From Nakamurella sp. A5-74 (GTDB lineage Bacteria; Actinomycetota; Actinomycetes; Mycobacteriales; Nakamurellaceae): a DNA stretch of 64,000 bases. This document shows positions 1 through 64,000 of the stretch, piece by piece. Numbering within the stretch: the stretch's first letter is position 1; each line of letters opens with the position of its first letter. The notes beneath the pieces were generated by a model. The model saw nothing but the letters and a program-made list of their open reading frames with translations, did not search any database and was not told the DNA's origin. The stretch spans positions 4,464,001 through 4,528,000 of the forward strand of contig NZ_CP159218.1 in NCBI RefSeq assembly GCF_040438885.1. Direction: 5' to 3'. The position numbers and the translations under genes were made by a program.

Positions 1-517
1 TGCGATGCAGACCGTCTTTTCGATCGATGGCAACGCGGTCCAGCCCACCGCGGAGGATGTGTACGGCGTTGTGTCGCTGGTCTTCTGGTCGGTCACGGTG
101 ATCGTGTCGATCAAGTACGTGGCCTACATTCTGCGGGCTGACAACGACGGCGAGGGCGGGATTATGGCGTTGGCCGCGCTGATCCGGGAGAAGTTGCGGG
201 CCCGGAGCCGCCGAGTCGCCCTGGCCATGGTGTTGGGGGTGGTCGGCGCGTCGCTGTTCTACGGTGACAGCCTGATCACGCCGGCGATCTCGGTGCTCTC
301 GGCTATCGAAGGTGTCGAGGTGGTCGCCCCGGGCGCGCACGGTGTGGTGCTGCCGATCGGTATCGCCATCGTCACCGGGTTGTTTCTGGTGCAGCGCCTG
401 GGCACCCACCGCATCGGGCGGCTGTTCGGGCCGGTGATGGTGCTCTGGTTCGTGGTGCTGGCGGCGACCGGTCTGCCGCATATTGTGGCCCGACCCGGGA
501 TCCTGCGCGGACTCTAA
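1..517 (+). pseudogene. kup: KUP-family potassium transporter, fragment truncated at 3' end
   Basis: The reading frame is already open at the window edge and encodes about 170 residues of a KUP/Kup potassium uptake protein. Family landmarks are visible: an opening like the loop after the GDIGTSPLY motif, then DNDGEGGIMALAAL, then GDSLITPAISVLSAIEG, with four or five hydrophobic segments. KUP proteins are usually 600 residues or more, with about 12 membrane segments. Here the frame stops at TAA (515-517) just after PGILRGL, where relatives continue with a conserved SPTYA-like segment. The gene therefore ends abruptly and the downstream DNA is unrelated accessory DNA. The true start lies before the window. 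It is probably non-functional; an alternative is that the remaining part lies elsewhere after an insertion. Confidence 0.8.
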
Positions 518-536
518 CTTCCTGGCCCGCCACTGA

Positions 537-1553
537 TCACACGGTCAGCAGGTCGAACGCCCGGACCTTCACGCTCTCGACGGTCGAGGACGTCAGCGCC
601 CGTTCCGCGCGGGCAGCGTCGGCGGCGCTGCGGCCGACGGACTTGGACACCGGGGCCGTGTGGTCCAGGTACTCGGTGACGGACTGGTACGCCGCCCACC
701 GGGTGCCCCGGATGTTCTCGTTCGTGTCGGCGGTCCACATCAGGCGGCGCAGCTCCCGGCTGCGGTCGGCCTGGATGGTGCGGGCCCGCTTGCTGCCGGA
801 GTCCGCCGCATCGGAGGACCACACCGCGCCGATCAACGCGTCGAACTCGTCGCGGCTGATCTGCTCGCTGATCATGGCGTCGGCCTTGGCCTGGAACGCC
901 TCCGCGAACTTGAACGTGAGACCCAGCGCGTTACGGGCCTCCGCCACGTACCCGGCGGCACCGGAGGTGTGCCGGATCGAATACGACGACTTCGCGGACT
1001 GGATCGCGGCGGCCTGCGTGTTGGCGCACACCACCCGCACCGGCGACACCAGCAACCGGAACGCGCTGCTGCCGTCGTGGCTGTTGAGGGCCACCAGGTA
1101 CAGATCGACCGCGTCGCGGCCACCGACCATCAGCGTGTTAGGGACCTTCATGGTGATGAACACCTGACGGCCGGCCTTGAGGCTGCCGGCGGTCTCGAAG
1201 TGCGCCCCGGACTCGGAAACCAGCGTATTGAGCAGGTCCGCGTGTTCCTCGTTCTGGATCGGCCGGTACCCGTTGCCCACCACGCCCAGGGCCTCCGGGG
1301 TGCCGGTCTTCGGGTTTGTCCGGAGGGTGGCGAACTGGTCCGGCACCTCCACTGTGGTCACACCCTCGGCCGACAGGACCGACGTGGTGAGCGGCGACTT
1401 CCGCACGTTCCACCCGCCCAGATGCGCGTACTGCATCGCCTCGGCAGCGGTGAACTCCTGCGGCACGACCGTGCCCAGCCGGTGCCACGCGTGCTCCCGC
1501 GCCGACACGAACGCGCTGCTGCCATCCGCGAACTGCTCGATGTTGTGAGCCAT
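537..1553 (-). CDS. DUF932 phage/plasmid-like protein
   Basis: This encodes 338 residues resembling the DUF932 / phage-plasmid-like protein family (TIGR03299 type), found on phages, plasmids and integrative elements. The biochemical function of the family is not established. The N-terminus carries the family pattern AWHRLGTVV (about residues 21-29), followed by a region ending in GYRPIQNEEH. I chose the ATG at 1553 because a GGGGAGAG ribosome site lies about 8 bases upstream; a longer start at 1607 lacks one. It is divergent from the AlpA-like gene at 1705, and the 150-base gap between them has inverted repeats suggesting shared control. Its presence directly after a broken kup gene supports a mobile-element boundary. 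Confidence 0.85.
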   Translation of the reverse strand: MAHNIEQFADGSSAFVSAREHAWHRLGTVVPQEFTAAEAMQYAHLGGWNVRKSPLTTSVLSAEGVTTVEVPDQFATLRTNPKTGTPEALGVVGNGYRPIQNEEHADLLNTLVSESGAHFETAGSLKAGRQVFITMKVPNTLMVGGRDAVDLYLVALNSHDGSSAFRLLVSPVRVVCANTQAAAIQSAKSSYSIRHTSGAAGYVAEARNALGLTFKFAEAFQAKADAMISEQISRDEFDALIGAVWSSDAADSGSKRARTIQADRSRELRRLMWTADTNENIRGTRWAAYQSVTEYLDHTAPVSKSVGRSAADAARAERALTSSTVESVKVRAFDLLTV

Positions 1554-1625
1554 TGGAAGCTCTCCCCTTCGGTCTGCCTCGGCCGGTCGATCCGGCCTCA
1601 TCGGCATACCTCAATAGTACTACCC

Positions 1626-1677
1626 ATCTGCCTAGTCTGCAACTACCTACCGCTAGGTATTTTGAGGCTAGGCAGAT
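1626..1677. promoter_or_regulatory. Nested inverted repeats between divergent genes (operator candidate)
   Basis: A perfect 10-bp inverted repeat, ATCTGCCTAG at 1626-1635 and CTAGGCAGAT at 1668-1677, encloses a smaller one, ACCTA at 1645-1649 and TAGGT at 1654-1658. The pair is centred in the gap between the DUF932 gene (start 1553, minus) and the HTH gene (start 1705, plus). The half-sites share the CTAG core. The AlpA-like product may bind here to control both genes; this is inference. Confidence 0.5.
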
Positions 1678-1704
1678 AGGGACTATGCGGGTTAGCATCT
1701 GCGC

Positions 1705-1971
1705 ATGGCTACTATCAACACCGTGCGATTACTCGGAGCAGCGGAACTTGGTGCACTCCTGGGCGTGAGTCGAGCGCGGGTCACGCAACTGATGGCGAAG
1801 ACGTGGTTTCCTGAGCCCGTCGCTCGGCTCAAACTCGGCGGGATCTACGAGCTCGCGGACATCGAGCGGATGGCATCTGAGACCGGACGGACACTGAACT
1901 ACGACGCCCTGGACAAGCTCAGCGCGAACGACGACGACGAAGGCGGCACCACCCCTCGTCCTGGCCAGTAG
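1705..1971 (+). CDS. AlpA/MerR-like helix-turn-helix regulator
   Basis: A protein of 88 residues. Residues about 8-35 (LLGAAELGALLGVSRARVTQLMAKTWFPEPVARL) form a winged-helix/HTH_17 excisionase-type DNA-binding motif, followed by the short GGIYELADIERMA strand-helix typical of AlpA and Xis proteins. The acidic tail (NDDDEGG) is low complexity. Such proteins act as small transcription factors or recombination directionality factors on mobile elements. Start ATG 1705 is used because it follows the inverted-repeat region directly. No integrase lies next to it, so a regulatory role on the divergent pair is more likely than excision. Confidence 0.75.
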   Translation: MATINTVRLLGAAELGALLGVSRARVTQLMAKTWFPEPVARLKLGGIYELADIERMASETGRTLNYDALDKLSANDDDEGGTTPRPGQ

Positions 1972-2015
1972 TTCGCGCGGCAGGGCTGGGACCGCAGTGC
2001 AAAAGGGAGCCCTAG

Positions 2016-2615
2016 GTGTCTACCGATGCGCCGTTGCCTGCCTCTGATCTCAAGCGGAGATCGCCGCGCATCTTTGTGCTGACCGGGATCCCGGGCGCCG
2101 GCAAGTCCACGGTTGGGGAGCTGCTGGCCAAACGCTTCGAGCGTGGCGTGCACGTCGCCGGCGACGGCATCAGGGCCATGGTGGTGACTGGCAGGGTCGA
2201 CATGTCGCCCCGATCCGACAGCGAGGCGACGGCGCAGCTGCTCATGCGCTACCGAGCTGCAGTTGATGTTGCCGCCCGATACTCGGACGGCGGCTTCGAT
2301 GTCGTCATCGAGGACGTGATCATCGGCGAGATGCTCGAACACTTCCTTGCCATGTTGCCCTGGCCGGAGGTGCACCTGGTCGTGCTCAACCCGGAGCTGG
2401 TTGAGATCGTCAAGCGCGAGGAGGGGCGATCCAAGAACGCCTACAACGCGGCGTGGAGAGCGACCGAGCTGCACCGGATCTTGCGTGAGCAGACGTCCCG
2501 GCGCGGCTGGTGGATTGATAGCACCCGACTTACGGCGGAAGAGACCGTCGATGCCGTCCTGGCTCACCTGGACCTGAGTGCGGTGCAGCTTCCCCCTTCG
2601 GAGCTCCAGCCATGA
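2016..2615 (+). CDS. P-loop kinase (chloramphenicol phosphotransferase-like fold)
   Basis: A protein of 199 residues. A Walker A motif, GIPGAGKS, occupies residues 24-31, after a short hydrophobic strand (RIFVLT). VVIEDVI near residue 98 could be the acidic Walker B-like strand, and R-rich helices near residues 130-155 could form the lid. The fold resembles the small zeta-toxin/CPT-like and AAA_33 kinases, which phosphorylate small molecules or nucleotides. The GTG start at 2016 follows AAAAGGGAG. It stands alone between the regulator and two tiny ORFs, a common pattern in accessory islands of actinobacteria. The substrate cannot be inferred from sequence. Confidence 0.75.
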   Translation: MSTDAPLPASDLKRRSPRIFVLTGIPGAGKSTVGELLAKRFERGVHVAGDGIRAMVVTGRVDMSPRSDSEATAQLLMRYRAAVDVAARYSDGGFDVVIEDVIIGEMLEHFLAMLPWPEVHLVVLNPELVEIVKREEGRSKNAYNAAWRATELHRILREQTSRRGWWIDSTRLTAEETVDAVLAHLDLSAVQLPPSELQP

Positions 2616-2706
2616 CAGTCGCAGGGATCGGTCACCTCCTTACAACCACGAGAGTGTCGGTGCTCGGGGTGCGGCATCACGGCATGACAACTTCGCGGGG
2701 GCCACG

Positions 2707-2859
2707 ATGACCACCAGGACAGTGCCGGCCTGGCAGCTTCGGCCCGGTTGGATGGTCGTTCCGGCGTTGCACCACGGATCACCTATCCCGCAACACATCT
2801 GCTCACCATTGAGGATGCCCAATGACCCAACCCCAAGTGCCGACGCCGAACCCCGATGA
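2707..2859 (+). CDS. Small conserved-looking protein (50 aa)
   Basis: This short frame begins MTTRTVPAWQLRPGW, which resembles the opening of small proteins found in actinobacterial integrative elements, though I cannot name a family. It ends in an ATGA overlap with the next small frame (2856-2859). That arrangement argues for translation of both. There is no membrane segment and no known motif. The C-terminal half (residues 25-50) has a less convincing composition, so the gene could be a decayed or frameshifted remnant of a longer protein. Function unknown. Confidence 0.4.
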   Translation: MTTRTVPAWQLRPGWMVVPALHHGSPIPQHICSPLRMPNDPTPSADAEPR

Positions 2860-3011
2860 TCTACAGCGCGCGGGCCGCGTGGCTCGACGACCAGGCGGAC
2901 GAGGCCGACTCCGTCGCCGCCTTGCTCTCCGGCGAGCGCAGCTCCACCAGCGAAGCGACGCGAACTCGGCAGACTGCAGGCTGGCTCCGCCACCACGCCC
3001 ACCCCGAATAG
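2856..3011 (+). CDS. Small hypothetical protein (51 aa), translationally coupled
   Basis: The frame runs from ATG 2856 to TAG 3011 and overlaps the stop of the preceding small gene by ATGA. The product is helical and acidic in its first half (WLDDQADEADSVAALLSGE) and ends with TAGWLRHHAHPE. Codon choice is strongly GC at third positions, as expected for a real gene here, and the competing frame is Arg/Pro-rich as a shadow frame would be. Function unknown. It may be a partner of the 2707 product. Confidence 0.45.
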   Translation: MIYSARAAWLDDQADEADSVAALLSGERSSTSEATRTRQTAGWLRHHAHPE

Positions 3012-3053
3012 CGCAGCTGGTGAATCAAGCGCTCTAATCACTACCCTGCCGAC

Positions 3054-3527
3054 ATGAGTCTGGTCGGTGTGATCTTCCCGGACGCCGATCTGGCTGAGGT
3101 CGAGGAATTTCGTGGTCGGTGGGACCCTCTCGCGGATGCGGTCGCCGCGCACATCACGATCATCTTCCCCATACCTGAAGAGTCCGATCTCGATGCGCTG
3201 CGGGCCTTGGCCATGAAGCCGTTCCCCGTGCGGCTCGCGACCCCGCTGCTCTGGGACGACGAGTACCTGTTCCTCACGGCCGACACGGGCAATGACCACA
3301 TCGTCGACCTGCACCGCAGATCCTATGAAGCGCTGCGACTGCCCAGCCCCCCGCGATTCGTTCCTCACATGACGATCGGACGCCGACGAGCCGAAACCGA
3401 AACCATGCTGGCACAAGCGGCGGGCCTCGCAGTCCAGGGCTGGGCGCGATCGCTGACGATCTACCGGCGTCACCCCGATGGCCTGCGCACCGTCGAATGC
3501 ACCGTCGGTGATCAGACGCTCGGCTAG
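3054..3527 (+). CDS. 2'-5' RNA ligase / 2H phosphoesterase family protein
   Basis: A protein of 157 residues with the two HxTx signatures of the 2H phosphoesterase superfamily: HITI near residue 34 and HMTI near residue 105. These histidines act on 2',3'-cyclic or 2'-5' phosphodiester bonds in RNA or nucleotides in known members. The length fits the short single-domain form (LigT/YjcG-like). It starts at ATG 3054, with no strong ribosome site seen. A second, divergent member lies at 34583. The physiological substrate of such orphan members is unknown. Confidence 0.8.
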   Translation: MSLVGVIFPDADLAEVEEFRGRWDPLADAVAAHITIIFPIPEESDLDALRALAMKPFPVRLATPLLWDDEYLFLTADTGNDHIVDLHRRSYEALRLPSPPRFVPHMTIGRRRAETETMLAQAAGLAVQGWARSLTIYRRHPDGLRTVECTVGDQTLG

Positions 3528-3637
3528 TGCGCCGAATCCGCGACGGCCCGGTCAGGCACCGGCTGGGCGCCCACAGCACCAACGAGCACCAACGGCCAAG
3601 CGTCTTGGTGTCCTGAATCCCAGTAGCGTTCAGGGAC

Positions 3638-4232
3638 ATGTGGGACGACAGCGCCTCGCGGAGGTATTACGACTCAGAGCTGACGACGCGGGTAGGCCGC
3701 CCCGCCGGCGAAGAACGAGACAGCCAGATCGAATGGTTCATCAGCACATGCAGAGACCAGCAGATCTCCTCCATCCTCGAGGTCGGCGCCGGTGGCGGCC
3801 GCGACGGGCTCCTTCTGCAACGAGCTGGTCTGACGTACACCGGAGTGGATCTGTCGGAGGTCGGCGTCACCCTCTGCCGCGAGCAAGGGCTGAACACCTC
3901 CGTCGCATCGGCGACTGACCTTCCATTCAACGATGACAGCCGACGCCGGATGGAGCATGAGCACACTGATGCACCTACCGGACGACGAGATCACCCAGGC
4001 CCTCGATGAGTTCCGGCGCGTTCTCCGGACGGGCAGCCTTCTTGCGATCGGCCTCTGGGGATCAACTCCTCCCATCACCCGGATCGACGAACACGAGCGC
4101 CTGTTCCAGCAGCGAACCGACGAACAGGTTCAATCGCTCCTGAGCGGGATCGGTCACCTGATCACCTTCGAGACCTGGGGTTGGTTAGACAACGGAAGTC
4201 ACTATCAGTGGGCGGCCATCGAGATCGGCTGA
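3638..4232 (+). pseudogene. Class I SAM-dependent methyltransferase, frameshifted
   Basis: Two overlapping frames together make one methyltransferase. The first (from ATG 3638) carries motif I, ILEVGAGGGRDG, then YTGVDLSEVGV and ATDLPFNDDS. The second, in another frame to 4232, carries the continuation DAGWSMSTLMHLPDDE, then the FRRVLRTGSLLAIGLWG strand and the C-terminus. Relatives read ...DDSFDAGW...; here the bases around 3940-3941 read AGC-CGACGCC, so two bases (TT) appear to be missing. The event is either a real inactivating deletion or a sequencing error. If intact it would be a roughly 200-residue UbiE/Methyltransf_11-type enzyme with unknown substrate. Confidence 0.75.
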
Positions 4233-4460
4233 TCACGATGCGCGATCTCGCGACAGGTACAGCGGTAGAGCTGTGGCCTCCAACCACACTCCGGCGAACA
4301 TCGGGCCGAAGTCCGCGTCCTGTTCGATCGCAGCCAGAGCATCCACCAGCTGCTGAAGATCCCGCGTCGCCGCGTCGAAGTCGAGAGTGGTCGTCACGGA
4401 GGGTGTTTCGGATGCGCCCGGCCCGGCGGTCCGAGCGCAATCATCATCGGACGCGGCCAC
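4233..4460 (-). CDS. Hypothetical protein (75 aa)
   Basis: A short minus-strand frame abutting the stop of the methyltransferase remnant. The part from about residue 22 (TTTLDFDAATRDLQQLVDALAAIEQDADFGPMFAG) looks like a soluble helical protein and has natural amino-acid composition. The start is probably GTG at 4460, or GTG at 4397 for a 54-residue form. No family recognised. The neighbouring DNA up to about 4637 shows no convincing gene on either strand. Confidence 0.4.
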   Translation of the reverse strand: MAASDDDCARTAGPGASETPSVTTTLDFDAATRDLQQLVDALAAIEQDADFGPMFAGVWLEATALPLYLSRDRAS

Positions 4461-5204
4461 GCCTGCAACCTACCCATCGGATCCGCGTCACGCCGGGTGG
4501 CGATTCCAGATCAGCCGAACTCGACAGCCGCTGGAGACCGGAGCTACTTCAACACCCACAGCAACTGCGCAGGTCGCGGTCTCCAGGAGCTGACACCTCG
4601 ACCGCGCCGCCGTGCCCTTGCGAATAAGCTCCCGCTCGTGACCGGCGGCGACTGGAGGGATGGCGGGTTCAGGCAGCGCCGGCCCTCTGGGGAGACTCTC
4701 GCCTGGGTTGCGTCGTCGATGGGTCAGGGCAGTCGCGTCGTCGGCTACCGCCGCATGACCGGGGGCGTTTCATCGGCTGTGAACCGGCTGACCGTTGAAC
4801 GAGATGGAGCGCGCTCGTTCGTCGTACTGCGGCAGTACCCCGGCTGCGTCGACCTGCAGGGGACCTTGGAGAAGGAGATTGCCAACCTCGGTCTGGTGGC
4901 GAGAACTAGGCTCCCGGTTCCGAGCGTCCTGGCTTCCGATGTCTCCGGTGCTGCGACCGGAGGTTTGCCGTCGATGCTCATGACACGGTTGCAGGGGCAT
5001 GTCGACCTCAGCCCGGCGGACCCTCGATCGTGGATGACGAGGATCGCGGAACTTGCTGTACTGCTTCATTCCCTCGATCTCCCCGCTAAAGACTTCAGGC
5101 CCTGGACGGACTCCTGGATCGTTCCTCCGAGCCAGTTTCAGATACCGGTCGGTGCACAGAAACCAGCTGTGTGGATGGCGGCGTTCGGCGTCATGGCGGC
5201 GGCG

Positions 5205-5213
5205 CCGCCTCCG
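5205..5213. repeat. Target-site duplication, left copy
   Basis: CCGCCTCCG occurs here and again at 6666-6674, immediately outside the inverted repeats of the insertion sequence. Nine bases is within the 8-9 bp range known for the IS256 family. The duplicate is unmutated, which suggests a fairly recent insertion. Confidence 0.85.
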
Positions 5214-6665
5214 GGTCAAGCCCGGTGGAGTGGTGTACGAGTGGGGGTGGTCCCTCGTGCTGGTTGATCGGTCAGGCTGTGAGCTGACCGATGGTGGTGG
5301 GGTCGGTGGTTGCCTCCTTCTCGGGCAGAGGGTGGTTGTCCAGGACAGCGCGGGCTCGGGTCAGGACGTCGAGGCCGAGGTAGCGGCGCATCTCGGTCCA
5401 TTCGTCGTGTTGCTCGGCCAGGACAGCGCCGACGAGGCGGATCACGGCGTCGCGGTTGGGGAAGATCCCGACCACGTCGGTGCGGCGCCGGATTTCCCGG
5501 TTCAGTCGTTCGTTGGGGTTGTTCGACCAGATCTGGCGCCAGATCTCTTTCGGGAACGCAGTGAAGGCCAGGATGTCTTCGCGAGCTGCTTCCAGGTGCG
5601 CGGTCACGGCGGGCAGCTTCTGCGTGAGCGCGTCGATGACCCGGTCGAACTGGGCGTGTACCGCGGGGGCATCAGGCTGGTCGTACACGCTGTGCAGCAG
5701 GGTCTTCACCCACGGCCAGCTGCTCTTCGGGGTGGCCGACATCAGGTTCGCTGCGTAGTGGGTTCGGCAGCGTTGCCAGGACGTGCCGGTCAACGTGGCA
5801 CCGACGGCCTCGATCAGTCCCTGGTGGGCATCGGAGGTCACCATCGCGACCTTGCCGGCCTTGGTCAACCCGCGGGCGTGCAGATCCCGGAAGAACGCGA
5901 GCCACCCGGCACCAGATTCCGTCGAAGATGTTTGCACGCCGAGGATCTCGCGGTAACCGTCGGCGTTCACACCGGTCGCGACCATGACCGCGATCTTCAC
6001 CACCCGGCCGCCTTCCCGGACCTTCATCGACAAGGCGTCAGCGGCCAGGAACGTGTACGGGCCGGCATCCAACGGGCGGGTCCGGAACTGCTCGACCTGA
6101 CCGTCGAGGTCCTTCGCCATCTCGGACACCTGGGACTTCGACAGGCCGGTGATCCCCAACGCCTGGACCGACTTGTCCATCCTGCGGGTGGAAACCCCCA
6201 GCAGGTAACACGTCGCGACGACGCTGGTCAGGGCGGCTTCCGCCCGCCGCCGTCGGGTCAGCAACCACTCCGGGAACAACGTTCCCTCCCGCAGTTTCGG
6301 GATCGCCACATCGATCGTGCCGCTGCGGGTGTCCAGGTCCCGATGCCGGTACCCGTTGCGTTGATTCGTCCGATCCGGATCCCGCAGGCCGTAGCCGGCG
6401 CCACACACACCGTCGGCCTGCGCCGACAACAACGCGTTCACGAACGTGGACAGCATGTCCCGCATCAGATCAGGGCTGGCCTGGGCCAGATGCTCGTGCA
6501 GGAACCGTTCAGGGTCGATACTGGGCACAGCGGTCATCGTGATGCTCCTTCTTCGAGTCGGTTTTCGCAGATCACTCGAAGGATCACCCGGTGACCGCGC
6601 CTACCTCAGGCAGGACACGCTCACCAGCAACATCGTCGTCGTACACCACTCTGCAGGACTCAACC
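5214..6665 (-). mobile_element. IS256-family insertion sequence, complete
   Basis: The element is 1452 bp, with imperfect 27-bp terminal inverted repeats at 5214-5240 and 6639-6665. They match at 21 of 27 positions, and the inner 13 bases, GAGTGGTGTACGA, are identical. It carries one transposase gene on the minus strand. A 7-bp inverted repeat, CTTCGAG (6551-6557) and CTCGAAG (6575-6581), lies just upstream of the transposase start and may be part of its promoter control. Both ends and the target duplication are intact, so the copy looks potentially active. Confidence 0.9.
5272..6537 (-). CDS. IS256-family (MULE) transposase
   Basis: A protein of 421 residues, the normal full length for the family. 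It has a typical N-terminal segment (NALLSAQADGVCGAGYG, then NQRNGYRHRDLDTRSGTIDV). The DDE catalytic residues can be placed in LAADALSMKVREG (first Asp), VTSDAHQGL (second Asp) and NNPNERLNREIRRRTDVVG (Glu). The RCRTHYAANLM segment between them is also characteristic. It catalyses cut/copy-out transposition through a circular intermediate in studied relatives. No frameshift or internal stop is present. Confidence 0.95.
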   Translation of the reverse strand: MTAVPSIDPERFLHEHLAQASPDLMRDMLSTFVNALLSAQADGVCGAGYGLRDPDRTNQRNGYRHRDLDTRSGTIDVAIPKLREGTLFPEWLLTRRRRAEAALTSVVATCYLLGVSTRRMDKSVQALGITGLSKSQVSEMAKDLDGQVEQFRTRPLDAGPYTFLAADALSMKVREGGRVVKIAVMVATGVNADGYREILGVQTSSTESGAGWLAFFRDLHARGLTKAGKVAMVTSDAHQGLIEAVGATLTGTSWQRCRTHYAANLMSATPKSSWPWVKTLLHSVYDQPDAPAVHAQFDRVIDALTQKLPAVTAHLEAAREDILAFTAFPKEIWRQIWSNNPNERLNREIRRRTDVVGIFPNRDAVIRLVGAVLAEQHDEWTEMRRYLGLDVLTRARAVLDNHPLPEKEATTDPTTIGQLTA

Positions 6666-7177
6666 CCGCCTCCGCCCAGGGACACTGATGCCTTCCTGCA
6701 CGGTGATTTCCTGCCCGTCAACATGTTGTGGTCGCGCGGGAGAATCACCGGCTTGGTCGACTGGAACGGCGCCCACCGGGGGTCGCGAGCGATCGACATC
6801 GGGCACTGCCGGCGATACTTGGCGGCGCTCTATTCGCCCGAGTGGTCCGACCAGCTTCGATCGCTCTATGAGTCAATCGCCGGCGTGCCTCTCAATCCGT
6901 GGTGGGACCTGTACGCGCTGCTGCACCATGACGACAGTCAGCCGAAGTGGATCCGCGGTCAGGTTGCTGGGCGTCGTCCCGTTGATGCGGCTGGCATGAC
7001 GTCTCGGATCGAGGTCGTGATCGAGACAGCGCTACGGCGCTTGGGATAACTGCGGCCGCGGGGTCGAAGTACCGAGCGGACTCCCGAGCGGCACGCGAGT
7101 GCTGTCTAAGGGCAAGAATGTGCCGACCGGCCGGCTCATGCTGGTGCTGTCCCCGCAGGACGATGGGATCCTGGACT

Positions 7178-7702
7178 ATGCCGATCACCAACCCATGGCT
7201 CGCAGAAGAGTCTCCGACAGGGGAGCTCACGCGCGAGGCGCTTGAGGAACGCATCCTGAACCTGCTCTCGACGCACAACACGGCCGTCATCGCCACGACC
7301 AACACCGATGGATCACCCACAGCCACCCCGGTGCGGTACTTCCACCTGGCCTTCGAGATCTTCTACACCAGCTGGGATGCCTCGGTGAAGTCCCGCAACC
7401 TACAGCGAGACCCCCGCGTTTCGGTCGGCATCGTTTCTCCGCTGGTTGGTCTGGCCAGCAGCCGCGGCGCTCAGCTGTTCGGCACCGCCCGCACCATCCC
7501 ACGCGACGATCCCGACGCTGACGTGTACTGGGAGGCAGTGCGTTGGCAATCCGACCACGTGGAACGCGGCCGATCCCTTTCAGAGCCGCCGGGCGACCCA
7601 CTGACGATCATCACGCCGTCCCGGATCGTCTACACCGAGCATTGGCTCCGACGCACAGGTCACGCACCCCGCCAGATGTGGATGGCACCGCGATCGACTT
7701 GA
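7178..7702 (+). CDS. Pyridoxamine 5'-phosphate oxidase-fold protein
   Basis: A protein of 174 residues. The N-terminal half shows the split-barrel FMN/F420-binding pattern: LSTHNTAVIATTNTDGSPTATPVRYFHL, then SWDASVKSRNLQRDPRVSVGI, where the Lys-x-x-Asn-x-x-x-Asp-Pro segment is typical of PPOX-class proteins. Such proteins use FMN, F420 or haem and often act as small oxidoreductases. It starts at ATG 7178 and is followed closely by the NUDIX gene. A role in vitamin B6 synthesis is unlikely, because true PdxH enzymes are longer and have different C-terminal motifs. Confidence 0.75.
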   Translation: MPITNPWLAEESPTGELTREALEERILNLLSTHNTAVIATTNTDGSPTATPVRYFHLAFEIFYTSWDASVKSRNLQRDPRVSVGIVSPLVGLASSRGAQLFGTARTIPRDDPDADVYWEAVRWQSDHVERGRSLSEPPGDPLTIITPSRIVYTEHWLRRTGHAPRQMWMAPRST

Positions 7703-7800
7703 GGGAAGTGCGTCGACACTCGTTGCAAGTTTGGAATCAGCCGCTGCCTGACTTCCGGAGTGACTCTCGGTCCGTGAGAGTCCTTTGCGACACTGGGGGC

Positions 7801-8259
7801 ATGGCCGTCATCGATCGACAGACAGCGCGCGTCATCCCGGTCAGCCCTAGGGGTCGGGTCCTGCTCCTGAGCGGACACGATCCGACGCATCCCGGTACCC
7901 CGTTCTGGTTCACGATCGGTGGCGGGATCGAGGCGGGGGAGACTGCCCGGGCCGCAGCGCAGCGAGAGCTGTGGGAGGAAACCGGGATCGACGTTCCTGG
8001 GACCGCGCTCGGAGAGCTGTTCCACAGTGAGACCCACACCTACAGCTACGCCGGCGCCGAGATCCGAGCCAGTTCGGTCTACTTCGCCTTGACCATGTCC
8101 TCGGAAACCGCAGTGCGGCCCGCCGGCCCAAGCGCGGGAGAGATCATCACCGCAGGCCGATGGTGGCAGCCAGAAGCCCTGCGCAGCGGGCCGGTGGCGA
8201 ACCCCGATATTCCAGACATCGTCAGTCGTGCAGTTCTCTCGCTCAGTCCGAAGGACTGA
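7801..8259 (+). CDS. NUDIX hydrolase
   Basis: A protein of 152 residues. The Nudix box GGGIEAGETARAAAQRELWEETGI (about residues 40-63) matches the consensus GX5EX7REUXEEXGU, with the metal-binding glutamates present. It is preceded by a beta strand (RVLLLSGHD) and followed by strands typical of the fold. Members hydrolyse nucleoside diphosphates linked to another moiety; the substrate is not predictable here. The next gene begins 3 bases after its stop, so the two are likely co-transcribed. Confidence 0.9.
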   Translation: MAVIDRQTARVIPVSPRGRVLLLSGHDPTHPGTPFWFTIGGGIEAGETARAAAQRELWEETGIDVPGTALGELFHSETHTYSYAGAEIRASSVYFALTMSSETAVRPAGPSAGEIITAGRWWQPEALRSGPVANPDIPDIVSRAVLSLSPKD

Positions 8260-8262
8260 TCC

Positions 8263-8604
8263 ATGCCCGACCGACCTGAGATCGTGTGCATCTGCGGGTC
8301 TGTCCGGTTCGCGGCAGAGATGCTCACAGCGAACCGCCACCTGACGCTCGCAGGCGCCATCGTCGTCGCGCCAGGCATCTTCGCCCGCACAGAGGATCAC
8401 GAGCCGAATGACAACCTCACGCGCGAACAGAAGGTCGCCCTGGGCGAACTCCACCTGCAGAAGATTGATCTAGCCGACCGAGTTCTGGTGGTGAACCCCG
8501 GCGGGTACATCGGCGAGTCCACGCGCCGGGAGATCGCCTACGCCCACAACACCGGAAAGCCGGTGTCGTTCACCGATCCCATCAGACCTGCCCACCTGAC
8601 GTAA
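8263..8604 (+). CDS. Nucleoside 2-deoxyribosyltransferase-like (DUF4406-type) protein
   Basis: A protein of 113 residues opening with VCICGSVRFAAEM, a nucleotide-binding-like strand-loop, and ending with LHLQKIDLADRVLVVNPGGYIGESTRREIAYAHNTGKPV. This C-terminal pattern (DxADxVxVVNPGGYIGxST..EIxYA) is typical of actinobacterial proteins in the nucleoside 2-deoxyribosyltransferase-like superfamily. The superfamily cleaves N-glycosidic bonds, or may sense nucleotides; this subgroup is uncharacterised. It lies 3 bases after the NUDIX gene, consistent with a nucleotide-related pair. Confidence 0.7.
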   Translation: MPDRPEIVCICGSVRFAAEMLTANRHLTLAGAIVVAPGIFARTEDHEPNDNLTREQKVALGELHLQKIDLADRVLVVNPGGYIGESTRREIAYAHNTGKPVSFTDPIRPAHLT

Positions 8605-8838
8605 ACACGTTGGGAGACAGCAGCTCTCGGGCATAAGTGGGAACCGGCAATATCGGATCTCTTGGTATGCCGCGTCCGTCGGACATGATCTGGCTAGCTC
8701 CGCACGCAGGCTCACGAGCAAGACCCTCGCCCCGAAGCCCCGCCAACCAGCTTCGCCGCAGGCCGAGACCACCCTCCGCCAGCTGACCGAATCGTGCATC
8801 CGTTGCAAGCTCCGTGTCATAGCGGCAGGTCAGCGAGC

Positions 8839-9819
8839 TCACCGATGCGCGGGTGACGAATGGCGGGCCGCGATGCGGTTGGCGCGGTCACGTAGATGAG
8901 CGCGAAGGGATTCGGGTGCCAGCACTTCGACGTCGTCGACCACCTGCCACAGTGCCCACTCGGCATGCTCGATGTCCTGGAAGGTGACCTCCAACCGGAC
9001 CGTGCCGTCCATGGTGGGTTCGCCGACGCGGACAGCCAGCGCGGCACGTGCCAGATCGTGTTGCCGAGCGGGGATTGCCGTCACCACCGCGGTGACTTGA
9101 TCGACTTCGGAGAGGTACTGCGCGCACCGATCGCGCCACAGACGCTCGAGATCGACTCGGTCGAGCCGCTCGGCTGGGAGAGGAAGCTCCTGCGCCGCCA
9201 GGATTCGGGACAGCCGGTAGGTGCGGTCGGCGCCGTCTCTGGTCGCCAGTAAGTAGGCCCGGTCTCGCGCGGTGACCAGGCCAATGGGGTGCACCGTCCT
9301 CCAGGATGGTGCTCGTCCAGAAGCTGCGTAGTGGATGCGGAGTTGATGTCCGGCGGTCACCGCACGACGGACCTCGATGAGTGCGGACGTGGACGCACTG
9401 CCCGCCTCGGGCACGCGTGTCACAAGGTCGGCCTCAGGTTCGATCAGCAGGCGCCGCGCCGCTGCACCTGCGCTGACCCGATGTCCGGCGGGGAGCACAT
9501 CCACCACCTTGCGCACCGCCGTGGACAGCGCTGCGCCCAGTCCCAGCGCACCGTCGCCGCGGCCCTGCCCCGCGACGAGCAATGCCAGAGCTTCGTCCTG
9601 GTTCAGGCCGGCGAAGTCGGCTTCCCAACCGGGCAACAGTGCGAATCCTCCGTACCGACCGCGTTCGGCGTAGACAGGAACGCCGGCCAGGGACAACGCC
9701 TCGATGTCGCGCAGCACCGTTCGACGAGACACCTCCAGCTCCTGAGCGAGCGTCGCAGCCGTGACGACTCCACGTTGACGAAGCATCAGCACCAGCGAGA
9801 TCAACCGTTCGGCACGCAC
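8839..9819 (-). CDS. WYL-domain transcriptional regulator (DeoR-type HTH)
   Basis: A protein of 326 residues. An N-terminal HTH_11 domain (MRAERLISLVLMLRQRGVVTAATLAQELEVSRRTVLRDIEAL) is followed by AGVPVYAERGRYGGFALLPG. The central WYL domain (about residues 140-230, HQLRIHYAASGR...HPIGLVTARDRAYLLAT) and a C-terminal WCX extension complete the usual architecture. WYL domains bind ligands, in some cases nucleic acids or nucleotides. It is divergent from the RidA gene, and the gap has a TGACA-N5-TGTCA dyad. It most likely regulates the RidA gene and itself. Confidence 0.85.
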   Translation of the reverse strand: MRAERLISLVLMLRQRGVVTAATLAQELEVSRRTVLRDIEALSLAGVPVYAERGRYGGFALLPGWEADFAGLNQDEALALLVAGQGRGDGALGLGAALSTAVRKVVDVLPAGHRVSAGAAARRLLIEPEADLVTRVPEAGSASTSALIEVRRAVTAGHQLRIHYAASGRAPSWRTVHPIGLVTARDRAYLLATRDGADRTYRLSRILAAQELPLPAERLDRVDLERLWRDRCAQYLSEVDQVTAVVTAIPARQHDLARAALAVRVGEPTMDGTVRLEVTFQDIEHAEWALWQVVDDVEVLAPESLRAHLRDRANRIAARHSSPAHR

Positions 9820-9839
9820 ACAGCGACGCTAGCCATATG

Positions 9840-9854
9840 TGACAGCGGGTGTCA
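9840..9854. promoter_or_regulatory. Dyad TGACA-N5-TGTCA between WYL and RidA genes
   Basis: TGACA (9840-9844) and TGTCA (9850-9854) form a short perfect dyad about 20 bases upstream of the WYL start and 52 bases upstream of the RidA start. Its position suits an operator for the WYL regulator. Short dyads can occur by chance. Confidence 0.35.
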
Positions 9855-9906
9855 CCTTGCCCTGAGAGGTTCGTGCTTGTCAGCAGGTCTCTCGAAAGGA
9901 ACCAAG

Positions 9907-10302
9907 ATGGAACGCACTGCAATCAACCCGGTCACCTGGTCGTCGGAGATGGGGTTCAATCAGGGTGAACTCGTCGTCGAAGGCACTCGGACCCTGTACA
10001 TCTCGGGGCAGACGGCCATGAGCAGCGACGGGAAGCCCCGGCATGAAGGCGACATGGGTGCGCAGCTGGCATTGGCTGTGGACAATGTCGAGGCGGTGCT
10101 CAACGACGCGGGTATGGCCCTGGCGAATCTGGTGCGGTTGAACGTGTTCACCACGTCTATCGATCAGCTCTTCCCGCACTACGGCGTTTTGGCGGGGCGG
10201 CTCGGAGCAGCCGGGGTTGCACCGGCCACGACCATGCTCGAAGTGACGCGGCTGGCCGTACCCGGCCAGATGGTCGAGCTTGAGGGAACGGCCGTCGCCT
10301 GA
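9907..10302 (+). CDS. RidA family (YjgF/YER057c/UK114) protein
   Basis: A protein of 131 residues, the normal length. Visible motifs are LYISGQTAMSSDGKPRHEGDMGAQLALAVDNVEAVL and the C-terminal PATTMLEVTRLAVPGQMVELEGTAVA, which holds the segment with the catalytic-site region of RidA proteins. Founder members deaminate reactive enamine/imine intermediates; many subgroups have other or unknown activities, and the arginine usually required for imine deaminase activity (in the R-x-x-V pattern) is not clearly placed here. The ATG at 9907 follows GAAAGGAACC. It is divergent from the WYL regulator, which probably controls it. Confidence 0.85.
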   Translation: MERTAINPVTWSSEMGFNQGELVVEGTRTLYISGQTAMSSDGKPRHEGDMGAQLALAVDNVEAVLNDAGMALANLVRLNVFTTSIDQLFPHYGVLAGRLGAAGVAPATTMLEVTRLAVPGQMVELEGTAVA

Positions 10303-10462
10303 CCTCGGCTGGCGGCTGTTTGTGCCGCTCACGCCGGACACCTCGGCGCGAGCGGCACGGCTGAGCACCCGTGCATTCCGCTGTCAGCAGCCTCGGGCCG
10401 ATGGGGTGCGGGAGTTGTGTGGGGAGAGGCTCGCATCGGTCATCACCTGCAATAATGGGTCT

Positions 10463-10822
10463 TCAGGTTGACATAATCATTATTATCGGCGATAATGTGA
10501 CGGTTGTTTCTGCCCTGTCAAGTGCGGGCCGCCACTTCCACACACCCCCGACGTTGACGATCTCGCTGGGGAGGACTGCGGCATCGTGAAGGCGCGCCGC
10601 GAGGTCACGTTTAGTCCCGGAGACCCGGAGGCCGTTCTCCCGGCAGGTTTGGCGGAGATCCGGCCCTCGCCAGCACATGAGATCGCTGACATGCAGGCTC
10701 GGCGGCCGCGACGAGGCGCACAGATCGCAACGACCATCAGATCCAACAGCGAGGTCTTCTGTGGTGATGAGACCCATCATCCGGCCGTGAGTGTCGTAGA
10801 CCGGCAGTAACGATTCGATCAT
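10463..10822 (-). CDS. Hypothetical protein with SAP-like segment, ending inside a dif-like site
   Basis: A protein of 119 residues. The first 26 residues (LLPVYDTHGRMMGLITTEDLAV) look like a piece of a CBS-type fold, and residues about 54-78 (DLRQTCRENGLRVSGTKRDLAARLHDA) match the SAP helix-extended-helix pattern found in DNA-binding proteins. RCDLCAS contains a CxxC pair. The last codons are written by the dif-like sequence at 10466-10493, and the stop lies just outside it, so the 3' end may have been created by recombination at that site. Function unknown; it may be a remnant. Confidence 0.4.
   Translation of the reverse strand: MIESLLPVYDTHGRMMGLITTEDLAVGSDGRCDLCASSRPPSLHVSDLMCWRGPDLRQTCRENGLRVSGTKRDLAARLHDAAVLPSEIVNVGGVWKWRPALDRAETTVTLSPIIMIMST
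10466..10493 (-). other. dif-like XerC/XerD recombination site, copy A
   Basis: Read on the minus strand, the site has a XerC-type arm containing CGCCGATAA, a 6-bp centre TAATGA, and a XerD-type arm TTATGTCAAC. The layout of 11 + 6 + 11 bases and the TTATGTCAA arm match what is known of actinobacterial dif sites. A second copy in the same orientation lies at 18305-18332; the two differ within the central 6 bases and only outside the conserved arms otherwise. Conservation of the arms with divergence of the centre is what is expected of functional Xer sites. Confidence 0.7.
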
Positions 10823-11217
10823 TGTTGTTGTCGCCTTACTGTGTTGACCGTGGTGACTGGATGACGTGGCGTTCAGCGCGCAGCTCGTGGTTTGACTTCC
10901 GTGATCCGCGCACCTGAACGGAGCCGGGCACGCACGGTGAGCTACGTACTCCTACGCCTGCTGCTCGGTGAGCACGACCTCGTGCTCACCTCTGGCGAGG
11001 CCGTCGAGTTCAATATCCACACCTCGATATCCACACCCCCATTCGTTCGCCAACGCGGCAGAGACACCCACACAACTTCTGATGCTGATGGGCACTCAGG
11101 GAACAATGCGCGCACGCGCACGCGCGCGCCCGACCCAAACGAGCCCCCGCACCTGAGAGCCGGCGAGCTCGCAAGCGCTAGGCCTGATGCTCTTGGATAG
11201 CCCGACTCACCGGGTCG
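10823..11217. other. Intergenic region without a convincing gene
   Basis: About 395 bases between the SAP-like gene and the end of the LuxR-family gene. It contains a 24-bp alternating purine-pyrimidine run at 11106-11129 (ATGCGCGCACGCGCAC and onward), a type of sequence that can adopt Z-DNA. A 102-codon frame here has shadow-like composition (Arg/Thr/Pro-rich). I see no RNA gene. Confidence 0.5.
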
Positions 11218-13920
11218 TCAGGAGCCGATCTTGGGCCGGTCCCGCAATTGTCTGCGCGAAGAGATGTCAAGCTTGCTGAAGATGTTGCGCAGATGGGCGT
11301 CGACCGTACGAGGACTGATGAACAGCCGAGCTGCCACCTCGTTGGAAGTCGCGCCGGTGGCGACCAGTCGCGCGATGTTTAGCTCTTGCATGGTGAGCTC
11401 GTCCTGCGCAGGCCCGGAGCGACTACGAGCCCTCTCGCCCGTGGCACGTAACTCACCGGCGGCGCGCTCGGCGAACGCGTCGATCCCCGCCCCGGAGAAC
11501 AGGTCGTGCGCAGCGCGGAGGTGCAGGCGGCAGTCCCGCCGACGACCCTCACGTCGTAACCACTCCCCGTAGAGCAGAAGCGCCCGACCCCGGTAGGGCA
11601 ACAGGGGGCTGTCCTGCAAGAGCTCAACAGCCTGCCGGTAGTGCTCCTCGTCGCCAGTCACCAGCCCGCGCGCGTAGGCGGCAATACCCAGACCGGACCC
11701 GGTGCCGCCTGCGGAGGTCCGTTCGGTCAACGACTTCAACGCCACGGTCGCCGCCGCGTGGTCTCCGCAACGAACCGCGGCCTCGATCAGTTCAGGCAGT
11801 GCCAGTCCGGCAAGGAGAAGGTCCCCGTGGACACTGGCCTGCTGCGCAGCGGCCAGTGCGGCCGGGTAGTTGGCCAGGCCGTTGTGCAGCACGGCCGCCG
11901 CCCAGTGCACGTTGGCCATCAGCTGTCCCGAACCCGAAGCCGTCGCAGCTGCCGTGGCCTCGGCGAACAGCTCAAGCGCGTTCTCGCGGTTCCCGCGTAT
12001 CGAGGCCAGGTGCAGGCGTGGATAGCTCAGCGGGATCGTCCCGGTCGCATCAGCGATCGCCTCTTCCTCGGCGACCGCAGCCATCGCCTCGGCGAGGTCG
12101 CCTGTGAGCACCGCCCTCGATGTCGCCTGGGCGAGACCCAGCCGCAGACCCATCGGGGAGCCTGACTCGCGACCGGTCTTGAGCAGCCACTCCACGATCT
12201 CCGCGTGCACAGGCTGGTCCCACAGCTCCCCGGCGATCATGACGGAGAGCGCGGGGCGCCGCACCCAGAGGGGTTCGTCGCCGCCGTCAAGAGCCTTGCG
12301 TAGCAGCGGAGCGGCCGCAAGGTGCCCCTGGGTGGACAGGACGGCCAGGGCGTCGAGCACGTCGGGTGTACCGGCTGCCGGCGCGGTGGACCGAGCCGCT
12401 TCCAGGACCCGGTCCATGACACCGTGTGCCCGGCCCACGACCATGCTCATCTCCAGCGCATCCAGCAGACACTCCCGCGACTTCTGCGGGTCGACCTCGG
12501 CCAGCCGCCGCGCAGCGCGCAGCATGAGGTCCGGGCCCTTTCCGTCGTTGTGTCGCAGGAATGCGATCCGGCCGCGCAGCTGATCGACCTGGGCGTAGCG
12601 AAGCGCGTCCAGGCCCGTGGTTTCGACCGTAGCGAGCAGGCTCGCCGCGGTATCGGTGGCGCCCGCCTCCAGATGGGCCTCCGCCGCCGCGATGGTCCGA
12701 TCGATCCGACGTGCCGCATCCAGCGTCAGCTCGGCCGCGCGTTCGGCAAAGGCCGCCGCGGCGACCACGCCTCCGCGTGCCTGAGCCCGAGCGGCGGACC
12801 GTTCCAGGTCGGAGGCGACGTCGTCGTCGGGGCCGGTGCCGGCCTGTGCGCGGTGCCAGACCCGCCGGTCAGGATCCGCGATCGCGTCGGTGGCCTCAGC
12901 CAGCACCCGATGGGCGCTGCGACGCCGCTCCGCGTCCGCGACTCGGTAGACCGCAGACCGCGCGAGTGGGTGGCAGAAACGGATGCGGGTGCCGAACTCA
13001 ACCAGCCCGGTGGCGGTCGCGGCAGCAGTGCTGGTTGGCACATCAATGTCGAGCAGGCGCGCGGCGGGCCAGAGCAGGCCAGGGTCCCCGGTCGGATCGG
13101 CGCTTGCGACGATCATGAGCATTTGCGCACCTTCGGGCAGCGTGTCCAGCCGTTCGACGAAACCGCGTTCGATCCGGGTCGGCACCGAGGAAAAGTCCAG
13201 CGGGGCGAAGCCGCCGGCGGTAGGCATTTCGAGCAACGCCAGCGGATGCCCGCGGGCCTCGGTCAGGATCCGGTCACGTACCTGTTCGTCGAGCGTTACA
13301 TGGCTCTGCGACGCCAGGAGCGTCCGCGCCTCGGCATCGCTCAACCCATCGATCACCAGGCCCGGCAGCCGATCCAGCTCGTCCACTGGAGACGGTGTGC
13401 GGAATGCGAACATCATGGCGATCCGTTCGACGGTGATCCGCCGGGCGAGGAACGTCAACGCTTGCGTCGACGCGCTGTCCAGCCAGTGGGCATCGTCGAT
13501 CACGCACAACAACGGCCGGTTCCGGGCGGCTCGCGCCAACAGCTCCAGGGTCGCCAAGCCGATGCGAAACACCTCCGGGGTGCCGGCGGCGAGCCCGAAC
13601 GCGACCCGGAGCGCGTCGCGGTGCGGCGCAGGCAGGTCGTCGAGCTGGGAGAGCAGCGGGGCGCAGAGCTGGTGCAACGCGGCGAACGGCAGGTCGGCCT
13701 CGAACTCCGTTCCGCAGGCCGTGACGACGTCGTATCCGGTCGCCGCGCCGGTGGCTTGCTCGAGCAGTCGGCTCTTGCCGATGCCAGCAGGCCCGCGCAG
13801 GACGAGAACCGCTCCCCGTCCATTGCGAGCCGTGTCGAGCAACTCGTCGATCCGGGCGATCTCGACCCGCCTACCAATGACCGGGGTAGAAGACGTCGCC
13901 GGGTTCCGCACGTTCTGCAT
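11218..13920 (-). CDS. Large LuxR-family (LAL) ATPase transcriptional regulator
   Basis: A protein of 900 residues. The N-terminal AAA/STAND-type ATPase domain has Walker A GPAGIGKS at residues 43-50 and a Walker B-like strand LLCVIDDAHWLDSAS near residue 142. A long alpha-helical, tetratricopeptide-like middle follows. The C-terminus (about 835-895) is a LuxR HTH: LTMQELNIARLVATGATSNEVAARLFISPRTVDAHLRNIFSKLDISSRRQL. Such LAL regulators activate nearby or distant operons in response to unknown ligands. It is divergent from the membrane protein/SDR group at 14110-16176 and is the obvious candidate for controlling it. Confidence 0.92.
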   Translation of the reverse strand: MQNVRNPATSSTPVIGRRVEIARIDELLDTARNGRGAVLVLRGPAGIGKSRLLEQATGAATGYDVVTACGTEFEADLPFAALHQLCAPLLSQLDDLPAPHRDALRVAFGLAAGTPEVFRIGLATLELLARAARNRPLLCVIDDAHWLDSASTQALTFLARRITVERIAMMFAFRTPSPVDELDRLPGLVIDGLSDAEARTLLASQSHVTLDEQVRDRILTEARGHPLALLEMPTAGGFAPLDFSSVPTRIERGFVERLDTLPEGAQMLMIVASADPTGDPGLLWPAARLLDIDVPTSTAAATATGLVEFGTRIRFCHPLARSAVYRVADAERRRSAHRVLAEATDAIADPDRRVWHRAQAGTGPDDDVASDLERSAARAQARGGVVAAAAFAERAAELTLDAARRIDRTIAAAEAHLEAGATDTAASLLATVETTGLDALRYAQVDQLRGRIAFLRHNDGKGPDLMLRAARRLAEVDPQKSRECLLDALEMSMVVGRAHGVMDRVLEAARSTAPAAGTPDVLDALAVLSTQGHLAAAPLLRKALDGGDEPLWVRRPALSVMIAGELWDQPVHAEIVEWLLKTGRESGSPMGLRLGLAQATSRAVLTGDLAEAMAAVAEEEAIADATGTIPLSYPRLHLASIRGNRENALELFAEATAAATASGSGQLMANVHWAAAVLHNGLANYPAALAAAQQASVHGDLLLAGLALPELIEAAVRCGDHAAATVALKSLTERTSAGGTGSGLGIAAYARGLVTGDEEHYRQAVELLQDSPLLPYRGRALLLYGEWLRREGRRRDCRLHLRAAHDLFSGAGIDAFAERAAGELRATGERARSRSGPAQDELTMQELNIARLVATGATSNEVAARLFISPRTVDAHLRNIFSKLDISSRRQLRDRPKIGS

Positions 13921-13971
13921 TCTAGTTCTGTTTCTACGTGGCCACTGGACCGGTAGGTGCCATCGGATCTA

Positions 13972-13984
13972 GGTGGTTTCCACC
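13972..13984. promoter_or_regulatory. Dyad GGTGG-TTT-CCACC in divergent promoter region
   Basis: GGTGG (13972-13976) and CCACC (13980-13984) are separated by TTT, 52 bases upstream of the LuxR-family start and 126 bases upstream of the membrane-protein start. It could be an operator for the LAL regulator. It is short, so confidence is low. Confidence 0.3.
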
Positions 13985-14109
13985 GACGCGACGACGCCAC
14001 CGGGCACGCGATTGTTGTTGTGGCATCGCGGACAACCCCTGACACCGGAGACACCAGCCGAGGGAGACCGTGGCCCGCCCAGGGCCGTAGCCGCGAAGAA
14101 GGGATCGAC

Positions 14110-14559
14110 ATGTCAGTCTTCACCGCTTCCAAGAGCATCACCCCCCCTGCACGGTGGGCGGATTATACCGGCCGCACGCTGATGGCCGTCACCGGACTCT
14201 CGACCCTCATTCCATTTGCCAACGGGATCTCGCGGGTCGCCAACGCGCCCGAGGCGTACATGTTGACGGAGTTCTGGCGCACGACCGCCTACCTCGTCTT
14301 CGCTGGATTGTGGCTGCTGCTCGCGTGGGCTCCTCGCCGGCAACGTGGCATCTGGGAACTCCTGCTGATCCAGAAGTCGGCCGTCTCCGTGTTCGCTCTG
14401 GTGAACCTCGGTGCTACCGACTCGGTGCGGGACAGCATCAGCGACAGCAGCCTCGTGGTGGCAACGCTGGTTGCCTATGTGCTGTGCCGCGGCTGGCAGG
14501 CCTGGCGAGCCGATGACGCGGCGGCGCCGGCGATGCGCAGTCCGCAACTGCCTGCCTGA
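14110..14559 (+). CDS. Small integral membrane protein (149 aa)
   Basis: Four hydrophobic segments are visible: TLMAVTGLSTLIPFANGI, TTAYLVFAGLWLLLAWA, ELLLIQKSAVSVFALVNLG and SSLVVATLVAYVLCRGW. Loops are short and the C-terminus is Ala-rich. The size and pattern resemble small DoxX/DUF4345-like membrane proteins, but no signature is clear. The start at ATG 14110 follows AGAAGGGATCGAC. It precedes two SDR genes in the same direction and probably forms an operon with them. Confidence 0.65.
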   Translation: MSVFTASKSITPPARWADYTGRTLMAVTGLSTLIPFANGISRVANAPEAYMLTEFWRTTAYLVFAGLWLLLAWAPRRQRGIWELLLIQKSAVSVFALVNLGATDSVRDSISDSSLVVATLVAYVLCRGWQAWRADDAAAPAMRSPQLPA

Positions 14560-14664
14560 TTGGCCGGACAGCTGCCACTACGGCGACCTGCCCACTCACG
14601 ACCGCCCACTGCGCAGGTTCCACCAGAACGCAGCGGTGCGCAGAAACCTACGAAAGGCACAACC

Positions 14665-15423
14665 ATGCAGCACATGAACAACAAGATCGCCGTCGTCACC
14701 GGTGGAGGTTCAGGGATTGGCCTGGCTATTGCGGAGGAGCTCGTCGAGCTTGGAGCCACGGTCGTCATCACAGGCCGTCGCCAGAGCACCCTCGACGACG
14801 CCACCAACAGGATCGGCCCTGCCTGTACGGGACAGGTCGCCGATGTCTCCAGCGAGCAGGATATGGCTGCCGTCTACGCAGACGTGGTTGCCAAGCACGG
14901 GCGCCTCGACATCGTGATCGCCAACGCAGGTGCGGGGTACCACTCGGTGCTGGGTGCGATCACCGAGAAGGAGTTCGACGCCACGTTCAACATCAACGCC
15001 AAGGGCGTCCTGTTCACCGTCCAGACTGCACTCCCCCACATGTCGGCCGGCGGATCGGTCGTGATCGTTGGTTCGACCGCCTCGATCAATCCCCCTCGCG
15101 GAATGAGCATGTACGGACGCGCCAAGGCAGCGGTCCGCGACTTCATCCGGTCCTGGATCCAGGACATCAAGGGCACCGGCATCCGCATCAACGTGCTCAG
15201 TCCCGGCGCCGTTGACACCGAATCTTTGCGCAACGCCCTCGCCCGCGCACAGGGCGCAGACCAGGTCCAGGTCGGGATCGAACGCATGGGCGCCGGAAGC
15301 CCCATCGGACGCATAGCCCAGACCAGCGAGATCGCCAAGGCAGTCGCGTTTCTTGCGTCCGACGACGCCAGCTTCATCCACGGGGTTGAACTGTTCGCCG
15401 ATGGCGGACTGGCCCAGGTCTGA
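14665..15423 (+). CDS. SDR-family oxidoreductase
   Basis: A classical short-chain dehydrogenase/reductase of 252 residues. The NAD(P)-binding TGGGSGIG motif is at residues 12-19, the NAG motif lies in VIANAGAGY, the catalytic Ser in VIVGSTAS, and Tyr150 and Lys154 form the YxxxK pair (MYGRAKAA). GRRQ after the second strand suggests NADP preference. The C-terminus HGVELFADGGLAQV is typical. A ribosome site GAAAGG precedes ATG 14665. The next SDR starts 15 bases after its stop. The substrate is not predictable. Confidence 0.92.
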   Translation: MQHMNNKIAVVTGGGSGIGLAIAEELVELGATVVITGRRQSTLDDATNRIGPACTGQVADVSSEQDMAAVYADVVAKHGRLDIVIANAGAGYHSVLGAITEKEFDATFNINAKGVLFTVQTALPHMSAGGSVVIVGSTASINPPRGMSMYGRAKAAVRDFIRSWIQDIKGTGIRINVLSPGAVDTESLRNALARAQGADQVQVGIERMGAGSPIGRIAQTSEIAKAVAFLASDDASFIHGVELFADGGLAQV

Positions 15424-15438
15424 GAGAAGGAGAACCTC

Positions 15439-16176
15439 ATGAATGACATCAACAACAAGGTCGTGGTCATCACCGGAGCCAGCAGCGGTATGGGAGAGGC
15501 AACAGCTCTGCACCTCGCCGAGCGCGGCGCCAAGATCGTTCTCGGAGCCCGACGGGCAGATCGACTCGAGGCCCTGGCAACGCGCATCGTGGGGGCGGGC
15601 GGCGAGGCAGTCTGGCTGCCCACCGACGTCAGCCGACGCGCCGACATGGAGGCCCTCATCGCGTTGGCCACCACGACATACGGGCGCCTGGACGTCCTGG
15701 TCAACAACGCCGGGATCATGCCGATTTCCGCTATCGACGACCTCAGGGTCGACGACTGGGAAGCCATGATCGACGTCAACATCAAAGGCGTCCTTTACGG
15801 CATCGCCGCCTCACTCCCGGTGTTCCGCGCCCAGAACGCCGGTCACGTCATCAACGTTGGGTCCACCGCGACTCTCAGGATTGTCCCGACCATGTCGGTC
15901 TACTCCGGCACCAAGATGGCCGTCCGCGCCATCAGCGAGGGACTGCGCCAAGAAGCCGGCGCGGACCTTCGGGTCACGCTCATCACCCCTGGCATGACCT
16001 CGACCGAAGGTATGGGCGTCATCCCCGATCCCGAGGTGCGTGTAGGGCTGCAGGCGACCATCGACAAGATCGCCATGCCCGCATCGGCCATCGCCTCCGC
16101 CATCGCGTACGCGATCGGACAGCCATCCGGGGTCGACATCGGCGAAGTGGTGGTGCGACCTACCGCGCAGGCGTAG
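15439..16176 (+). CDS. SDR-family oxidoreductase
   Basis: A second classical SDR, 245 residues, with TGASSGMG at about residues 11-18, LVNNAGIMPIS, a Ser in NVGSTATL, and the Tyr155/Lys159 YxxxK pair (VYSGTKMA). ARRADRL suggests NADP binding. It is related to, but clearly diverged from, the upstream SDR. It is preceded by GAGAAGGAG and followed by a strong hairpin (16184-16218), so it is likely the last gene of the operon. Confidence 0.92.
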   Translation: MNDINNKVVVITGASSGMGEATALHLAERGAKIVLGARRADRLEALATRIVGAGGEAVWLPTDVSRRADMEALIALATTTYGRLDVLVNNAGIMPISAIDDLRVDDWEAMIDVNIKGVLYGIAASLPVFRAQNAGHVINVGSTATLRIVPTMSVYSGTKMAVRAISEGLRQEAGADLRVTLITPGMTSTEGMGVIPDPEVRVGLQATIDKIAMPASAIASAIAYAIGQPSGVDIGEVVVRPTAQA

Positions 16177-16183
16177 GCACCCG

Positions 16184-16218
16184 CTCGCTGCACGACCGTA
16201 ATTTGGCCGTGCAGCGAG
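16184..16218 (+). terminator. Hairpin terminator after SDR operon
   Basis: CTCGCTGCACG (16184-16194) pairs perfectly with CGTGCAGCGAG (16208-16218). With the adjoining bases the stem is 13 of 14 pairs. It begins 8 bases after the SDR stop. A poly-T tail is absent, as is usual for actinobacterial hairpins. Confidence 0.65.
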
Positions 16219-16626
16219 ACTGCGATGTCGGCTGTCGAGCTGCCAGGTGACCCCAGGTCAGCTGACAGTGCTTCGGCCTTCAGAATGTGGCGCATGAGGC
16301 CTCGATGACTGGTTCGACCGCGAGATGGATTGACAGCTTCGCCAAGCTCGCGGGTTCACCGCGCGGTGCTGCGCCGGTACCGCCGTCGGGTGCGCGACGC
16401 GGCCGCTGCTCGTTCGTCGACGCTGTTGATGGTCGGCCTCTGGTGAGACGTGATGTCATCGCCGAAGGCCGGTACCGCGGTCGATACGACCGCATCGCTA
16501 GACTGGGAATTCGTTCCGATTGTGGCGCGCACGAAGACTGTTCACCGGGCGCTCAGCCCGGTGTCCTTTGACTCCCAGCCGTTCACCGTCGAAGACGACC
16601 AGTAGTCGAGAAGGTCGGGGGACCTC
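16219..16626. other. Intergenic region without a convincing gene
   Basis: About 400 bases. Short frames on both strands (for example 16287-16571 plus and 16280-16495 minus) overlap each other and have Arg/Gly/Pro-rich products, so neither is called. GGTACCGCGGTCGATACGACCG near 16471 has weak dyad symmetry. I see no RNA gene. Confidence 0.5.
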
Positions 16627-16938
16627 ATGACCGAGTACGACGACGAGATCGAGCGGGGCCGGTCGCTGGCCGGTGAAGCTGCCGCGGCGAGCGCAGCGCT
16701 GAACCGGGAGGCCACCCGGATCGGGGCGGTCGGGGGTCAGCCGGTCCCACCGGACACCGGGACGGCCGCGGGTGACGCGGCGTACCGGACGGCCTGGCGG
16801 CGAGAAGTGTTCGCCTCGCAGATGTTCTGGACGTGGGTGAAGCAACAGTCCCGGTTCGTCACTGATCAGGATCTCGGGGTGCTGCTGCGGGTCCTCGCCG
16901 GCCAGGACCCCGCCACCGACGACGACCGGGACTCGTGA
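16627..16938 (+). CDS. Hypothetical protein (103 aa)
   Basis: An acidic, Ala-rich soluble protein. The middle (AYRTAWRREVFASQMFWTWVKQQSRFVTDQDLGVLLRVLAGQDP) is predicted helical. Its stop TGA overlaps the ATG of the thermonuclease gene (16936-16940), so the two are translationally coupled. No family recognised. The coupling suggests that it is a partner, chaperone or inhibitor of the nuclease; that is inference. Confidence 0.6.
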   Translation: MTEYDDEIERGRSLAGEAAAASAALNREATRIGAVGGQPVPPDTGTAAGDAAYRTAWRREVFASQMFWTWVKQQSRFVTDQDLGVLLRVLAGQDPATDDDRDS

Positions 16939-17507
16939 TGGTTCGGCAACCGACCAGGGTGCGGGTGATCCGGAGATCCTCAACCACCTTCGGCAGCGTG
17001 CTGGGCGGCCTGCTGTTGCTGACCGGCGCGATCCTCATCCCGATCAGCATGGCCAACGACCCGACCCCGGAGAAACAGGACGCGGCCGAGGCAGCCGTCG
17101 GTATCGAGGTGACCGTCACCCGGGTGATCGACGGGGACACCATCGAAGTCCGACGCGACGACGGGGTGATCGGTCGGGTCCGGCTGATCGGTATCAACTC
17201 GCCCGAGCTGGCCCACGACGGGAAGCCGGCGCAGTGCGGCGCTGAGATGGCCAGGGATCTCCTGCGGCCACTGAACGGTCAGACCATCCGGATCGCCCAC
17301 GACGCCAGCCAGGCGGACACCGACAAGTACGACCGCACCCTGGCTTACGCCCGGCACGGCGGCCTGGACGTGGGCGCCGAGCAGATCGGCGCAGGCGCCG
17401 CCCGCGAGTACACCTACGGCGCGAGCTTCTACGAGCAGCGCAGCGAGTACGTCCGGCTCCAGAACTACGCCCGCCACCAGAACCTGGGCCTGTGGGGAGA
17501 GTGCTGA
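16938..17507 (+). CDS. Membrane-anchored or secreted thermonuclease (SNase domain)
   Basis: A protein of 189 residues. An N-terminal hydrophobic segment (TFGSVLGGLLLLTGAILIPISMA, about 17-39) acts as signal or anchor. The staphylococcal-nuclease domain follows: VTRVIDGDTIEV, GRVRLIGINSPE (the RxRLxGIxxPE motif with its arginine and glutamate), QCGAEMARDLLRPLNGQ, DKYDRTLAYA (the DxYxRxLA motif), and a C-terminal YARHQNLGLW. Such enzymes cleave DNA and RNA with calcium, usually outside the membrane. GTG 16935 is an alternative start. Confidence 0.9.
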   Translation: MVRQPTRVRVIRRSSTTFGSVLGGLLLLTGAILIPISMANDPTPEKQDAAEAAVGIEVTVTRVIDGDTIEVRRDDGVIGRVRLIGINSPELAHDGKPAQCGAEMARDLLRPLNGQTIRIAHDASQADTDKYDRTLAYARHGGLDVGAEQIGAGAAREYTYGASFYEQRSEYVRLQNYARHQNLGLWGEC

Positions 17508-17650
17508 GATGCGTCAATGCGCGCAGACCGCTATCGAGGTCAGGCGACGCGTTGTACAACAGTGCCCGTGCCTGCGCCGACACCGCATCGAGCAGTGGCA
17601 GTAACCGCAACGACAGCAGCGATGTTCCCCCTGGCAGAGGAGACCCGCCC

Positions 17651-18256
17651 ATGACCAGCGACCACAGCACCGCGGAACCGTTCGTCCGCGGCAACGATCG
17701 ACTCAACCGCATGCTTGCGGATCCGGAGACCGCCCGGCGGGTGGCCGTGATCCGCGCCGGCATGGACGCCGTAGACGCCGAGTCCCGCAAGAAGATGGCG
17801 CTGACGCGGCCCCTGCCGGCCGGAGCAGCGAAACCTCCCGCCGGCGCAGTGCGTCAGGAAAACGACGACGAATCCGGCTACGATGCGATCTGGGCCGTCC
17901 CGACATTCCCCAAGCCCTTCTCCCGGGACGACGGCATGGTCGTCATCGGGGCCGCCGTCCATCTCAACTCAGGGTGGGATTTCTTCGACGCAGAAGAACC
18001 GGCGTACGTCTACGGGCGCGCCGGCAGGATGGGTGCATCCTCCGGTGTGATGATCCGCAAGGCGGCCGTGCGCGGCCAGGTCCTAGAGGGCACTGGTGAC
18101 CAGTTTCGGCAGCTCTACCTTGGGGACCACATCAAGCGATCGCCCGAGAACGATGCGTATTACATCCAGCGGTTCGCCGCCGGACTCCAAGAGCATTCCC
18201 CGTTCTCGTCGCACTGGTGGCCAGCCAGGCGGCCGCCGGCTGCACGCACCTGGTGA
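17651..18256 (+). CDS. Hypothetical protein (201 aa)
   Basis: ATG 17651 is preceded by GGCAGAGGAGA. The first two-thirds (to about residue 180) has natural composition, including AIWAVPTFPKPFSRDDGMVVIGAAVHLNSGWDFFD and GDHIKRSPENDAYYIQRFA. The last dozen residues (WPARRPPAARTW) look like out-of-gene sequence, and the frame ends only 49 bases before the second dif-like site. The gene may have been cut at its 3' end by recombination there. No family recognised. Confidence 0.55.
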   Translation: MTSDHSTAEPFVRGNDRLNRMLADPETARRVAVIRAGMDAVDAESRKKMALTRPLPAGAAKPPAGAVRQENDDESGYDAIWAVPTFPKPFSRDDGMVVIGAAVHLNSGWDFFDAEEPAYVYGRAGRMGASSGVMIRKAAVRGQVLEGTGDQFRQLYLGDHIKRSPENDAYYIQRFAAGLQEHSPFSSHWWPARRPPAARTW

Positions 18257-18304
18257 CTGCACAACCGAGGGCGAGAGTGGTTGTCCTGCAAAGTATTCAA
18301 GACT

Positions 18305-18332
18305 AGTTGACATAATATTTATTATCGGCGCT
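18305..18332 (-). other. dif-like XerC/XerD recombination site, copy B
   Basis: On the minus strand the site has XerC-type arm CGCCGATAA, centre TAAATA and XerD-type arm TTATGTCAAC. Orientation is the same as copy A, 7839 bp away. Between GTTGACATAA and TTATCGGCG the two copies match at all positions except two in the 6-bp centre. Direct repeats of dif would allow excision of the intervening segment by XerC/XerD. No xer gene lies in the window. Confidence 0.7.
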
Positions 18333-18383
18333 TGCTTGCGGCGGACGGGAGGGGCTCGAAGGCGCGGAGACAGAAGGTATTTC

Positions 18384-19139
18384 TCAAACCTCACTGCGCC
18401 GACGCAAGTCGGACAGAGCGTGCACCCGGCGTCGGATAGGTTCGTAGTGATTTGAGATGGCCTGCAGCAGTTGCTCCAGATCTCCGGCGGCCGCAGCATC
18501 AACGATCTGTGCGTGCGCCCGCGCAGTGGTCTGGAGATCGTCATCAACCGGGCCGAGAACCGGGGCGACGATGGCAAAAACGTCCCAAAAAGCCCCTGTC
18601 AGTTGCCCAATGAGATCGTTGCCGAGAGGTTCCATCAGAAGTAGATGAAATTGCCGGTCTTCTTCTAGGAATTCTTCTCCGGCAGAGGCTTTCGTTGCCA
18701 TCGCATTGGCGATTGTGCGTAGCTCGTCACTCAGGGTGCCGCTGGCCGCCGCCCGGATGATGCCATCGGCCAGGCCCTGTTCCAGCATCTGACGCACCTC
18801 GACGAGATCAAGCAGCACCCTCTGGTCATCGGCGCTACTGAGCAGACTTCGAAATGCCAACGACTCCACGAGAGCACTGAAGGACATGCTGCCGACATAG
18901 GTACCGAAGCCGTGACGCACCTCGACGATGTCCAACGCCGAGAGCGTCTTGATCGCCTCGCGCAAGCTTCCCCGACTGACGTCGAGCTCAGCGCAAAGCT
19001 CCAGCTCGTTGGGCATGGAGTCCCCCGGGCGTAGCTGGTTGCGAACGATGTAGGCCTTGATGAGCTCGACGACGCTGTCCTTGCGGGGATGCCGCGGACC
19101 GCGCTGAGCGGGAGAGACTCTTGACGCCAGTTGGGTCAT
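18384..19139 (-). CDS. FadR-type GntR regulator of the sialic acid genes
   Basis: A protein of 251 residues. The N-terminal winged helix reads SVVELIKAYIVRNQLRPGDSMPNELELCAELDVSRGSLREAIKTLSALDIVEVRHGFGTYVG, a clear GntR domain. The C-terminal all-helical FCD domain has RQMLEQGLADGIIRAAA, EDRQFHLLLMEPLGN and the metal/ligand-binding histidines including ARAHAQIVDAAAAGD. FCD regulators often sense sugar acids, and NanR of E. coli is in the same family. It is divergent from the sialidase, with a 22-bp dyad 50 bases upstream of its start, so it probably controls that operon and itself. Confidence 0.9.
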   Translation of the reverse strand: MTQLASRVSPAQRGPRHPRKDSVVELIKAYIVRNQLRPGDSMPNELELCAELDVSRGSLREAIKTLSALDIVEVRHGFGTYVGSMSFSALVESLAFRSLLSSADDQRVLLDLVEVRQMLEQGLADGIIRAAASGTLSDELRTIANAMATKASAGEEFLEEDRQFHLLLMEPLGNDLIGQLTGAFWDVFAIVAPVLGPVDDDLQTTARAHAQIVDAAAAGDLEQLLQAISNHYEPIRRRVHALSDLRRRSEV

Positions 19140-19188
19140 CGCTATTGCCCTTCGTGGATCTGCTGTGGCACATTCAACCCTAGACCAC

Positions 19189-19210
19189 AGACGTTGGATG
19201 TCATACGTCT
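19189..19210. promoter_or_regulatory. Operator candidate for GntR regulator, copy 1
   Basis: AGACGT (19189-19194) and ACGTCT (19205-19210) form a perfect dyad separated by 10 bases. The 21 bases 19190-19210 recur at 22162-22182 with one mismatch (A to C at the centre). It lies between the divergent GntR and sialidase genes. Repetition upstream of two genes of the same pathway is good evidence for a specific operator. Confidence 0.75.
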
Positions 19211-19523
19211 GATGCCATCTACTTTCGCCAGCTGGTCGTTGGACTGTCTGGCTGGGCCGGCTTCCGGGAGATCACCTGCATGCATAGCCGCACGCTTCAT
19301 CGCCTGGACGGTACGGCGCCCTTGCGCGTGACGTACGCATTGGGACGAAGCCCACCTGAGGCGAGTCGGCCAACACAGTTCGGTCGAAGAGCCACCCTCC
19401 GATGGGGCTGCTCGACCCACATCTTGCACACCATCCGCCCGTGTCCGGCCCATCGTCGTCCTGGGAACACCAGCGGATTGGTGAATTCGGCCTGCCCAAT
19501 TCAACTCCTCCGAAGGATCATCC
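19211..19523 (+). other. Long leader region of the sialidase gene
   Basis: About 310 bases separate the operator from the sialidase start. I see no gene with natural composition and no riboswitch that I recognise. TCCGAAGGATCATCC just before the ATG supplies a ribosome site (GAAGGA). Confidence 0.4.
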
Positions 19524-22019
19524 ATGCTCCTGCGCCGCCTGATCTCCGCCGCGACCGCGTTCGTAGTAGTCGCCGCGGTCCCCGTCGCTCTTCCGCTGGT
19601 TGCGGGCGCGGCTCCACCCGCGCCCCTGCTGGACTACTCGTCCAGCACCACTTTCAACGGCACCTCCGAGTTCGTGGATCACACCGCCGATCTCAACAGT
19701 GTCAGGTCGCTCACTACCGGTTCCGTGGTGGCCAGGTTCAAGACCAGCAGCACTGCGGCAGCCAAGACGATCCTCAGTGCCTCGGACGTCGCTGATCCCT
19801 CCAGTAACATCACGCTGTCCGTGAACGCTGGAGCACTGCACTTCGAGGTGCGCGAGAATGTCGGTGCCGCAACGACTTTCGCGACCAACTTGACGGCGCC
19901 GGGGACGTACAACGACAACCAGTTCCACACCGTGGCCGTCACGGTCGGAACCGGTGGAACCCGCATCTATGTCGACGGGTACCAGGTCTACGCCGGTACT
20001 TCGACCGCCTTCTTCTCGTCCGTCACGGGCCTGGACGGGCTGTGGGTCGGCAAAAACGCCGACGACACCGGTAACCAGTGGTTTTACAGTGGCACGATCG
20101 CCTCGGTGAGGGTCTACTCGACCGCGTTGAGCGCGGCTGATGTCCTCACTCTGAGTCCGAGCCAGACAACTCTACTGAGCTACGCGGTGAACCAGAGCTT
20201 CAACGGCTCGTCGACGTTCCTGGACAAGACGAGCGATCTGGCCTCGGTGAGCGGGCTGTCGTCCGGCACCATCGCAGCCCAGTTCTCCACCACCAGCACG
20301 GCGGTGACCAAGACCCTGCTGAGCGCCTCCAACACCACGAACCCGTCCAGCAACATCACCCTGTCGGTCAACAACGGCAACCTCTACTACGAGGCACGCA
20401 GCAACGGGACCTACAGCGCGAAGGTCGAAGTCCCCGGCTCCTACAACGACGGCGCCGTTCACACCGTGGCGATCGCCATGACCTCCACAGGCGGCCACCT
20501 GTACGCAGACGGCTACCGGGTCGGCTGGGTCTCCACAGCGGGCTTCTTCTCCTCTATCAGCGGTCTCAACGGCATGTGGATCGGTCGGAATGTCGACAGC
20601 GGTGGGGGGCAGTGGTACTTCAACGGCACCATCAACTGGGTGCGCGTCTACTCCTCGACACTGAACGACAGCGAGGTCAAGAACATCTCCGGGGCGAGCG
20701 CTTTGAATTATCAGTCCGTCTTCGACGACGGGTACGCCTCGTCCAAGAACTACCGCATCCCCGCCTTGCTCCGCACCCAGGCCGGCACCATCCTCGCCGC
20801 CGCCGATCAGCGGGTCCCCTCTGCCGCCGACAGCCCCAACGACATCAACACTATTCTTCGCCGTAGCACCGACAGCGGAGCCACCTGGGGATCACCGCAG
20901 GTACTGCTCAACTACCCAGGAACCGGCGCCGCCGGCGCGTCCACCATCGACTCGGCGATGGTCCAGGACTCTGGAACGGGTCGGATCTTCCTGCTCGTCG
21001 ATCACACCCCCGGCGGCATCGGCCAGGTGAACGCCCAGGCCGGTACCGGGTACGACGCGAACGGCTATCAGGTCCTGACCGACACCGGCGGCGCCGCATA
21101 CAGCCTGCGTCCCAACGGCACCGTGTACACCAGTGGCGGAACACTGACCGGCTATACGGTCGACTCCGCCGGAAACGTGACCCTGGCAGGGGCGGCGAGA
21201 GGCAACATCTACCTCAAGAACGGCGCCGACCCGAACCAGTCGCTGCTGGAGGCACGCACGTTCTTCCTCAAACTCATCTACAGCGACGATGACGGTGTGA
21301 CGTGGTCGAACCCGGTCGACCTGAACACGCAGGTCAAGGAGTCATGGATGACCTTCATCGGGACCTCTCCAGGCAATGGCATCGAACTTCAGCACGGCGC
21401 GCACGCCGGCCGGCTGGTCTTCCCGATCTACTACACCAACGGTAACGGCGTGCTGTCGTCCTCGACTATCTACAGCGACGACAACGGCGCCACCTGGGAC
21501 CGTGGCGCCTCACCCAATGACGGCCGCACGTATGGCGGTGCAACGATCCAGTCGCAGACTGCCACCGCGTCCGGTGCGAGCCTGCACGAGGCTGCCATAG
21601 CCGAGAAGTCCGACGGCACCATCCGGATGTTCATGCGCAACAGCAGCGGAACCGGCAAGGTGGCCATCGCCACCAGTGCAAACGGCGGTGCGAGCTGGTC
21701 TCAGGTGACGTTCGACGCGGCCTTGCCAGACATCTTCTGCCAGCCAGCTGCTCTGAGTTACCCGGACCTGGGCGACGGGAAAGACCGGATGCTGTTCGCC
21801 AACTCCACCAGGTCAGGCCGCAACGACGGCGTCGTCCGGCTGAGCGAGGACGGCGGCGCCACCTGGAAGTACTCCCGCACGCTCAAAGCGAACGGATACG
21901 CCTACAGCAGCATGATCACACTGCCCGGCGGCGACATCGGCGTGTTCTGGGAAGAGCCCTACACCGGCATCAACTTCAGCAGAGTGCCGCTGAGCTGGCT
22001 CACCGCATCCAAGTCCTAA
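19524..22019 (+). CDS. Secreted sialidase (GH33) with two N-terminal LamG-like domains
   Basis: A protein of 831 residues. Residues 1-30 form a signal peptide (cleavage near AGA-AP). Two homologous LamG/concanavalin-like domains follow (about 33-225 and 226-392), sharing SNITLSVN, GLWVGKN/GMWIGRN and VRVYS elements. The GH33 propeller starts with YRIPALL at 410-416 (Arg411 of the arginine triad). Asp boxes (SxDxGxTW-type) begin at 448, 587, 651, 718 and 774. Glu689 (LHEAAIAE) and Tyr794 (YSSM) fit the catalytic Glu/Tyr pair. A long insertion between the first and second Asp boxes resembles that of NanB/NanI-type enzymes, so hydrolysis versus intramolecular trans-sialidation cannot be decided by eye. 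It would release sialic acid outside the cell for the importer downstream. Confidence 0.92.
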   Translation: MLLRRLISAATAFVVVAAVPVALPLVAGAAPPAPLLDYSSSTTFNGTSEFVDHTADLNSVRSLTTGSVVARFKTSSTAAAKTILSASDVADPSSNITLSVNAGALHFEVRENVGAATTFATNLTAPGTYNDNQFHTVAVTVGTGGTRIYVDGYQVYAGTSTAFFSSVTGLDGLWVGKNADDTGNQWFYSGTIASVRVYSTALSAADVLTLSPSQTTLLSYAVNQSFNGSSTFLDKTSDLASVSGLSSGTIAAQFSTTSTAVTKTLLSASNTTNPSSNITLSVNNGNLYYEARSNGTYSAKVEVPGSYNDGAVHTVAIAMTSTGGHLYADGYRVGWVSTAGFFSSISGLNGMWIGRNVDSGGGQWYFNGTINWVRVYSSTLNDSEVKNISGASALNYQSVFDDGYASSKNYRIPALLRTQAGTILAAADQRVPSAADSPNDINTILRRSTDSGATWGSPQVLLNYPGTGAAGASTIDSAMVQDSGTGRIFLLVDHTPGGIGQVNAQAGTGYDANGYQVLTDTGGAAYSLRPNGTVYTSGGTLTGYTVDSAGNVTLAGAARGNIYLKNGADPNQSLLEARTFFLKLIYSDDDGVTWSNPVDLNTQVKESWMTFIGTSPGNGIELQHGAHAGRLVFPIYYTNGNGVLSSSTIYSDDNGATWDRGASPNDGRTYGGATIQSQTATASGASLHEAAIAEKSDGTIRMFMRNSSGTGKVAIATSANGGASWSQVTFDAALPDIFCQPAALSYPDLGDGKDRMLFANSTRSGRNDGVVRLSEDGGATWKYSRTLKANGYAYSSMITLPGGDIGVFWEEPYTGINFSRVPLSWLTASKS

Positions 22020-22039
22020 GCCTTCCGCAAACCCACTGT

Positions 22040-22080
22040 CACAGCGCCGCCGGACCACGATTCGGTCCGGCGGCGCTGTG
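22040..22080 (+). terminator. Strong hairpin terminator after sialidase
   Basis: A perfect 17-bp stem, CACAGCGCCGCCGGACC (22040-22056) with its complement at 22064-22080, and a 7-base loop. It starts 20 bases after the sialidase stop. It would separate sialidase transcription from that of the importer, which has its own operator copy. Confidence 0.85.
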
Positions 22081-22161
22081 ACGCGCGTGAAGTGCTGAAT
22101 CTGTTCAGGCGGGGCTCTTGCACTCTCCCCTACCGCTATGGCACAGTCCCCATAGGCATAC

Positions 22162-22182
22162 GACGTTGGATGTCCTACGTCT
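22162..22182. promoter_or_regulatory. Operator candidate for GntR regulator, copy 2
   Basis: The same 21-base sequence as at 19190-19210 with one central change. It lies 72 bases upstream of the transporter solute-binding gene and downstream of the sialidase terminator. It supports a two-promoter sialic acid regulon under the regulator at 18384. Confidence 0.75.
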
Positions 22183-22253
22183 AACTCTCCCCCGTCCAGC
22201 TCACCTACCCCGCGAGGACAAGGCCGTCCTCGACAGGCACCCGGAGGTTCTTC

Positions 22254-23909
22254 ATGAGCAGTTCTCTTCCCACCCCCGTTGATCTCCCCCTCGCCGCCGC
22301 CGGCATGAGCAGACGATCCTTCTTGCGGTTCAGTGGGTCGCTCGCAGTCGCCGGAGCTCTGACGGCCTCCCTCGCGGCCTGCGGTGGTCCCGAGTCCAGC
22401 TCCAACGCCGGCCAGGGCACCCCGGCATCGGGCCTGGACAATGTGGACGCCGTGATCGGCTATAACAACAACAGCAGCTGGGATCCGCTGAACACCGGCT
22501 CAGCGTTCGCGATGGCCGCGCACAACCACGTGTACGAATCCCTGTGGGATGCCGAAGCCGTCAGCCGCAAGCCCTTCGCCGCGCTGGCCGCACAGATGCC
22601 GCAGGACCCGGGCGCCACCGAGTGGACGGTCAAGCTCCGCGACGGAGCAACCTGGCACGACGGCAAGCCGGTCACCGCAGAGGATGTCGTCTACTCGTTC
22701 GGCCGCGTCCTGTCGACCGACAAGGCCGTGCTGACGAACGCCTTCTTCGCCAGCTGGCTGAAGGAAGTCACCAAGGTCGACGACAGCACCGTGAAGATCA
22801 CCCTGAAGTTCCCGTTCGCTGCCGCAGTGCAACGGTTCTCGATCGTCAAGATCATTCCGAAGCACCACTTCGACGGGCAGGCTGACGACTTCTTCAACCT
22901 GGGTGCCAACGCGCTGGGCTCCGGACCGTTCAAGGTCGCCGGCCACCAGGATACCTCGTTCACCAAGTTCGCCGCCCACGACGGCTACAACGGGCCCCTC
23001 AAGCCTGCCTTCAAGACCATGCAGTGGAACGTGTCCGTCGACGCTGCTGCTCGGGTCGGTCTACTCACCTCCGGGGTCGGCGGTGTGCAGGTCAGCGACA
23101 ACATCCCCCAGGACAACATCGATGCGCTCAAGGCCAAGGGCCTCACCGTCGAAGGCGCCGACAGCATGAATCTGCTGGGCCTGGCGTTCAACACGAGCAA
23201 GAAGCCGTTCGACGACGAACGCGTTCGTCAGGCACTGCGGATGGCGATCGACACCCAGAAGCTGATCGACGTCGCCATCGCCGGTAAGGGCACGCCCGCC
23301 ACCGGATTCCTGCACGAAGCCAGCCCCGACTACGCCAAGGCCGCGACACAGTTCGACTACAACCCGACCAAGGCGAAGCAGTTGCTGGTCGAGGCGGGAG
23401 TCAAGTCGCTCGAGGTGCGCTTGCTCTCGACGAACATCTCCTGGACCAAGATCGCGGTCAACACCATCAAGGAAGGGTGGGATGCCATCGGCGTCAACAC
23501 CACCCTTGATGTCCAGGAGACCGCCGCGTTCAACTCGAAGGTGGCGGCGGGAGATCCTGCCGATGCGCTCACCTTCTCGGGTAACCCGAACCAGTTCGGC
23601 GCGGACGCGGACCTCAACATCCGGTGGTTCTACTCGAAGTCGACGCCGTTCCTGCCGTGGAACAAGTGGGGCGACACTCCGGAGTACCAGGAACTCGACC
23701 AGCAGCTGCAGGCAGCGCTCGAGGAAGCCGACGCCACCAAGCACAAGCAGCTCATCGACAAGGCCATGGACTTCATCGCCGAGCAGGCGGTGATCTACCC
23801 GGTGATGCACATGCAGCTGTTCACCGCGTGGGACCCGACCAAGCTCAGCGGCTTGCAGCCATTGGACATCCCCGGCCTCAACCTCACCAAGGCCAAGCGG
23901 ACCGCCTGA
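22254..23909 (+). CDS. siaE: ABC importer solute-binding lipoprotein (SBP family 5), predicted sialic acid
   Basis: A protein of 551 residues. It has a Tat-type RRSFLRFSGS signal ending in a lipobox (SLAAC, Cys43). The mature part is an SBP_bac_5 protein: WTVKLRDGATWHDGKPVTAEDVVYSFGR and FNTSKKPFDDERVRQALRMAID are the family signatures. This family usually binds peptides, but the SatABCD and corynebacterial SiaEFGI systems use it for sialic acid, and the gene order here is the same as SiaEFGI. GGAGG sits 7 bases upstream of ATG 22254. The ligand is inferred from context (sialidase upstream, nan genes downstream). Confidence 0.85.
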   Translation: MSSSLPTPVDLPLAAAGMSRRSFLRFSGSLAVAGALTASLAACGGPESSSNAGQGTPASGLDNVDAVIGYNNNSSWDPLNTGSAFAMAAHNHVYESLWDAEAVSRKPFAALAAQMPQDPGATEWTVKLRDGATWHDGKPVTAEDVVYSFGRVLSTDKAVLTNAFFASWLKEVTKVDDSTVKITLKFPFAAAVQRFSIVKIIPKHHFDGQADDFFNLGANALGSGPFKVAGHQDTSFTKFAAHDGYNGPLKPAFKTMQWNVSVDAAARVGLLTSGVGGVQVSDNIPQDNIDALKAKGLTVEGADSMNLLGLAFNTSKKPFDDERVRQALRMAIDTQKLIDVAIAGKGTPATGFLHEASPDYAKAATQFDYNPTKAKQLLVEAGVKSLEVRLLSTNISWTKIAVNTIKEGWDAIGVNTTLDVQETAAFNSKVAAGDPADALTFSGNPNQFGADADLNIRWFYSKSTPFLPWNKWGDTPEYQELDQQLQAALEEADATKHKQLIDKAMDFIAEQAVIYPVMHMQLFTAWDPTKLSGLQPLDIPGLNLTKAKRTA

Positions 23910-24004
23910 CCGTCCAACGGGGGGCGAGCGCCCCGTGCCGCTGACGTGTGCGGCCGGCGCTCGCCCCATCCGACGTTGCGATCTGCTGAAAGGAGAACCG
24001 GATC

Positions 24005-24964
24005 ATGGCCGTGGTGCTGCGCCTCCTGGGTCGCCGGTTGATCTTCCTCATCCCGTTGGTGCTGGGGATCATCCTGTTCGTCTTCACCGTCATGCAGTTC
24101 TCCGACACGGATCCGGCCATCGCCGTGTTCGCCGATGCGCCCGTGTCCCCCGACCAGCTCGCGCAGTTCCGTGAGGCCAACGGGCTCAACGATCCGTTCT
24201 TCGTCCGCTACTTCGACTTCCTCGGGCAACTCGTGCAGGGCAGGTTGGGCAAGAGCCTTGCCACCGGCGAGAGCGTGACCCACATGATCGCAACCTCGTT
24301 GCCGCTGACTCTGCAGCTGACCTTCCTGGGTCTGATCATCGCTCTGGTGCTGGCCACAGTGTTCGGCATCGTCTCGGCGATCTTCCGCGACCGGTGGCCC
24401 GACCAGCTGATCCGGATCGTCACCCTGCTCGGCGTTGCGGCGCCGTCCTTCTGGGTGGCACTGCTGCTGGTGCAGTGGCTGGCGATCGACCACGCGATCT
24501 TTCCCGCGAGCCGGTACGTCAACCCCGCCGATTCCATCAGCGGCTGGCTGCAGACCATGACCCTGCCCTCCATCTCCCTGGCCCTGCCGATCGCTGCCCA
24601 GATGACCCGGATCATCCGTACGTCGATGGTCGAAGAACTGGACAAGGACTACGTCCGCACCGCCCGCGGCGGCGGTCTGCCACCGATCGTGGTGGTCGGG
24701 CGCAATGTGCTGCGCAACGCGCTGATCAATCCCTTGAACGTGTTGGGTCTGCGGATCGGTTACCTGATGGGCGGCGCCGTGGTCATCGAGCAACTGTTCA
24801 ACCTGCCCGGGATGGGCCAGGTCATGATCGAGGCCGTCAAGAACAACGAACCCGCAATCGTGCAGGGCGCGGTGCTGACCATCGCCCTCGGCTTCGTCGT
24901 CATCAACCTGATCGTGGACGTCCTCTCGTTGATGGCGAACCCGCGGCTTCGGAGTCACGCATGA
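24005..24964 (+). CDS. siaF: ABC importer permease (DppB type)
   Basis: A protein of 319 residues with six membrane segments, beginning RLIFLIPLVLGIILFVFTVMQF and including the DppB-like region FREANGLNDPFFVRYFDFL. The EAA-type cytoplasmic loop that contacts the ATPase is DKDYVRTARGGGLPPIVVVGRNVLRNALINPL. AAAGGAGAA precedes ATG 24005. Its stop overlaps the start of the next gene by ATGA at 24961-24964, so the two are translationally coupled. Confidence 0.92.
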   Translation: MAVVLRLLGRRLIFLIPLVLGIILFVFTVMQFSDTDPAIAVFADAPVSPDQLAQFREANGLNDPFFVRYFDFLGQLVQGRLGKSLATGESVTHMIATSLPLTLQLTFLGLIIALVLATVFGIVSAIFRDRWPDQLIRIVTLLGVAAPSFWVALLLVQWLAIDHAIFPASRYVNPADSISGWLQTMTLPSISLALPIAAQMTRIIRTSMVEELDKDYVRTARGGGLPPIVVVGRNVLRNALINPLNVLGLRIGYLMGGAVVIEQLFNLPGMGQVMIEAVKNNEPAIVQGAVLTIALGFVVINLIVDVLSLMANPRLRSHA

Positions 24965-26931
24965 GATCCCAATTGGCACAGAAGCTCTCCACACCCGGCA
25001 TGCGACTGGGTCGGCTGACCGCCGTCGGCTGGATCGCCGTCCTCGTGATCAGCCTGATCGTGCTCGGCGCGCTGTTCGGGCCGATGCTGATCAGCATCGA
25101 TCCCAACCTGCAGACCGTCAGCGCCGACAAGGCCCCCAGCGCCCAGCACCTGTTCGGTCTGGATGGTCAAGGACGCGACATCCTCGCCCGGTTGGCGCAG
25201 GGTGCCCGCTGGTCCCTCGCGATCGGGCTGGGAGCAACCGCCATCGCGTTGGTCGCCGGCGCCGTCATCGGGGCCGTGGCAGCGACCAGTCGCAAGATCA
25301 TCGACGAACTCATCATGCGACTGCTGGACATAGTGATGGCCTTCCCCGGCATCGCACTGGCCGCGGTCCTGGTCGCCGTCTTCGGACGATCCCTGCCGGT
25401 GCTGATCATCGCGATCGGCTTCCTCTACACGCCGATGGTCGCGCGGATCGTCCGGGCCAACGTCCTGGCCCAGTACGGCGAGGACTACGTCGCTGCCGAG
25501 AAGATCATCGGAGCCCGTTCCTTCTTCATCCTCGTCCGCCACGTAGCGGTCAACTGCGCCGCTCCGATCCTGGTGTTCTGCACCGTCCTGGTGGCCGATG
25601 CGATCGTCTTCGAGGCGTCGCTCAGCTTCATCGGTGCCGGCGTGCAGCAGCCCTTCGCGTCCTGGGGCAGCGTCATCGCCGAAGGCAAGGATCTTCTACT
25701 GCTGGGCGGCTGGTGGGCCACCGCATTCCCGGGACTGCTGATCTTCCTGACGGTGGTGTCCCTGAACATCTTGAGCGAAGGAATCTCCGACGCCCTCGCC
25801 GCCCCATCGGCGAAAGCCGCCAAGGCGGCAAAGGTAGCTGCCGTCGCAGAAGAGATCGACGCCGTCGAACAGACGGGAGCGGCAGCGCCGGTGGAACTTC
25901 CCGGCCTCGCCGAGGCCGCCGACCGGATTCGTCCACGGCTGCGCGACTTCTCCGACATAGCACCGGTGTTGAGCGTGCAGGATCTGACCATCCGGTTCGC
26001 CGGTCGCCACAACGGAGTCAACGTGGTCGACGGGGTCAATTTCGACGTCCGGCCCGGCGAGGTGCTCGGACTGATCGGCGAGTCCGGCTGCGGCAAGTCG
26101 CTGACCTCACTGGCGATCATGGGCCTGGAGCCGCGGGGCGCTGAGGTCGGCGGACGCATCACCTTCGACGGCCGCGATCTGCTGACGCTCAACCCGGCAC
26201 AGCGCCGCGCCCTGATGGGCCGCGGGATCGCCATGATCTACCAGGACGCGTTGTCCTCGCTGAACCCGGCGATGACCATCAAGCAACAACTGGGCCAGTT
26301 CATCCGCCGCGGCGGCAAACGCACCGCAACGGAACTGCTCGAGCTGGTCAACCTCGACCCCCAACGGACGCTCAAGGCGTTCCCGCACGAATTGTCCGGC
26401 GGACAACGCCAGCGTGTGCTCATCGCCATGGCGCTCTCCCGGGAACCCAAGCTGATAGTCGCCGACGAACCGACCACCGCGTTGGACGTCACCGTGCAGG
26501 CCCAGGTGATGAAGCTGCTGCTGCGACTCAAGGACGAGCTCGGCTTCGCACTGGTGCTGGTCTCGCACGATCTCGCCCTGGTCTCCGACATCGCCGACCG
26601 CATCGTGGTGATGTACGGCGGCCGGGTCGTCGAATCCGGCGCGATAGACCAGGTGATCGGCCGACCTGAGCACCACTACACCCGAGGACTGCTGTCGGCA
26701 GTGCTGTCGCTGGAGGTGGGCGACCGCACCCTCACCCAGGTCAAGGGAGTGGTGCCCTCACCGGCGGACTTCCCGCCCGGCTGCCGCTTCGCCGGACGAT
26801 GCCCGATGGCCACGGCAGAATGCCGCACCGAACAGCCGCCGGCCGTGCAGGCACCCGACGGCCATCTCGTGGCCTGCCACCACCCCGCAAGCACTCCCGA
26901 CCGCCCCGGAAGGATGAAAGTGCTCGTATGA
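24961..26931 (+). CDS. siaG: ABC importer permease-ATPase fusion (DppC + DppD)
   Basis: A protein of 656 residues. Residues about 1-285 are a DppC-like permease (EAA loop QYGEDYVAAEKIIGARSFFILVRHV). An Ala/Glu-rich linker (about 286-330) connects to a full ATPase: Walker A GESGCGKS, signature LSGGQRQRV, Walker B LIVADEPTTALD, H-loop VSHD, and a C-terminal oligopeptide/dipeptide transporter region with CRFAGRCPMATAEC (the CX-rich OppD/DppD motif). Fusion of permease and ATPase in one chain is also described for SiaG of Corynebacterium. The linker is low complexity (AAPSAKAAKAAKVAAVAEE), as expected of a hinge. Confidence 0.9.
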   Translation: MRSQLAQKLSTPGMRLGRLTAVGWIAVLVISLIVLGALFGPMLISIDPNLQTVSADKAPSAQHLFGLDGQGRDILARLAQGARWSLAIGLGATAIALVAGAVIGAVAATSRKIIDELIMRLLDIVMAFPGIALAAVLVAVFGRSLPVLIIAIGFLYTPMVARIVRANVLAQYGEDYVAAEKIIGARSFFILVRHVAVNCAAPILVFCTVLVADAIVFEASLSFIGAGVQQPFASWGSVIAEGKDLLLLGGWWATAFPGLLIFLTVVSLNILSEGISDALAAPSAKAAKAAKVAAVAEEIDAVEQTGAAAPVELPGLAEAADRIRPRLRDFSDIAPVLSVQDLTIRFAGRHNGVNVVDGVNFDVRPGEVLGLIGESGCGKSLTSLAIMGLEPRGAEVGGRITFDGRDLLTLNPAQRRALMGRGIAMIYQDALSSLNPAMTIKQQLGQFIRRGGKRTATELLELVNLDPQRTLKAFPHELSGGQRQRVLIAMALSREPKLIVADEPTTALDVTVQAQVMKLLLRLKDELGFALVLVSHDLALVSDIADRIVVMYGGRVVESGAIDQVIGRPEHHYTRGLLSAVLSLEVGDRTLTQVKGVVPSPADFPPGCRFAGRCPMATAECRTEQPPAVQAPDGHLVACHHPASTPDRPGRMKVLV

Positions 26932-28049
26932 ACCCCGCTCCGTACAATCCGTCCATCGCTGTCCCGGCCACCGCAACGAACGACGGCACCGTCAACCCGG
27001 ACGCGCAGGATCTCCACGACGTCCTCGCGCGCCACGATCCGTCCGGCGTGCCGGTGATGGAGCTGCAGGATGTCAATGTCCGGCATCGCATCAACGGATC
27101 GCAGCTGTTCTCCAAGGACACCGTCTATGCATTGACCGGCGCGAACCTCACCGTGCGCGCCGGGGAGACGGTGGGCATCGTCGGCGAGTCCGGCTGCGGG
27201 AAATCCACGCTCGCCCGGACGATCGTCGGTCTCCAGCAACCAGCGCAGGGCCGCGTCCTGTTCAAGGGCAACGCTCTCTGGGAGATGAGCGCCCAACAGC
27301 GGCGCGTCGAGTTCGGACGCAATGTCGGCATGATCTTCCAGGACCCCTCCACCGCGCTGAATCGCCGTTTGCCGGTGCGGCTGATCATCCGGGATCCGCT
27401 CACCGTGCACGGCGTGGGCGACACGGCCGCACGCGACGCCAGGGTGCGCGAGCTGCTCGACCTCGTCGGCCTTCCGCTCAGCGCCGCCGATGCCCTCCCG
27501 ACGCAACTGTCCGGCGGGCAACGCCAACGGGTCGCGATTGCTCGGGCGTTGGCTCTGAACCCGTCCCTGCTGGTGGCCGACGAACCCACTTCCGCGCTCG
27601 ACGTCTCTGTCCGGGCACAGGTGCTGAACCTGTTGCTGCAACTCAAGGAAGAGCTGCACCTGGCGCTGGTGTTCATCTCCCACGACATCCAGACCGTGCG
27701 CCGGATGAGCGATCGGATCGTGACGATGTACCTCGGCCGGATCGTCGAAGAGCTTCCCAGCGAACACATTCCACAGGGGATCCGGCATCCGTACACCCGG
27801 GCATTGTTCTCCGCCACCCCCAGCATCATCGAGGAGATCCATCCCATCCCCCTCGACGGGCCCGTGCCCTCGGCCGTGCACCCACCAAGCGGCTGCCCGT
27901 TCCATCCACGCTGCTGGAAGGCCAGCGCTGAGTGCGCCACGTCGATGCCGCCCGTCGAAGTACTCAGCCGGATGCCGATGAGGACAGTGCGCTGCTTCCA
28001 CCAACTGACCAGGCCGGGAGAGGCACCCGAAGAATCCCTGACCGGCTGA
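26928..28049 (+). CDS. siaI: ABC importer ATPase (DppF type)
   Basis: A protein of 373 residues starting inside the stop of the fusion gene (ATGA at 26928-26931). It has Walker A GESGCGKS, signature LSGGQRQRVAIARAL, Walker B LLVADEPTSALD, H-loop ISHD, and a C-terminal CPFHPRCWKASAEC cluster typical of OppF/DppF. It is the second nucleotide-binding subunit, pairing with the ATPase half of the preceding protein. A 37-residue N-terminal extension before the ABC domain is unusual but low complexity. Confidence 0.92.
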   Translation: MNPAPYNPSIAVPATATNDGTVNPDAQDLHDVLARHDPSGVPVMELQDVNVRHRINGSQLFSKDTVYALTGANLTVRAGETVGIVGESGCGKSTLARTIVGLQQPAQGRVLFKGNALWEMSAQQRRVEFGRNVGMIFQDPSTALNRRLPVRLIIRDPLTVHGVGDTAARDARVRELLDLVGLPLSAADALPTQLSGGQRQRVAIARALALNPSLLVADEPTSALDVSVRAQVLNLLLQLKEELHLALVFISHDIQTVRRMSDRIVTMYLGRIVEELPSEHIPQGIRHPYTRALFSATPSIIEEIHPIPLDGPVPSAVHPPSGCPFHPRCWKASAECATSMPPVEVLSRMPMRTVRCFHQLTRPGEAPEESLTG

Positions 28050-28085
28050 CGAAGCGCTGCCGCCAGTCCTTCGCCCCAACCGACG

Positions 28086-28155
28086 CACAGCACCGCACAG
28101 CTCCGCTCCGCACAGCACCGCACCGCACCGCACCGCACCGCACCGCACCGCACCG
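28086..28155. repeat. Pentanucleotide tandem repeat (CACCG)n upstream of oxidoreductase genes
   Basis: Fourteen 5-bp units run without interruption: six variant units (CACAG, CACCG, CACAG, CTCCG, CTCCG, CACAG) at 28086-28115, then eight perfect CACCG units at 28116-28155. The tract ends 16 bases before the ATG at 28172, right next to the ribosome site GGAAAGG. It is wholly non-coding. Perfect short repeats of this kind are prone to slipped-strand length change. Confidence 0.9.
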
Positions 28156-28171
28156 ACTGGAAAGGCATCAC

Positions 28172-29242
28172 ATGGCCGAGGTCAGACCGATCCGCGTGGC
28201 AGTCCTGGGCACCGGGTTCTTCGGCACCGCACTGGCCACAGCGGCACAGCAGCACCAGCAGTTCGACGTGATCGCCGTCAGCGACCTGAACGCCGAGTCC
28301 GCGGAGGCGCTGGCCACTGCGGTAGGCGCCAGGACCGCCAACCCGCGGGAGCTGATCTCCTGCAACGACGTCGATCTGGTCATGGTCGCCACTCCGAACC
28401 ACACCCATGCCGCGACTGCGATCGAGCTGCTCAGGGCCGGGCGACATGTCTTCGTCGAGAAGCCGCTGGCCATCACACGAACCGATGTCGAGGATGTCCT
28501 CGCGGCTGCGCACACCAGCCAGGGGCTCCTGATGGTCGGCCACATCCTGCGCTGCCTGCCCGGAGTGCAACGGCTCCATCGGGAGGCGACCAGCGGAGCA
28601 CTCGGTCAGCTCCTGGAGGGCCGTGCCGTGCGATCGCGTCTGGTCCACCTGCCGGAAGACACAGCGGACTGGTGGAAGCTGGATCGACGCCGCAGCGGTG
28701 GTGAGCTGCTCCACGAGATCCACGAACTCGACCTGCTCGTCTGGATCTTCGGTGTACCCGACGCCACCAGGTGCGTCGCCGGCGCCACCCCCGACCGACC
28801 GGGGGATCACGCCCCGACCGTGCACCGCACCACGATGACCTTCCAGAACAACGCCATCGCAGTGCACGAGGTGTCGACCTCGGCCCATCACCCGGAGTGG
28901 TCCCTGCGGGTCACCGGCAGGGAGGCGGCCCTGGTCGCCGACTTCCGCACGTCCACGGTCGTCAAGTACGTCGACGGAACCGTGACAGAGCAGTGGGAAC
29001 TGTTCAATGGAGCGAGCGGAAACGACTCGCTGCGTGCGGCCTCCCGCGCCCGGCAGGCCTACAACGCCGCGGGCGCGACGACCCCGGAATGGATGCAGCA
29101 GGCCGTCGCTGCCGAACTCGACGAGGTTGCTGCGGCGATCCATCGAGGCAGCAGCGCCTTGCTGGCGCAGCCCGGTACCGCGGTGCTGACAGCACTGCGT
29201 GCCGAGGACAGCGACGCCGCGGTCCCTGTGGTGCTCACGTGA
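28172..29242 (+). CDS. Gfo/Idh/MocA-family oxidoreductase 1
   Basis: A protein of 356 residues. An N-terminal Rossmann fold (VAVLGTGFFGTALATAA) is followed by VATPNHTH and the family EKP motif (HVFVEKPLAI, Lys97), which contacts the cofactor. SGGELLHEIHELDLLVW is the C-terminal-domain active-site helix with the conserved His region. It starts the overlapping run that continues to nanE. Known relatives in sialic acid clusters (YjhC/NanOx) interconvert anhydro-sialic acid through an NAD-dependent redox cycle; this or one of the next two may do the same. The substrate is inferred from context. Confidence 0.88.
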   Translation: MAEVRPIRVAVLGTGFFGTALATAAQQHQQFDVIAVSDLNAESAEALATAVGARTANPRELISCNDVDLVMVATPNHTHAATAIELLRAGRHVFVEKPLAITRTDVEDVLAAAHTSQGLLMVGHILRCLPGVQRLHREATSGALGQLLEGRAVRSRLVHLPEDTADWWKLDRRRSGGELLHEIHELDLLVWIFGVPDATRCVAGATPDRPGDHAPTVHRTTMTFQNNAIAVHEVSTSAHHPEWSLRVTGREAALVADFRTSTVVKYVDGTVTEQWELFNGASGNDSLRAASRARQAYNAAGATTPEWMQQAVAAELDEVAAAIHRGSSALLAQPGTAVLTALRAEDSDAAVPVVLT

Positions 29243-30255
29243 GCGTCGGCGTCGCGGTGATCGGCAGCGGAGCGATCGCCCGCGACCATCTGGCCGCGCT
29301 CGCGCAGATCCCCGAACTGGACGTCCGCTACGTCTACGGGTCCGATCTTTCTCGGGCCACGGCCGTGGCTGCGCACTACCCCGGCGCCATTCCCACCACC
29401 GACCTCGACCGGGTCCTCGCCGATCCGGCGGTGCACGGTGTCGACATCGTCAACGCCACTCCGGATCACGCACGGGTCGCCGTGGCCGCGGGCCGCGCCG
29501 GGAAGCATGTGCACGTCGAGAAGCCGGCCGCGCTGAACGTGGAGGACTTCGACGCCATGACGGCCGCGACCGCGGCGACCAGCCTGATGGTCGGCCAAAC
29601 CGTCCGCTTCCAACCGGCCGTCGCCACGCTGGCCGCCGCGGTCCGTGCCGGCTCGATCGGCCGTCCCCGACTGACCCACGTCAGCTGGTACACCGGTTAC
29701 GTCTGGCCCGGCGGGTGGCGCGGATGGCAGTTGGATCGCGAGAAGTCCGGCGGCCACCCGGTGCACAACGGCAGCCATTGCCTCGATCTGGCTGTCTGGC
29801 TGCTGGGCAGGGCGCCGGTGCGGGTCTTTGCGCGTTCCTTCCCCAGCTTTGCTGCCGGGATGCAGGTTCCCGACAGCTTCCACCTCACGGTGCGATTCGA
29901 CGACGACTCGTTGGCGCTGCTGGAGATCTCCTATGCACTGCGCAAGCACGCTGATGTGTTGCGACGCATCGTGGTTGCCGGAACCGAAGGCACGCTCGCG
30001 CACAGCACGGAGGATGACCCCGGGCTGCACAGCGACGCGATCCGCCCGGCACCCAGCTCGGTCGAGAACGCGATGACAGCCCAATTGACCCACTGGGCGG
30101 AGGTGATCACCGGGCGCGCCGCCCCACTGGTCCGAGCCGTAGAGGTCCGCACCGCCCTGATCACCGCGCTGGCCGCCCAACGCTCCCTGGACACCGGGCG
30201 TGCCGTGGAGATCACCGACACCGGGATGGCAGATCAAGCAGTGATTTCCTCATGA
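29239..30255 (+). CDS. Gfo/Idh/MocA-family oxidoreductase 2
   Basis: A protein of 338 residues with a GTG start in a GTGA overlap (29239-29242) with the previous gene. Motifs are VGVAVIGSGAIARDHLAA (Rossmann), NATPDHA, HVEKPAALN (Lys95), and SGGHPVHNGSHCLDLAVWLLG, the active-site helix. It is clearly homologous to its two neighbours but well diverged, so the three are not recent duplicates. YTGYVWPGGWRGWQLD is an unusual aromatic loop before the active-site helix that may shape the substrate site. Confidence 0.88.
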   Translation: MSVGVAVIGSGAIARDHLAALAQIPELDVRYVYGSDLSRATAVAAHYPGAIPTTDLDRVLADPAVHGVDIVNATPDHARVAVAAGRAGKHVHVEKPAALNVEDFDAMTAATAATSLMVGQTVRFQPAVATLAAAVRAGSIGRPRLTHVSWYTGYVWPGGWRGWQLDREKSGGHPVHNGSHCLDLAVWLLGRAPVRVFARSFPSFAAGMQVPDSFHLTVRFDDDSLALLEISYALRKHADVLRRIVVAGTEGTLAHSTEDDPGLHSDAIRPAPSSVENAMTAQLTHWAEVITGRAAPLVRAVEVRTALITALAAQRSLDTGRAVEITDTGMADQAVISS

Positions 30256-31352
30256 ACACCATCGTCCCGACACCGAAGCTCCGCGTTGGTTTTCTGTCCG
30301 GGATCCGGCACGCAGTTCCGTATGCGCAGATCCTGGCCGACCATCCCCGCGTGCAGCTGGTCGGCGTCGCCGAGGATCCTGACACCCCTTCCTGGATGCA
30401 GGACGACTCTGCCTCAGCGGCAGCGACCCTCGGCATCCCCTTTTTTGCCCGCGTCCAGGACCTGCTGGCCGCGGATGCCGCCGACCTGGTGATCGTGTGC
30501 AGTGAGCCGACCCGCCACGCAGACCTGGCGATCCGCGCCCTCGAGGCCGGCAGACATGTGCTGATCGACAAGCCTGTCGCGACAACCGTCGCCGACGCCG
30601 ACCGGATCGCCGCAGCTGCCACGGCGTCCGGCGCCACGGTCAGTGTCGTCAACCGGCTGGCTTCCCCAGCGGTGCAGCGTCTTCGGCGCTGGATCGATGC
30701 CGGACACCTCGGTCTGCCGCTGCACGTCGACGTCGAGTGGTTCGCTTCCGGCGCCCACTTCGCGACGTCCGTCGAACGACCGGAACTCGTCGTCGACCCG
30801 TCGTTGTCCGGTGGCGGTGAACTGCTCAATTTTCTGCTCTACCCCGTTGACTACATCCGCGAGCTCACCGGGCTCGAGACCGTCGAGATCCACTGTGAGG
30901 CAGCGACTCTCTTCAGCGCAGCACACAAGGAGGCGGGGGTGGAGGACACCGCCATCGTCTCCCTGCTCCTGCAGAACGGGGTCACCGCCACCGTCACCCT
31001 GGGCCGGATCCCGGCCGCGCCCGGATCGGGGCCGGTGTCCTGCAGCATCCGACTGCTCGGATCCCACGGTCACGCCGTCGCCGACGACGACCACCCGCAG
31101 GTGACCCGCTACGGAACAGGGACCGAATCGATCAGTGCGGTCCCGGTCGACGGACCCAGCTCGACAGCCATCCTGCGCAGGTTCCTCAACGACCACGTCG
31201 ACGCTGTGCTCGACAAGAAGCCACCTCGCTACACCCTCGCGCAGGCCTGCGCATCGCTGCGGGTCATCGAGGCTGCTTACGCCTCCACCCGCAGCGGCCA
31301 ACCAGTCCAGCTCGCTCGCACCGCCACACCAGTCCTCAAGGAGAGTCCGTGA
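30252..31352 (+). CDS. Gfo/Idh/MocA-family oxidoreductase 3
   Basis: A protein of 366 residues starting in an ATGA overlap (30252-30255). The Rossmann start is atypical: LRVGFLSGIRHAVPYAQIL in place of a GxGxxG pattern. VCSEPTRHADLA, VLIDKPVAT (DKP rather than EKP, Lys107) and SGGGELLNFLLYPVDYI follow. The last lacks the usual His of the HxxD helix. These changes suggest altered cofactor use or a different chemical role from the first two members, or a non-catalytic partner. It is followed by the lyase in a GTGA overlap. Confidence 0.85.
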   Translation: MNTIVPTPKLRVGFLSGIRHAVPYAQILADHPRVQLVGVAEDPDTPSWMQDDSASAAATLGIPFFARVQDLLAADAADLVIVCSEPTRHADLAIRALEAGRHVLIDKPVATTVADADRIAAAATASGATVSVVNRLASPAVQRLRRWIDAGHLGLPLHVDVEWFASGAHFATSVERPELVVDPSLSGGGELLNFLLYPVDYIRELTGLETVEIHCEAATLFSAAHKEAGVEDTAIVSLLLQNGVTATVTLGRIPAAPGSGPVSCSIRLLGSHGHAVADDDHPQVTRYGTGTESISAVPVDGPSSTAILRRFLNDHVDAVLDKKPPRYTLAQACASLRVIEAAYASTRSGQPVQLARTATPVLKESP

Positions 31353-32311
31353 CCATCACCGCCCAGCCACTGAACGCCCATCCCATCGCGCCGCGCTACA
31401 CCGGCGTCATCCCGCCGGTCGTGACGCCTTTGACCGCCGACCGCGAGGTAGATGTCCGCTCCCTGGAGCGGCTCGTCGCGCACCTGCTCACCGCCGGCTG
31501 CTCCGGACTGTTCCCGCTCGGCAGCTCCGGGGAGACCGTGTTCCTCACCGATCGGCAACGCGACCAGGTACTCGACGTGGTCGTGCGCACCGCTGCCGGA
31601 CAGGTTCCCGTCCTGGCCGGAAGCATCGAGACCACCACACCCCGCGTCATCGACAGGGTCCGCGCTGCAGAGAAGCTCAGCGCAGATGCCGTGGTCATCA
31701 CCGCACCCTTTTATGCGTTGGTCGGCGCCCACGAGATCGATCGCCACTTTCGAGCGGTCCGCGCCGCCACCGGACTGCCGGTGCTGGCCTACGACATCCC
31801 GGTGTGCGTACACACCAAGCTGACCAACGATCTGCTGGTCGAGCTGGCAAGGGACGGCGTAATCGACGGCGTCAAGGACTCCAGCGGCGATGACGTGGCC
31901 TTCCGCAAGCTCGTGCTCACGCTCACCGATCTCGGGCTCACCGGCTTCTCGGCGCTCACCGGGCACGAGGTCGTCGTCGACGGGATGCTGCTGGGCGGTG
32001 CCGACGGGTCCGTGCCCGGTCTGGCAAATGTCGACCCGGCCGGCTACGTCCGGCTGCACGCGATGGCGGCCGCCGGTGACTGGACTGGTGCTGCGGCGCA
32101 ACAGAATCGGCTCACGCAGCTGTTCAAGATCGTCGATGCCGCGGATCCCGCGACTACGTTCGGGGCGACCCGCGGGGTCGGCGCCTTCAAGACGGCACTG
32201 ATGCTGCTGGGCATCATCGACAGCAATCAGGTCAGCCTCCCCATGCGTGCGCTGGACGACAGCGAGAGCAAGAAGGTGCGAGTTCACCTGGAAGCAGTCG
32301 GACTGCTGTGA
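31349..32311 (+). CDS. nanA: N-acetylneuraminate lyase-like protein (DHDPS/NAL superfamily)
   Basis: A protein of 320 residues with a GTG start overlapping the previous stop. It has the superfamily motif FPLGSSGETVFL (GxxGE), Tyr148 in YDIP, and the Schiff-base Lys176 in GVIDGVKDSSGD. Length and TIM-barrel pattern fit NAL or DapA enzymes. Assignment to sialic acid cleavage (to N-acetylmannosamine and pyruvate) rests on its place between a kinase, NanE and the sialic acid importer, because sequence motifs alone do not separate NAL from related aldolases. It is somewhat closer in pattern to diverse DHDPS-like enzymes than to E. coli NanA. Confidence 0.82.
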   Translation: MTITAQPLNAHPIAPRYTGVIPPVVTPLTADREVDVRSLERLVAHLLTAGCSGLFPLGSSGETVFLTDRQRDQVLDVVVRTAAGQVPVLAGSIETTTPRVIDRVRAAEKLSADAVVITAPFYALVGAHEIDRHFRAVRAATGLPVLAYDIPVCVHTKLTNDLLVELARDGVIDGVKDSSGDDVAFRKLVLTLTDLGLTGFSALTGHEVVVDGMLLGGADGSVPGLANVDPAGYVRLHAMAAAGDWTGAAAQQNRLTQLFKIVDAADPATTFGATRGVGAFKTALMLLGIIDSNQVSLPMRALDDSESKKVRVHLEAVGLL

Positions 32312-33264
32312 GGCGACCCGACGACCTCCGATGCGGCGCCGGCACGCCGCCGGCAGCGGCGGTGGTCGGCGTCGACATCGGTGGAAGCAAGACGGCCGCC
32401 GGCATCGTCCTGGCCGACGGAAGCATCATCGCCCGCGCTCAGATCCTCACGCCGAGCGCTGCGGGTGCGGCCGCTGTCCTCGATGCCACTGCGGCCCTCA
32501 TCCAGCGCCTGCTCGCGGAGATGCCGGTGGAGCTGATCGGCATCGGGGTCGGCAGCGCCGGGGTGATCGACACCGATCGCGGCACTGTCATCTCCTCCAC
32601 CGACACGTTCCCCGGGTGGGCGGGCATAGACCTGCGATCGGAGCTCGCATCTCGCACCGGTGTGCGGGTGGCCGTCGACAACGATGTCGACACCCATGCG
32701 TTGGGAGAACTTCGAGCGGGAGCTGCCCGCGAGGCCAGGAACCTGGTGTACATCGCCGTCGGAACCGGGGTGGGAGCAGCGATCGTCCACGACCGTCGAC
32801 TGGTCTCCGGATCCCGGCACGCAGCCGGCGAGATCGGGCATCTGCCAACACCCCTGGCCGGCACTCGGGTCTGCACCTGCGGTGTAACCGGCCATCTGGA
32901 AGCGGTCGCCGCCGGACCGGCCATGGTCGCCCACTACACAGCGCTCAGCGGGACTGCCGTGGGCGGACTCCCACAGGTTGCGGCGGCAGCCGACGCCGGT
33001 GATCCGATCGCGATCTCAGTGATTCGGGAAGGCGGCGCAGCACTCGGACAGGCGATCGGTGGTCTGCTCAACGTGCTGGATCCCGACCTCGTCGTCATCG
33101 GCGGCGGCGTCGCCCAGCTCGGGGAGCTCTGGTGGGACGCCGTCCGCACCGGGATCAGGACGGAGGCGATCCCGATCCTGCGCGACACCCCTGTCGTAGC
33201 AGCACGTCTCGGCACTGATGCTGCGATCCTAGGCGCCGCCAGCCTCATCTGGAAGGAAGCATGA
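32308..33264 (+). CDS. nanK: ROK-family kinase, predicted N-acetylmannosamine kinase
   Basis: A protein of 318 residues with a GTG start overlapping the previous stop. The ATP-binding motif VVGVDIGGSKTAAGIV, the catalytic Asp in VAVDNDVDTHALGEL, and HAAGEIGHLP identify a ROK sugar kinase. The zinc motif reads CTCGVTGHLEA, with His in place of the usual third Cys. The position between the lyase and NanE fits phosphorylation of ManNAc to ManNAc-6-phosphate. ROK regulators are excluded because there is no N-terminal HTH. Confidence 0.88.
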   Translation: MRRPDDLRCGAGTPPAAAVVGVDIGGSKTAAGIVLADGSIIARAQILTPSAAGAAAVLDATAALIQRLLAEMPVELIGIGVGSAGVIDTDRGTVISSTDTFPGWAGIDLRSELASRTGVRVAVDNDVDTHALGELRAGAAREARNLVYIAVGTGVGAAIVHDRRLVSGSRHAAGEIGHLPTPLAGTRVCTCGVTGHLEAVAAGPAMVAHYTALSGTAVGGLPQVAAAADAGDPIAISVIREGGAALGQAIGGLLNVLDPDLVVIGGGVAQLGELWWDAVRTGIRTEAIPILRDTPVVAARLGTDAAILGAASLIWKEA

Positions 33265-33956
33265 ACTACCTGACCAATGCTGCCAAACTCGAGATGCTCA
33301 AGGGCAGGCTCGTGGTCTCGTGTCAGGCATACCCCGGGGAACCCATGCGCCACTCCGACACCATGACCAGAGTGGCAAGAGCTTGTCTGATGGGTGGAGC
33401 CGCAGGCATCCGGGCACAAGGTCTCTCAGACCTGAACGCCATCCGCAAGATCACCGACAACCCCATCATCGGCCTGGTCAAGTCAGGCAACCGCGGCGTC
33501 TTCATCACCCCAACCCTTGAGTTGGCTCTCGCAGTCACGCAGACCGGTGCTGACATCGTCGCGATCGACGGGACCACACGGCCTCGACCCGACGGACTTT
33601 CCCTAACCGAGGTCGTCACACGTCTGCACGCCGACACCTCCGCGATGGTCATGGCGGACATCTCGACGCTGGAGGAAGCACTTAACGCTGTCGACGCCGG
33701 CGTCGATGTCATTGGAACCACATTGGCCGGATACACCCCCTACAGCAACAAGACCGACGGGCCTGACCTCGAGCTGCTTTCCGCCATAAAGAACTCCACC
33801 GGCACCCCGGTAGTAGCAGAAGGACGCATTCACACCCCTGAACAGGCAGCTAATGCGCTCCAGCTCGGTGCTCACAGCGTGGTCGTCGGTACAGCGATTA
33901 CCCACCCGAGCACCATCACCAGTTGGTTCGTCAACGCTCTTCCCAATCACCGGTAG
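33261..33956 (+). CDS. nanE: N-acylglucosamine-6-phosphate 2-epimerase
   Basis: A protein of 231 residues, the normal size. Diagnostic NanE motifs are LVVSCQAYPGEPMR, GAAGIRAQG, PIIGLVKSG (catalytic Lys), VAIDGTTRPRPDG, ADISTLEEALNA and VVAEGRIHTPEQAANAL. It converts ManNAc-6-phosphate to GlcNAc-6-phosphate in the cytoplasm. It is the last gene of the overlapping run, with an ATGA overlap at its start. nagA and nagB, needed to reach fructose-6-phosphate, are not in this window. Confidence 0.96.
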   Translation: MNYLTNAAKLEMLKGRLVVSCQAYPGEPMRHSDTMTRVARACLMGGAAGIRAQGLSDLNAIRKITDNPIIGLVKSGNRGVFITPTLELALAVTQTGADIVAIDGTTRPRPDGLSLTEVVTRLHADTSAMVMADISTLEEALNAVDAGVDVIGTTLAGYTPYSNKTDGPDLELLSAIKNSTGTPVVAEGRIHTPEQAANALQLGAHSVVVGTAITHPSTITSWFVNALPNHR

Positions 33957-34227
33957 GTGACGGAAAGGCCCCCAGGTCCTGACCGGAACGCTCTTCGGCC
34001 TGTACAACCTGCCTCTGCCCGTCACCTGATCGGCCACCAGGCACACCGGCAGCTTGCGCGACTAATGACGTCGGCGCCCTTCGCGTCAAGGATTCTCGTC
34101 ACCTCGCTCAGACAGAAGGACCCCACCGGGACTGTCATTCAGATGCCGCTGATCATCATCGCGACCCCACCCCTTGTGTCCAAGGTTCGCAGCAGGGTCT
34201 TGTCCCGCGTGTGGAAAGCAACCGATC
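33957..34227. other. Region after the nan operon without a gene
   Basis: AGGTGACGG (33955-33963) and CCGTCACCT (34019-34027) are perfect inverted repeats, but the 55-base gap makes a simple terminator unlikely. No convincing gene occurs on either strand. Confidence 0.4.
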
Positions 34228-34250
34228 GTTACCTTTACATCAGCGCCAAG

Positions 34251-34304
34251 TTGTAAAGCTTCCCGTGTACGCGCCAAATCTGAGGTTGCGTTACAACGTA
34301 AAGC
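34251..34304. other. Resolvase-site-like block, copy 1
   Basis: It contains TTGTAAAGC-TT-CCCGTGTA (34251-34269), then GTTGCGTTACAA (34285-34296) and GTAAAGC (34298-34304). The 19-base first part recurs at 36790-36808 with only two changes, and the GCGTTACA element also recurs. TGTAAAGC and GCGTTACA are near inverted copies of each other, as resolvase half-sites are. The spacing between elements differs from copy 2 (14 versus 24 bases). Confidence 0.55.
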
Positions 34305-34582
34305 GGACACGACTTCCGCGACACTTTCTCTCCTGTCACTCCCGTTCTCGGGATGGCCGGGTCGGGACTGTCTCGGTATGGGCCGGAGGTCTCCGAAGCG
34401 CCCCTACGCGCGGGGATGGGGAACAGGCGTAGTCATCCATGGCCACACTCCGCCTGCCGCGATCAGCGAGGCCCGAACCGGCCCCGCCCGTCCGGGTGAT
34501 GATTGGCTGACGCAATCTGGCAGGGTCGCACCATGACCGTCACCCTCGATGGCCACTACAGCCCGGTCTCGCAGAAACCGCG

Positions 34583-35086
34583 ATGACCGTCGGCGTCGTG
34601 GCGTGGCCCGACATCGAACTGTCGCGGGCCGTAACCGCGATCTGGCGCGCGGTGGCCGACGCTGGCTGCCCGTCCCTCGTCGGAACAGTGCAGATCCCCC
34701 ACCTCTCGTTCGTGGTGGCCGACTCGTTCAACGGCGACGCGGTAGCCAGAGCGTGCGGCGCGGTCCCCCGCGAGCCGATCCAGATCGACGCCGTCACCAT
34801 CGGTGTCTTCCCTGGCGGGATCGTCCACCTGGGCATCCGCCCGACAACCGCACTGCTCGAAGAGCACCGCCGCGTCCAGGCCGCCGCCGCGCCGTATCTC
34901 GTCGAACCGTGGCCGTATTTCGCACCCGACGAGTGGACGCCGCACATCACCATCGCCATGGGCCTGGACTCCGACCAAGTAAGCCGCGCCGTCAGTGCCA
35001 CCCTGACGTCGCTCCCTCTTAGCGGACACCTGGTTCGCGGCGGCATCGAGGACGGCGACACCGGCCACCGGATCCTGCTGCAGTGA
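34583..35086 (+). CDS. 2'-5' RNA ligase / 2H phosphoesterase family protein
   Basis: A protein of 167 residues with two H-x-[ST]-x motifs, PHLSF (about residue 40) and PHITI (about residue 115), the signature of the 2H superfamily. It is longer than and only distantly similar to the protein at 3054. It lies between the two resolvase-site-like blocks with the hydrolase at 35178 and so may be cargo. The start ATG 34583 is chosen because homology-like sequence begins there (MTVGVVAWPDIE). Substrate unknown. Confidence 0.8.
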   Translation: MTVGVVAWPDIELSRAVTAIWRAVADAGCPSLVGTVQIPHLSFVVADSFNGDAVARACGAVPREPIQIDAVTIGVFPGGIVHLGIRPTTALLEEHRRVQAAAAPYLVEPWPYFAPDEWTPHITIAMGLDSDQVSRAVSATLTSLPLSGHLVRGGIEDGDTGHRILLQ

Positions 35087-35177
35087 CCGCGCGAGCGAGA
35101 GTGCTTCTACCGAGTCCATTGCCGCAGGTGAGGACAGGCACGTGCGTTCGCACTGACCACCGTGCCAAGATCCAGGG

Positions 35178-36563
35178 ATGAGCGTGCGGGGGCAGAGCCG
35201 ACGATCCCGACCACTGGGTAGGACGGCGCACTGGATCGTTGCGACGGTGGTGCTGATATCCCTCGTCACCAGCTGCGACGGCGGTGCTGCCTCCGGACAG
35301 CCGTCACCGACACCCGCAAGTAGCACGATCACAACGACCGGAACGGTCACCAACACGGACGTGCAGCCCAACACGGTCCGGCTTCAAGCCACCCCATCGA
35401 CGGGGATGTACGACGTGCCCTTCATCAGCACCGTCAGCGGTCTCAGACCCGGCGAACAGGCAACACTTCGTCTGGACACCGCCGCTGCGGACGGCACCGA
35501 CTGGACATCCCAGGCGGAGTTCATCGCCGACGAACACGGAGGCTTCAACACCCGCCAAGTACCGTCCGCGGGCGACTACCGTGCCGCCGACCCGATGGGC
35601 CTGACAGAGACGCTGACGCCCGGCCGTCTCGGAGCAAGCTTCATCGGACCGACCCCGTTGGTGATGACCGAGAGCGTCCAGGTGGACGGTCGCACCGTCG
35701 CGACGACCACGCTCACCAGACTGCTGCCCAGCGGTGCCGGCGTCACCCGGACGCAGCTACGGCCGGCATCCGGCGGCCTCTACGCAGACATGTTCCAGCC
35801 CAAGCGGTCTGCCACGACATCGCGGACCGCGGTCCTGGTCATCGGTGGCTCCGAGGGCGGCAACGCCGGCTCATCGATCGTGGCCGCCGCGTTGGCATCC
35901 CGCGGCTACCCGGCGCTCTCACTGGCGTACTTCCACGAACCAGGACTCCCCACGAACCTCGAGCGCATACCACTGGAATACTTCCGGTCCGCGATCACCA
36001 AGCTCGCAGCGCAGCCCGGGGTCGACCCACATCGCATCGTGCTCTGGGGAGACTCCCGCGGCAGCGAGGCCGCGCTCCTCACCGCAGCCCACTTCCCCGA
36101 CCAGGTCCACGCAGTGATCGCCTCCGTGCCGGGCGCCGAAGCAACCCCCGGGCTACCGGACCGATCAGCCCCCGCCTGGACGCTCAGCGAACAGCCCGTT
36201 CCGACCGCCCCCGCCGCCGACTCCCTGAAACAGTCATCGACGAGCCCGGCCACCATCCCGGTCGAGAACATCACCGGCCCGATCCTGCTCATCTGCGGCG
36301 GGCATGACGAGGTGTGGTCCTCCTGCCCCAACAGCACGACGATCAACGCACGCCTGACGGAGCACGATCGCACCCCGGCACAGCTCCTGAACTACCCGGA
36401 CGCAGGCCACCTCGTCGGGTTCGCGGCGCCGTACATACCGTCCACTGCTACGAGCGCCACCACCGCCGACGGGCAGAACCTCCTCACCGGCGGTAGCTAC
36501 CAGGCGGACCAAGCCGCACGAGCCGACGCCTGGCCGAAGATCCTGGCATTCCTGTCGTCCTGA
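35178..36563 (+). CDS. Acyl-CoA thioester hydrolase/BAAT-like lipoprotein hydrolase
   Basis: A protein of 461 residues. An N-terminal signal with lipobox LVTSC (Cys33) predicts surface anchoring. Residues about 60-190 match the thioesterase/BAAT N-terminal beta domain, and about 215-460 the alpha/beta-hydrolase BAAT C domain. The catalytic triad can be placed as Ser293 (LWGDSRGSEA), Asp377 (CGGHDEVW) and His411 (DAGHLVGF). In BAAT proper the nucleophile is Cys; here it is Ser, as in acyl-CoA thioesterases. An exported enzyme is unlikely to see acyl-CoA, so an ester or beta-lactam-like substrate is possible; this is unresolved. Confidence 0.85.
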   Translation: MSVRGQSRRSRPLGRTAHWIVATVVLISLVTSCDGGAASGQPSPTPASSTITTTGTVTNTDVQPNTVRLQATPSTGMYDVPFISTVSGLRPGEQATLRLDTAAADGTDWTSQAEFIADEHGGFNTRQVPSAGDYRAADPMGLTETLTPGRLGASFIGPTPLVMTESVQVDGRTVATTTLTRLLPSGAGVTRTQLRPASGGLYADMFQPKRSATTSRTAVLVIGGSEGGNAGSSIVAAALASRGYPALSLAYFHEPGLPTNLERIPLEYFRSAITKLAAQPGVDPHRIVLWGDSRGSEAALLTAAHFPDQVHAVIASVPGAEATPGLPDRSAPAWTLSEQPVPTAPAADSLKQSSTSPATIPVENITGPILLICGGHDEVWSSCPNSTTINARLTEHDRTPAQLLNYPDAGHLVGFAAPYIPSTATSATTADGQNLLTGGSYQADQAARADAWPKILAFLSS

Positions 36564-36748
36564 CGCCAGCGATTCCGAACTCCCCAGTTGCCTCGGACAC
36601 CTCAACTCCAGAACCGCTTCCCCCTCGGTCAACTGATCTAGGGGCAGACCCGATGGGTCCGCCCCCACATCGGTTGACCGTCGGGGTGGACGGTTCAGAC
36701 CGCGGTGGACGACACCGCTCATGCTCGCCTGTCCGCGAACGATCGTTC

Positions 36749-36844
36749 GCGTTACAACCTGGCCCGCCACCCGTCGCAGCAGGTCGAGTTTGTAAAGCAA
36801 CCCGTGTAGACACCTATGTCACGCGCTTGGGGGTTTGCGTTACA
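36749..36844. other. Resolvase-site-like block, copy 2, upstream of the resolvase gene
   Basis: Elements: GCGTTACAA (36749-36757), TTGTAAAGC-AA-CCCGTGTA (36790-36808), and GTTTGCGTTACA (36833-36844). It directly precedes the resolvase start at 36853, the usual position of res relative to a resolvase gene. It is a direct repeat of the block at 34251-34304, about 2.5 kb away. Confidence 0.6.
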
Positions 36845-36852
36845 GTCCGGGC

Positions 36853-37455
36853 TTGCGCATCGGCTACGGCAGGGTCTCCACCCGCGACCAACACCCCGAA
36901 GCGCAACACGACGCCCTCACCGCCGCCGGCTGCGACCAGATCTTCATCGACCACGCCTCCGGCAAACTCGCCCGCCGACCCCAGCTCGAGCAAGCCCTCG
37001 CCGTCGCCGGCCGCCAGGGCGACCAGCTCGTCATCACCAAGCTCGACCGGCTCGGCCGATCCCTCGAACACCTCATCGACCTGTCCCACGACCTGAACAC
37101 CCGCGCGGTCGACCTGGTCGTCCTCGATCAAGGCATCGACACCTCCACCGCCGTCGGCCGAATGTCCTTCCACATCCTCGGCTCCATCGCCGAATACGAA
37201 CACGCCCTCATGCCCGAACGCACCCACGACGGCCTCGCCGCCGCCCGGGCTCGCGGCCGCACCGGCGGCCAGAAACCCAAGCTCGGCACCCGCCAGGCCC
37301 GGGTGGCCCGGCAGATGTACGAGGAGATGGTCGAGAAGGGCCGGCACCGCTCCACCGTCGCCCAGATCGCCACCGAGTTCGGCGTCGCCCGACCCACCAT
37401 TTGCCGCTACCTCGACGCGGCACCCACCGAATTGGAGGCCGCAGCGTCGTCCTGA
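36853..37455 (+). CDS. Serine recombinase (resolvase/invertase family)
   Basis: A protein of 200 residues with a TTG start, giving the classical opening MRIGYGRVSTRDQHPEAQ with nucleophile Ser9. Further motifs are FIDHASGKLARRPQLEQAL, LVITKLDRLGRSLEHLI and HILGSIAEYEHALMPERT, then a C-terminal Hin-type HTH (STVAQIATEFGVARPTICRYL). The size fits a resolvase or invertase, not a large integrase. A longer TTG start at 36835 would lie inside the site-like block and is less likely. No transposase of the Tn3 type is next to it, so it is an orphan resolvase, perhaps acting on the repeated blocks. Confidence 0.92.
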   Translation: MRIGYGRVSTRDQHPEAQHDALTAAGCDQIFIDHASGKLARRPQLEQALAVAGRQGDQLVITKLDRLGRSLEHLIDLSHDLNTRAVDLVVLDQGIDTSTAVGRMSFHILGSIAEYEHALMPERTHDGLAAARARGRTGGQKPKLGTRQARVARQMYEEMVEKGRHRSTVAQIATEFGVARPTICRYLDAAPTELEAAASS

Positions 37456-37482
37456 GGTGCCGTACAACCAGTCAGGCGCGCG

Positions 37483-37689
37483 TCACTGTGCGCAGCACTC
37501 GCACGACCCGTCGCAGCCCGAGGTTTCCACCACCGCAACGGGAATTGCAGCCATGGGCGAACAGCAGGAATCGCCCTTCCACGCGTCGCGGCCCTCTCTG
37601 ACCGCCACAGCAGAGATGACGAGAGCGACGATCGGATCAGCCCAGGACCAGCCCAACAGCGAGTTCAGCAGCAGCCCGGTGGCGCACAC
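37483..37689 (-). pseudogene. Cation diffusion facilitator transporter, C-terminal fragment
   Basis: The frame encodes [38 protein letters not shown], which matches the last membrane segment and tail of a CDF-family metal exporter, including the conserved WADP. A Cys-rich tail (CDGSCECC) could bind metal. The full protein would need about 150-200 more residues upstream (higher coordinates), but the frame breaks near 37700 and the MFS gene begins its end at 37738. It is therefore a remnant left by rearrangement. Confidence 0.7.
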
Positions 37690-37737
37690 CCGCCTACCCC
37701 TGATGATCGGGTGCCCCTCGCCGCGTGGAGCCCGGGA

Positions 37738-39027
37738 TCAGGCGATCGGGGTGTCGGCAGGTGCGGTCAGCCGTCGGAGCACCGTCCACAAGACGAGGAG
37801 GGCGACGGTGTTGGCGGCGATGATCAGCCAGATGACGGCGGTGATGCTGTGGTCGTACACCAGGCCCAGGACGCCGCCGGCGACGAGCAGGCCCAGCCCG
37901 CGGACCAGAGCCAGCCAACCGAAGGCAGCCGCGCGGGCGTTCGACGGAACGAGTTGGGTGACGACAACTTTGATGGTGGAGTCCAGGATGCCGTTGACGA
38001 TGCCCCAGATGGCCACCCCGACCCAGACCAGCGCCGGGGTGTTGGTGAAGGCGACAGCAGCAAACGATGCTGCGACGGGGACCAGCAGCAACACCCGCGG
38101 TCCGTTCCGGTCGTAGATCCGTCCCACCACCAGGCCGCTGATCCCATCGACCAGCATGGCCAGCGCGAACAGCACCGGGATCGCCGCCTCGGTGAGTAGC
38201 CCCCTGGTCTGGGCGTGAAAGGCCAGCAGGGGAAAGGAGGCGATGCCGCAGGACAACACCGCAACGGCGGCGATGTAGCGCCACACCAGCGCAGGAAGTA
38301 CCGGTCGTTGATACTTCGCCGGGTCCGCGGTGTCTGTGCCGGCCGAGGTCGAGGTCGAGGTCGAGGTCGAGGTCGGTGCAGGGTTGGCCGATTGTTCGTA
38401 GGCGGCGGGGTCCGGTACGCGGCGCCGCAACCACAGCAGCAGCACCAGCACCAGCACACCCGGGACGATGAGCACGCCGAAGGCGAGCCGATAGTCACCC
38501 TGGCGCCAGGACAACACTGCTGCCAGCAGCAGCGGTCCGACGACGGCGCCGAATTGATCCATCGCCTGGTGCACACCGAACGCGGTTCCGCGGCCGGTCC
38601 GGGTGGAGGCGTGCGAGAGCAGCGTGTCCTTGGCCGGCGATCTGACGGCCTTGCCCAGCCTTTCGGTGGCGTAGAGCACCAGGGCCGGGGCCAGCAGATG
38701 GGTGACGCCGATCAGCGGGACGCTGAGCACGGTGAGCGCATATCCGGTGATGGTCCACGCCCAGTAGTGCCGACTGCGGGCCACCAGGTACCCGGAGATC
38801 ACCCGCAGGCCGTAGCCGATGAACTCGCCGGCGCCGGCGACCACGCCGACGATGGTGGCCGATGCTCCCAGGGTCGCCAGATACGGACCGATGATGCTGC
38901 GAGCACCCTCGTACACCATGTCGGCCAGCAGACTGACCAGGCCGAAGGACAACACGAAATGCCACGGCCGCAGCCCAGGTTCGTTCCCGGTCGGAACCCC
39001 GGCACTTCTCATCGCTGACATACCCAC
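37738..39027 (-). CDS. MFS transporter
   Basis: A protein of 429 residues with about 12 hydrophobic segments in two halves. The first half has DMVYEGARSIIGPYLATLGAS and RLGKAVRSPAKDTLLSHAS, resembling a subgroup of MFS efflux proteins often found in actinobacteria and archaea. The central cytoplasmic loop holds a (Thr-Ser)5 tract encoded by five GAGGTC units. The start at 39027 (or Met at residue 6) precedes GLRPWHFVLSFG. It is convergent with the resolvase. The substrate is not predictable. Confidence 0.85.
   Translation of the reverse strand: MGMSAMRSAGVPTGNEPGLRPWHFVLSFGLVSLLADMVYEGARSIIGPYLATLGASATIVGVVAGAGEFIGYGLRVISGYLVARSRHYWAWTITGYALTVLSVPLIGVTHLLAPALVLYATERLGKAVRSPAKDTLLSHASTRTGRGTAFGVHQAMDQFGAVVGPLLLAAVLSWRQGDYRLAFGVLIVPGVLVLVLLLWLRRRVPDPAAYEQSANPAPTSTSTSTSTSAGTDTADPAKYQRPVLPALVWRYIAAVAVLSCGIASFPLLAFHAQTRGLLTEAAIPVLFALAMLVDGISGLVVGRIYDRNGPRVLLLVPVAASFAAVAFTNTPALVWVGVAIWGIVNGILDSTIKVVVTQLVPSNARAAAFGWLALVRGLGLLVAGGVLGLVYDHSITAVIWLIIAANTVALLVLWTVLRRLTAPADTPIA
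38345..38374. repeat. Hexanucleotide repeat (GAGGTC)5 within the MFS gene
   Basis: Five perfect 6-bp units encode a Ser/Thr run in the central loop of the transporter. Because the unit is a multiple of three, copy-number change would alter loop length without breaking the frame. Confidence 0.85.
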
Positions 39028-39164
39028 CCTCGGGATGCTGCACGGTAACCAACCTGGAGCCAGTGGCGTGGTTCGTCACGGTACCGGTCAGGAGGGGTCC
39101 GCCTGCGGTCCGAAAGTGGTGCACCCCATCCAGCCGCTCATCATTCACCGGATGAGCACGCACA

Positions 39165-40235
39165 TCAGGATGATCGGTATACGGCGTCGTGCAGACGATG
39201 GACCTCCGAGCGTTCCGCCTCCCTGACCGTTCTGGCCAGCGGGCGCTGGCCACCGCCCGCGCCATCGGTCGGATCGCCCAACCGATGCAGGACTGCCGCG
39301 GCGTCCACCGCCCCCGCTTCGGCCCACCGCGGCACCGTCAGCACCGGGCGCTGGTCCGCCCAGCAGCCCAGCTGGGGCGCGATGACGGCGGTACCGACGT
39401 CCGCGCAGGCCTCGACCCAACCCGAGTGGGTCCCCCAGCGGTACGGCAGCAGCAGCGCATCCAGCGACGACAACCACCGCCAGAGCTGCTCGTCAGGAAC
39501 CCCGGGTGCGACGACATCCAACCGCCAGCGGCCCTCCTGTGCGCCTGACAGCAGCCTCGCCCCCGCTGCCTTCCGCTCCCCGTCGTCACGGCCTCGGCCG
39601 TCGAAGAGCTGCTGCGAGACCCTTACGGTCGGCGTCGGTCCCGGCCACCCGTCCAGGAAGTCGAGTACTGCCGCGGTGTCGATGTTCGCCCGGAGGGCGC
39701 CCAGCGAAACGCCGATCTGCGGCGCGTCGAGCGAGCGCGGTGCGGCCCTGGTCCCGACCAGCTCGAGCGGAAGCAGGTGCGGGTGCTGGATGACGACGGC
39801 CTCGACTCCCCACCGCTGCCGCAGCACGGACGCGGCCGCCGAGGTCAGGGTGACGATGCGATCAGCGGCGTCGAGCGCCGCCCGCAGGTTGTCGTGGTGG
39901 CGGGTCTGGTCCGTCAGGTGCGGGTTGTCGATGTCGTGGACGGTGACGACGAGCAGCGCGCCCGCAGTGTGCACCGCTGCTGACCAGGCAGTGACCTCCG
40001 CCGGGCTCAGATGTTCGTACCCGAAGTGCAGGTGGACCACGTCGAAGGTCCCCGCGTGTGCCTGCTGCCAGGCGGGATCCAGCACCACGCTCGGATGCCA
40101 GCTCCCCGGGACGACCGGCGGAGTGGGATCGGGCAGGGTGCTGAAGAGCGCAGCGCGCTCGGCGACCGGCTCCAGATGGCGGACGTAGGCGTGCTCGCCA
40201 GGGACGTGCAGCACCCGGAGCCGAGGTTGCGTCAT
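39165..40235 (-). CDS. Glycosyltransferase, GT4-like
   Basis: A protein of 356 residues from ATG 40235 (MTQPRLRVLHVPGEHAYVRHL). The N-domain has FDVVHLHFGYEHLSP and VVTVHDIDNPHLTDQ, as in GT-B enzymes of the GT4 type, and the C-domain has LDALLLPYRWGTHSGWVEACADVGTAVIAPQLG, which corresponds to the nucleotide-sugar binding E-x7-E-like region, though with a modified pattern. It is divergent from the glycosyltransferase at 40363 across a 127-base promoter region. The role in surface glycan assembly is inferred from neighbours. Confidence 0.75.
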   Translation of the reverse strand: MTQPRLRVLHVPGEHAYVRHLEPVAERAALFSTLPDPTPPVVPGSWHPSVVLDPAWQQAHAGTFDVVHLHFGYEHLSPAEVTAWSAAVHTAGALLVVTVHDIDNPHLTDQTRHHDNLRAALDAADRIVTLTSAAASVLRQRWGVEAVVIQHPHLLPLELVGTRAAPRSLDAPQIGVSLGALRANIDTAAVLDFLDGWPGPTPTVRVSQQLFDGRGRDDGERKAAGARLLSGAQEGRWRLDVVAPGVPDEQLWRWLSSLDALLLPYRWGTHSGWVEACADVGTAVIAPQLGCWADQRPVLTVPRWAEAGAVDAAAVLHRLGDPTDGAGGGQRPLARTVREAERSEVHRLHDAVYRSS

Positions 40236-40362
40236 CGCCGTCGGCTCGGGGAACCGGTCGACCACCAGACCACCCACTTGTCGTCAGGGACACCATCGCC
40301 GGCCGGGACACAGCGCCCCACCGACCGGTTCCCCGACAGCGTCCACGGAAACGGGTACCCGG

Positions 40363-41457
40363 ATGACCGCACCGACCGCGCCCGCGGCGCTGCACCTGGT
40401 GTTCGGACCACCCGAGCACGGCGTCACCCGGCACGCTCTCGAACTCGCCGCCGCGGCGGGCGAGCCGATCTGCCATCTCGATCGTCCGGCACCGCCCACC
40501 CTCGGGGCCGTGCTGCAGGCGCTGTCCCAGGAGGCGCTGCCGTCCGGAACCCCCGTCCACCTGCACGTCACCGATCGGCTGCTGGGTGCGACCCCGGCGG
40601 ACGCCGCGGCGCTGGTCGAGGGCCTGGCCGCCGTGCATCCGATCAGCGTCACCCTGCACGACCTGCCGCAACCCTCCGACGGTCCCGAACGGTTCGCGCG
40701 CCGCGCAGCGGCCTACCACCGGATCGCCGTAGCCGCGATCTCGGTCCAGGTGTCCAGCCGTCACGAACGGGCGCTGCTGGCCGCCATCGCGCCGGCGGTG
40801 CGGACAGTCGTGGTGCCGTTGCCGGTGCCCGGACGCCCTGCCGCGCGGCGATCAGCCGCGGCTGCGGCCGTCCGGACGGCACCCACCGTCGGCATCCTCG
40901 GGTACCTGTATCCGGGCAAGGGTCACGCGGAGGTGCTGGCCGTGCTCGATCAGCTGGGCCGGGACGAAGTCGGTCTGGTGGCTCTGGGGGGCCCGTCCGC
41001 GGGACACGACTGGCTCGTGGACGACCTGCGGCACCGGGCGGGCGGCCGCGCCCTCGAGATCACCGGCTACCTGGACGACGAGGAGCTGGACCGTCGGATC
41101 TCGGCCGTCACCGTGCCCGTGGTCGCACCGAGCCACGTCTCGGCCTCCGGCTCGCTGCATCGGTGGATCGGCTGCGGCCGCCGTCCGGTGACGCTCGACA
41201 ACCCGTACACCCGGGAGGTCGCGGAGCTGCTGCCGGGAAGCCTCGTCCTGACGGACGATCTGTCGTCGGCGATCGCCGCGGCACTGCTGAGACCCGCGAC
41301 GACCTGGTGTGATGCCTTGCGGCCCAGCGGATTCGAGCGGGCGGGTTGTGCTGCGGCCGCTGCCGCCCAGTCGTCGGCGATCCGGTCGGCAGCGCTCCGG
41401 TCGGCGACGCTCCGGTCGGCGGCGCTCCGGTCGGCGGCGCTCCGGGCGCTCCGGTGA
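40363..41457 (+). CDS. Glycosyltransferase-like protein with C-terminal pentapeptide repeat tail
   Basis: A protein of 364 residues. It shows a GT-B-like second domain: VGILGYLYPGKGHAEVLAVL (the donor-binding strand-loop), LEITGYLDDEELDRRIS and VPVVAPSHVSASGSLHRWIGCGRRPV. The first domain (HLVFGPPEHGVTRHAL, HPISVTLHDLPQ) is typical of GT4 relatives. The final 25 residues are SAALR-type repeats written by a 15-bp tandem repeat and are unlikely to be catalytic. It overlaps the next gene by GTGA at 41454-41457. Confidence 0.72.
   Translation: MTAPTAPAALHLVFGPPEHGVTRHALELAAAAGEPICHLDRPAPPTLGAVLQALSQEALPSGTPVHLHVTDRLLGATPADAAALVEGLAAVHPISVTLHDLPQPSDGPERFARRAAAYHRIAVAAISVQVSSRHERALLAAIAPAVRTVVVPLPVPGRPAARRSAAAAAVRTAPTVGILGYLYPGKGHAEVLAVLDQLGRDEVGLVALGGPSAGHDWLVDDLRHRAGGRALEITGYLDDEELDRRISAVTVPVVAPSHVSASGSLHRWIGCGRRPVTLDNPYTREVAELLPGSLVLTDDLSSAIAAALLRPATTWCDALRPSGFERAGCAAAAAAQSSAIRSAALRSATLRSAALRSAALRALR
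41381..41440. repeat. 15-bp coding tandem repeat at the junction of two glycosyltransferase genes
   Basis: Four units of TCCGGTCGGCxxCGC occur at 41381, 41396, 41411 and 41426, with a shortened fifth leading into the GTGA overlap. The unit is in phase with the upstream gene, so its protein tail varies by five residues per unit. Confidence 0.85.
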
Positions 41458-42728
41458 GCGGGCGCCCGCCGTGGGATGCCCCGACGCTCGCGCCGCACGA
41501 TCCACCGGAGGTCTCGGTCGTGGTGCCGTACTACGACGACCCGGCGACTGTGGACCTGCTGCTGCGGGCCCTGGATCAGCAGGTCGGCGGCGTCCGCTTC
41601 GAGGTGATCGTGGCCGACGACGGTTCACCGGCGTCACCGGTGATCCCGGACGAACTCGGCTTCCGCTGCAGGGTGGTCGGGCAGCCGGATCTCGGATTCC
41701 GGGCGGCAGCTGCGCGCAATCTCGGTGCCGCCGCCGCGACCGGGGAGCTGTTGGTCTTCCTGGACGGCGACACCCTGCCCACCGGCGACTACCTGGTACG
41801 CATGGTGCAAGCGCTCCGCGACACCGACCGAGGACACGGGGGGATGGTCGTCGCCCGGCGGCGCCACATCGACCTCGCCGGTCTCACGCCCGACACGGTG
41901 CTGACCCTGCTAGCCGGCGCCGATCTGGCGGCGGCCGGGGTCACACCCCTGCCGGAGCCCGCCTGGTTGGCGGACGGCTATGCGAGGACCGACGACCTGC
42001 TGCACTCCGGCGACGACGATTTCCGCCTGGTGATCTCGGCGGTGCTCGCCATCGACCGCCGGTCGTTCACCGCCATCGGCGGCTTCGACGAGAACTTTGT
42101 CGGGTACGGCGGCGAGGACTGGGATCTGGCCTGGCGCTCGTGGGTGGCTGGGGTCGACCGCCGGTACGCACCGGGAGCGGTCGCGTGGCACGACGGGCCG
42201 GACGCCGGCGGCCGCCCGGCAGACCCGCTCGCGAAGAACCTGGAGACGATCCGGCTCGCCCGCCTCGTCCCGCTGCCGTCCACCCGAGGATCCGCGCTGT
42301 GGCACGAGATCCCGCAGATCGCCGTGCGATATCTCGGGCCGGTGACCGGCACCGCAGCCGACGCCGCCGTCATCGCCGCGGCGGCCGGGCTGCTGGAGGG
42401 TTCGGACGCAGCCGTGTGGTTCCCCGATGTCGAAGGCCGACAGGGATTGCCTCCACTGCTGGCCGACGACCCCCGGGTGCACGCCGGCGAGGTGCCTCCG
42501 CACATCGCCGCTCGCACGCGCTACCTGGCGGAAGTCCGGGCGCCTCTCCAGCTGACGACCACCTTGCAGACCGCCTGTGCCACAGGGGATCTGAGCATTC
42601 CCGACGTCATGGAACTCCGCCATGCCCGCTCCGTTGCCCGCGATGAGAGCCTAACCAGCCGGGGGTCCGTCGAGTACCGGCTGATCGACGCGGACGTCTC
42701 CCTGGAGCGCTGGTGGGCGGGGTGGTGA
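41454..42728 (+). CDS. Glycosyltransferase family 2 protein (GT-A fold)
   Basis: A protein of 424 residues with a GTG start in a GTGA overlap. The GT-A domain shows VSVVVPYYDDPATVDLLLRAL, FEVIVADDGS, RAAAARNLGAAAATGELLVFLDGDTLP (the DxD-type metal-binding motif is DGD) and FDENFVGYGGEDWDLAWR, the GGEDxDL motif of the GT2/GT27-like (glyco_transf_7C) group. The C-terminal 150 residues form an additional domain of unknown role. An earlier start at 41346 would read through the 15-bp repeat and is less likely. Confidence 0.85.
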   Translation: MSGRPPWDAPTLAPHDPPEVSVVVPYYDDPATVDLLLRALDQQVGGVRFEVIVADDGSPASPVIPDELGFRCRVVGQPDLGFRAAAARNLGAAAATGELLVFLDGDTLPTGDYLVRMVQALRDTDRGHGGMVVARRRHIDLAGLTPDTVLTLLAGADLAAAGVTPLPEPAWLADGYARTDDLLHSGDDDFRLVISAVLAIDRRSFTAIGGFDENFVGYGGEDWDLAWRSWVAGVDRRYAPGAVAWHDGPDAGGRPADPLAKNLETIRLARLVPLPSTRGSALWHEIPQIAVRYLGPVTGTAADAAVIAAAAGLLEGSDAAVWFPDVEGRQGLPPLLADDPRVHAGEVPPHIAARTRYLAEVRAPLQLTTTLQTACATGDLSIPDVMELRHARSVARDESLTSRGSVEYRLIDADVSLERWWAGW

Positions 42729-42774
42729 GTGGGAGCCGGTCCGGCCACCGAGCTCCGCTGCCAGGTGCCCGCGA

Positions 42775-43770
42775 TCAGAGCGCCAGTCGCTGCGCCGCCA
42801 GCGCGCGGTAGCGACCCTCGGCCGATGCGTCCAGCACCCCCCGGCGCACCAACTCCAGCACGCAGCGCAGAGCCAGTCCGAAGCTGCCGTAGCCGGCGTC
42901 GGCGATCAGCGCCAGCCTGGCCAGCTGCCCGTCCGTCATCAGATCCGTCCGGACCGGGTCGCGGACGTACAGCACGTCCGCCTCGACCAGCTGCCGCGAC
43001 GCCAGCTCCAGCGGATCGGCCCACTGCACCGGAGCCATCGGCCAGGTACGGGTGGTGACGAAACGGTGCGGGACGAAGCCCTGCGCGCGCAACTCCAGAT
43101 CGACGTCCGCGAACGTCGGCTGGCCCGTGTAGAGCCGGTGGAAGCCGACCTCCGCCTGAACGGCAGCGGTCGCCGAGAGCGCGCGGCGACCGGCCTGCAG
43201 CACGGCGAGCTCGCCGCCCTGGATGTCGATCTTCAGCAGGTCGATGTGCTCGATCTCGGTGATGTCGTCCAGCCGACGGGTGTCCACCGGCAGGGTGTCG
43301 ACCACGGTCGCCAGCCCGGGGAAGTCGACGAGCAGCTCGAGCTGCGCGGGATCGGGTGCCAGCAGGCTGGCGAACCCGGAGCTCGCACACAGGTGCAGCG
43401 TCGCACTCCTGCCGTCGCCGACCACGTGCGGCAGGTACGTCTCCTGCGGACCGGCCCGGCGCTGCAGGTCGGCCAATGCCTCGGTCTGCGGCTCGAAGCC
43501 GGTGACGTGCGCGGCCCCGGAGTCGAGCAGCAATGTGTACGGCGTGACGTCGTCGAGCGGGTTGGCTCCGATGTCGACCACCGAGATCGGTGGCCGGCCA
43601 TCGGTCCGGTCCTCGAATGCCGGGTCCAGGAGTTCCCGCACGTCCGTGGCAGCGCGCAGTTCGGCAGCGGACCCGCCGTGCCGCAGGGCCGCATTTGCGT
43701 CCTGGGCGAGCGAGCGGTCCGGCGGTGTGGAGGCGTTCCCTCCGGAGATGGGGCGATCTGCGCTGGTCAT
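42775..43770 (-). CDS. FkbM-family methyltransferase
   Basis: A protein of 331 residues from ATG 43770. SAM-binding motif I is ISVVDIGANPLDDVTPYTLLL, followed by VTGFEPQTEALADLQ (the acidic loop), and the FkbM-type LDDITEIEHIDLLKIDIQGGELAVLQAGRRAL segment is diagnostic. Members methylate hydroxyl groups of sugars or polyketides. The position in the glycosyltransferase group suggests sugar O-methylation of a surface glycan. It is divergent from the GT4 gene at 43859. Confidence 0.85.
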   Translation of the reverse strand: MTSADRPISGGNASTPPDRSLAQDANAALRHGGSAAELRAATDVRELLDPAFEDRTDGRPPISVVDIGANPLDDVTPYTLLLDSGAAHVTGFEPQTEALADLQRRAGPQETYLPHVVGDGRSATLHLCASSGFASLLAPDPAQLELLVDFPGLATVVDTLPVDTRRLDDITEIEHIDLLKIDIQGGELAVLQAGRRALSATAAVQAEVGFHRLYTGQPTFADVDLELRAQGFVPHRFVTTRTWPMAPVQWADPLELASRQLVEADVLYVRDPVRTDLMTDGQLARLALIADAGYGSFGLALRCVLELVRRGVLDASAEGRYRALAAQRLAL

Positions 43771-43858
43771 GGGCACCAACGTAGCCAGGTGGCGAGCCCG
43801 GTCACCCCGGGGGTTCTGTCCCGTTTCGTCCCCGCCCCCAGCGGGCAGTGGAACGAGG

Positions 43859-44950
43859 ATGACTGTCGCCGCCCCCCACCTCGCCGTGCTGGCACACCCA
43901 CGCCATCCCGTCGCCGAACCGTTCGCCGGCGGGATGGAGTCGCACACCTGGCATCTGTGCAAGGAGCTCACAGCGCTCGGAGCTCACACCACGCTGTACG
44001 CACCGCGAGGATCGGATCAGTCGATCGCCTCCGAGTTGCGCACCTACCCGGAGCTGACCCTTTCCGCGACAGCCGCGCGGGACGAGACCCGGCCGTCCGA
44101 TCTCGAGCTCTACCAGCACCACGCCCTGATGTCCGCTGTGGCCGAGATCGCCGCGGACAGCCGCATCGATGCCGTCCACAACCAGACCCTGCATTATCTG
44201 CCGATCGCGACCTCCGCGCTGCTGCCACCGATGGTCACCACGCTGCACACCCCACCGTTCTCCTGGCTGGAGTCGGCGATCCGCACGGGAGGTCGGGGCA
44301 CCGGCTTCGTCGCCGTCTCCCGCTACATCGCCGACGAGTTCTCCGAGCTCCTGGCGACCCCGGCGCACGTCATCCACAACGGCGTCGACACGGCCCTGTT
44401 CAGACCAGGACCCGGCGGCGACGATCTGGCCTGGACCGGCCGGATGGTGCCGGAGAAGGCGCCCCACCTGGCGATCGACGCGGCTCGTGCGGCTGGACGC
44501 CCGCTGAGCCTGATGGGGCCGATCGGCGACCGGGAGTACTTCGATCTCCAGGTCCGTCCCCGGCTGGGCGGCACCATCGATTACCTCGGGCACCTCGACC
44601 GGCGCGGGGTGGCCGCCGTCCTGCAGCAATCCGCGGCCTGCCTGATGACCTCGGTCTGGCCCGAGCCGTTCGGGCTGTCGGCGGCCGAGGCGGTCTGCTG
44701 CGGCACCCCGGTGATCGGCTTCCGGGTGGGAGGTCTCGGCGAGGTCATCTGCCGACCCGAGCTGGGCTCGCTGGTCACGGCCTGGGATGTCCCCGCGATG
44801 GCAGCGGCGGTCGATCGGGTCGTCGACCTCGATCGCACGGCGACGGCAGCGACAGCGGCACGCCTGTTCTCTCTGCGCCGCATGGCATCCGAGTACCTGG
44901 AGTTGTTCGCCGGCCTGGACGCCCTGCGCGGGTTCGACCGTGCGGGATGA
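43859..44950 (+). CDS. Glycosyltransferase family 4 protein
   Basis: A protein of 363 residues with the complete GT4 pattern: FAGGMESHTWHLCKEL (acceptor-side glycine loop), TLHTPPFSWLES, VAVSRYIADEF, VIHNGVDTALFRPG, LAWTGRMVPEKAPHLAIDAAR, and SVWPEPFGLSAAEAVCCGTPVIGFRVGGLGEVI (E-x7-E motif). It is a retaining GT-B enzyme acting in the cytoplasm on a nucleotide-sugar donor. The last codons and stop lie within the 16-bp tandem repeat at 44940. Confidence 0.92.
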   Translation: MTVAAPHLAVLAHPRHPVAEPFAGGMESHTWHLCKELTALGAHTTLYAPRGSDQSIASELRTYPELTLSATAARDETRPSDLELYQHHALMSAVAEIAADSRIDAVHNQTLHYLPIATSALLPPMVTTLHTPPFSWLESAIRTGGRGTGFVAVSRYIADEFSELLATPAHVIHNGVDTALFRPGPGGDDLAWTGRMVPEKAPHLAIDAARAAGRPLSLMGPIGDREYFDLQVRPRLGGTIDYLGHLDRRGVAAVLQQSAACLMTSVWPEPFGLSAAEAVCCGTPVIGFRVGGLGEVICRPELGSLVTAWDVPAMAAAVDRVVDLDRTATAATAARLFSLRRMASEYLELFAGLDALRGFDRAG

Positions 44951-45018
44951 CAGCTGTGCGGGATGACAGCTGTGCAGGATGAGAAACGTGCCGGATGACG
45001 GCCGTGCCGGGTGAGATC
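44940..45018. repeat. 16-bp tandem repeat across a gene junction
   Basis: Units of consensus GTGCGGGATGACAGCT start at 44940, 44956, 44972 and 44988, with a partial fifth at 45004. Units 1 and 2 are identical. The tract contains the stop of the GT4 gene (44948-44950) and the ATG of the next gene (44995), and each unit carries GGATGA, which combines a ribosome-site-like GG, a start-like ATG and a stop-like TGA. Confidence 0.85.
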
Positions 45019-46041
45019 TTCTACTACGTCCATCACCATGGCGGGGGCCACCGCAGCCGAGCCCGGGAGATCTTGCGCCACCTCGAGGCCGATGTCTTCC
45101 TGCTGAGCTCGCTGCCGCGCCCACCCGATCTGGACGCCTGGGTACCGGCGGGCTCGACGGCTCGCCGTGACTGGCTGGAGCTGGCCTGGGACACCGGCGA
45201 CGGCGCCGATCCCGCTGCCGCCGCCCGCTACGAAGACCCGGACGCCGGCGGCCTGCTGCACTGGGTACCGATCGGTCACCACGGCTTGCAGCTGCGCCAC
45301 CAGCAGCTGACGGCCGCGATCGCCGAACACTCACCTGCCCTGCTGGTCTCCGACGTGTCCGCCGAGATCGCCTGTGTCGCCAGACTTTCCGGCGTTCCGG
45401 TGGTGTCGGTACTGCTCCCAGGGCGACGTGACGACGCCCCCCATCGACTGGCCTTCGAGCTGAGCCGCGGGTTGCTCGCACCGTGGCCGCGTCCGCCCAC
45501 CGCGCCGGAATGGTTGCGGCCGTGGGCGTCCCGCACGTTCTTCGCCGGCGGGATCGGCGCCGAAGTAGCGGCGACCGCACGATCCGCCGCAGGACAGGTG
45601 GCCGGACGGACGGTGATTCCCGCCTTCGGCACCGACCCGGCCCCGCAGCAGCAGTGGCGCGCAGCCGCGGCCGCATCCCGCACCTGGAACTGGCAGCTCG
45701 ACGCCGAGCTGCTCCCGGTCCAGCAGTGGCGGCAGCGGCTCGCTGCCGCCGATGTGGTCATCGCCCACGCCGGACTGGGCACCATCGCCGACCTCGCGGT
45801 AACCGGGCGACGGTCCGTGATCATCCCGCAGCCCCGCCCCTTCGGCGAGCAGGACGCCACCGCCGAGCTGGTGCGTTCCCTCGGCATCGGATCGTTGGTG
45901 CTGCCCGACTGGCCGACAGTCGGCGACTGGGACGCGTTGCTGGACAGGGTCTCTGCCGGACCGGCGGACGACTGGTCGGCGTGGAGCGTCCAGGACGGCG
46001 CCCGTCGGGCAGCCAAGTGGCTGCTCGAGCAGGCGACATGA
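44995..46041 (+). CDS. MurG-like glycosyltransferase (GT28-type)
   Basis: A protein of 348 residues. IFYYVHHHGGGHRSRAREILRHL is the glycine-rich opening of MurG/UGT-like GT-B enzymes, and ADVVIAHAGLGTIADLAVTGRRSVIIPQPRPFGEQDATAELV is the donor-binding HAG...E-Q motif. The likely start ATG 44995 sits inside the 16-bp repeat tract; other repeats offer alternative starts. It overlaps the next gene by ATGA. It belongs to the surface glycan group and is not MurG itself, since the cell-wall gene context is absent. Confidence 0.85.
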   Translation: MTAVPGEIFYYVHHHGGGHRSRAREILRHLEADVFLLSSLPRPPDLDAWVPAGSTARRDWLELAWDTGDGADPAAAARYEDPDAGGLLHWVPIGHHGLQLRHQQLTAAIAEHSPALLVSDVSAEIACVARLSGVPVVSVLLPGRRDDAPHRLAFELSRGLLAPWPRPPTAPEWLRPWASRTFFAGGIGAEVAATARSAAGQVAGRTVIPAFGTDPAPQQQWRAAAAASRTWNWQLDAELLPVQQWRQRLAAADVVIAHAGLGTIADLAVTGRRSVIIPQPRPFGEQDATAELVRSLGIGSLVLPDWPTVGDWDALLDRVSAGPADDWSAWSVQDGARRAAKWLLEQAT

Positions 46042-47030
46042 CACGTCCAGCCTTGAACGTGCCTCGCACGGCTGTGGTCATCATCGTCCACGGCCGGCAC
46101 CGCCATCTGCAGCGTCAGCTGCTCTCGCTGGACGGCCTCGTCACCGCGGACTCGATCCTGCACGTGGTGGTGGCGATGGCCGACAGCGACGTGGCCCAGT
46201 TGGTCGCACGCGCGGCGGACGGCCCCGTCGATGTCGCCCACCGGGTTGTCGTCGAGTTGCCGGTCGGCGAAGACGCCGAACTGCCGTTGGCGGCGGCCCG
46301 CAACGTCGGCGCGAGCGCCGGGCTCGAGTGGGGTGCTGATCTGCTGGTGTTCCTGGACGTCGACTGCCTGGCGCATCCCGATCTGATCACCGACTACCGC
46401 GCTGCGACGCACGGTGGTCGAGCGAGCACAGCGAGTCGAGACCCCGAACCAACACACAACCCTGACGCTGGTCGAGCCAGCGCAGCGAGTCGAGACCCCG
46501 TCGACCTCACGGGTCCGATCCTGTGGTGCGGCCAGGTCAGCTACCTGCCGCCGCTGCCCGCCGGCGTCGCCGACTACCCGCTGATCGACCTGGATTCCTG
46601 GTCGGCACCTCATTCGGCGCGCCCCGTGCTGCCGCCCGGCGCGATCCAGCTGACGCGCGACGTGCGGCTGTTCTGGTCGCTCAACTTCGCCGTCACAGCG
46701 CGCGATTGGCACGCTTCGGGCGGTTTCCACCCCGGGTATCGCGGCTACGGCGGCGAGGACACCGACTTCGCGAGGGGTGTCGCGGCCCGCGGCGGCGGGC
46801 TCGGTTGGATCGGCGGGGCAGCAGCGTTCCACCAGCACCACCCGACCAGCTCCCCGCCATGGCAGCACCTGGCCGCGATCGTCCGCAACGCCCATGTGTT
46901 CCGGGATCGCTGGGGAACCTTCCCGATGGAGGGCTGGCTGGAGGCCTTCGCCGCAGCGGGGGCGATCGACTACCGACCCGACGACGGCATCCTCGAGTTG
47001 ACAGCGGACCCGCCTCCCCCGCACGACTGA
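46038..47030 (+). CDS. Glycosyltransferase family 2 protein carrying an in-frame repeat insertion
   Basis: A protein of 330 residues. The GT-A core has TAVVIIVHGRHRHLQRQLLSL, LAAARNVGASAGLEWGADLLVFLDVDCLAHP (DxD motif DVD) and FHPGYRGYGGEDTDFARGVA. Residues about 125-155 (GRASTASRDP...GRASAASRDP) are encoded by two copies of an interspersed repeat and have no equivalent in the family fold, falling just after the donor-site loop. The frame is preserved. Activity after this insertion is uncertain. It overlaps the previous gene by ATGA. Confidence 0.85.
   Translation: MTRPALNVPRTAVVIIVHGRHRHLQRQLLSLDGLVTADSILHVVVAMADSDVAQLVARAADGPVDVAHRVVVELPVGEDAELPLAAARNVGASAGLEWGADLLVFLDVDCLAHPDLITDYRAATHGGRASTASRDPEPTHNPDAGRASAASRDPVDLTGPILWCGQVSYLPPLPAGVADYPLIDLDSWSAPHSARPVLPPGAIQLTRDVRLFWSLNFAVTARDWHASGGFHPGYRGYGGEDTDFARGVAARGGGLGWIGGAAAFHQHHPTSSPPWQHLAAIVRNAHVFRDRWGTFPMEGWLEAFAAAGAIDYRPDDGILELTADPPPPHD
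46415..46446. repeat. Interspersed repeat, copy 1, inside glycosyltransferase gene
   Basis: A 32-bp copy (TGGTCGAGCGAGCACAGCGA and onward to GAGACCCCG) with a second copy 54 bases on. Related GGTCGAGCGAGC/GCTCGCTCGACC sequences occur near 59420-59550. This class of repeat is common in intergenic DNA of several actinobacteria. Confidence 0.8.
46469..46500. repeat. Interspersed repeat, copy 2, inside glycosyltransferase gene
   Basis: A 32-bp copy differing from copy 1 at two positions. The spacing of 54 bp keeps both copies in the same reading frame. The 22 bases between the copies are unrelated. Confidence 0.8.
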
Positions 47031-47065
47031 CCTGTCCCTGACGAACACGAACGGTTCCTCCTGTT

Positions 47066-47079
47066 ACGATACGAATCGT
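47066..47079. promoter_or_regulatory. Palindrome at the tetR start (operator/-10 candidate)
   Basis: ACGAT-ACGA-ATCGT forms a short palindrome that overlaps the GTG start at 47078. TACGAT (47065-47070) would serve as a -10 element about 8 bases before the start codon, which implies a leaderless transcript. A TetR-type repressor bound here would block its own promoter. Confidence 0.5.
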
Positions 47080-47800
47080 GCCGTATCCGAAGCAAGGTGA
47101 TCCTCCTGATCCCGCCCCCCGCACCGGGGGACGTCCGCGAGATGACCGACGGGAGGGCGAGATCCTCGCGGCGGCAAATGCCCTGCTCGCGGAACGTGGG
47201 TACGACGGCGTCACCTTCGAGGAGGTCGCGCGACGAGCAGGCGCCTCGAAGGCCACCCTCTACCGGCGATGGAAGTCCAAGCGGGACATGGTGATCGCTG
47301 CGCTGAAGGCAGGACCCGCTGCCCGCGAGGGCGCTACCGAGATCGACACCGGGAGCCTGCGCGGTGACCTGCTCGCGCTGTGTCGCCGGCTGGCCAGGAC
47401 CATGCAGGCCGCCGACAGCCGAGCCGCACTGCTGCTCCTGCAGGCCGGTCTGGAGGATCCCGAACTGTGCGAGGAGATCGAACGATCGGTCGGCCCCACC
47501 GGGGCCCGGCTCCCGGTCAACGTGGTCGAGGCCGCCGTCACCCGCGGGGAGCTTCCGGCCGGCACCGACCCGTTCGCCTACGAGGAAGTGGCCGGCTCCG
47601 CGATCCTGCTGCGGCGGCTGAACGGTCTCGACATCGCAGACCCCTACCTCGAGGCGCTCGTCGACGCCGTACTGCTGCCGGCGCTGAGCGCGTCAGCCAC
47701 CCCCGGCACCCCACCGCTTCCCGCCGGCATTTTCTCCGGGCACCCCGCCCCGGCCACCACCCCCAACTCAGGCACCCCCGACCCGAAGGACATCCCATGA
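47078..47800 (+). CDS. TetR-family regulator
   Basis: A protein of 240 residues from a GTG start. The N-terminal HTH is RREGEILAAANALLAERGYDGVTFEEVARRAGASKATLYRRWKSKRDMVIAAL, followed by the C-terminal TetR_C_11-like helices. The tail after about residue 205 is Pro/Thr-rich and disordered. It overlaps the hydrolase gene by ATGA and therefore very likely controls it. The upstream palindrome suits autoregulation. Confidence 0.92.
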   Translation: MPYPKQGDPPDPAPRTGGRPRDDRREGEILAAANALLAERGYDGVTFEEVARRAGASKATLYRRWKSKRDMVIAALKAGPAAREGATEIDTGSLRGDLLALCRRLARTMQAADSRAALLLLQAGLEDPELCEEIERSVGPTGARLPVNVVEAAVTRGELPAGTDPFAYEEVAGSAILLRRLNGLDIADPYLEALVDAVLLPALSASATPGTPPLPAGIFSGHPAPATTPNSGTPDPKDIP

Positions 47801-48693
47801 TCGAGCTGACCATCGACGGATTCGACTACACCACCCTGCCGGGCGCCGAAGGGGTGGAACTCAGTGTCGCGAGCGCCGGCACCGGACCCGCTGTCGTTCT
47901 GTTGCACGGGTTTCCGCAGACCCACTACATGTGGCGCGCCGTCGCCGGCGAGCTCGTCGAGGACCACACTGTAATCCTCGCCGACCTGCGCGGCTACGGC
48001 CGGAGCGACAAGCCGCCGGAGCAGGGACCGCAGACCTACTCCAAGCGCACCATGGGCCTCGACGTCATCGAGGCCGTGCGCGCCCTCGGACACGAGCGGT
48101 TCGGTCTGATCGGCCACGACCGCGGCGCGCTCGTCGGTGTCCGTGCGGCGCTCGATCACCCGGAAACCGTGCGGTACCTCGGGATTCTCGATGTGCTGCC
48201 CACCCTGGACACCTGGAACGTGCTGAGCGGAGTGAACGCCAAGGTGGCCTGGCACCTGTATCTGATGGCTCAGCCGAAGGGGTTGCCGGAGAAGATGATC
48301 AGGGCCGTCGCACCCGAGTTCTTCGGGTCGTTCCTGGACGCCTGGGACCCGACCGGTTCGACGTTCACCCCTGAGGTCCGCCGGCACTACCTCGACAGCT
48401 CGATCGCCGCCGTCGACTCCATCGTCGCCGACTACCGCGCCACCGCCGGCATCGACCTCGAGATGGACCTGGCAGACCGCGCCGCCGGACGGCAGCTGAC
48501 GATGCCGGTGGGCGTCATCTCCCAGGACTGGGGCTCCCAGCTCGGCTTCGACGCTGCCGCGCTCTGGGGCGCGTGGGCACCCGACCTCAGCTACGAGCCC
48601 ATCGAGGCCGGGCACTTCATGGCCGAGGAGGAACCGGCCGAGATCGTCCGGTTCGTCCGAGACCTGGCTGCGCGCTCCGGTCCCCTCGGCTAG
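47797..48693 (+). CDS. Alpha/beta hydrolase (epoxide hydrolase / haloacetate dehalogenase-like)
   Basis: A protein of 298 residues. VVLLHGFPQTHYMWRAVAGEL contains the oxyanion HGFP motif. The nucleophile elbow GHDRGA has Asp in the centre, as in epoxide hydrolases and haloacetate dehalogenases and unlike esterases with Ser. ADLRGYGRSDKP and the C-terminal His in EAGHFMAEEEP complete the pattern. It is co-translated with the TetR regulator, suggesting induction by a xenobiotic or fluoro/haloacetate-like ligand; that is inference. Confidence 0.9.
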   Translation: MIELTIDGFDYTTLPGAEGVELSVASAGTGPAVVLLHGFPQTHYMWRAVAGELVEDHTVILADLRGYGRSDKPPEQGPQTYSKRTMGLDVIEAVRALGHERFGLIGHDRGALVGVRAALDHPETVRYLGILDVLPTLDTWNVLSGVNAKVAWHLYLMAQPKGLPEKMIRAVAPEFFGSFLDAWDPTGSTFTPEVRRHYLDSSIAAVDSIVADYRATAGIDLEMDLADRAAGRQLTMPVGVISQDWGSQLGFDAAALWGAWAPDLSYEPIEAGHFMAEEEPAEIVRFVRDLAARSGPLG

Positions 48694-49421
48694 AGCGCCG
48701 ACGCAGGTTCGCCGACGACGACATCGACACCGGGATCAGGGAGCACCAGCCGGCGATTCTGGACGATCCGGTCGGCGACGACGTGCACCTTGGTGTTGCT
48801 CGACTGGGACAGTCGGCGGATGAGCGCGAAGGCCTGCCCGGAGTCGATGTCGAACTGCGCCATGACGATCCCCTGCGCCTGACCGACGAGATTGCGGGCG
48901 TCGATCGCCTTCCAGAGGTTGATCTCCTGCCGGTGATGGGCCAACTCGAGCGAGGCGTGCACCGCACCGAGCTGCGCGATGTCCAACTCGTCCGCATCGA
49001 TCTGGTGTGGCTGCCGCCAGTAGAGGTTCAGGCAGCCAAGCGGTCCGGTCCGGCGATGCAGCACGACGCTGATCACCGCGTGGATCCCGTGCCCCAGCGT
49101 CTCGGCCGACCAGTCGGGCCACCTCGGGTCGACGGCGAGGTCTGAGCTGAAGACGACGGTGTCCGTCGCCGCAGCGGTGATGCACGGGCTCGGATCGTGC
49201 TCGTCATAGACGTCGCCCAGCGGCGCGGCGGCAGGGTCGGAGGTCGCCACCACGACCAAGGCCTTCGAGGGGATGCGCTCGGTGATGGTGACGACATCGG
49301 CCACCTGCAGCGACGCGACCGCCCGGATGACGGCGTCCAGCCCGGATCCGGGCTGGACGACCGGCGAGTCACGTGTTGCCGACACGAGGTCGGCCAGTTG
49401 CGCAGCGGCGCGGGTGCTCAT
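48690..49421 (-). CDS. GAF-ANTAR domain RNA-binding antiterminator
   Basis: A protein of 243 residues. The N-terminal two-thirds is GAF-like (VADVVTITE...DVYDEHDPSPCITAAATDTVVFSSDLAVDPRWPDW...HAVISVVLHRRTGPLGCLNLYW). The C-terminus is an ANTAR domain: AIDARNLVGQAQGIVMAQFDIDSGQAFALIRRLSQSSNTKVHVVADRIV. ANTAR proteins bind paired hairpins in nascent RNA and prevent termination; this form is common in actinobacteria. It is tail-to-tail with the hydrolase gene, the stops overlapping by four bases. Confidence 0.9.
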   Translation of the reverse strand: MSTRAAAQLADLVSATRDSPVVQPGSGLDAVIRAVASLQVADVVTITERIPSKALVVVATSDPAAAPLGDVYDEHDPSPCITAAATDTVVFSSDLAVDPRWPDWSAETLGHGIHAVISVVLHRRTGPLGCLNLYWRQPHQIDADELDIAQLGAVHASLELAHHRQEINLWKAIDARNLVGQAQGIVMAQFDIDSGQAFALIRRLSQSSNTKVHVVADRIVQNRRLVLPDPGVDVVVGEPASAL

Positions 49422-49617
49422 CGGTGCCTCCTGGCGGTGCTCTGTGGCGGAACGGACCTACCGCCGTGGTCTGAAGCTACCGCCCGTCGGACCCGGCGGT
49501 CGACGATTATGGCCGGTCCGAGCCGCCCGCAGGCCGTTAAGGTGGGGAATCCGGCGGTCCCGGACCCTGGCAGCCCCCGGCGGTCCCGGACCCCGGCAGA
49601 TCAGAGGAGCACCGACG

Positions 49618-50550
49618 ATGCCGGTCACCGAGAACGCGATCCCGTGGACGGAACTGGATCCCGCCGTCGTCCCGCGCGGGAGTCTGGGATTCGTCTGGGG
49701 CAACTGCCAGGCCGAATCGATCCGGCGGATGATCGCCCCGGTCGCGCTCGAGCACGGTGTGCGGTTCGTCCGGCTGCCGCCGGTGTTCGAGATGTCCGCT
49801 GCCGACGTCGCTCGGCTGCACGCGCTGCTGCCGATCGCCGGCGTGCTCGTCACACAACCGGTCAAGGACGAATACCGCATCCCAGGTTGCGGCTCCCGAC
49901 AGCTGATCGAGAAGCTGGCCGACTCCGGGCAGGTCGTCACCGTCCCGAGCACGCACTACGAGGGCCTGCATCCATGGCAGGTGCACGCCCACGACGAGGC
50001 CGGCGGATCGGTCGACGCACCGCTGGTGGACTACCACGACCTGCGCCTGCTGACCGCGGCCGATCGCGGGTGGGACGTCGCCCGCGCGGTGGAGCTCGTC
50101 GCAGCGAGCGACCCCGACCCCGCAGCCGTGCAGGAACTGTCGGCCGCGAGCATCACCGAGCTCCGTCGGCGCACCGCGGGCCTGGACGTCGACACGGTGG
50201 ATGCGGTGATCGCTGCCGGGGCGTCAGCGATGTGGACCGTCAACCACCCGTCCAACGCAGTGCTGGGAGCGTTGGGGCGGGGCGTGCTGTCGGTGCTCGG
50301 ATGGTCGGGCGAACCCGCCGTCCCCGAGTACGAGATGCTCGGCCGGATCCGTACCCCGGTTGCACCCGCTGTGCGCGAAGCGCTGCACCTCCCGACCGCT
50401 GCCGCCGCGCAGTCGTGGCAGATCGATGACGAGCCGGTCGCGTGGGAGATCGTGGCGGAGCCGGTGCTGGAGCTGTACCGGCAGCGGCCCGATCTCGTGG
50501 GGCGCACTCTGGGCCGGTACCGGGACCGGCTGGCTGCACTCGAGCGATGA
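49618..50550 (+). CDS. WcbI-family polysaccharide biosynthesis protein
   Basis: A protein of 310 residues. GFVWGNCQAESIRRMI carries the GNCQ motif that opens WcbI-type capsule biosynthesis proteins, followed by VLVTQPVKDEYR and HYEGLHPWQV, which fit the SGNH-like fold of that family. WcbI was described in the Burkholderia capsule locus and binds CoA; its precise reaction is not settled. It lies near the glycosyltransferases and supports the surface polysaccharide assignment of the region. Confidence 0.75.
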   Translation: MPVTENAIPWTELDPAVVPRGSLGFVWGNCQAESIRRMIAPVALEHGVRFVRLPPVFEMSAADVARLHALLPIAGVLVTQPVKDEYRIPGCGSRQLIEKLADSGQVVTVPSTHYEGLHPWQVHAHDEAGGSVDAPLVDYHDLRLLTAADRGWDVARAVELVAASDPDPAAVQELSAASITELRRRTAGLDVDTVDAVIAAGASAMWTVNHPSNAVLGALGRGVLSVLGWSGEPAVPEYEMLGRIRTPVAPAVREALHLPTAAAAQSWQIDDEPVAWEIVAEPVLELYRQRPDLVGRTLGRYRDRLAALER

Positions 50551-50624
50551 ACGTGCCGGGACCGCATCCTGGTGGAGCCGCCGCACGGATTGCGCTGCCT
50601 GCCCAGGGCTGACACCCTCCCAGC

Positions 50625-51377
50625 GTGCGATCCTTCGACGAACTGGTGTCCGAAGCCGCATCCGCTGATGTCAGCGGATGGGGTTTCTCCTGGTTGGACG
50701 GCAGAGCGACCGAGGAGCGTCCGCCGTGGAGATTTGTCCGGCTGCTCGCCGAGCGCCTGGGTCGTGCCGAGTGCGCGCTCGACATCGACACCGGCGGCGG
50801 CGAGCTCATCTCCGAGATACCCCTCCTGCCTCGACAGCTGACCGTCACCGAGTCGTGGGCGCCGAATGCGCAGTGGGCTCGGGAACGGTTGGCGGACAGG
50901 GGCGTGCGAGTCGTCGAGACCGAACAGGGCGCCCCGCTGCCGTTCGCCGATGCCTCGTTCGACCTCGTGACCGCGCGCCATCCGGTGACGCCGCCGTGGG
51001 CCGAGATCCGCCGCGTCCTGCGTCCGGGTGGTCGGTACTTCGCGCAGCACGTCGGGCCGGCCTCTGCGTTCGAGCTCATCGAGTTCCTCCTCGGACCGTT
51101 GCCCGAGAACCGGACCGGACGTGACCCCGAGCGGGAGGTTGCTGCAGCCACCGCCGCCGGACTCGAGGTCGAGGATCTGCGCACCGCCCGCTGTCGCCTG
51201 GAGTTCTTCGACGTGGGTGCCATCGTCTGGATTCTGCGGAAGTGCGTCTGGTGGGTCCCGGACTTCACCACTGCCGGATACGAGAGCGCACTGCGTGAGC
51301 TCGATGCCCGGATGCGTGGCGGGCAGCCGTTCGTCGCGCACTCGACGCGTCACCTCGTGGACGCACGCAGACCGTGA
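50625..51377 (+). CDS. Class I SAM-dependent methyltransferase
   Basis: A protein of 250 residues from a GTG start. The SAM site reads ECALDIDTGGGELISEI (motif I, with Thr replacing the usual Gly), then TVTESWAPNAQWARERL, LPFADASFDLVTARHP, and RVLRPGGRYFAQHVGP. These are Methyltransf_11-type features. The C-terminal extension (DFTTAGYESALRELDARM) resembles 23S rRNA methyltransferase RlmA-like or small-molecule enzymes. The substrate is unknown. Confidence 0.85.
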   Translation: MRSFDELVSEAASADVSGWGFSWLDGRATEERPPWRFVRLLAERLGRAECALDIDTGGGELISEIPLLPRQLTVTESWAPNAQWARERLADRGVRVVETEQGAPLPFADASFDLVTARHPVTPPWAEIRRVLRPGGRYFAQHVGPASAFELIEFLLGPLPENRTGRDPEREVAAATAAGLEVEDLRTARCRLEFFDVGAIVWILRKCVWWVPDFTTAGYESALRELDARMRGGQPFVAHSTRHLVDARRP

Positions 51378-51467
51378 TCCGCCGCGTTGCGCCGAAGAGC
51401 GACGCTTGCGGAACGGGCGATCCGGGACCGATGCTGGGACGGTGGCGAACCACGGACAGGCGCGCGG

Positions 51468-52235
51468 ATGACGAGCATCGACCTCAACAGTGACATCGGC
51501 GAGGGCTTCGGACGGTGGACCCTCGGCGACGACGCGGCCATGCTCGAAGTGGTCTCCAGCGCGAACATCGCGTGCGGATTCCATGCCGGTGATCCGCGCG
51601 GCATGCTCGCCACCGCGCGGACGGCGGTGCGCACCGGGAGCAGTATCGGCGCCCACGTCGGCTACCGGGATCTGGCCGGTTTCGGTCGGCGCGACCTGGA
51701 CGTCGCCTCCGCAGACCTCGTCCCCGAGATCGTCTACCAGATCGGCGCGCTGCAGGCGCTCGCCGCTGTTGCCGGTGGCCGCGTCAGCTACGTGAAACCC
51801 CATGGGGCGCTCTACAACCGGATCGCGCACGACGAGCGGCAGGCCGCGGATGTCGTGCGGGCCGTACGGGACGTCGACGACTCGCTGGTGCTGCTCGGCC
51901 TGCCCGGCAGCGTCGTCCTGCGGATCGCCGAGGAGCAGGGTCTGCGCACCGCCCGCGAGGCGTTCGCCGATCGCGCCTACACCGCCGACGGTCGGCTGGT
52001 TCCGCGCAACGCACCGGGCAGCGTGCTGCACGACCCCGACGAGGTCGCGATTCGGATGCTGCGGCTCGTCGAGACCGGCGAGCTGGTCGCCGTCGACGGA
52101 TCGACGATCGCGCTGCGGGCCGATTCGATCTGCGTGCACGGCGACACCCCCGGCGCTGCGGCGATGGCCGGCGCCCTGCGACGACGACTCGAGTCCGCCG
52201 GTGTGCGGATCGGTCCGTTCGCCCCCGCTCCATGA
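51468..52235 (+). CDS. pxpA: 5-oxoprolinase subunit A (LamB/YcsF family)
   Basis: A protein of 255 residues, normal length. Motifs are [69 protein letters not shown] and CVHGDTPGA, all diagnostic of PxpA. With PxpB and PxpC it hydrolyses 5-oxoproline to glutamate with ATP. It overlaps the PxpBC gene by ATGA at 52232-52235. Confidence 0.95.
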
Positions 52236-53887
52236 CCGACCGCTCCGTGACCGATCGATCGGATCGGCGGACCATGGTCGCCGGCGAGCGGGCCGTGCTG
52301 GTCGAGCTGCCCGACCTCGAGGCCGCGCTGGGTCTGCTGCGACGCCTCGCCGCCCTGCAGAGGAGTCCCGACGCCATCGCCGGTGTCGGCGAGGTGGTCC
52401 CCGCCGCGCGCACGGTGCTGGTGCATTTCGACCCCGCACTTCTCAGCCGGGCGATGCTCGTCGAGCTGCTGGACGCGGTGAGCGCCGCACCGCTCGGTGA
52501 CGAGGATGCGGGGCAGGATCAGACGCTGCTGGAGATCCCCGTCGTCTACGACGGCGAGGATCTGTCCGAGGTCGCCGGCCTGCTCCGGATCAGCCCGACC
52601 GAGCTGGTGCGGCGCCACACCGGCGCCGAATACACGATGGCGTTCGTCGGGTTCGCACCCGGCTTCGGATACCTCGTCGGTGGTGATCCGCTGCTGGACG
52701 TCCCCCGCCGCGCCTCGCCGCGGGTGCGGATCCCTGCCGGGTCGGTCGGTCTGGCCGGCCGCTTCAGCGGGGTCTACCCGCGCGAGAGTCCGGGCGGGTG
52801 GCAGTTGATCGGCACCACGACGCTGTCGATGTGGGACGTGGATCGCGAACCACCCGCCGCGCTGCGACCCGGCGACCGGGTGCGTTTCGTCGTGGCCAGA
52901 GGGCGGGTCGAGGTCACCCCGACTGCGGCCGGACAGCGTCCAGCAGCACCCACGCATGGACCGGCGTTGATCGTCGAACGACCTGGCGCCCGCACGCTGT
53001 TGCAGGACGGAGGCCGCGATGACGTTGCAGCGCTGGGGGTTTCAGGCAGTGGCGCACTGGACCTGCCGGCGATGCGGCTGGCGAACCGACTCGTCGGCAA
53101 TCCTGGCGACACGGCGGTGCTGGAGATCCTGTTCGGCCGCTTCCGGGCCGTCGCCCGCGGGTCGGTGGTGGTCGCAGCCACCGGGGCGCCGGTTCCGATC
53201 ATCGTGGCCCGCGCGGACGATCGAGGGACGACCGAGATCAGCGACTGCCGGCCGATCGCGCTGCAGGACGGGGACCTGCTCACCCTCGGTGGGCCGTTCT
53301 CGGGCGCCCGGACGATGCTCGCGGTGCGCGGCGGCTTCGACGTCGCTCCCGTGCTGGGGAGCCTGTCGAGGGACACCCTGGCAGGGCTGGGCCCGGCACC
53401 GATCGCGCGGGGCGACGTGCTCGCCGTTCGGAGTGCCGCCGCCGCGAGGTCAGGGTCGGCGCCCGAACCCGTTGGCTGGCAGGAGTTTCCCCGTGACCAG
53501 ATCACGGTTCCCATCGACCTGGGGCCGCGGGACGACTGGTTCGATGACGCGTCGATCGCGCGACTGCTCGGCGCCCCGTGGACGGTGACCACCAGCGCCG
53601 ACCGGGTCGGGATCCGGCTGGCCGGAGCGCACCCGCTGGCCCGGATCGACGCAGCGGAGTTGCCGAGCGAATGCGTCGTCACCGGTTCGATCCAGGTGCC
53701 GCCGGACGGGCAGCCGATCCTCTTCCTCGCCGACCACCCGCTGACCGGCGGATATCCGGTGATCGGCGTCGTCCGGCGCGCCGCGCTGGCGGCGCTGGCC
53801 CAGGTGACTCCGGGGATGACGATCCGATTCGCCCTCGCCGGGCCCCACCCACCGCTGCCTGACGCGCCGGCTACAGCACGGCCCTGA
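52232..53887 (+). CDS. 5-oxoprolinase subunits B and C fused (PxpB-PxpC)
   Basis: A protein of 551 residues. Residues about 20-225 are PxpB (KipI-like; [47 protein letters not shown]). Residues about 245-545 are PxpC (KipA/biotin-dependent carboxylase-like; [68 protein letters not shown]). In many bacteria these are two genes; the fusion joins them in the normal order. The first 14 residues are low complexity, and Met15 could be the real start. Confidence 0.93.
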
Positions 53888-54314
53888 GCCGAGCGGCCCA
53901 GTCATGCAGGTCCTGCTCGGAACGGTACTTCCGCCGCGGCCAGAAGAAGCCGCGCAGACCATCGCCCCGGATCCGCGGGACGACGTGCACATGCAGGTGC
54001 GGAACGCTCTGGCTGACGACGTTGTTCATCGCCACGAAGCTGCCTTGCGCTCCGAGCGCTGTGGTCACCGCGACCGAAACCCGCTGCGCCGCCAGCATGA
54101 CGTCGGTCAGCAGGGATGCTGGTAGGTCGCCGAGGGTGACGTGATGCTCGCGCGGGACGACGAGCACGTGCCCTTCGAAGAGCGGTCGCACATCGAGGAA
54201 GGCGGCAACGGTCGGCTCGTCGAGCACCATGGCCGCGGGTGCCGCAGGCACCCCGGGAGCCGGCGCCACGATGGCGCAGAACACACAGCCGCCGGTCGAC
54301 GCAGCGCTGTCCAT
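53871..54314 (-). CDS. HIT-family protein
   Basis: A protein of 147 residues. It has CVFCAIV near the N-terminus (a Cys pair, with further His likely for zinc), FEGHVLVVPREHH, and the histidine triad HLHVHVVPR. HIT proteins hydrolyse nucleotide-linked compounds through a histidine-bound intermediate. The stop overlaps the end of the PxpBC gene by 17 bases, tail to tail. Confidence 0.93.
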   Translation of the reverse strand: MDSAASTGGCVFCAIVAPAPGVPAAPAAMVLDEPTVAAFLDVRPLFEGHVLVVPREHHVTLGDLPASLLTDVMLAAQRVSVAVTTALGAQGSFVAMNNVVSQSVPHLHVHVVPRIRGDGLRGFFWPRRKYRSEQDLHDWAARLRAVL

Positions 54315-54347
54315 CCGGATGACTGTAGAGCGTGGGCTGCGGAGCGA

Positions 54348-55745
54348 TCAGATCGCGTAGCGGTAGATGATCAGCCCGTAGGCGCTGTACCAGATGCCGG
54401 CCATGGCGAACACGGTGATGCCGGTCCAGCGCACCGCTGTGCTCTGCCGGTCCAGCCACACCGCCACCGGCAGCAGCAGCAGGAACGCCGGCACCATCAG
54501 CCGCACCTTCGAGTTCATGATCCCGTCCGAGCCGATGTTGCTCACCATCACCAGTGCTGTGTAGGCGATCAGCAGCAGCGGTCGGCGCTGTCTCACGAGC
54601 AGCCCCAGCAGGATGATCGACGCTCCGATCACCACCACGACCACGAGGTCGAGCACGGCCGGCGCGGTGTCCAGTGCCTTGGTGACGAAGCGCAGCGTCC
54701 CGGCACCGAAGTCGAACTTCGTCCCCCACCCGTTGGCCTGGGTGTCGAAGAAGGCGGTCGGACTGCCGGCCCGGAGTCCCACCCACCCGAGGTAGCCGAT
54801 CGTGCCCAGTGGCGCCACCAGTGCGGCGATGAGCTGCCGGACCGTTGCCCGTCTCCTGACGAGGGCGATGACCGCCACCAGCAGGAGTGCACCGCTCAGC
54901 GCGAACCCCGTCGGCCGGACCAGACCGGCGACGAGCGCCAGCGCACCGCACCACAGCCACCTGTTCTCCAGGGCGCAGGCCAGCGACCAGACCGCGAGGG
55001 CGCAGAAGAACGATTCCGTGTACGTCATCGCCAGCACGATGGACAGCGGCGCGACGCAGACGAGCCCCACCCACAGCATCGCGGTGCGCCGATCGACGCC
55101 CGGCAACCGGCCGGCGAGTCGGACGAGGCCGTAGGCGAACGCGACACCGGAGACGGTGGAGGCGCAGAATCCAGCAGTCTCCAGGGACACGCCGGTCAGG
55201 TCCGAGGTCCAGCGGACCAGAGCGGGATACCCGGGGAAGAACGCCGGGGAGTTGCGGATGTCCGGTCCCACCGCGAAGGTGTATCCGTTCCGGGCGATCT
55301 CGAGGAAGTGCAATCCGTCCCAACTGTTCAGCAATTCGGCGAAGCCCTGCTCGTGACGCGTTCCGACAAAAGCCACCAGTCGCATCGTCAGCGCTTGTCC
55401 GGCGAGATAGATGACGGCCGGAAGAAGTGCACGCATCACGCACCGAAGGCGTGCCAACCAGGTGCCAGGTATCGGCCGGCGGACATTCCGACGGATCCCG
55501 TCCGGCGCCGGCGCCGCCACGGCGGGAATGACGCCGGAATGTCGGCGGACGAACGGGTCGAGGGCGGTCACATCGTTGAGACGGGAACGTCGGCGGCGGT
55601 CGATGTCCGCGTCGGCAGTGACCCGCGTCACACCGTTGCGGATCTTCTCGACGGTCCGCCTGCTGCGCGACGCGCACCTGCTCCTCCACCGCGCCCGTGG
55701 GATGATCCGCAGTGGCGTCCCGATCGGAGGTGCGGATCCGGGCAA
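54348..55745 (-). CDS. Polytopic membrane mannosyltransferase-like protein (PIG-V/GT-C type)
   Basis: A protein of 465 residues from the longest start; a shorter start at Met104 (MRALLPAVIYLAGQALTMRLV) would begin at the first membrane segment and may be more realistic. About ten hydrophobic segments are present. SWDGLHFLEIARNGY near residue 140 is the acidic WDxxxYxxIAxxGY motif of PIG-V-like GT-C enzymes, which use polyprenyl-phosphate sugars on the outer face of the membrane. The role in glycan or lipoglycan assembly is inferred. Confidence 0.8.
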   Translation of the reverse strand: MPGSAPPIGTPLRIIPRARWRSRCASRSRRTVEKIRNGVTRVTADADIDRRRRSRLNDVTALDPFVRRHSGVIPAVAAPAPDGIRRNVRRPIPGTWLARLRCVMRALLPAVIYLAGQALTMRLVAFVGTRHEQGFAELLNSWDGLHFLEIARNGYTFAVGPDIRNSPAFFPGYPALVRWTSDLTGVSLETAGFCASTVSGVAFAYGLVRLAGRLPGVDRRTAMLWVGLVCVAPLSIVLAMTYTESFFCALAVWSLACALENRWLWCGALALVAGLVRPTGFALSGALLLVAVIALVRRRATVRQLIAALVAPLGTIGYLGWVGLRAGSPTAFFDTQANGWGTKFDFGAGTLRFVTKALDTAPAVLDLVVVVVIGASIILLGLLVRQRRPLLLIAYTALVMVSNIGSDGIMNSKVRLMVPAFLLLLPVAVWLDRQSTAVRWTGITVFAMAGIWYSAYGLIIYRYAI

Positions 55746-55788
55746 CCGAACAGCATCCCGCTCACGTCTCTTTCGAGGAGGGCATCCA

Positions 55789-56310
55789 GTGACACCGGAG
55801 GAGGAGGTGGAGTTCTCGCAGTTCGTCCTCGCCCGACGCGGCCGTATCCGGCGTACCGCCTACCTCCTCTCCGGGGATTGGGACCGTGCGGACGACCTCA
55901 CCCAGATCGCCTTCGTCAAAGTGCACGGTGCGTGGGAGAAGATTGCCGACCCATCGGCGCGTTCGGCATATCTGCGCACTTGTCTCATACGCGCGAACAT
56001 CGATGAATCACGGCGGCCATGGCGACGGGAAAAGCCGACGGAGGAATTGCCGGACAGTGTCGACCGGTTCGACCTTGCCGAAGCCGCTGTCAACCGCGAG
56101 GAAATGCGGGACGCCCTACGCCAGGTCCCCACCGGACAACGCACCACCCTGGTGCTCCGATTCTACGAAGGCCTCAGCGTGCGTGAAGTGGCTCAATTGA
56201 TGACCTGTTCCGAGGGAACCGTGAAATCACAGACGGTCAAAGGTCTGTCGGCGCTCAGACGAGCGCTCGCCGCCGTTTCGAACCACGATGAGATCGGTGG
56301 TGCGTCATGA
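55789..56310 (+). CDS. SigE-type ECF sigma factor
   Basis: A protein of 173 residues with a GTG start after GAGGAGG. Region 2 is FSQFVLARRGRIRRTAYLLSGDWDRADDLTQIAFVKVHGAWEKI, and region 4 is REEMRDALRQVPTGQRTTLVLRFYEGLSVREVAQLMTCSEGTVKSQTVKGLSALRRAL. These match the actinobacterial SigE-like ECF group (TIGR02983 pattern). It overlaps the next gene by ATGA at 56307-56310, the usual placing of an anti-sigma factor or membrane partner. Confidence 0.93.
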   Translation: MTPEEEVEFSQFVLARRGRIRRTAYLLSGDWDRADDLTQIAFVKVHGAWEKIADPSARSAYLRTCLIRANIDESRRPWRREKPTEELPDSVDRFDLAEAAVNREEMRDALRQVPTGQRTTLVLRFYEGLSVREVAQLMTCSEGTVKSQTVKGLSALRRALAAVSNHDEIGGAS

Positions 56311-57248
56311 CCGATGATCCCAGGAGACCGCCCGGTGACGGCGAGGACCGCGACCCCGTTCCGCAGGCCCACCCCGCGGATGACGTGACCCCTTCGGAAG
56401 CGCAGCAACTCGAGGCGCTGTTCGGCGACGTGGTCGCGGAGGAGCCGCCCACGACCGTCACCCCGTTGACGGTCCTCAGCGCGACGCAGCGCAGCGCGCG
56501 GTCGTCAGGGCGGTCCGCCGGTCAGTCCGCCGGCCGAACGGCGCGACGTCTGCGCATCGGCATCCTCGCCGCAGCCCTGGTTGCGGTGGCCGGCACCGGG
56601 ACGGTGTTGTTGATCCGGGCGGACCCCGGGGACACCGCCGCAATGACCCGAACCTCCGCTGCAGCCACCACCGCCGCCGCATCCTCCGGGGTGGCCGGAT
56701 CGTCCGCCGCGCCGGGCTCGTCCGTCGCTGCCACGACCACCGCAGCAGGGTCGATGTCGGAGTCCGGCTCGATGGCACCCTCGCCGGCCTCCTCGGATGC
56801 CTCGACCAGTGCATCGATCGGGGCATCGTCCGCGGCTTCGTCGTCGGCTGCCGGATCGGGGTCGAGCACGGCAGGACCGGTCCCTGACCGGTGCGCCCTG
56901 ACCGCCGCCGCGGACCTGCCGCGGGTGCGTGCGACCGTGCTCGGAACCGTGCTCCAGGATGCGCGGATCAGCCTGTGCCGGGATCCGACGTCGCTCCCCT
57001 CGAGCACCGGGAGCCTGCTGGTGAACATCCGCACCTCGAGAAACGCGAGTTGCGCGAGCGCGAGCCCGGTATGTCGACCGGTGGCCGGCCAGTCGGATGC
57101 CTACACCTCATCCTCAGCGGAGGGCTTCTGGATCTGGGTGTACGGCCGCGGTTATGAGGTCGCCGTGTTCCGCGACACCCGCCCCTCCGGCGGCGAGATC
57201 GACGCCACCGTCGCCACTGCGCGTCCGCTGTTGATCGCCGTGTCCTGA
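56307..57248 (+). CDS. Single-pass membrane protein, probable anti-sigma partner
   Basis: A protein of 313 residues. A cytoplasmic N-terminus (1-83, acidic, with SEAQQLEALFGDVVAEEPP) precedes one membrane segment (IGILAAALVAVAGTGTVLLI, about 84-103). A long Ser/Ala/Thr-rich stalk (104-190) leads to an outer domain (RCALTAAADLPRVRATVLG...) with four Cys, likely disulphide-bonded. It has no zinc anti-sigma HxxxCxxC motif. Overlap with the sigma gene suggests control of that sigma factor, but this is inferred from position. Confidence 0.7.
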   Translation: MTDDPRRPPGDGEDRDPVPQAHPADDVTPSEAQQLEALFGDVVAEEPPTTVTPLTVLSATQRSARSSGRSAGQSAGRTARRLRIGILAAALVAVAGTGTVLLIRADPGDTAAMTRTSAAATTAAASSGVAGSSAAPGSSVAATTTAAGSMSESGSMAPSPASSDASTSASIGASSAASSSAAGSGSSTAGPVPDRCALTAAADLPRVRATVLGTVLQDARISLCRDPTSLPSSTGSLLVNIRTSRNASCASASPVCRPVAGQSDAYTSSSAEGFWIWVYGRGYEVAVFRDTRPSGGEIDATVATARPLLIAVS

Positions 57249-57533
57249 CCTGCCCGCCCCAAGTTCCGGGACGGCCTCCTCGGGCCTGCACGGAGGCGAG
57301 CATCGTGCGCGAGACGCACCGCCGGGTCACCGGAACGGATGGTTCCCGTCCACTCGTCGACGACCGGCGGGCCTCGGATCCACAGATGTCGAAGACCTCA
57401 CTCTTCGGTCCGTGCGTCTCCGATCGCCCGTTCGGCCGCAGATCACGAGAGCCGGTATCGCTCCGATACCAAATCGTTACGCCGCCAGGCTTACCCGGTC
57501 TGACCTGCGGAAATGTGTTGTTACGGTGACGCC

Positions 57534-59339
57534 ATGGGACGACACCGCAGCGAGCAGCCGAATCAGCGCTCGGCCACCCGCACCGCCCGCTACGGCCCGG
57601 CGGTGGCCATGGCCGGCGCCGTGACCGTCCTGGTCGTCGGCGCTTCGCTGGCCGGTGGGACTGCCCCGCAGCGCTCCCTGGGCACCGAGCGGTATGCAGG
57701 GCCGCCGGTCGTCTCCGATCCACCGACCTCCGACACCGAGCAGACGGCAGTCGAACTACCGGTCACTGTGACGGTCACGGGATCCGTATCCGCCTGGCCA
57801 CGGCGGGCCGACCGGAACCGGAGCCCGCTGCCCTGGGTACCGCCGCGCGACGAGCTGCCCGTGGATCCACCGGGCGACGAGCCGATTGCTTCCTCCTCCT
57901 CGAGCACGCCGACCACCCAGAGCACCACAGCCACCGAGAGCACCACGGCGCCGACCAGCAGCACCCAGTCCTCGACCACCGCGCCGAGCCCGACGGTGTC
58001 CACTCCCGAACCGACCACCCCGGAACCCTCGACCACCGCGCCCAGCCCGACCGAGACCACTCCCGAGCCCACCACTCCCGAGCCCACCACTCCCGAGCCG
58101 ACGACCAGCGAGCCCAGCGCGACCGCTCCGTCCACCACCGAATCGACGACGGCACCCTCCACCACCGAGCCCTCCACCACCGAACCCACCACTCCCGAGC
58201 CGACGACCAGCGAGCCCAGCGCTACCGCTCCGTCCACCACCGAATCGACGCAGGCGCCCTCCACCACCGAGCCCTCCACCACCGAGCCCTCCACCACCGA
58301 GCCCCGCCCGGTCCCCACGACCAGCGAGCCGAGCCCCACAGCCATCCCGACGACGGGCACGACGGCGAAGCCGACGACCTCGAGCACCACCCCGACGACC
58401 TCCAGCACCAACCCGAAGCCGACCACCACGACCACCACCCCAAAGCCGACCACCACGACCACCACGACCACCACGACCACCACGACCACCACGACCACCA
58501 CGACCACCACCCCGAAGCCGACCACCACGACCACCACGACCACCACCCCGAAGCCGACCACCACCCCGGCACCCGGCCGCACGGTGAAGGTCGGCAACCT
58601 GGTGGTGACCGCGCCGGGAAGCGTCATCGACAACATGGAGATCCGCGGTCGGCTGATCATCCAGGCCGCCGACGTCACTGTGAACAATTCGCTGATCACC
58701 GGACCGGAGGACCCGGCCTCCGCGGGCCGCGGCGGGATCGTGCAGAACACCGGCGGCTTCGCGAACCTGGTGATCAAGAACAGCGTCGTCAAAGAGGCGC
58801 GGCAGTCGGTGAACAACACCGAATGCGTCGTCGGCTCCAACTTCACCCTCGATTCCAGCACCGTCGAGGGCTGCATCGACAACGTGCAGATCCGCGGGTC
58901 GAATGTCACCCTTCGCAACAACACGCTGAAGAACACGGTCAAGTACGCCAGTGACTCGGCCCAGGGCGGCGGTCCCTCGCACAGCGACAACGTCCAGGTG
59001 CTGCGGGGCGACAACATCCTCATCGAAGGCAACACCATCACCGGCTCGCAGAACTTCGCGGTGCTCGGCTCCTCCGAGCAGGGTTCGATGATGAACCTGC
59101 GGGTCCGCAACAACTACGTCGACGGCGGCAGCTGGACGATGAAGTTCTCCAACAAGACCCTGACCGGCAGCATCAACCCGCAGAGCGTCGTGCTGGCGGG
59201 CAACCGCTTCGGTGGTCACTCCGCCCAGGGGGTCGACCTGATCGTCGCCCGCGGCGTCAACTTCAGTGATCAGGGCGGCAACGTCCGCGCGGACACCGGC
59301 GCGGCGGTACAGATCAGCTGGGTGCCCTCGGGCGGCTGA
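57534..59339 (+). CDS. Exported right-handed beta-helix protein with Thr/Pro/Ser-rich stalk
   Basis: A protein of 601 residues. An N-terminal membrane or signal segment (VAMAGAVTVLVVGASLAGG, about 30-50) is followed by about 110 variable residues, then a repetitive Thr/Pro/Ser/Glu stalk (about 140-345) with TTPEP, STTEP and TTTTT runs. Residues about 346-601 form a parallel beta-helix (VVTAPGSVIDNMEIRGRLIIQAADVTVNNSLI and similar rungs, ending in NNYVDGGSWTMKFSN), as in polysaccharide-active or adhesive proteins. No LPxTG or catalytic triad is apparent. The stalk would hold the helix away from the cell. Confidence 0.85.
   Translation: MGRHRSEQPNQRSATRTARYGPAVAMAGAVTVLVVGASLAGGTAPQRSLGTERYAGPPVVSDPPTSDTEQTAVELPVTVTVTGSVSAWPRRADRNRSPLPWVPPRDELPVDPPGDEPIASSSSSTPTTQSTTATESTTAPTSSTQSSTTAPSPTVSTPEPTTPEPSTTAPSPTETTPEPTTPEPTTPEPTTSEPSATAPSTTESTTAPSTTEPSTTEPTTPEPTTSEPSATAPSTTESTQAPSTTEPSTTEPSTTEPRPVPTTSEPSPTAIPTTGTTAKPTTSSTTPTTSSTNPKPTTTTTTPKPTTTTTTTTTTTTTTTTTTTTTPKPTTTTTTTTTPKPTTTPAPGRTVKVGNLVVTAPGSVIDNMEIRGRLIIQAADVTVNNSLITGPEDPASAGRGGIVQNTGGFANLVIKNSVVKEARQSVNNTECVVGSNFTLDSSTVEGCIDNVQIRGSNVTLRNNTLKNTVKYASDSAQGGGPSHSDNVQVLRGDNILIEGNTITGSQNFAVLGSSEQGSMMNLRVRNNYVDGGSWTMKFSNKTLTGSINPQSVVLAGNRFGGHSAQGVDLIVARGVNFSDQGGNVRADTGAAVQISWVPSGG
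58083..58286. repeat. 102-bp tandem duplication within the stalk region
   Basis: Bases 58083-58184 and 58185-58286 are near-identical 102-bp units (34 codons each), both starting CCCACCACTCCCGAG. They lie within a longer low-complexity tract (about 57950-58570) of ACC/ACG/CCC codons. Such direct repeats may vary in number between strains. Confidence 0.8.
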
Positions 59340-59369
59340 TCCGGCACGGACGGTCGAGCTGCGTGAACC

Positions 59370-59651
59370 TCAGGGGTCGAGCGACGCAGGAGCCGGGACC
59401 CCCTCGCGTGCAACAGGATCTCGACTCACTTCGCTCGCTCGATCACGGTCAACTCCGGTGCTCGAGCGAGGGACGAGTCGAAACCGCCTCGCGTGCAACA
59501 GGATCTCGACCCACTTCGCTCGATTGATCACCGTCAGCTCCGGTGGTCGATCGACAATAATGCCTGCGCCCCAGCCGATCCCGATGGCCAGCAGCACCCC
59601 GACCACCGTGAGCGCGGTGTCCTGACCACCCCGGCGCGTGTTGTTCGTCAT
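59370..59651 (-). CDS. Small membrane protein with repeat-derived tail
   Basis: Translation from Met at 59651 gives 93 residues. TALTVVGVLLAIGIGWGAGIIVD (about 11-33) is one membrane segment, with a basic N-terminus (MTNNTRRGG). The C-terminal 55 residues are encoded by two copies of a 63-bp repeat and look non-native. The gene could originally have ended near 59550. It follows dnaB in the same direction. Function unknown. Confidence 0.45.
   Translation of the reverse strand: MTNNTRRGGQDTALTVVGVLLAIGIGWGAGIIVDRPPELTVINRAKWVEILLHARRFRLVPRSSTGVDRDRASEVSRDPVAREGVPAPASLDP
59403..59550. repeat. Pair of 63-bp direct repeats related to the interspersed repeat
   Basis: Copies lie at 59403-59465 and 59488-59550, both starting CTCGCGTGCAACAGGATCTC, with five or six differences. 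They contain CACTTCGCTCG and GGTCGA/CTCGA elements like those at 46415-46500, so the repeats are members of one dispersed family. Confidence 0.8.
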
Positions 59652-59745
59652 CGTCTCGTCCCCCGCCCGTGCGCAGTGACAACCGGAGTGGTTGTCCGAG
59701 CCTGGACCACAGCGGAGAGCCGCCTGCACCGCCGCGTCGGCGGTG

Positions 59746-61254
59746 CTACATCCCCGCCGCGATGTCGTGGAAGCGGGAGTAGTGCAACTGGTGTGCGACC
59801 GGGATGGTGCGGGTCTCACCGTTGCGGTGCTTGACCACCATCAGATCGGCCTCGCCGGGGCGGTCCTCGGAGTCGTAGGCATCCGGCCGGTGCACCAGGA
59901 TCACGACGTCCGCGTCCTGCTCGAGGGATCCGGACTCACGCAGGTCCGACAACATCGGCCGCTTGTCGGTGCGCTGTTCGGCGCCACGATTCAGCTGCGA
60001 GAGCGCGACCACCGGGAGCTCCAACTCCTTGGCGAGCAGCTTCATCTGCCGGGAGAACTCCGAGACCTCCTGCTGACGGGACTCGACCTTCTTGCCCGAC
60101 GTCATCAGCTGCAGGTAGTCGACCACGATCAGCTTCAGGTCGTGGCGCTGCTTGAGCCGCCGCGCCTTGGCGCGGATCTCCATGATCGTCATGTTGGGTG
60201 AATCGTCGAAGAACAGTGGGGCATCAGTGATCTCGCCCATCCGGCGGACGATCTTCTGCCAGTCGCGGTCGGTCATCGTGCCGCTGCGCATCTGACTGAG
60301 CTTGATCTCACCCTCGGCCGAAAGCAACCGCATCGCCAGGTCGGTCTTGCTCATTTCCAGCGAGAACACGACGGTGGCCATCTTGTGCTTGATGGCGGCG
60401 TGCCTGGCCATGTCCATCGCCGCGGTCGACTTCCCCATGCCGGGGCGGCCGGCGATGATCACCATCTGGCCCGGGTGCAGGCCGTTGGTCAGCGCGTCCA
60501 GATCGGCGTAGCCGGTGGGGATCCCGGAACCCCGACCACCGGAGCTGGCGATCGCATCGATCTCGTCGAGCGTCGGCTGCAGGATCTCGTCGAGGATGAC
60601 GTAGTCCTCGCTGGTGCGTCGCTCGGTGACGTCGTACAGCTCGGCCTGGGCGCGGTCGACGATCTCGTCGACGGCACCTCCGCCCATCTCGCCGTCGGCG
60701 CCGCCGTACCCGAGCTGGACGATGGTGGTGCCGGCCTCCACGAGCCGCCGCAGGATGGCTTTCTCCGCGACGATATGGGCGTAGAAACCGGCGTTCGCGG
60801 CCGTCGGCACCATCGAGGTCAGGTGGTGCAGATAGGTGGCACCGCCGGTGCGGGAGAGCTTCCCGGTGCGGTCGAGCTCTCCGGTGACGGTGATCGGATC
60901 GGCCGGCTCGCCCTTCGCGTAGAGATCCAGCACGGCATCGAAGATCAGCGAGTGGGCCGGCTTGTAGAAGTCGCCGCTGCGCAGGGTCTCCACCACGTCG
61001 GCGATCGCATCCTTGCTGAGCAACATCCCCCCGAGGACGGACTGCTCGGCCGCAAGATCCTGCGGCGGCTGACGTTCGAAGCGGGACTGCGGCGCCGGCT
61101 GCTCCGTGAACCGATCGTCGGAGCGCGCGAGTCCTGCTGCCATCGAAGCACTGTCCCCTTCTGGTGCTCCCGTGGGAGCCGATTGCCGCGACGTCCGTCC
61201 GACGCGTTCCTGCACGCCACTCGCACGTGCCGCCGCTCGCTGATCGACCGTCAT
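59746..61254 (-). CDS. dnaB: Replicative DNA helicase DnaB
   Basis: A protein of 502 residues. The N-terminal domain has PPQDLAAEQSVLGGMLLSKDAI and HSLIFDAVLDLYAKGEPADPITVTGEL. The RecA-like domain has GIPTGYADLDALTNGLHPGQMVIIAGRPGMGKST (Walker A), FSLEMSK, LKLIVVDYLQLM (Walker B) and SQLNRGAEQRTDKRPMLSDLRESGSLEQDADVV, all typical of DnaB. No intein is present, although inteins are frequent at the Walker A site in related bacteria. Met38 is an alternative start. It unwinds DNA at the replication fork with ATP. Confidence 0.97.
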   Translation of the reverse strand: MTVDQRAAARASGVQERVGRTSRQSAPTGAPEGDSASMAAGLARSDDRFTEQPAPQSRFERQPPQDLAAEQSVLGGMLLSKDAIADVVETLRSGDFYKPAHSLIFDAVLDLYAKGEPADPITVTGELDRTGKLSRTGGATYLHHLTSMVPTAANAGFYAHIVAEKAILRRLVEAGTTIVQLGYGGADGEMGGGAVDEIVDRAQAELYDVTERRTSEDYVILDEILQPTLDEIDAIASSGGRGSGIPTGYADLDALTNGLHPGQMVIIAGRPGMGKSTAAMDMARHAAIKHKMATVVFSLEMSKTDLAMRLLSAEGEIKLSQMRSGTMTDRDWQKIVRRMGEITDAPLFFDDSPNMTIMEIRAKARRLKQRHDLKLIVVDYLQLMTSGKKVESRQQEVSEFSRQMKLLAKELELPVVALSQLNRGAEQRTDKRPMLSDLRESGSLEQDADVVILVHRPDAYDSEDRPGEADLMVVKHRNGETRTIPVAHQLHYSRFHDIAAGM

Positions 61255-61896
61255 GGGGAATGTCTACGAGACACCTCCGACAGTCTTCCGTCATCGGTCG
61301 TCGTGGAGAACGTAGGGCGAGCGGACAGCCGCGCCAAGCCGGGGTGTGCACGGGCTGTTGACGCGGTGTTGACCGGATGTGCACAGCCCGGCATCGTCGC
61401 AGGACACGACGCCGGACGATTGTGGACAACCTGGGGAAATCTCTCGGACGTTCTGCTGTCCATGCAGGTCAACGCGGTGGACGGCGGTCAAGCCCTGGGG
61501 ACAACTTGTTCGCCGGATGTGCTCGGCGCGGCGGCGTCGGGCGTGTCCTGCTGGACCAGGAACACGCCCGCCGTGGTGACCACACATCCCTGCCACCGAG
61601 CACGCCCACCTCATCGGACGATCCTGCGGCAAGCGTCGTCGACGCCCGGAGGCGGCTCATGCCCGCTCCGCGCTCACCCCCGCTGCGCGAGCCAACCGGC
61701 GAAGTCGAGCACATTGGGATCCACGGTCCTGGTGCGGGCCAACTGGCGCTCGCGGGCTGGACTGACCAGCCAGACAGCAGCGCGCCGCCACCCGCTCCCC
61801 CCGGACTCGTCGACACGGTGCTTGACCTGCTAGAACGCGAACCAGGAGCCCGACCGGTCACGGCAGGTGTGCCTACGACGCCGAATCACATGGATG
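61255..61896. other. Region upstream of dnaB without a convincing gene
   Basis: About 640 bases. It holds a DnaA-box-like TGTGGACAA (61421-61429; complement TTGTCCACA) and an inverted pair CGGGCTGT (61351-61358) / ACAGCCCG (61383-61390). Frames on both strands are Arg/Pro/Ser-rich shadows. A short minus-strand stretch ending near 61668 reads ...TVDPNVLDFAGWLAQRG-stop and could be the tail of a degraded gene. A single DnaA box is not an origin. Confidence 0.45.
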
Positions 61897-61930
61897 CTCC
61901 CGGCTCCGGCAGGTCAGCCGGGGCCGGGAG
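61897..61930 (-). terminator. Hairpin terminator after metallophosphoesterase gene
   Basis: CTCCCGGCTCCGGC (61897-61910) pairs with GCCGGGGCCGGGAG (61917-61930) at 13 of 14 positions, with a 6-base loop, starting 13 bases beyond the minus-strand stop. Confidence 0.7.
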
Positions 61931-61943
61931 ACCGTCGGGCGCA

Positions 61944-63893
61944 TTACCTGGTGAGGAATTCACTGTGGCGTAGGGGACGGTTCACGATGCGGGTGTCACC
62001 GACGCTGCCGTGGAAGACAACGTCGAGGGCCCCGGCGTACTCGTGGGCGCCGAACAGCCAGGGCAGCCCCAACGAGGTGAGGCCGACCGACATTCGATCG
62101 GGGTTGTCGGCGACCGCGGCGCCGTCAACGTACAACTTCGTGAGGCGACCGTCGTTGACCACCGCCAGGTGCCACCACCTGAGCTCGACCATGCCCTGAC
62201 CCCAGTTGGTCGTCGGGTAGGTGTTGTTCAGCGGGTAGTGGTTGAACTGCGCCTCGCGGCCGTTGTTGGTGATGTTCAGTTGAGCCAGCGGCTCGTTCGG
62301 GTCGGTGTTCTTGCCGTGCTTGCCGGCTGCCCCGGCCGAACCTCGGCGGCTCAAGATCGATGCATTGCCGTTATTGCCGGCGTCCCAGTCCAGCGGCAGC
62401 ATCACGAACGTCTCAATTGTGTATCCGCTGGTGAAGGTTTCGCGGTTCAGTGGGGCCTTCGACCCGGTGGTCAGATACGAGCCGTGAACCGGATTGCGGC
62501 CACCGACGAACTTCAGGCTGGCGTGCCCGGGCTGGTCGGGGTGGTGCTCGGTGGATGTGGTCAGCGCACCGTCGGCGGTGCCCGGCACGCTCACCACCGT
62601 CAGATCGTTTCCCTTGCCCGACAGGTCCGGGACCATCTGGCCGGCGCGGAGCGAGGTTCCGGAGGCGCCGAGCCCGTCGAAGCGCCAATACGCCTGGGTG
62701 CCCGGCACCAGCTCCTGGCCGGCCGGCCGGGCGGGCCGGACCGGAACCGGGAGGAAGCTGGAGAACCGCTGCTCGAAGTCGATCGGGATGGAGAAATTGT
62801 CGACCGGGCCGGTGATCCGGGCGAGCTCGGCTTGCAGCTCGTTGCGCGTCTGGGGTGCCTGGGCCAGGATCCACGGGTTGATCGTCTCGACGTCGATGGT
62901 CTTGCGGATCAGGTCGAAGTGGTACAGCCGGATCATGGCGCCGCCGCCGAAGTAGCGGTTCTGGTAGTTGGTGATGTGCATGTACACGTCATTGCCGGCG
63001 GCGTTCTTCTTGGTCATCCGCCCCGGCGGCCAGTAGTGGCCATTGATGGTCAGGAAGATCTGGTCGTTACCAGTGACCAGTTTGTCCCAGACCGTCTGAC
63101 CGTAACCGGAAAGAACCGCGTCGTTGTCCGGGTCGCCGGAGGGGTAGGGAAAGACGTTGTCGTCGTAGACAGAACCGACGATGTCGTGCGCGGTGAGGAC
63201 CACCGGCATCTTCGGGTGCGCCTTGATCACCTTGTTGGCCCACGCGAAGCCCTGATCGGTGGTCCGCCAGTCCATCGCCAGCAGCAACCAAGAACGGCCG
63301 GCTGCCTGGAAGATGTGCGCGGTGTTGTATCCGGTCGCGTCGGACCCGGCGAACGTCTTCGACTTCTTGAACCGCTGAGGTCCCATGGTCTGCAGGTAGG
63401 GCGTGTCACCGCGGCTGTCGTCGCCCCTCACGTCGTGGTTGCCGGCCAGCACACTGTAGGCGGCGCCGTGCGAGTCCATCAGCGCGAACGCCTTGTCGAC
63501 CTGGGCGAACGAGATCGGGTCAGCGTCCTGCGTCAGGTCGCCGAGGTGGGCCATGAACACGATGTTGTTGTTGGCGTCCCGGCTGTTGTTGATGATGTAC
63601 CGGAAGGACTCCTCCTGCGGCGTGCGGCTGATGCTGTCCTGGCTGCCCCAGTACAGAAACTGGGTGTCCGGCATGACCGCGAGGGTGAATTGCAGCGCCT
63701 GCGGATCCGGATTCCAGGTGCCGACCTTACCGCTGGATTGCACGCCCGCCGCGGACGCCGTCGATTCGCCGAGCACGGGCCCACCGATGCCTACAAGCGC
63801 CGCGCCGGCACCGGCCAGCGCCGTACTGCGCAGGAAACCTCGGCGGCTCTGACCACTTCGCTCGTATGAGGCGGTGTCATCGTGATTGGACAT
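61944..63893 (-). CDS. Tat-exported metallophosphoesterase with C-terminal LamG domain
   Basis: A protein of 649 residues. A Tat signal (SRRGFLRSTALAGAGAALVGIGG) opens it. The calcineurin-like domain (about 65-340) has VMPDTQF, HLGDLTQDAD, AGNHDVRGDD, LTAHDIV and NGHYWPPGR, supplying the usual metal-ligand Asp, Asn and His residues. Residues about 395-645 form a LamG/concanavalin-like domain (YWRFDGLG...GSYLTTG...FTSGYTIETFVMLP...WWHLAVVNDGRLTKLYVDG). The ATG at 63893 is favoured because GGGAAGG lies 8 bases upstream; a start at 63923 is possible. It probably cleaves an extracellular phosphoester. Confidence 0.9.
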   Translation of the reverse strand: MSNHDDTASYERSGQSRRGFLRSTALAGAGAALVGIGGPVLGESTASAAGVQSSGKVGTWNPDPQALQFTLAVMPDTQFLYWGSQDSISRTPQEESFRYIINNSRDANNNIVFMAHLGDLTQDADPISFAQVDKAFALMDSHGAAYSVLAGNHDVRGDDSRGDTPYLQTMGPQRFKKSKTFAGSDATGYNTAHIFQAAGRSWLLLAMDWRTTDQGFAWANKVIKAHPKMPVVLTAHDIVGSVYDDNVFPYPSGDPDNDAVLSGYGQTVWDKLVTGNDQIFLTINGHYWPPGRMTKKNAAGNDVYMHITNYQNRYFGGGAMIRLYHFDLIRKTIDVETINPWILAQAPQTRNELQAELARITGPVDNFSIPIDFEQRFSSFLPVPVRPARPAGQELVPGTQAYWRFDGLGASGTSLRAGQMVPDLSGKGNDLTVVSVPGTADGALTTSTEHHPDQPGHASLKFVGGRNPVHGSYLTTGSKAPLNRETFTSGYTIETFVMLPLDWDAGNNGNASILSRRGSAGAAGKHGKNTDPNEPLAQLNITNNGREAQFNHYPLNNTYPTTNWGQGMVELRWWHLAVVNDGRLTKLYVDGAAVADNPDRMSVGLTSLGLPWLFGAHEYAGALDVVFHGSVGDTRIVNRPLRHSEFLTR

Positions 63894-64000
63894 AAGAACC
63901 TTCCCATTCATTTCTTGAGTCAATTTCCCTTGAACGGCAAGGACGCTAGCCCGGACCGTTCACGGGTTGCCTGTCTGATCGGCGTGTGAAAGCGCGAAAG

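Follow-up and report, generated by a model that had tools for sequence, protein, structure and literature searches.

Dif-type Xer cores in a Nakamurella chromosome as probable targets of an actinobacterial mobile-element family

Two cores and the genes around them

The window, that is the whole stretch of 64,000 nucleotides of Nakamurella sp. A5-74 that was analysed, contains two dif-type cores which bound a 7.8-kb segment. The features of the locus are as follows.

8774-8842, minus strand: relic of a recombinase-gene leader, with TTGCAACGGATGCACGAT at 8791-8808 and no recombinase coding sequence after it
8839-9819, minus strand: WYL-type regulator, between site 1 and the leader relic
within 9289-10302, plus strand: RidA-like gene, between site 1 and the leader relic
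10435-10452, minus strand: arm of site 1, TTGCAGGTGATGACCGAT, 18 bp after TTATGT
10463-10822, minus strand: small SAP-domain ORF, whose 3' end passes through site 1
10467-10491, minus strand: core of site 1, Xer-type target, CGCCGATAA / TAATGA / TTATGTCAAC
11218-13920, minus strand: 900-aa AAA_16/GerE (LuxR-type) regulator of the segment
13957-14559, plus strand: 200-aa ORF of the segment, no family match
14560-15423 and 15439-16176, plus strand: two short-chain dehydrogenases of the segment
16935-17507, plus strand: thermonuclease (SNase) of the segment
17492-18256, plus strand: segment ORF, residues 61-95 of which resemble the start of an HTH protein at one terminus of contig G395:C9
18278-18292, minus strand: weak arm of site 2, TTTGCAGGACAACCA, TTGCA 18 bp after TTATGT, palindrome lost
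18306-18330, minus strand: core of site 2, Xer-type target, CGCCGATAA / TAAATA / TTATGTCAAC
18384-19139, minus strand: GntR regulator, about 50 bp past site 2

The two cores are direct repeats 7.8 kb apart in which the arms on the XerC side and on the XerD side are both kept. Their local alignment extends over 25 bp with two mismatches, both within the 6-bp centre, which bears out the claim of an earlier note that two dif-type sites share their arms and differ in the centre only (2/6 central bases). With up to three mismatches allowed, the core pattern matched the window at sites 1 and 2 only, and in 100 dinucleotide shuffles the mean was 0.00 and the largest count 0. A site model derived from 17 sites in other genomes matched the window at 10491-10432 (E 1.1e-11), and at site 2 it reached 19.1 bits (E 1.3e-4) over the core part only. 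The outer flanks had been described as differing, which holds as written, but both sites and the chromosomal dif also share TTGCA exactly 18 bp after TTATGT.

A search of the whole contig, asked for in the earlier note, returned few copies and no scatter of many: on the 4,748,569 bases a slightly shorter core pattern gave six matches with up to three mismatches (three perfect, one with two mismatches and two with three; control 0). The perfect ones are site 1, site 2 and a third at 2,264,847 with the centre TGTACA, which we take as the chromosomal dif since it lies 47.7% along a contig that starts with ORFs resembling dnaA, dnaN, recF and gyrB (judged by eye); the window sites are thus additional to dif, as had been proposed. 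They lie at about 94% of the contig and 2.2 Mb from dif with the centres TAATGA and TAAATA, so that the marks of a second chromosomal dif, the dif centre and a terminus position, are both absent. Two sites close together were found in no other of the 17 genomes of the genus (reversed-pattern control 0), and 13/397 genomes of the order carry two or more cores. GC skew was rejected as a marker of the border, being -0.009 over 0-18.3 kb, about -0.08 over 18.3-38 kb and again -0.011 over 38-56 kb.

The best relatives of the 900-aa regulator, 64% identical, are found in G030 and G027, and its best congener shows 48% identity (81 genomes); a linked segment elsewhere was rejected, because G030 and G027 are without any core match. 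Fixed synteny in relatives, named earlier as one of two refuting findings, is absent, as 0/16 congeners hold the segment as a block. No empty version of the site was seen in congeners, and G008 and G001 likewise have a breakpoint at the border. The GntR regulator and the genes to its right have relatives in these two genomes, and a neighbouring pair similar to the WYL and RidA-like genes is present in G001. A prophage was rejected after the five segment ORFs scanned had given no PHROG match. Two segment proteins were searched in plasmids: the ORF at 17492-18256 had no match, and the relatives of the thermonuclease in 350 plasmid records were all below 60% identity. No replication or conjugation family was found among the window ORFs scanned with Pfam, with 60 kb upstream viewed by eye, and the replicon fusion that had been offered as one explanation finds no support; nor was there a plasmid gene marking the window cores as plasmid-borne.

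Arms, armed sites and the element beside them

At site 1 the arm reads TTGCAGGTGATGACCGAT and is similar to the left end of an element family (TTGCATCTGATGCAT and related sequences). At site 2 it consists of TTGCA plus a few bases, and five bases at a fixed place are expected by chance in about 1 in 1000 cases. The pattern core-N18-TTGCA was present in 10/394 genomes of the class and 15/397 of the order, the reversed-pattern control giving 0 in both; three armed sites occur in this genome alone, and G044 has two. The 24 distinct armed sites, this genome included, comprise 18 from the order search, five more from the class search and one obtained otherwise, and 22 of the 24 loci have at least 800 bp downstream (L268, L269 and L304 have 38, 70 and 826 bp).

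At 9/24 armed sites a tyrosine recombinase gene lies, always in the same orientation, at a distance of 265-344 bp from the core. Recombinase matches were obtained in 10/24 loci, L301, whose match lies on the opposite side of the core, being left out of the nine, and the match in L304 covers residues 1-123 only. The centre does not end in CA at five sites, and the three of these outside the window all have the recombinase, one only in part. Among the 21 armed sites of other genomes, 11 showed no recombinase in the fetched locus (two loci being too short), so that the arm may be of old host origin; among these 11, the loci of G272 and G011 retain module pieces. The palindrome is also present at this genome's own dif, beside which no module lies within the 20 kb read.

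The module beside armed cores consists of the tyrosine recombinase gene, then an HTH gene, then the gene of a cysteine-rich protein of about 483-542 aa (590 in one). The first and third genes are common to six genomes and, in a further comparison, to nine modules of eight genomes. G044 carries two copies of the element with 94% identity over 3,194 bp, one of its sites being taken as its dif from the centre only, and G159 has three junctions with the same element at differing cores. Module pieces without an intact recombinase were found in the congeners G007 and G011 and in G272 (none in the reversed control). For the third protein no Pfam match exceeded the cut-off, no relative of solved structure was found and profile comparison was not significant; its plasmid relatives are often annotated at NCBI as "recombinase XerD". 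With up to four mismatches allowed, chromosomal modules had no fitting second core at their far end.

The limits of the element were read from plasmids, where relatives of the recombinase occur in 194 records. Plasmid pA of Paenarthrobacter ureafaciens AT carries two tandem copies, 4,714 bp apart, behind the core GCCGATAA-TTGACC-TTATGTAAAG and beginning 4 bp after TTATGT. The 4,712-bp plasmid pD, from the same strain, is a circle that is the element itself, 100% identical to the pA copies in the aligned pieces, and at its joint the dif-type core is absent. Since the core stands outside the tandem copies and is missing from the circle, it is the target, and the arm is the left end of the element; a core belonging to the element is ruled out by the same circle and copies. 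Among seven plasmids whose module was read, five have a core (up to three mismatches) before the recombinase, with centres other than that of dif, and two have no recognisable core, which counts against targeting by the element.

The operator of the leader relic in the window was first spotted by eye. A leader model built with the window excluded matched 8842-8774 at E 4.8e-8 (29.8 bits), against E 0.83 for the best match in the reversed control and at most 12.1 bits when the window was replaced by 50 Markov copies; in a whole-module model the relic reached E 0.021 only. The operator pattern with up to three mismatches has three window matches against 1.12 expected, a number reached in 9/100 shuffles, and the only exact match is the one in the relic. 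In the family the leader, at 0.2-0.3 kb from the core, carries operator palindromes, and the relic lies 1.6 kb from site 1 with the WYL and RidA-like genes between; none was found for site 2. Neither recombinase, HTH nor third-gene sequence was found in the window, where the best weak match of the recombinases (E 0.012) was taken as chance and a sensitive search near the sites with the three G044 module genes gave E 0.13 or worse among the matches listed. No tyrosine recombinase was found within the window or 60 kb upstream.

Origin of the window sites

We propose that the window cores are probably replicon Xer sites, most likely of the plasmid type in view of their non-dif centres, and that they served as targets of this actinobacterial mobile-element family. 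Of the three explanations first offered, the plasmid-type dif remains the best supported for the cores, a dif-like core being present in 4/11 actinobacterial plasmids and beside the recombinase in 5/7 plasmid modules. The proposal draws on the fixed spacing, the module beside chromosomal and plasmid cores, the tandem copies and the coreless circle, the decayed modules, and the arm and relic in the window. The element, with its tyrosine recombinase, small HTH protein and cysteine-rich protein of about 500 aa, would insert next to a dif-type core, immediately beyond its XerD arm, leaving the core whole on its left and the palindromic arm of its left end always at the same distance. The HTH protein might bind the arm and the leader palindromes and so couple recombination to repression of the recombinase, and targeting of Xer sites would offer a landing place on nearly every circular replicon.

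In this reading the window holds scars of the element with the recombinase gone and is not a working member. Along the minus strand, site 2 and its eroded arm would come first, followed by the 7.8-kb segment; after it would stand site 1, whose arm is the better one, then foreign genes, and last the leader relic, probably the remnant of an element whose recombinase was deleted. Our guess is that the plasmid-type cores came to their present place with plasmid-derived DNA. FtsK-activated XerCD acts near dif, and since the centres differ and the terminus is distant, the segment should be fixed now. The mobility suggested in the earlier note therefore finds no backing for the present, there being no tyrosine recombinase nearby, differing centres and no empty version seen.

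It is conceivable, though unlikely, that plasmid Xer sites or dif modules alone account for the locus, the cores having come with plasmid DNA, XerCD having moved the segment, and arm and relic being incidental. A dif-like core with up to one mismatch is present in 4/11 actinobacterial plasmids (control 0), a rate that is biased because the plasmids were chosen through a thermonuclease match, and three of the four centres end in GA as at site 1. Toxin-antitoxin genes adjoin such cores on plasmids or plasmid-like contigs (partly judged by eye), and the segment thermonuclease is of a kind present on many plasmids. However, TTGCA at 18 bp is found in 0/4 of these plasmid cores but at both window sites. 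Neighbouring sites of pdif/dif modules in Acinetobacter stand in opposite orientation, whereas the two Xer-type sites that bound the segment are direct repeats.

A strict IMEX, in which an element lacking a recombinase relied at dif on the XerCD of the host before being displaced together with both sites, is improbable. The core is present in 115 viral stretches, the host has XerD above cut-off and a second gene best matched by XerC, below cut-off, and no recombinase lies between the two sites, although the leader relic of a recombinase gene is nearby. This option, also raised earlier, is opposed by the 2.2 Mb to dif, by centres of which neither is that of dif, and by the lack of PHROG matches for the five segment ORFs scanned. 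Host-side sites, meaning extra dif copies with operators of a host regulator and no mobile DNA, are likewise improbable: the palindrome at this genome's dif, with no module in the 20 kb read, would agree with them, but the arm is rare (15/397 order genomes), none of the other genomes among the 17 of the genus has two neighbouring sites, and a conserved position in congeners was not seen. Chance resemblance can be dismissed, given 0 matches in 100 shuffles and 0 in the reversed-pattern controls.

More generally, we see about an even chance that Actinobacteria host widespread "dif hunters", which with their own recombinase seek the dimer-resolution site of any replicon, leave the core unbroken, form circles and tandem arrays, and carry an operator at a fixed distance. 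The window would then hold two visited replicon-type sites that are now chromosomal, and an armed dif elsewhere would be a scar.

Relation to known systems

The usual interpretations of additional dif-like sites are IMEX, dif modules or replicon fusions. In the present case the informative feature adjoins the site, the fixed arm being the mark of an element that apparently lands on the dimer-resolution sites of chromosomes and plasmids. If true, this would account for the gain of genes by Actinobacteria next to dif and to the Xer sites of plasmids, and core-N18-TTGCA would serve as a signature for finding such insertions and scars. No description of such targeting of dif-type cores was found in the openly readable literature. 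Tn5053/Tn402 transposons, which prefer plasmid res sites, likewise seek the resolution site of a replicon, but with other enzymes and another target system.

The dif/pdif modules of Acinetobacter, which are also chromosomal, resemble the window in their extra dif-like sites with differing centres that bound cargo; they differ in that no arm or own recombinase figures in the available accounts and in that the window sites are direct repeats (PMC12907356, PMC13141974). IMEX such as LME-1 likewise use dif, and an altered second site reduces their excision, but as far as described they employ the host Xer and recombine within dif, whereas in the element family the recombinase is encoded by the element and the core stays outside it (PMC9765430).

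Tn554-related tyrosine recombinase pairs, some without TnpC, have been reported on actinobacterial plasmids and chromosomes, and share with the element family the hosts, the enzyme class and the several copies per replicon. By their description they are set apart through a long partner of 611-828 aa, against about 483-542 aa (590 in one) here, and the words dif and Xer are absent from the main text (PMC3414803). With the SE, GInt and Tn554 group the element family shares a left-end operon with a tyrosine recombinase and a circular form. SE and GInt, as described, combine a left-end recombination operon with cargo, site-specific insertion and a circular form, and GInts are reported from many bacterial groups, so that the host makes no difference; gene order and sizes differ, and the element family inserts beside a whole dif-type core (PMC10214605, PMC5385486).

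Dif-type cores in the window and in the chromosome

Two dif-like direct repeats with common arms and a divergent centre had been reported in the earlier note, and both were recovered in our analysis, where a core denotes a XerC arm, a 6-bp centre and a XerD arm with TTATGT.

Xer-type cores of the window
10467-10491, minus strand: site 1 core, CGCCGATAA-TAATGA-TTATGTCAAC
18306-18330, minus strand: site 2 core, CGCCGATAA-TAAATA-TTATGTCAAC

As direct repeats, the two cores share both arms and differ at two bases of the centre. No further core with up to three mismatches was found in the window, and 100 dinucleotide shuffles of it gave 0 matches. According to PMC3025954, the dif suggested for Frankia alni is CACGCCGATAATGCACATTATGTCAAGT, whose arms are those of the window cores except for the outermost bases.

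The search of the genome and its relatives that the note had proposed revealed three perfect matches in the single contig of 4,748,569 bases (G000:C1) whose positions 4464001-4528000 make up the window. The third, at 2,264,847 near the contig middle (centre TGTACA), is taken as the true dif; ORFs resembling those of a replication start were seen by eye at the contig start. The XerD gene of this genome scored above the curated cut-off, while a second gene had XerC as its best match with a score under the cut-off. Phage_integrase matches numbered seven at six places, all of them outside the window and its 60 kb of upstream DNA. A 24-base pattern was matched with at most one mismatch in 12 of 17 genomes of the genus, more than once only in the window genome and G005. 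A shorter core was present in 189/397 genomes of the order, 13 of which had at least two matches by manual count (control: 1 match).

Just past the chromosomal dif (G000:C1 ~2265300; L022:10314-10724) lies a PIN-domain gene whose neighbour resembles an antitoxin by eye. A further pair of weaker dif-like sites, directly repeated at a distance of 15.2 kb (G000:C1:1121198 and 1136376; L023:1198-1219 and 16376-16410), encloses an RHS-repeat gene of 2717 aa ending in Tox-REase-9, together with an IS-type transposase and an XRE/IrrE pair, and the congener G007 has a dif-like site ~3 kb from an RHS gene. Site 1 contains on the plus strand (10468-10496) a near-perfect sigma-70-like promoter, TTGACA-N17-GATAAT, a pattern absent from site 2 (both by eye). 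The TAATGA centre of site 1 recurs in two Cryobacterium lactosi contigs (L069, L073), with ~110 bp of similar DNA downstream of the core and, in L069, TTCGC-N7-GCGAA at 18 bp.

An element family found beside dif-type cores

TTGCA stands exactly 18 bp past TTATGT in site 1, site 2 and dif, where it is part of TTGCATCTGATGCAA. The pattern GATAA-N6-TTATGT-N18-TTGCA occurred in 10/394 genomes of the class and 15/397 of the order (control 0). Among the 24 distinct sites with this arm, 19 have a centre ending in CA, like dif; the others are the two of the window and one each in G044, Arthrobacter sp. P2b (contig G400:C14) and G288. Nine of the 24 are followed, 265-344 bp from the core and in the same direction, by a tyrosine recombinase gene; two more proteins are encoded downstream, one of 110 aa containing a Cro/C1-type HTH (PF13443) and one of ~500 aa rich in conserved cysteines. 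One search recovered the first gene along with the third in six genomes (the HTH gene being a separate ORF in three); a whole-module search did so for nine modules, from eight genomes. In the leaders preceding the recombinase gene, the arm palindrome appears by eye again near the start codon. G044 has two module copies (94% over 3,194 bp); the first sits at a core whose centre is of the dif type, the second 0.9 Mb off. They diverge past the third gene, a 71-bp piece of which repeats 1.6 kb further.

Relatives of the recombinase (E 1e-30 or better) were found at 252 places in 194 of 72,556 plasmid records, and those of the third protein (1e-10) in 230 records, many labelled recombinase XerD. 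Paenarthrobacter ureafaciens AT carries the element in two forms.

Element forms in Paenarthrobacter ureafaciens AT
NZ_CP094490.1 (pA, 146-kb plasmid), 51645-61100: tandem copies
NZ_CP094493.1 (pD, deposited as a plasmid): free circle of the 4.7-kb element

The pA copies are head-to-tail, 4,714 bp apart: copy 1 directly follows GCCGATAA-TTGACC-TTATGTAAAG, copy 2 starts at the end of copy 1, and TAAGGTTG comes after copy 2. The 4,712-bp pD circle has the six genes of the pA copies, with no difference in the aligned pieces, and joins right end to left end with the core absent. Since the core is lacking both from the circle and between the tandem copies, it is target sequence, with the element starting 4 bp after TTATGT; hence the fixed spacing of the arm. 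In G159 (L222, L218, L287), three junctions have the element in common from the same base on, but their cores differ, and one of the three has a poor XerC arm. A core with up to three mismatches precedes the recombinase in five of seven plasmids read; none was found there in the M. chubuense and Streptomyces copies.

The G159 elements form a second branch, with the arm TCGCA-N5-TGCGA at the same distance. The Nocardioides plasmid pCHL (L244, 104989) has the inverted repeat CGGCTAG-AAAA-CTAGCCG after a dif-like core, and five viral contigs (L106, L121, L137, L157, L173) have in common a dif-type core with conserved flanks and variable centres.

Probable traces of the element and the surroundings of the sites

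Nine elements, among them two of G044 but none of the window, went into a leader model. In a search of 204 kb it matched 8842-8774 of the window at E 4.8e-8 (best reversed-sequence match 0.83) and 29.8 bits, versus 12.1 bits for the best of 50 Markov copies of the window. With a site model the E values were 2.6e-16 (dif), 1.1e-11 (site 1 and its arm) and 1.3e-4 (site 2 core). With the whole-module model, site 1 with its arm reached 3.9e-8 and the window leader a weak 0.021; the reversed control had no match. This model also detected a recombinase fragment ~9 kb from a core in G007 and core, arm and leader together in G011, both of the same genus as the window genome, and in G272 a core and arm adjoining the tail of the third gene. 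From the arms and the leader relic, the element family is likely to have once visited site 1, and possibly site 2 as well.

Between the site 1 arm and the leader relic lie 1.4 kb with a WYL/RidA pair, part of a patchwork left of site 1 that also holds a truncated potassium transporter, DUF932, kinase-like genes and a phosphotransferase-family (PF01636) gene (4497-7049) interrupted by a Mutator-type transposase (5272-6537); the two parts of that gene match adjoining stretches in G008:C4. About 50 bp past site 2, a GntR gene opens a block whose relatives were found in G008 and G001. The LuxR-type regulator, SDRs and nuclease listed by the earlier note for the 7.8-kb segment are there: the segment carries a SAP-domain ORF, the regulator, an unmatched ORF, two SDRs, the nuclease (a thermonuclease) and an ORF that resembles an HTH protein over a short stretch. 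The proposed comparison with congeners found the block in 0/16. Elsewhere in the window, ~34219-35096 and 36655-37416 have several more copies in the same genome, mostly at 82-94% identity; the latter matches a G135 protein, whose sequence reads by eye like a resolvase start.

Origin, mobility and known systems

The window cores look like replicon Xer sites, and because their centres differ from that of dif, the simplest guess is that they came from a plasmid. The segment is probably fixed at present, since the two centres are not alike, both sites are distant from the terminus and excision of LME-1 drops with changes in its second site, there located in the arms (PMC9765430).

No insertion beside dif-type sites is mentioned in the surveyed portions of the literature, but the element family may already have another name. 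Tn554-related recombinase pairs occur on actinobacterial plasmids and chromosomes (PMC3414803), and the SE and GInt elements (PMC10214605, PMC5385486) have a layout in common with the module.
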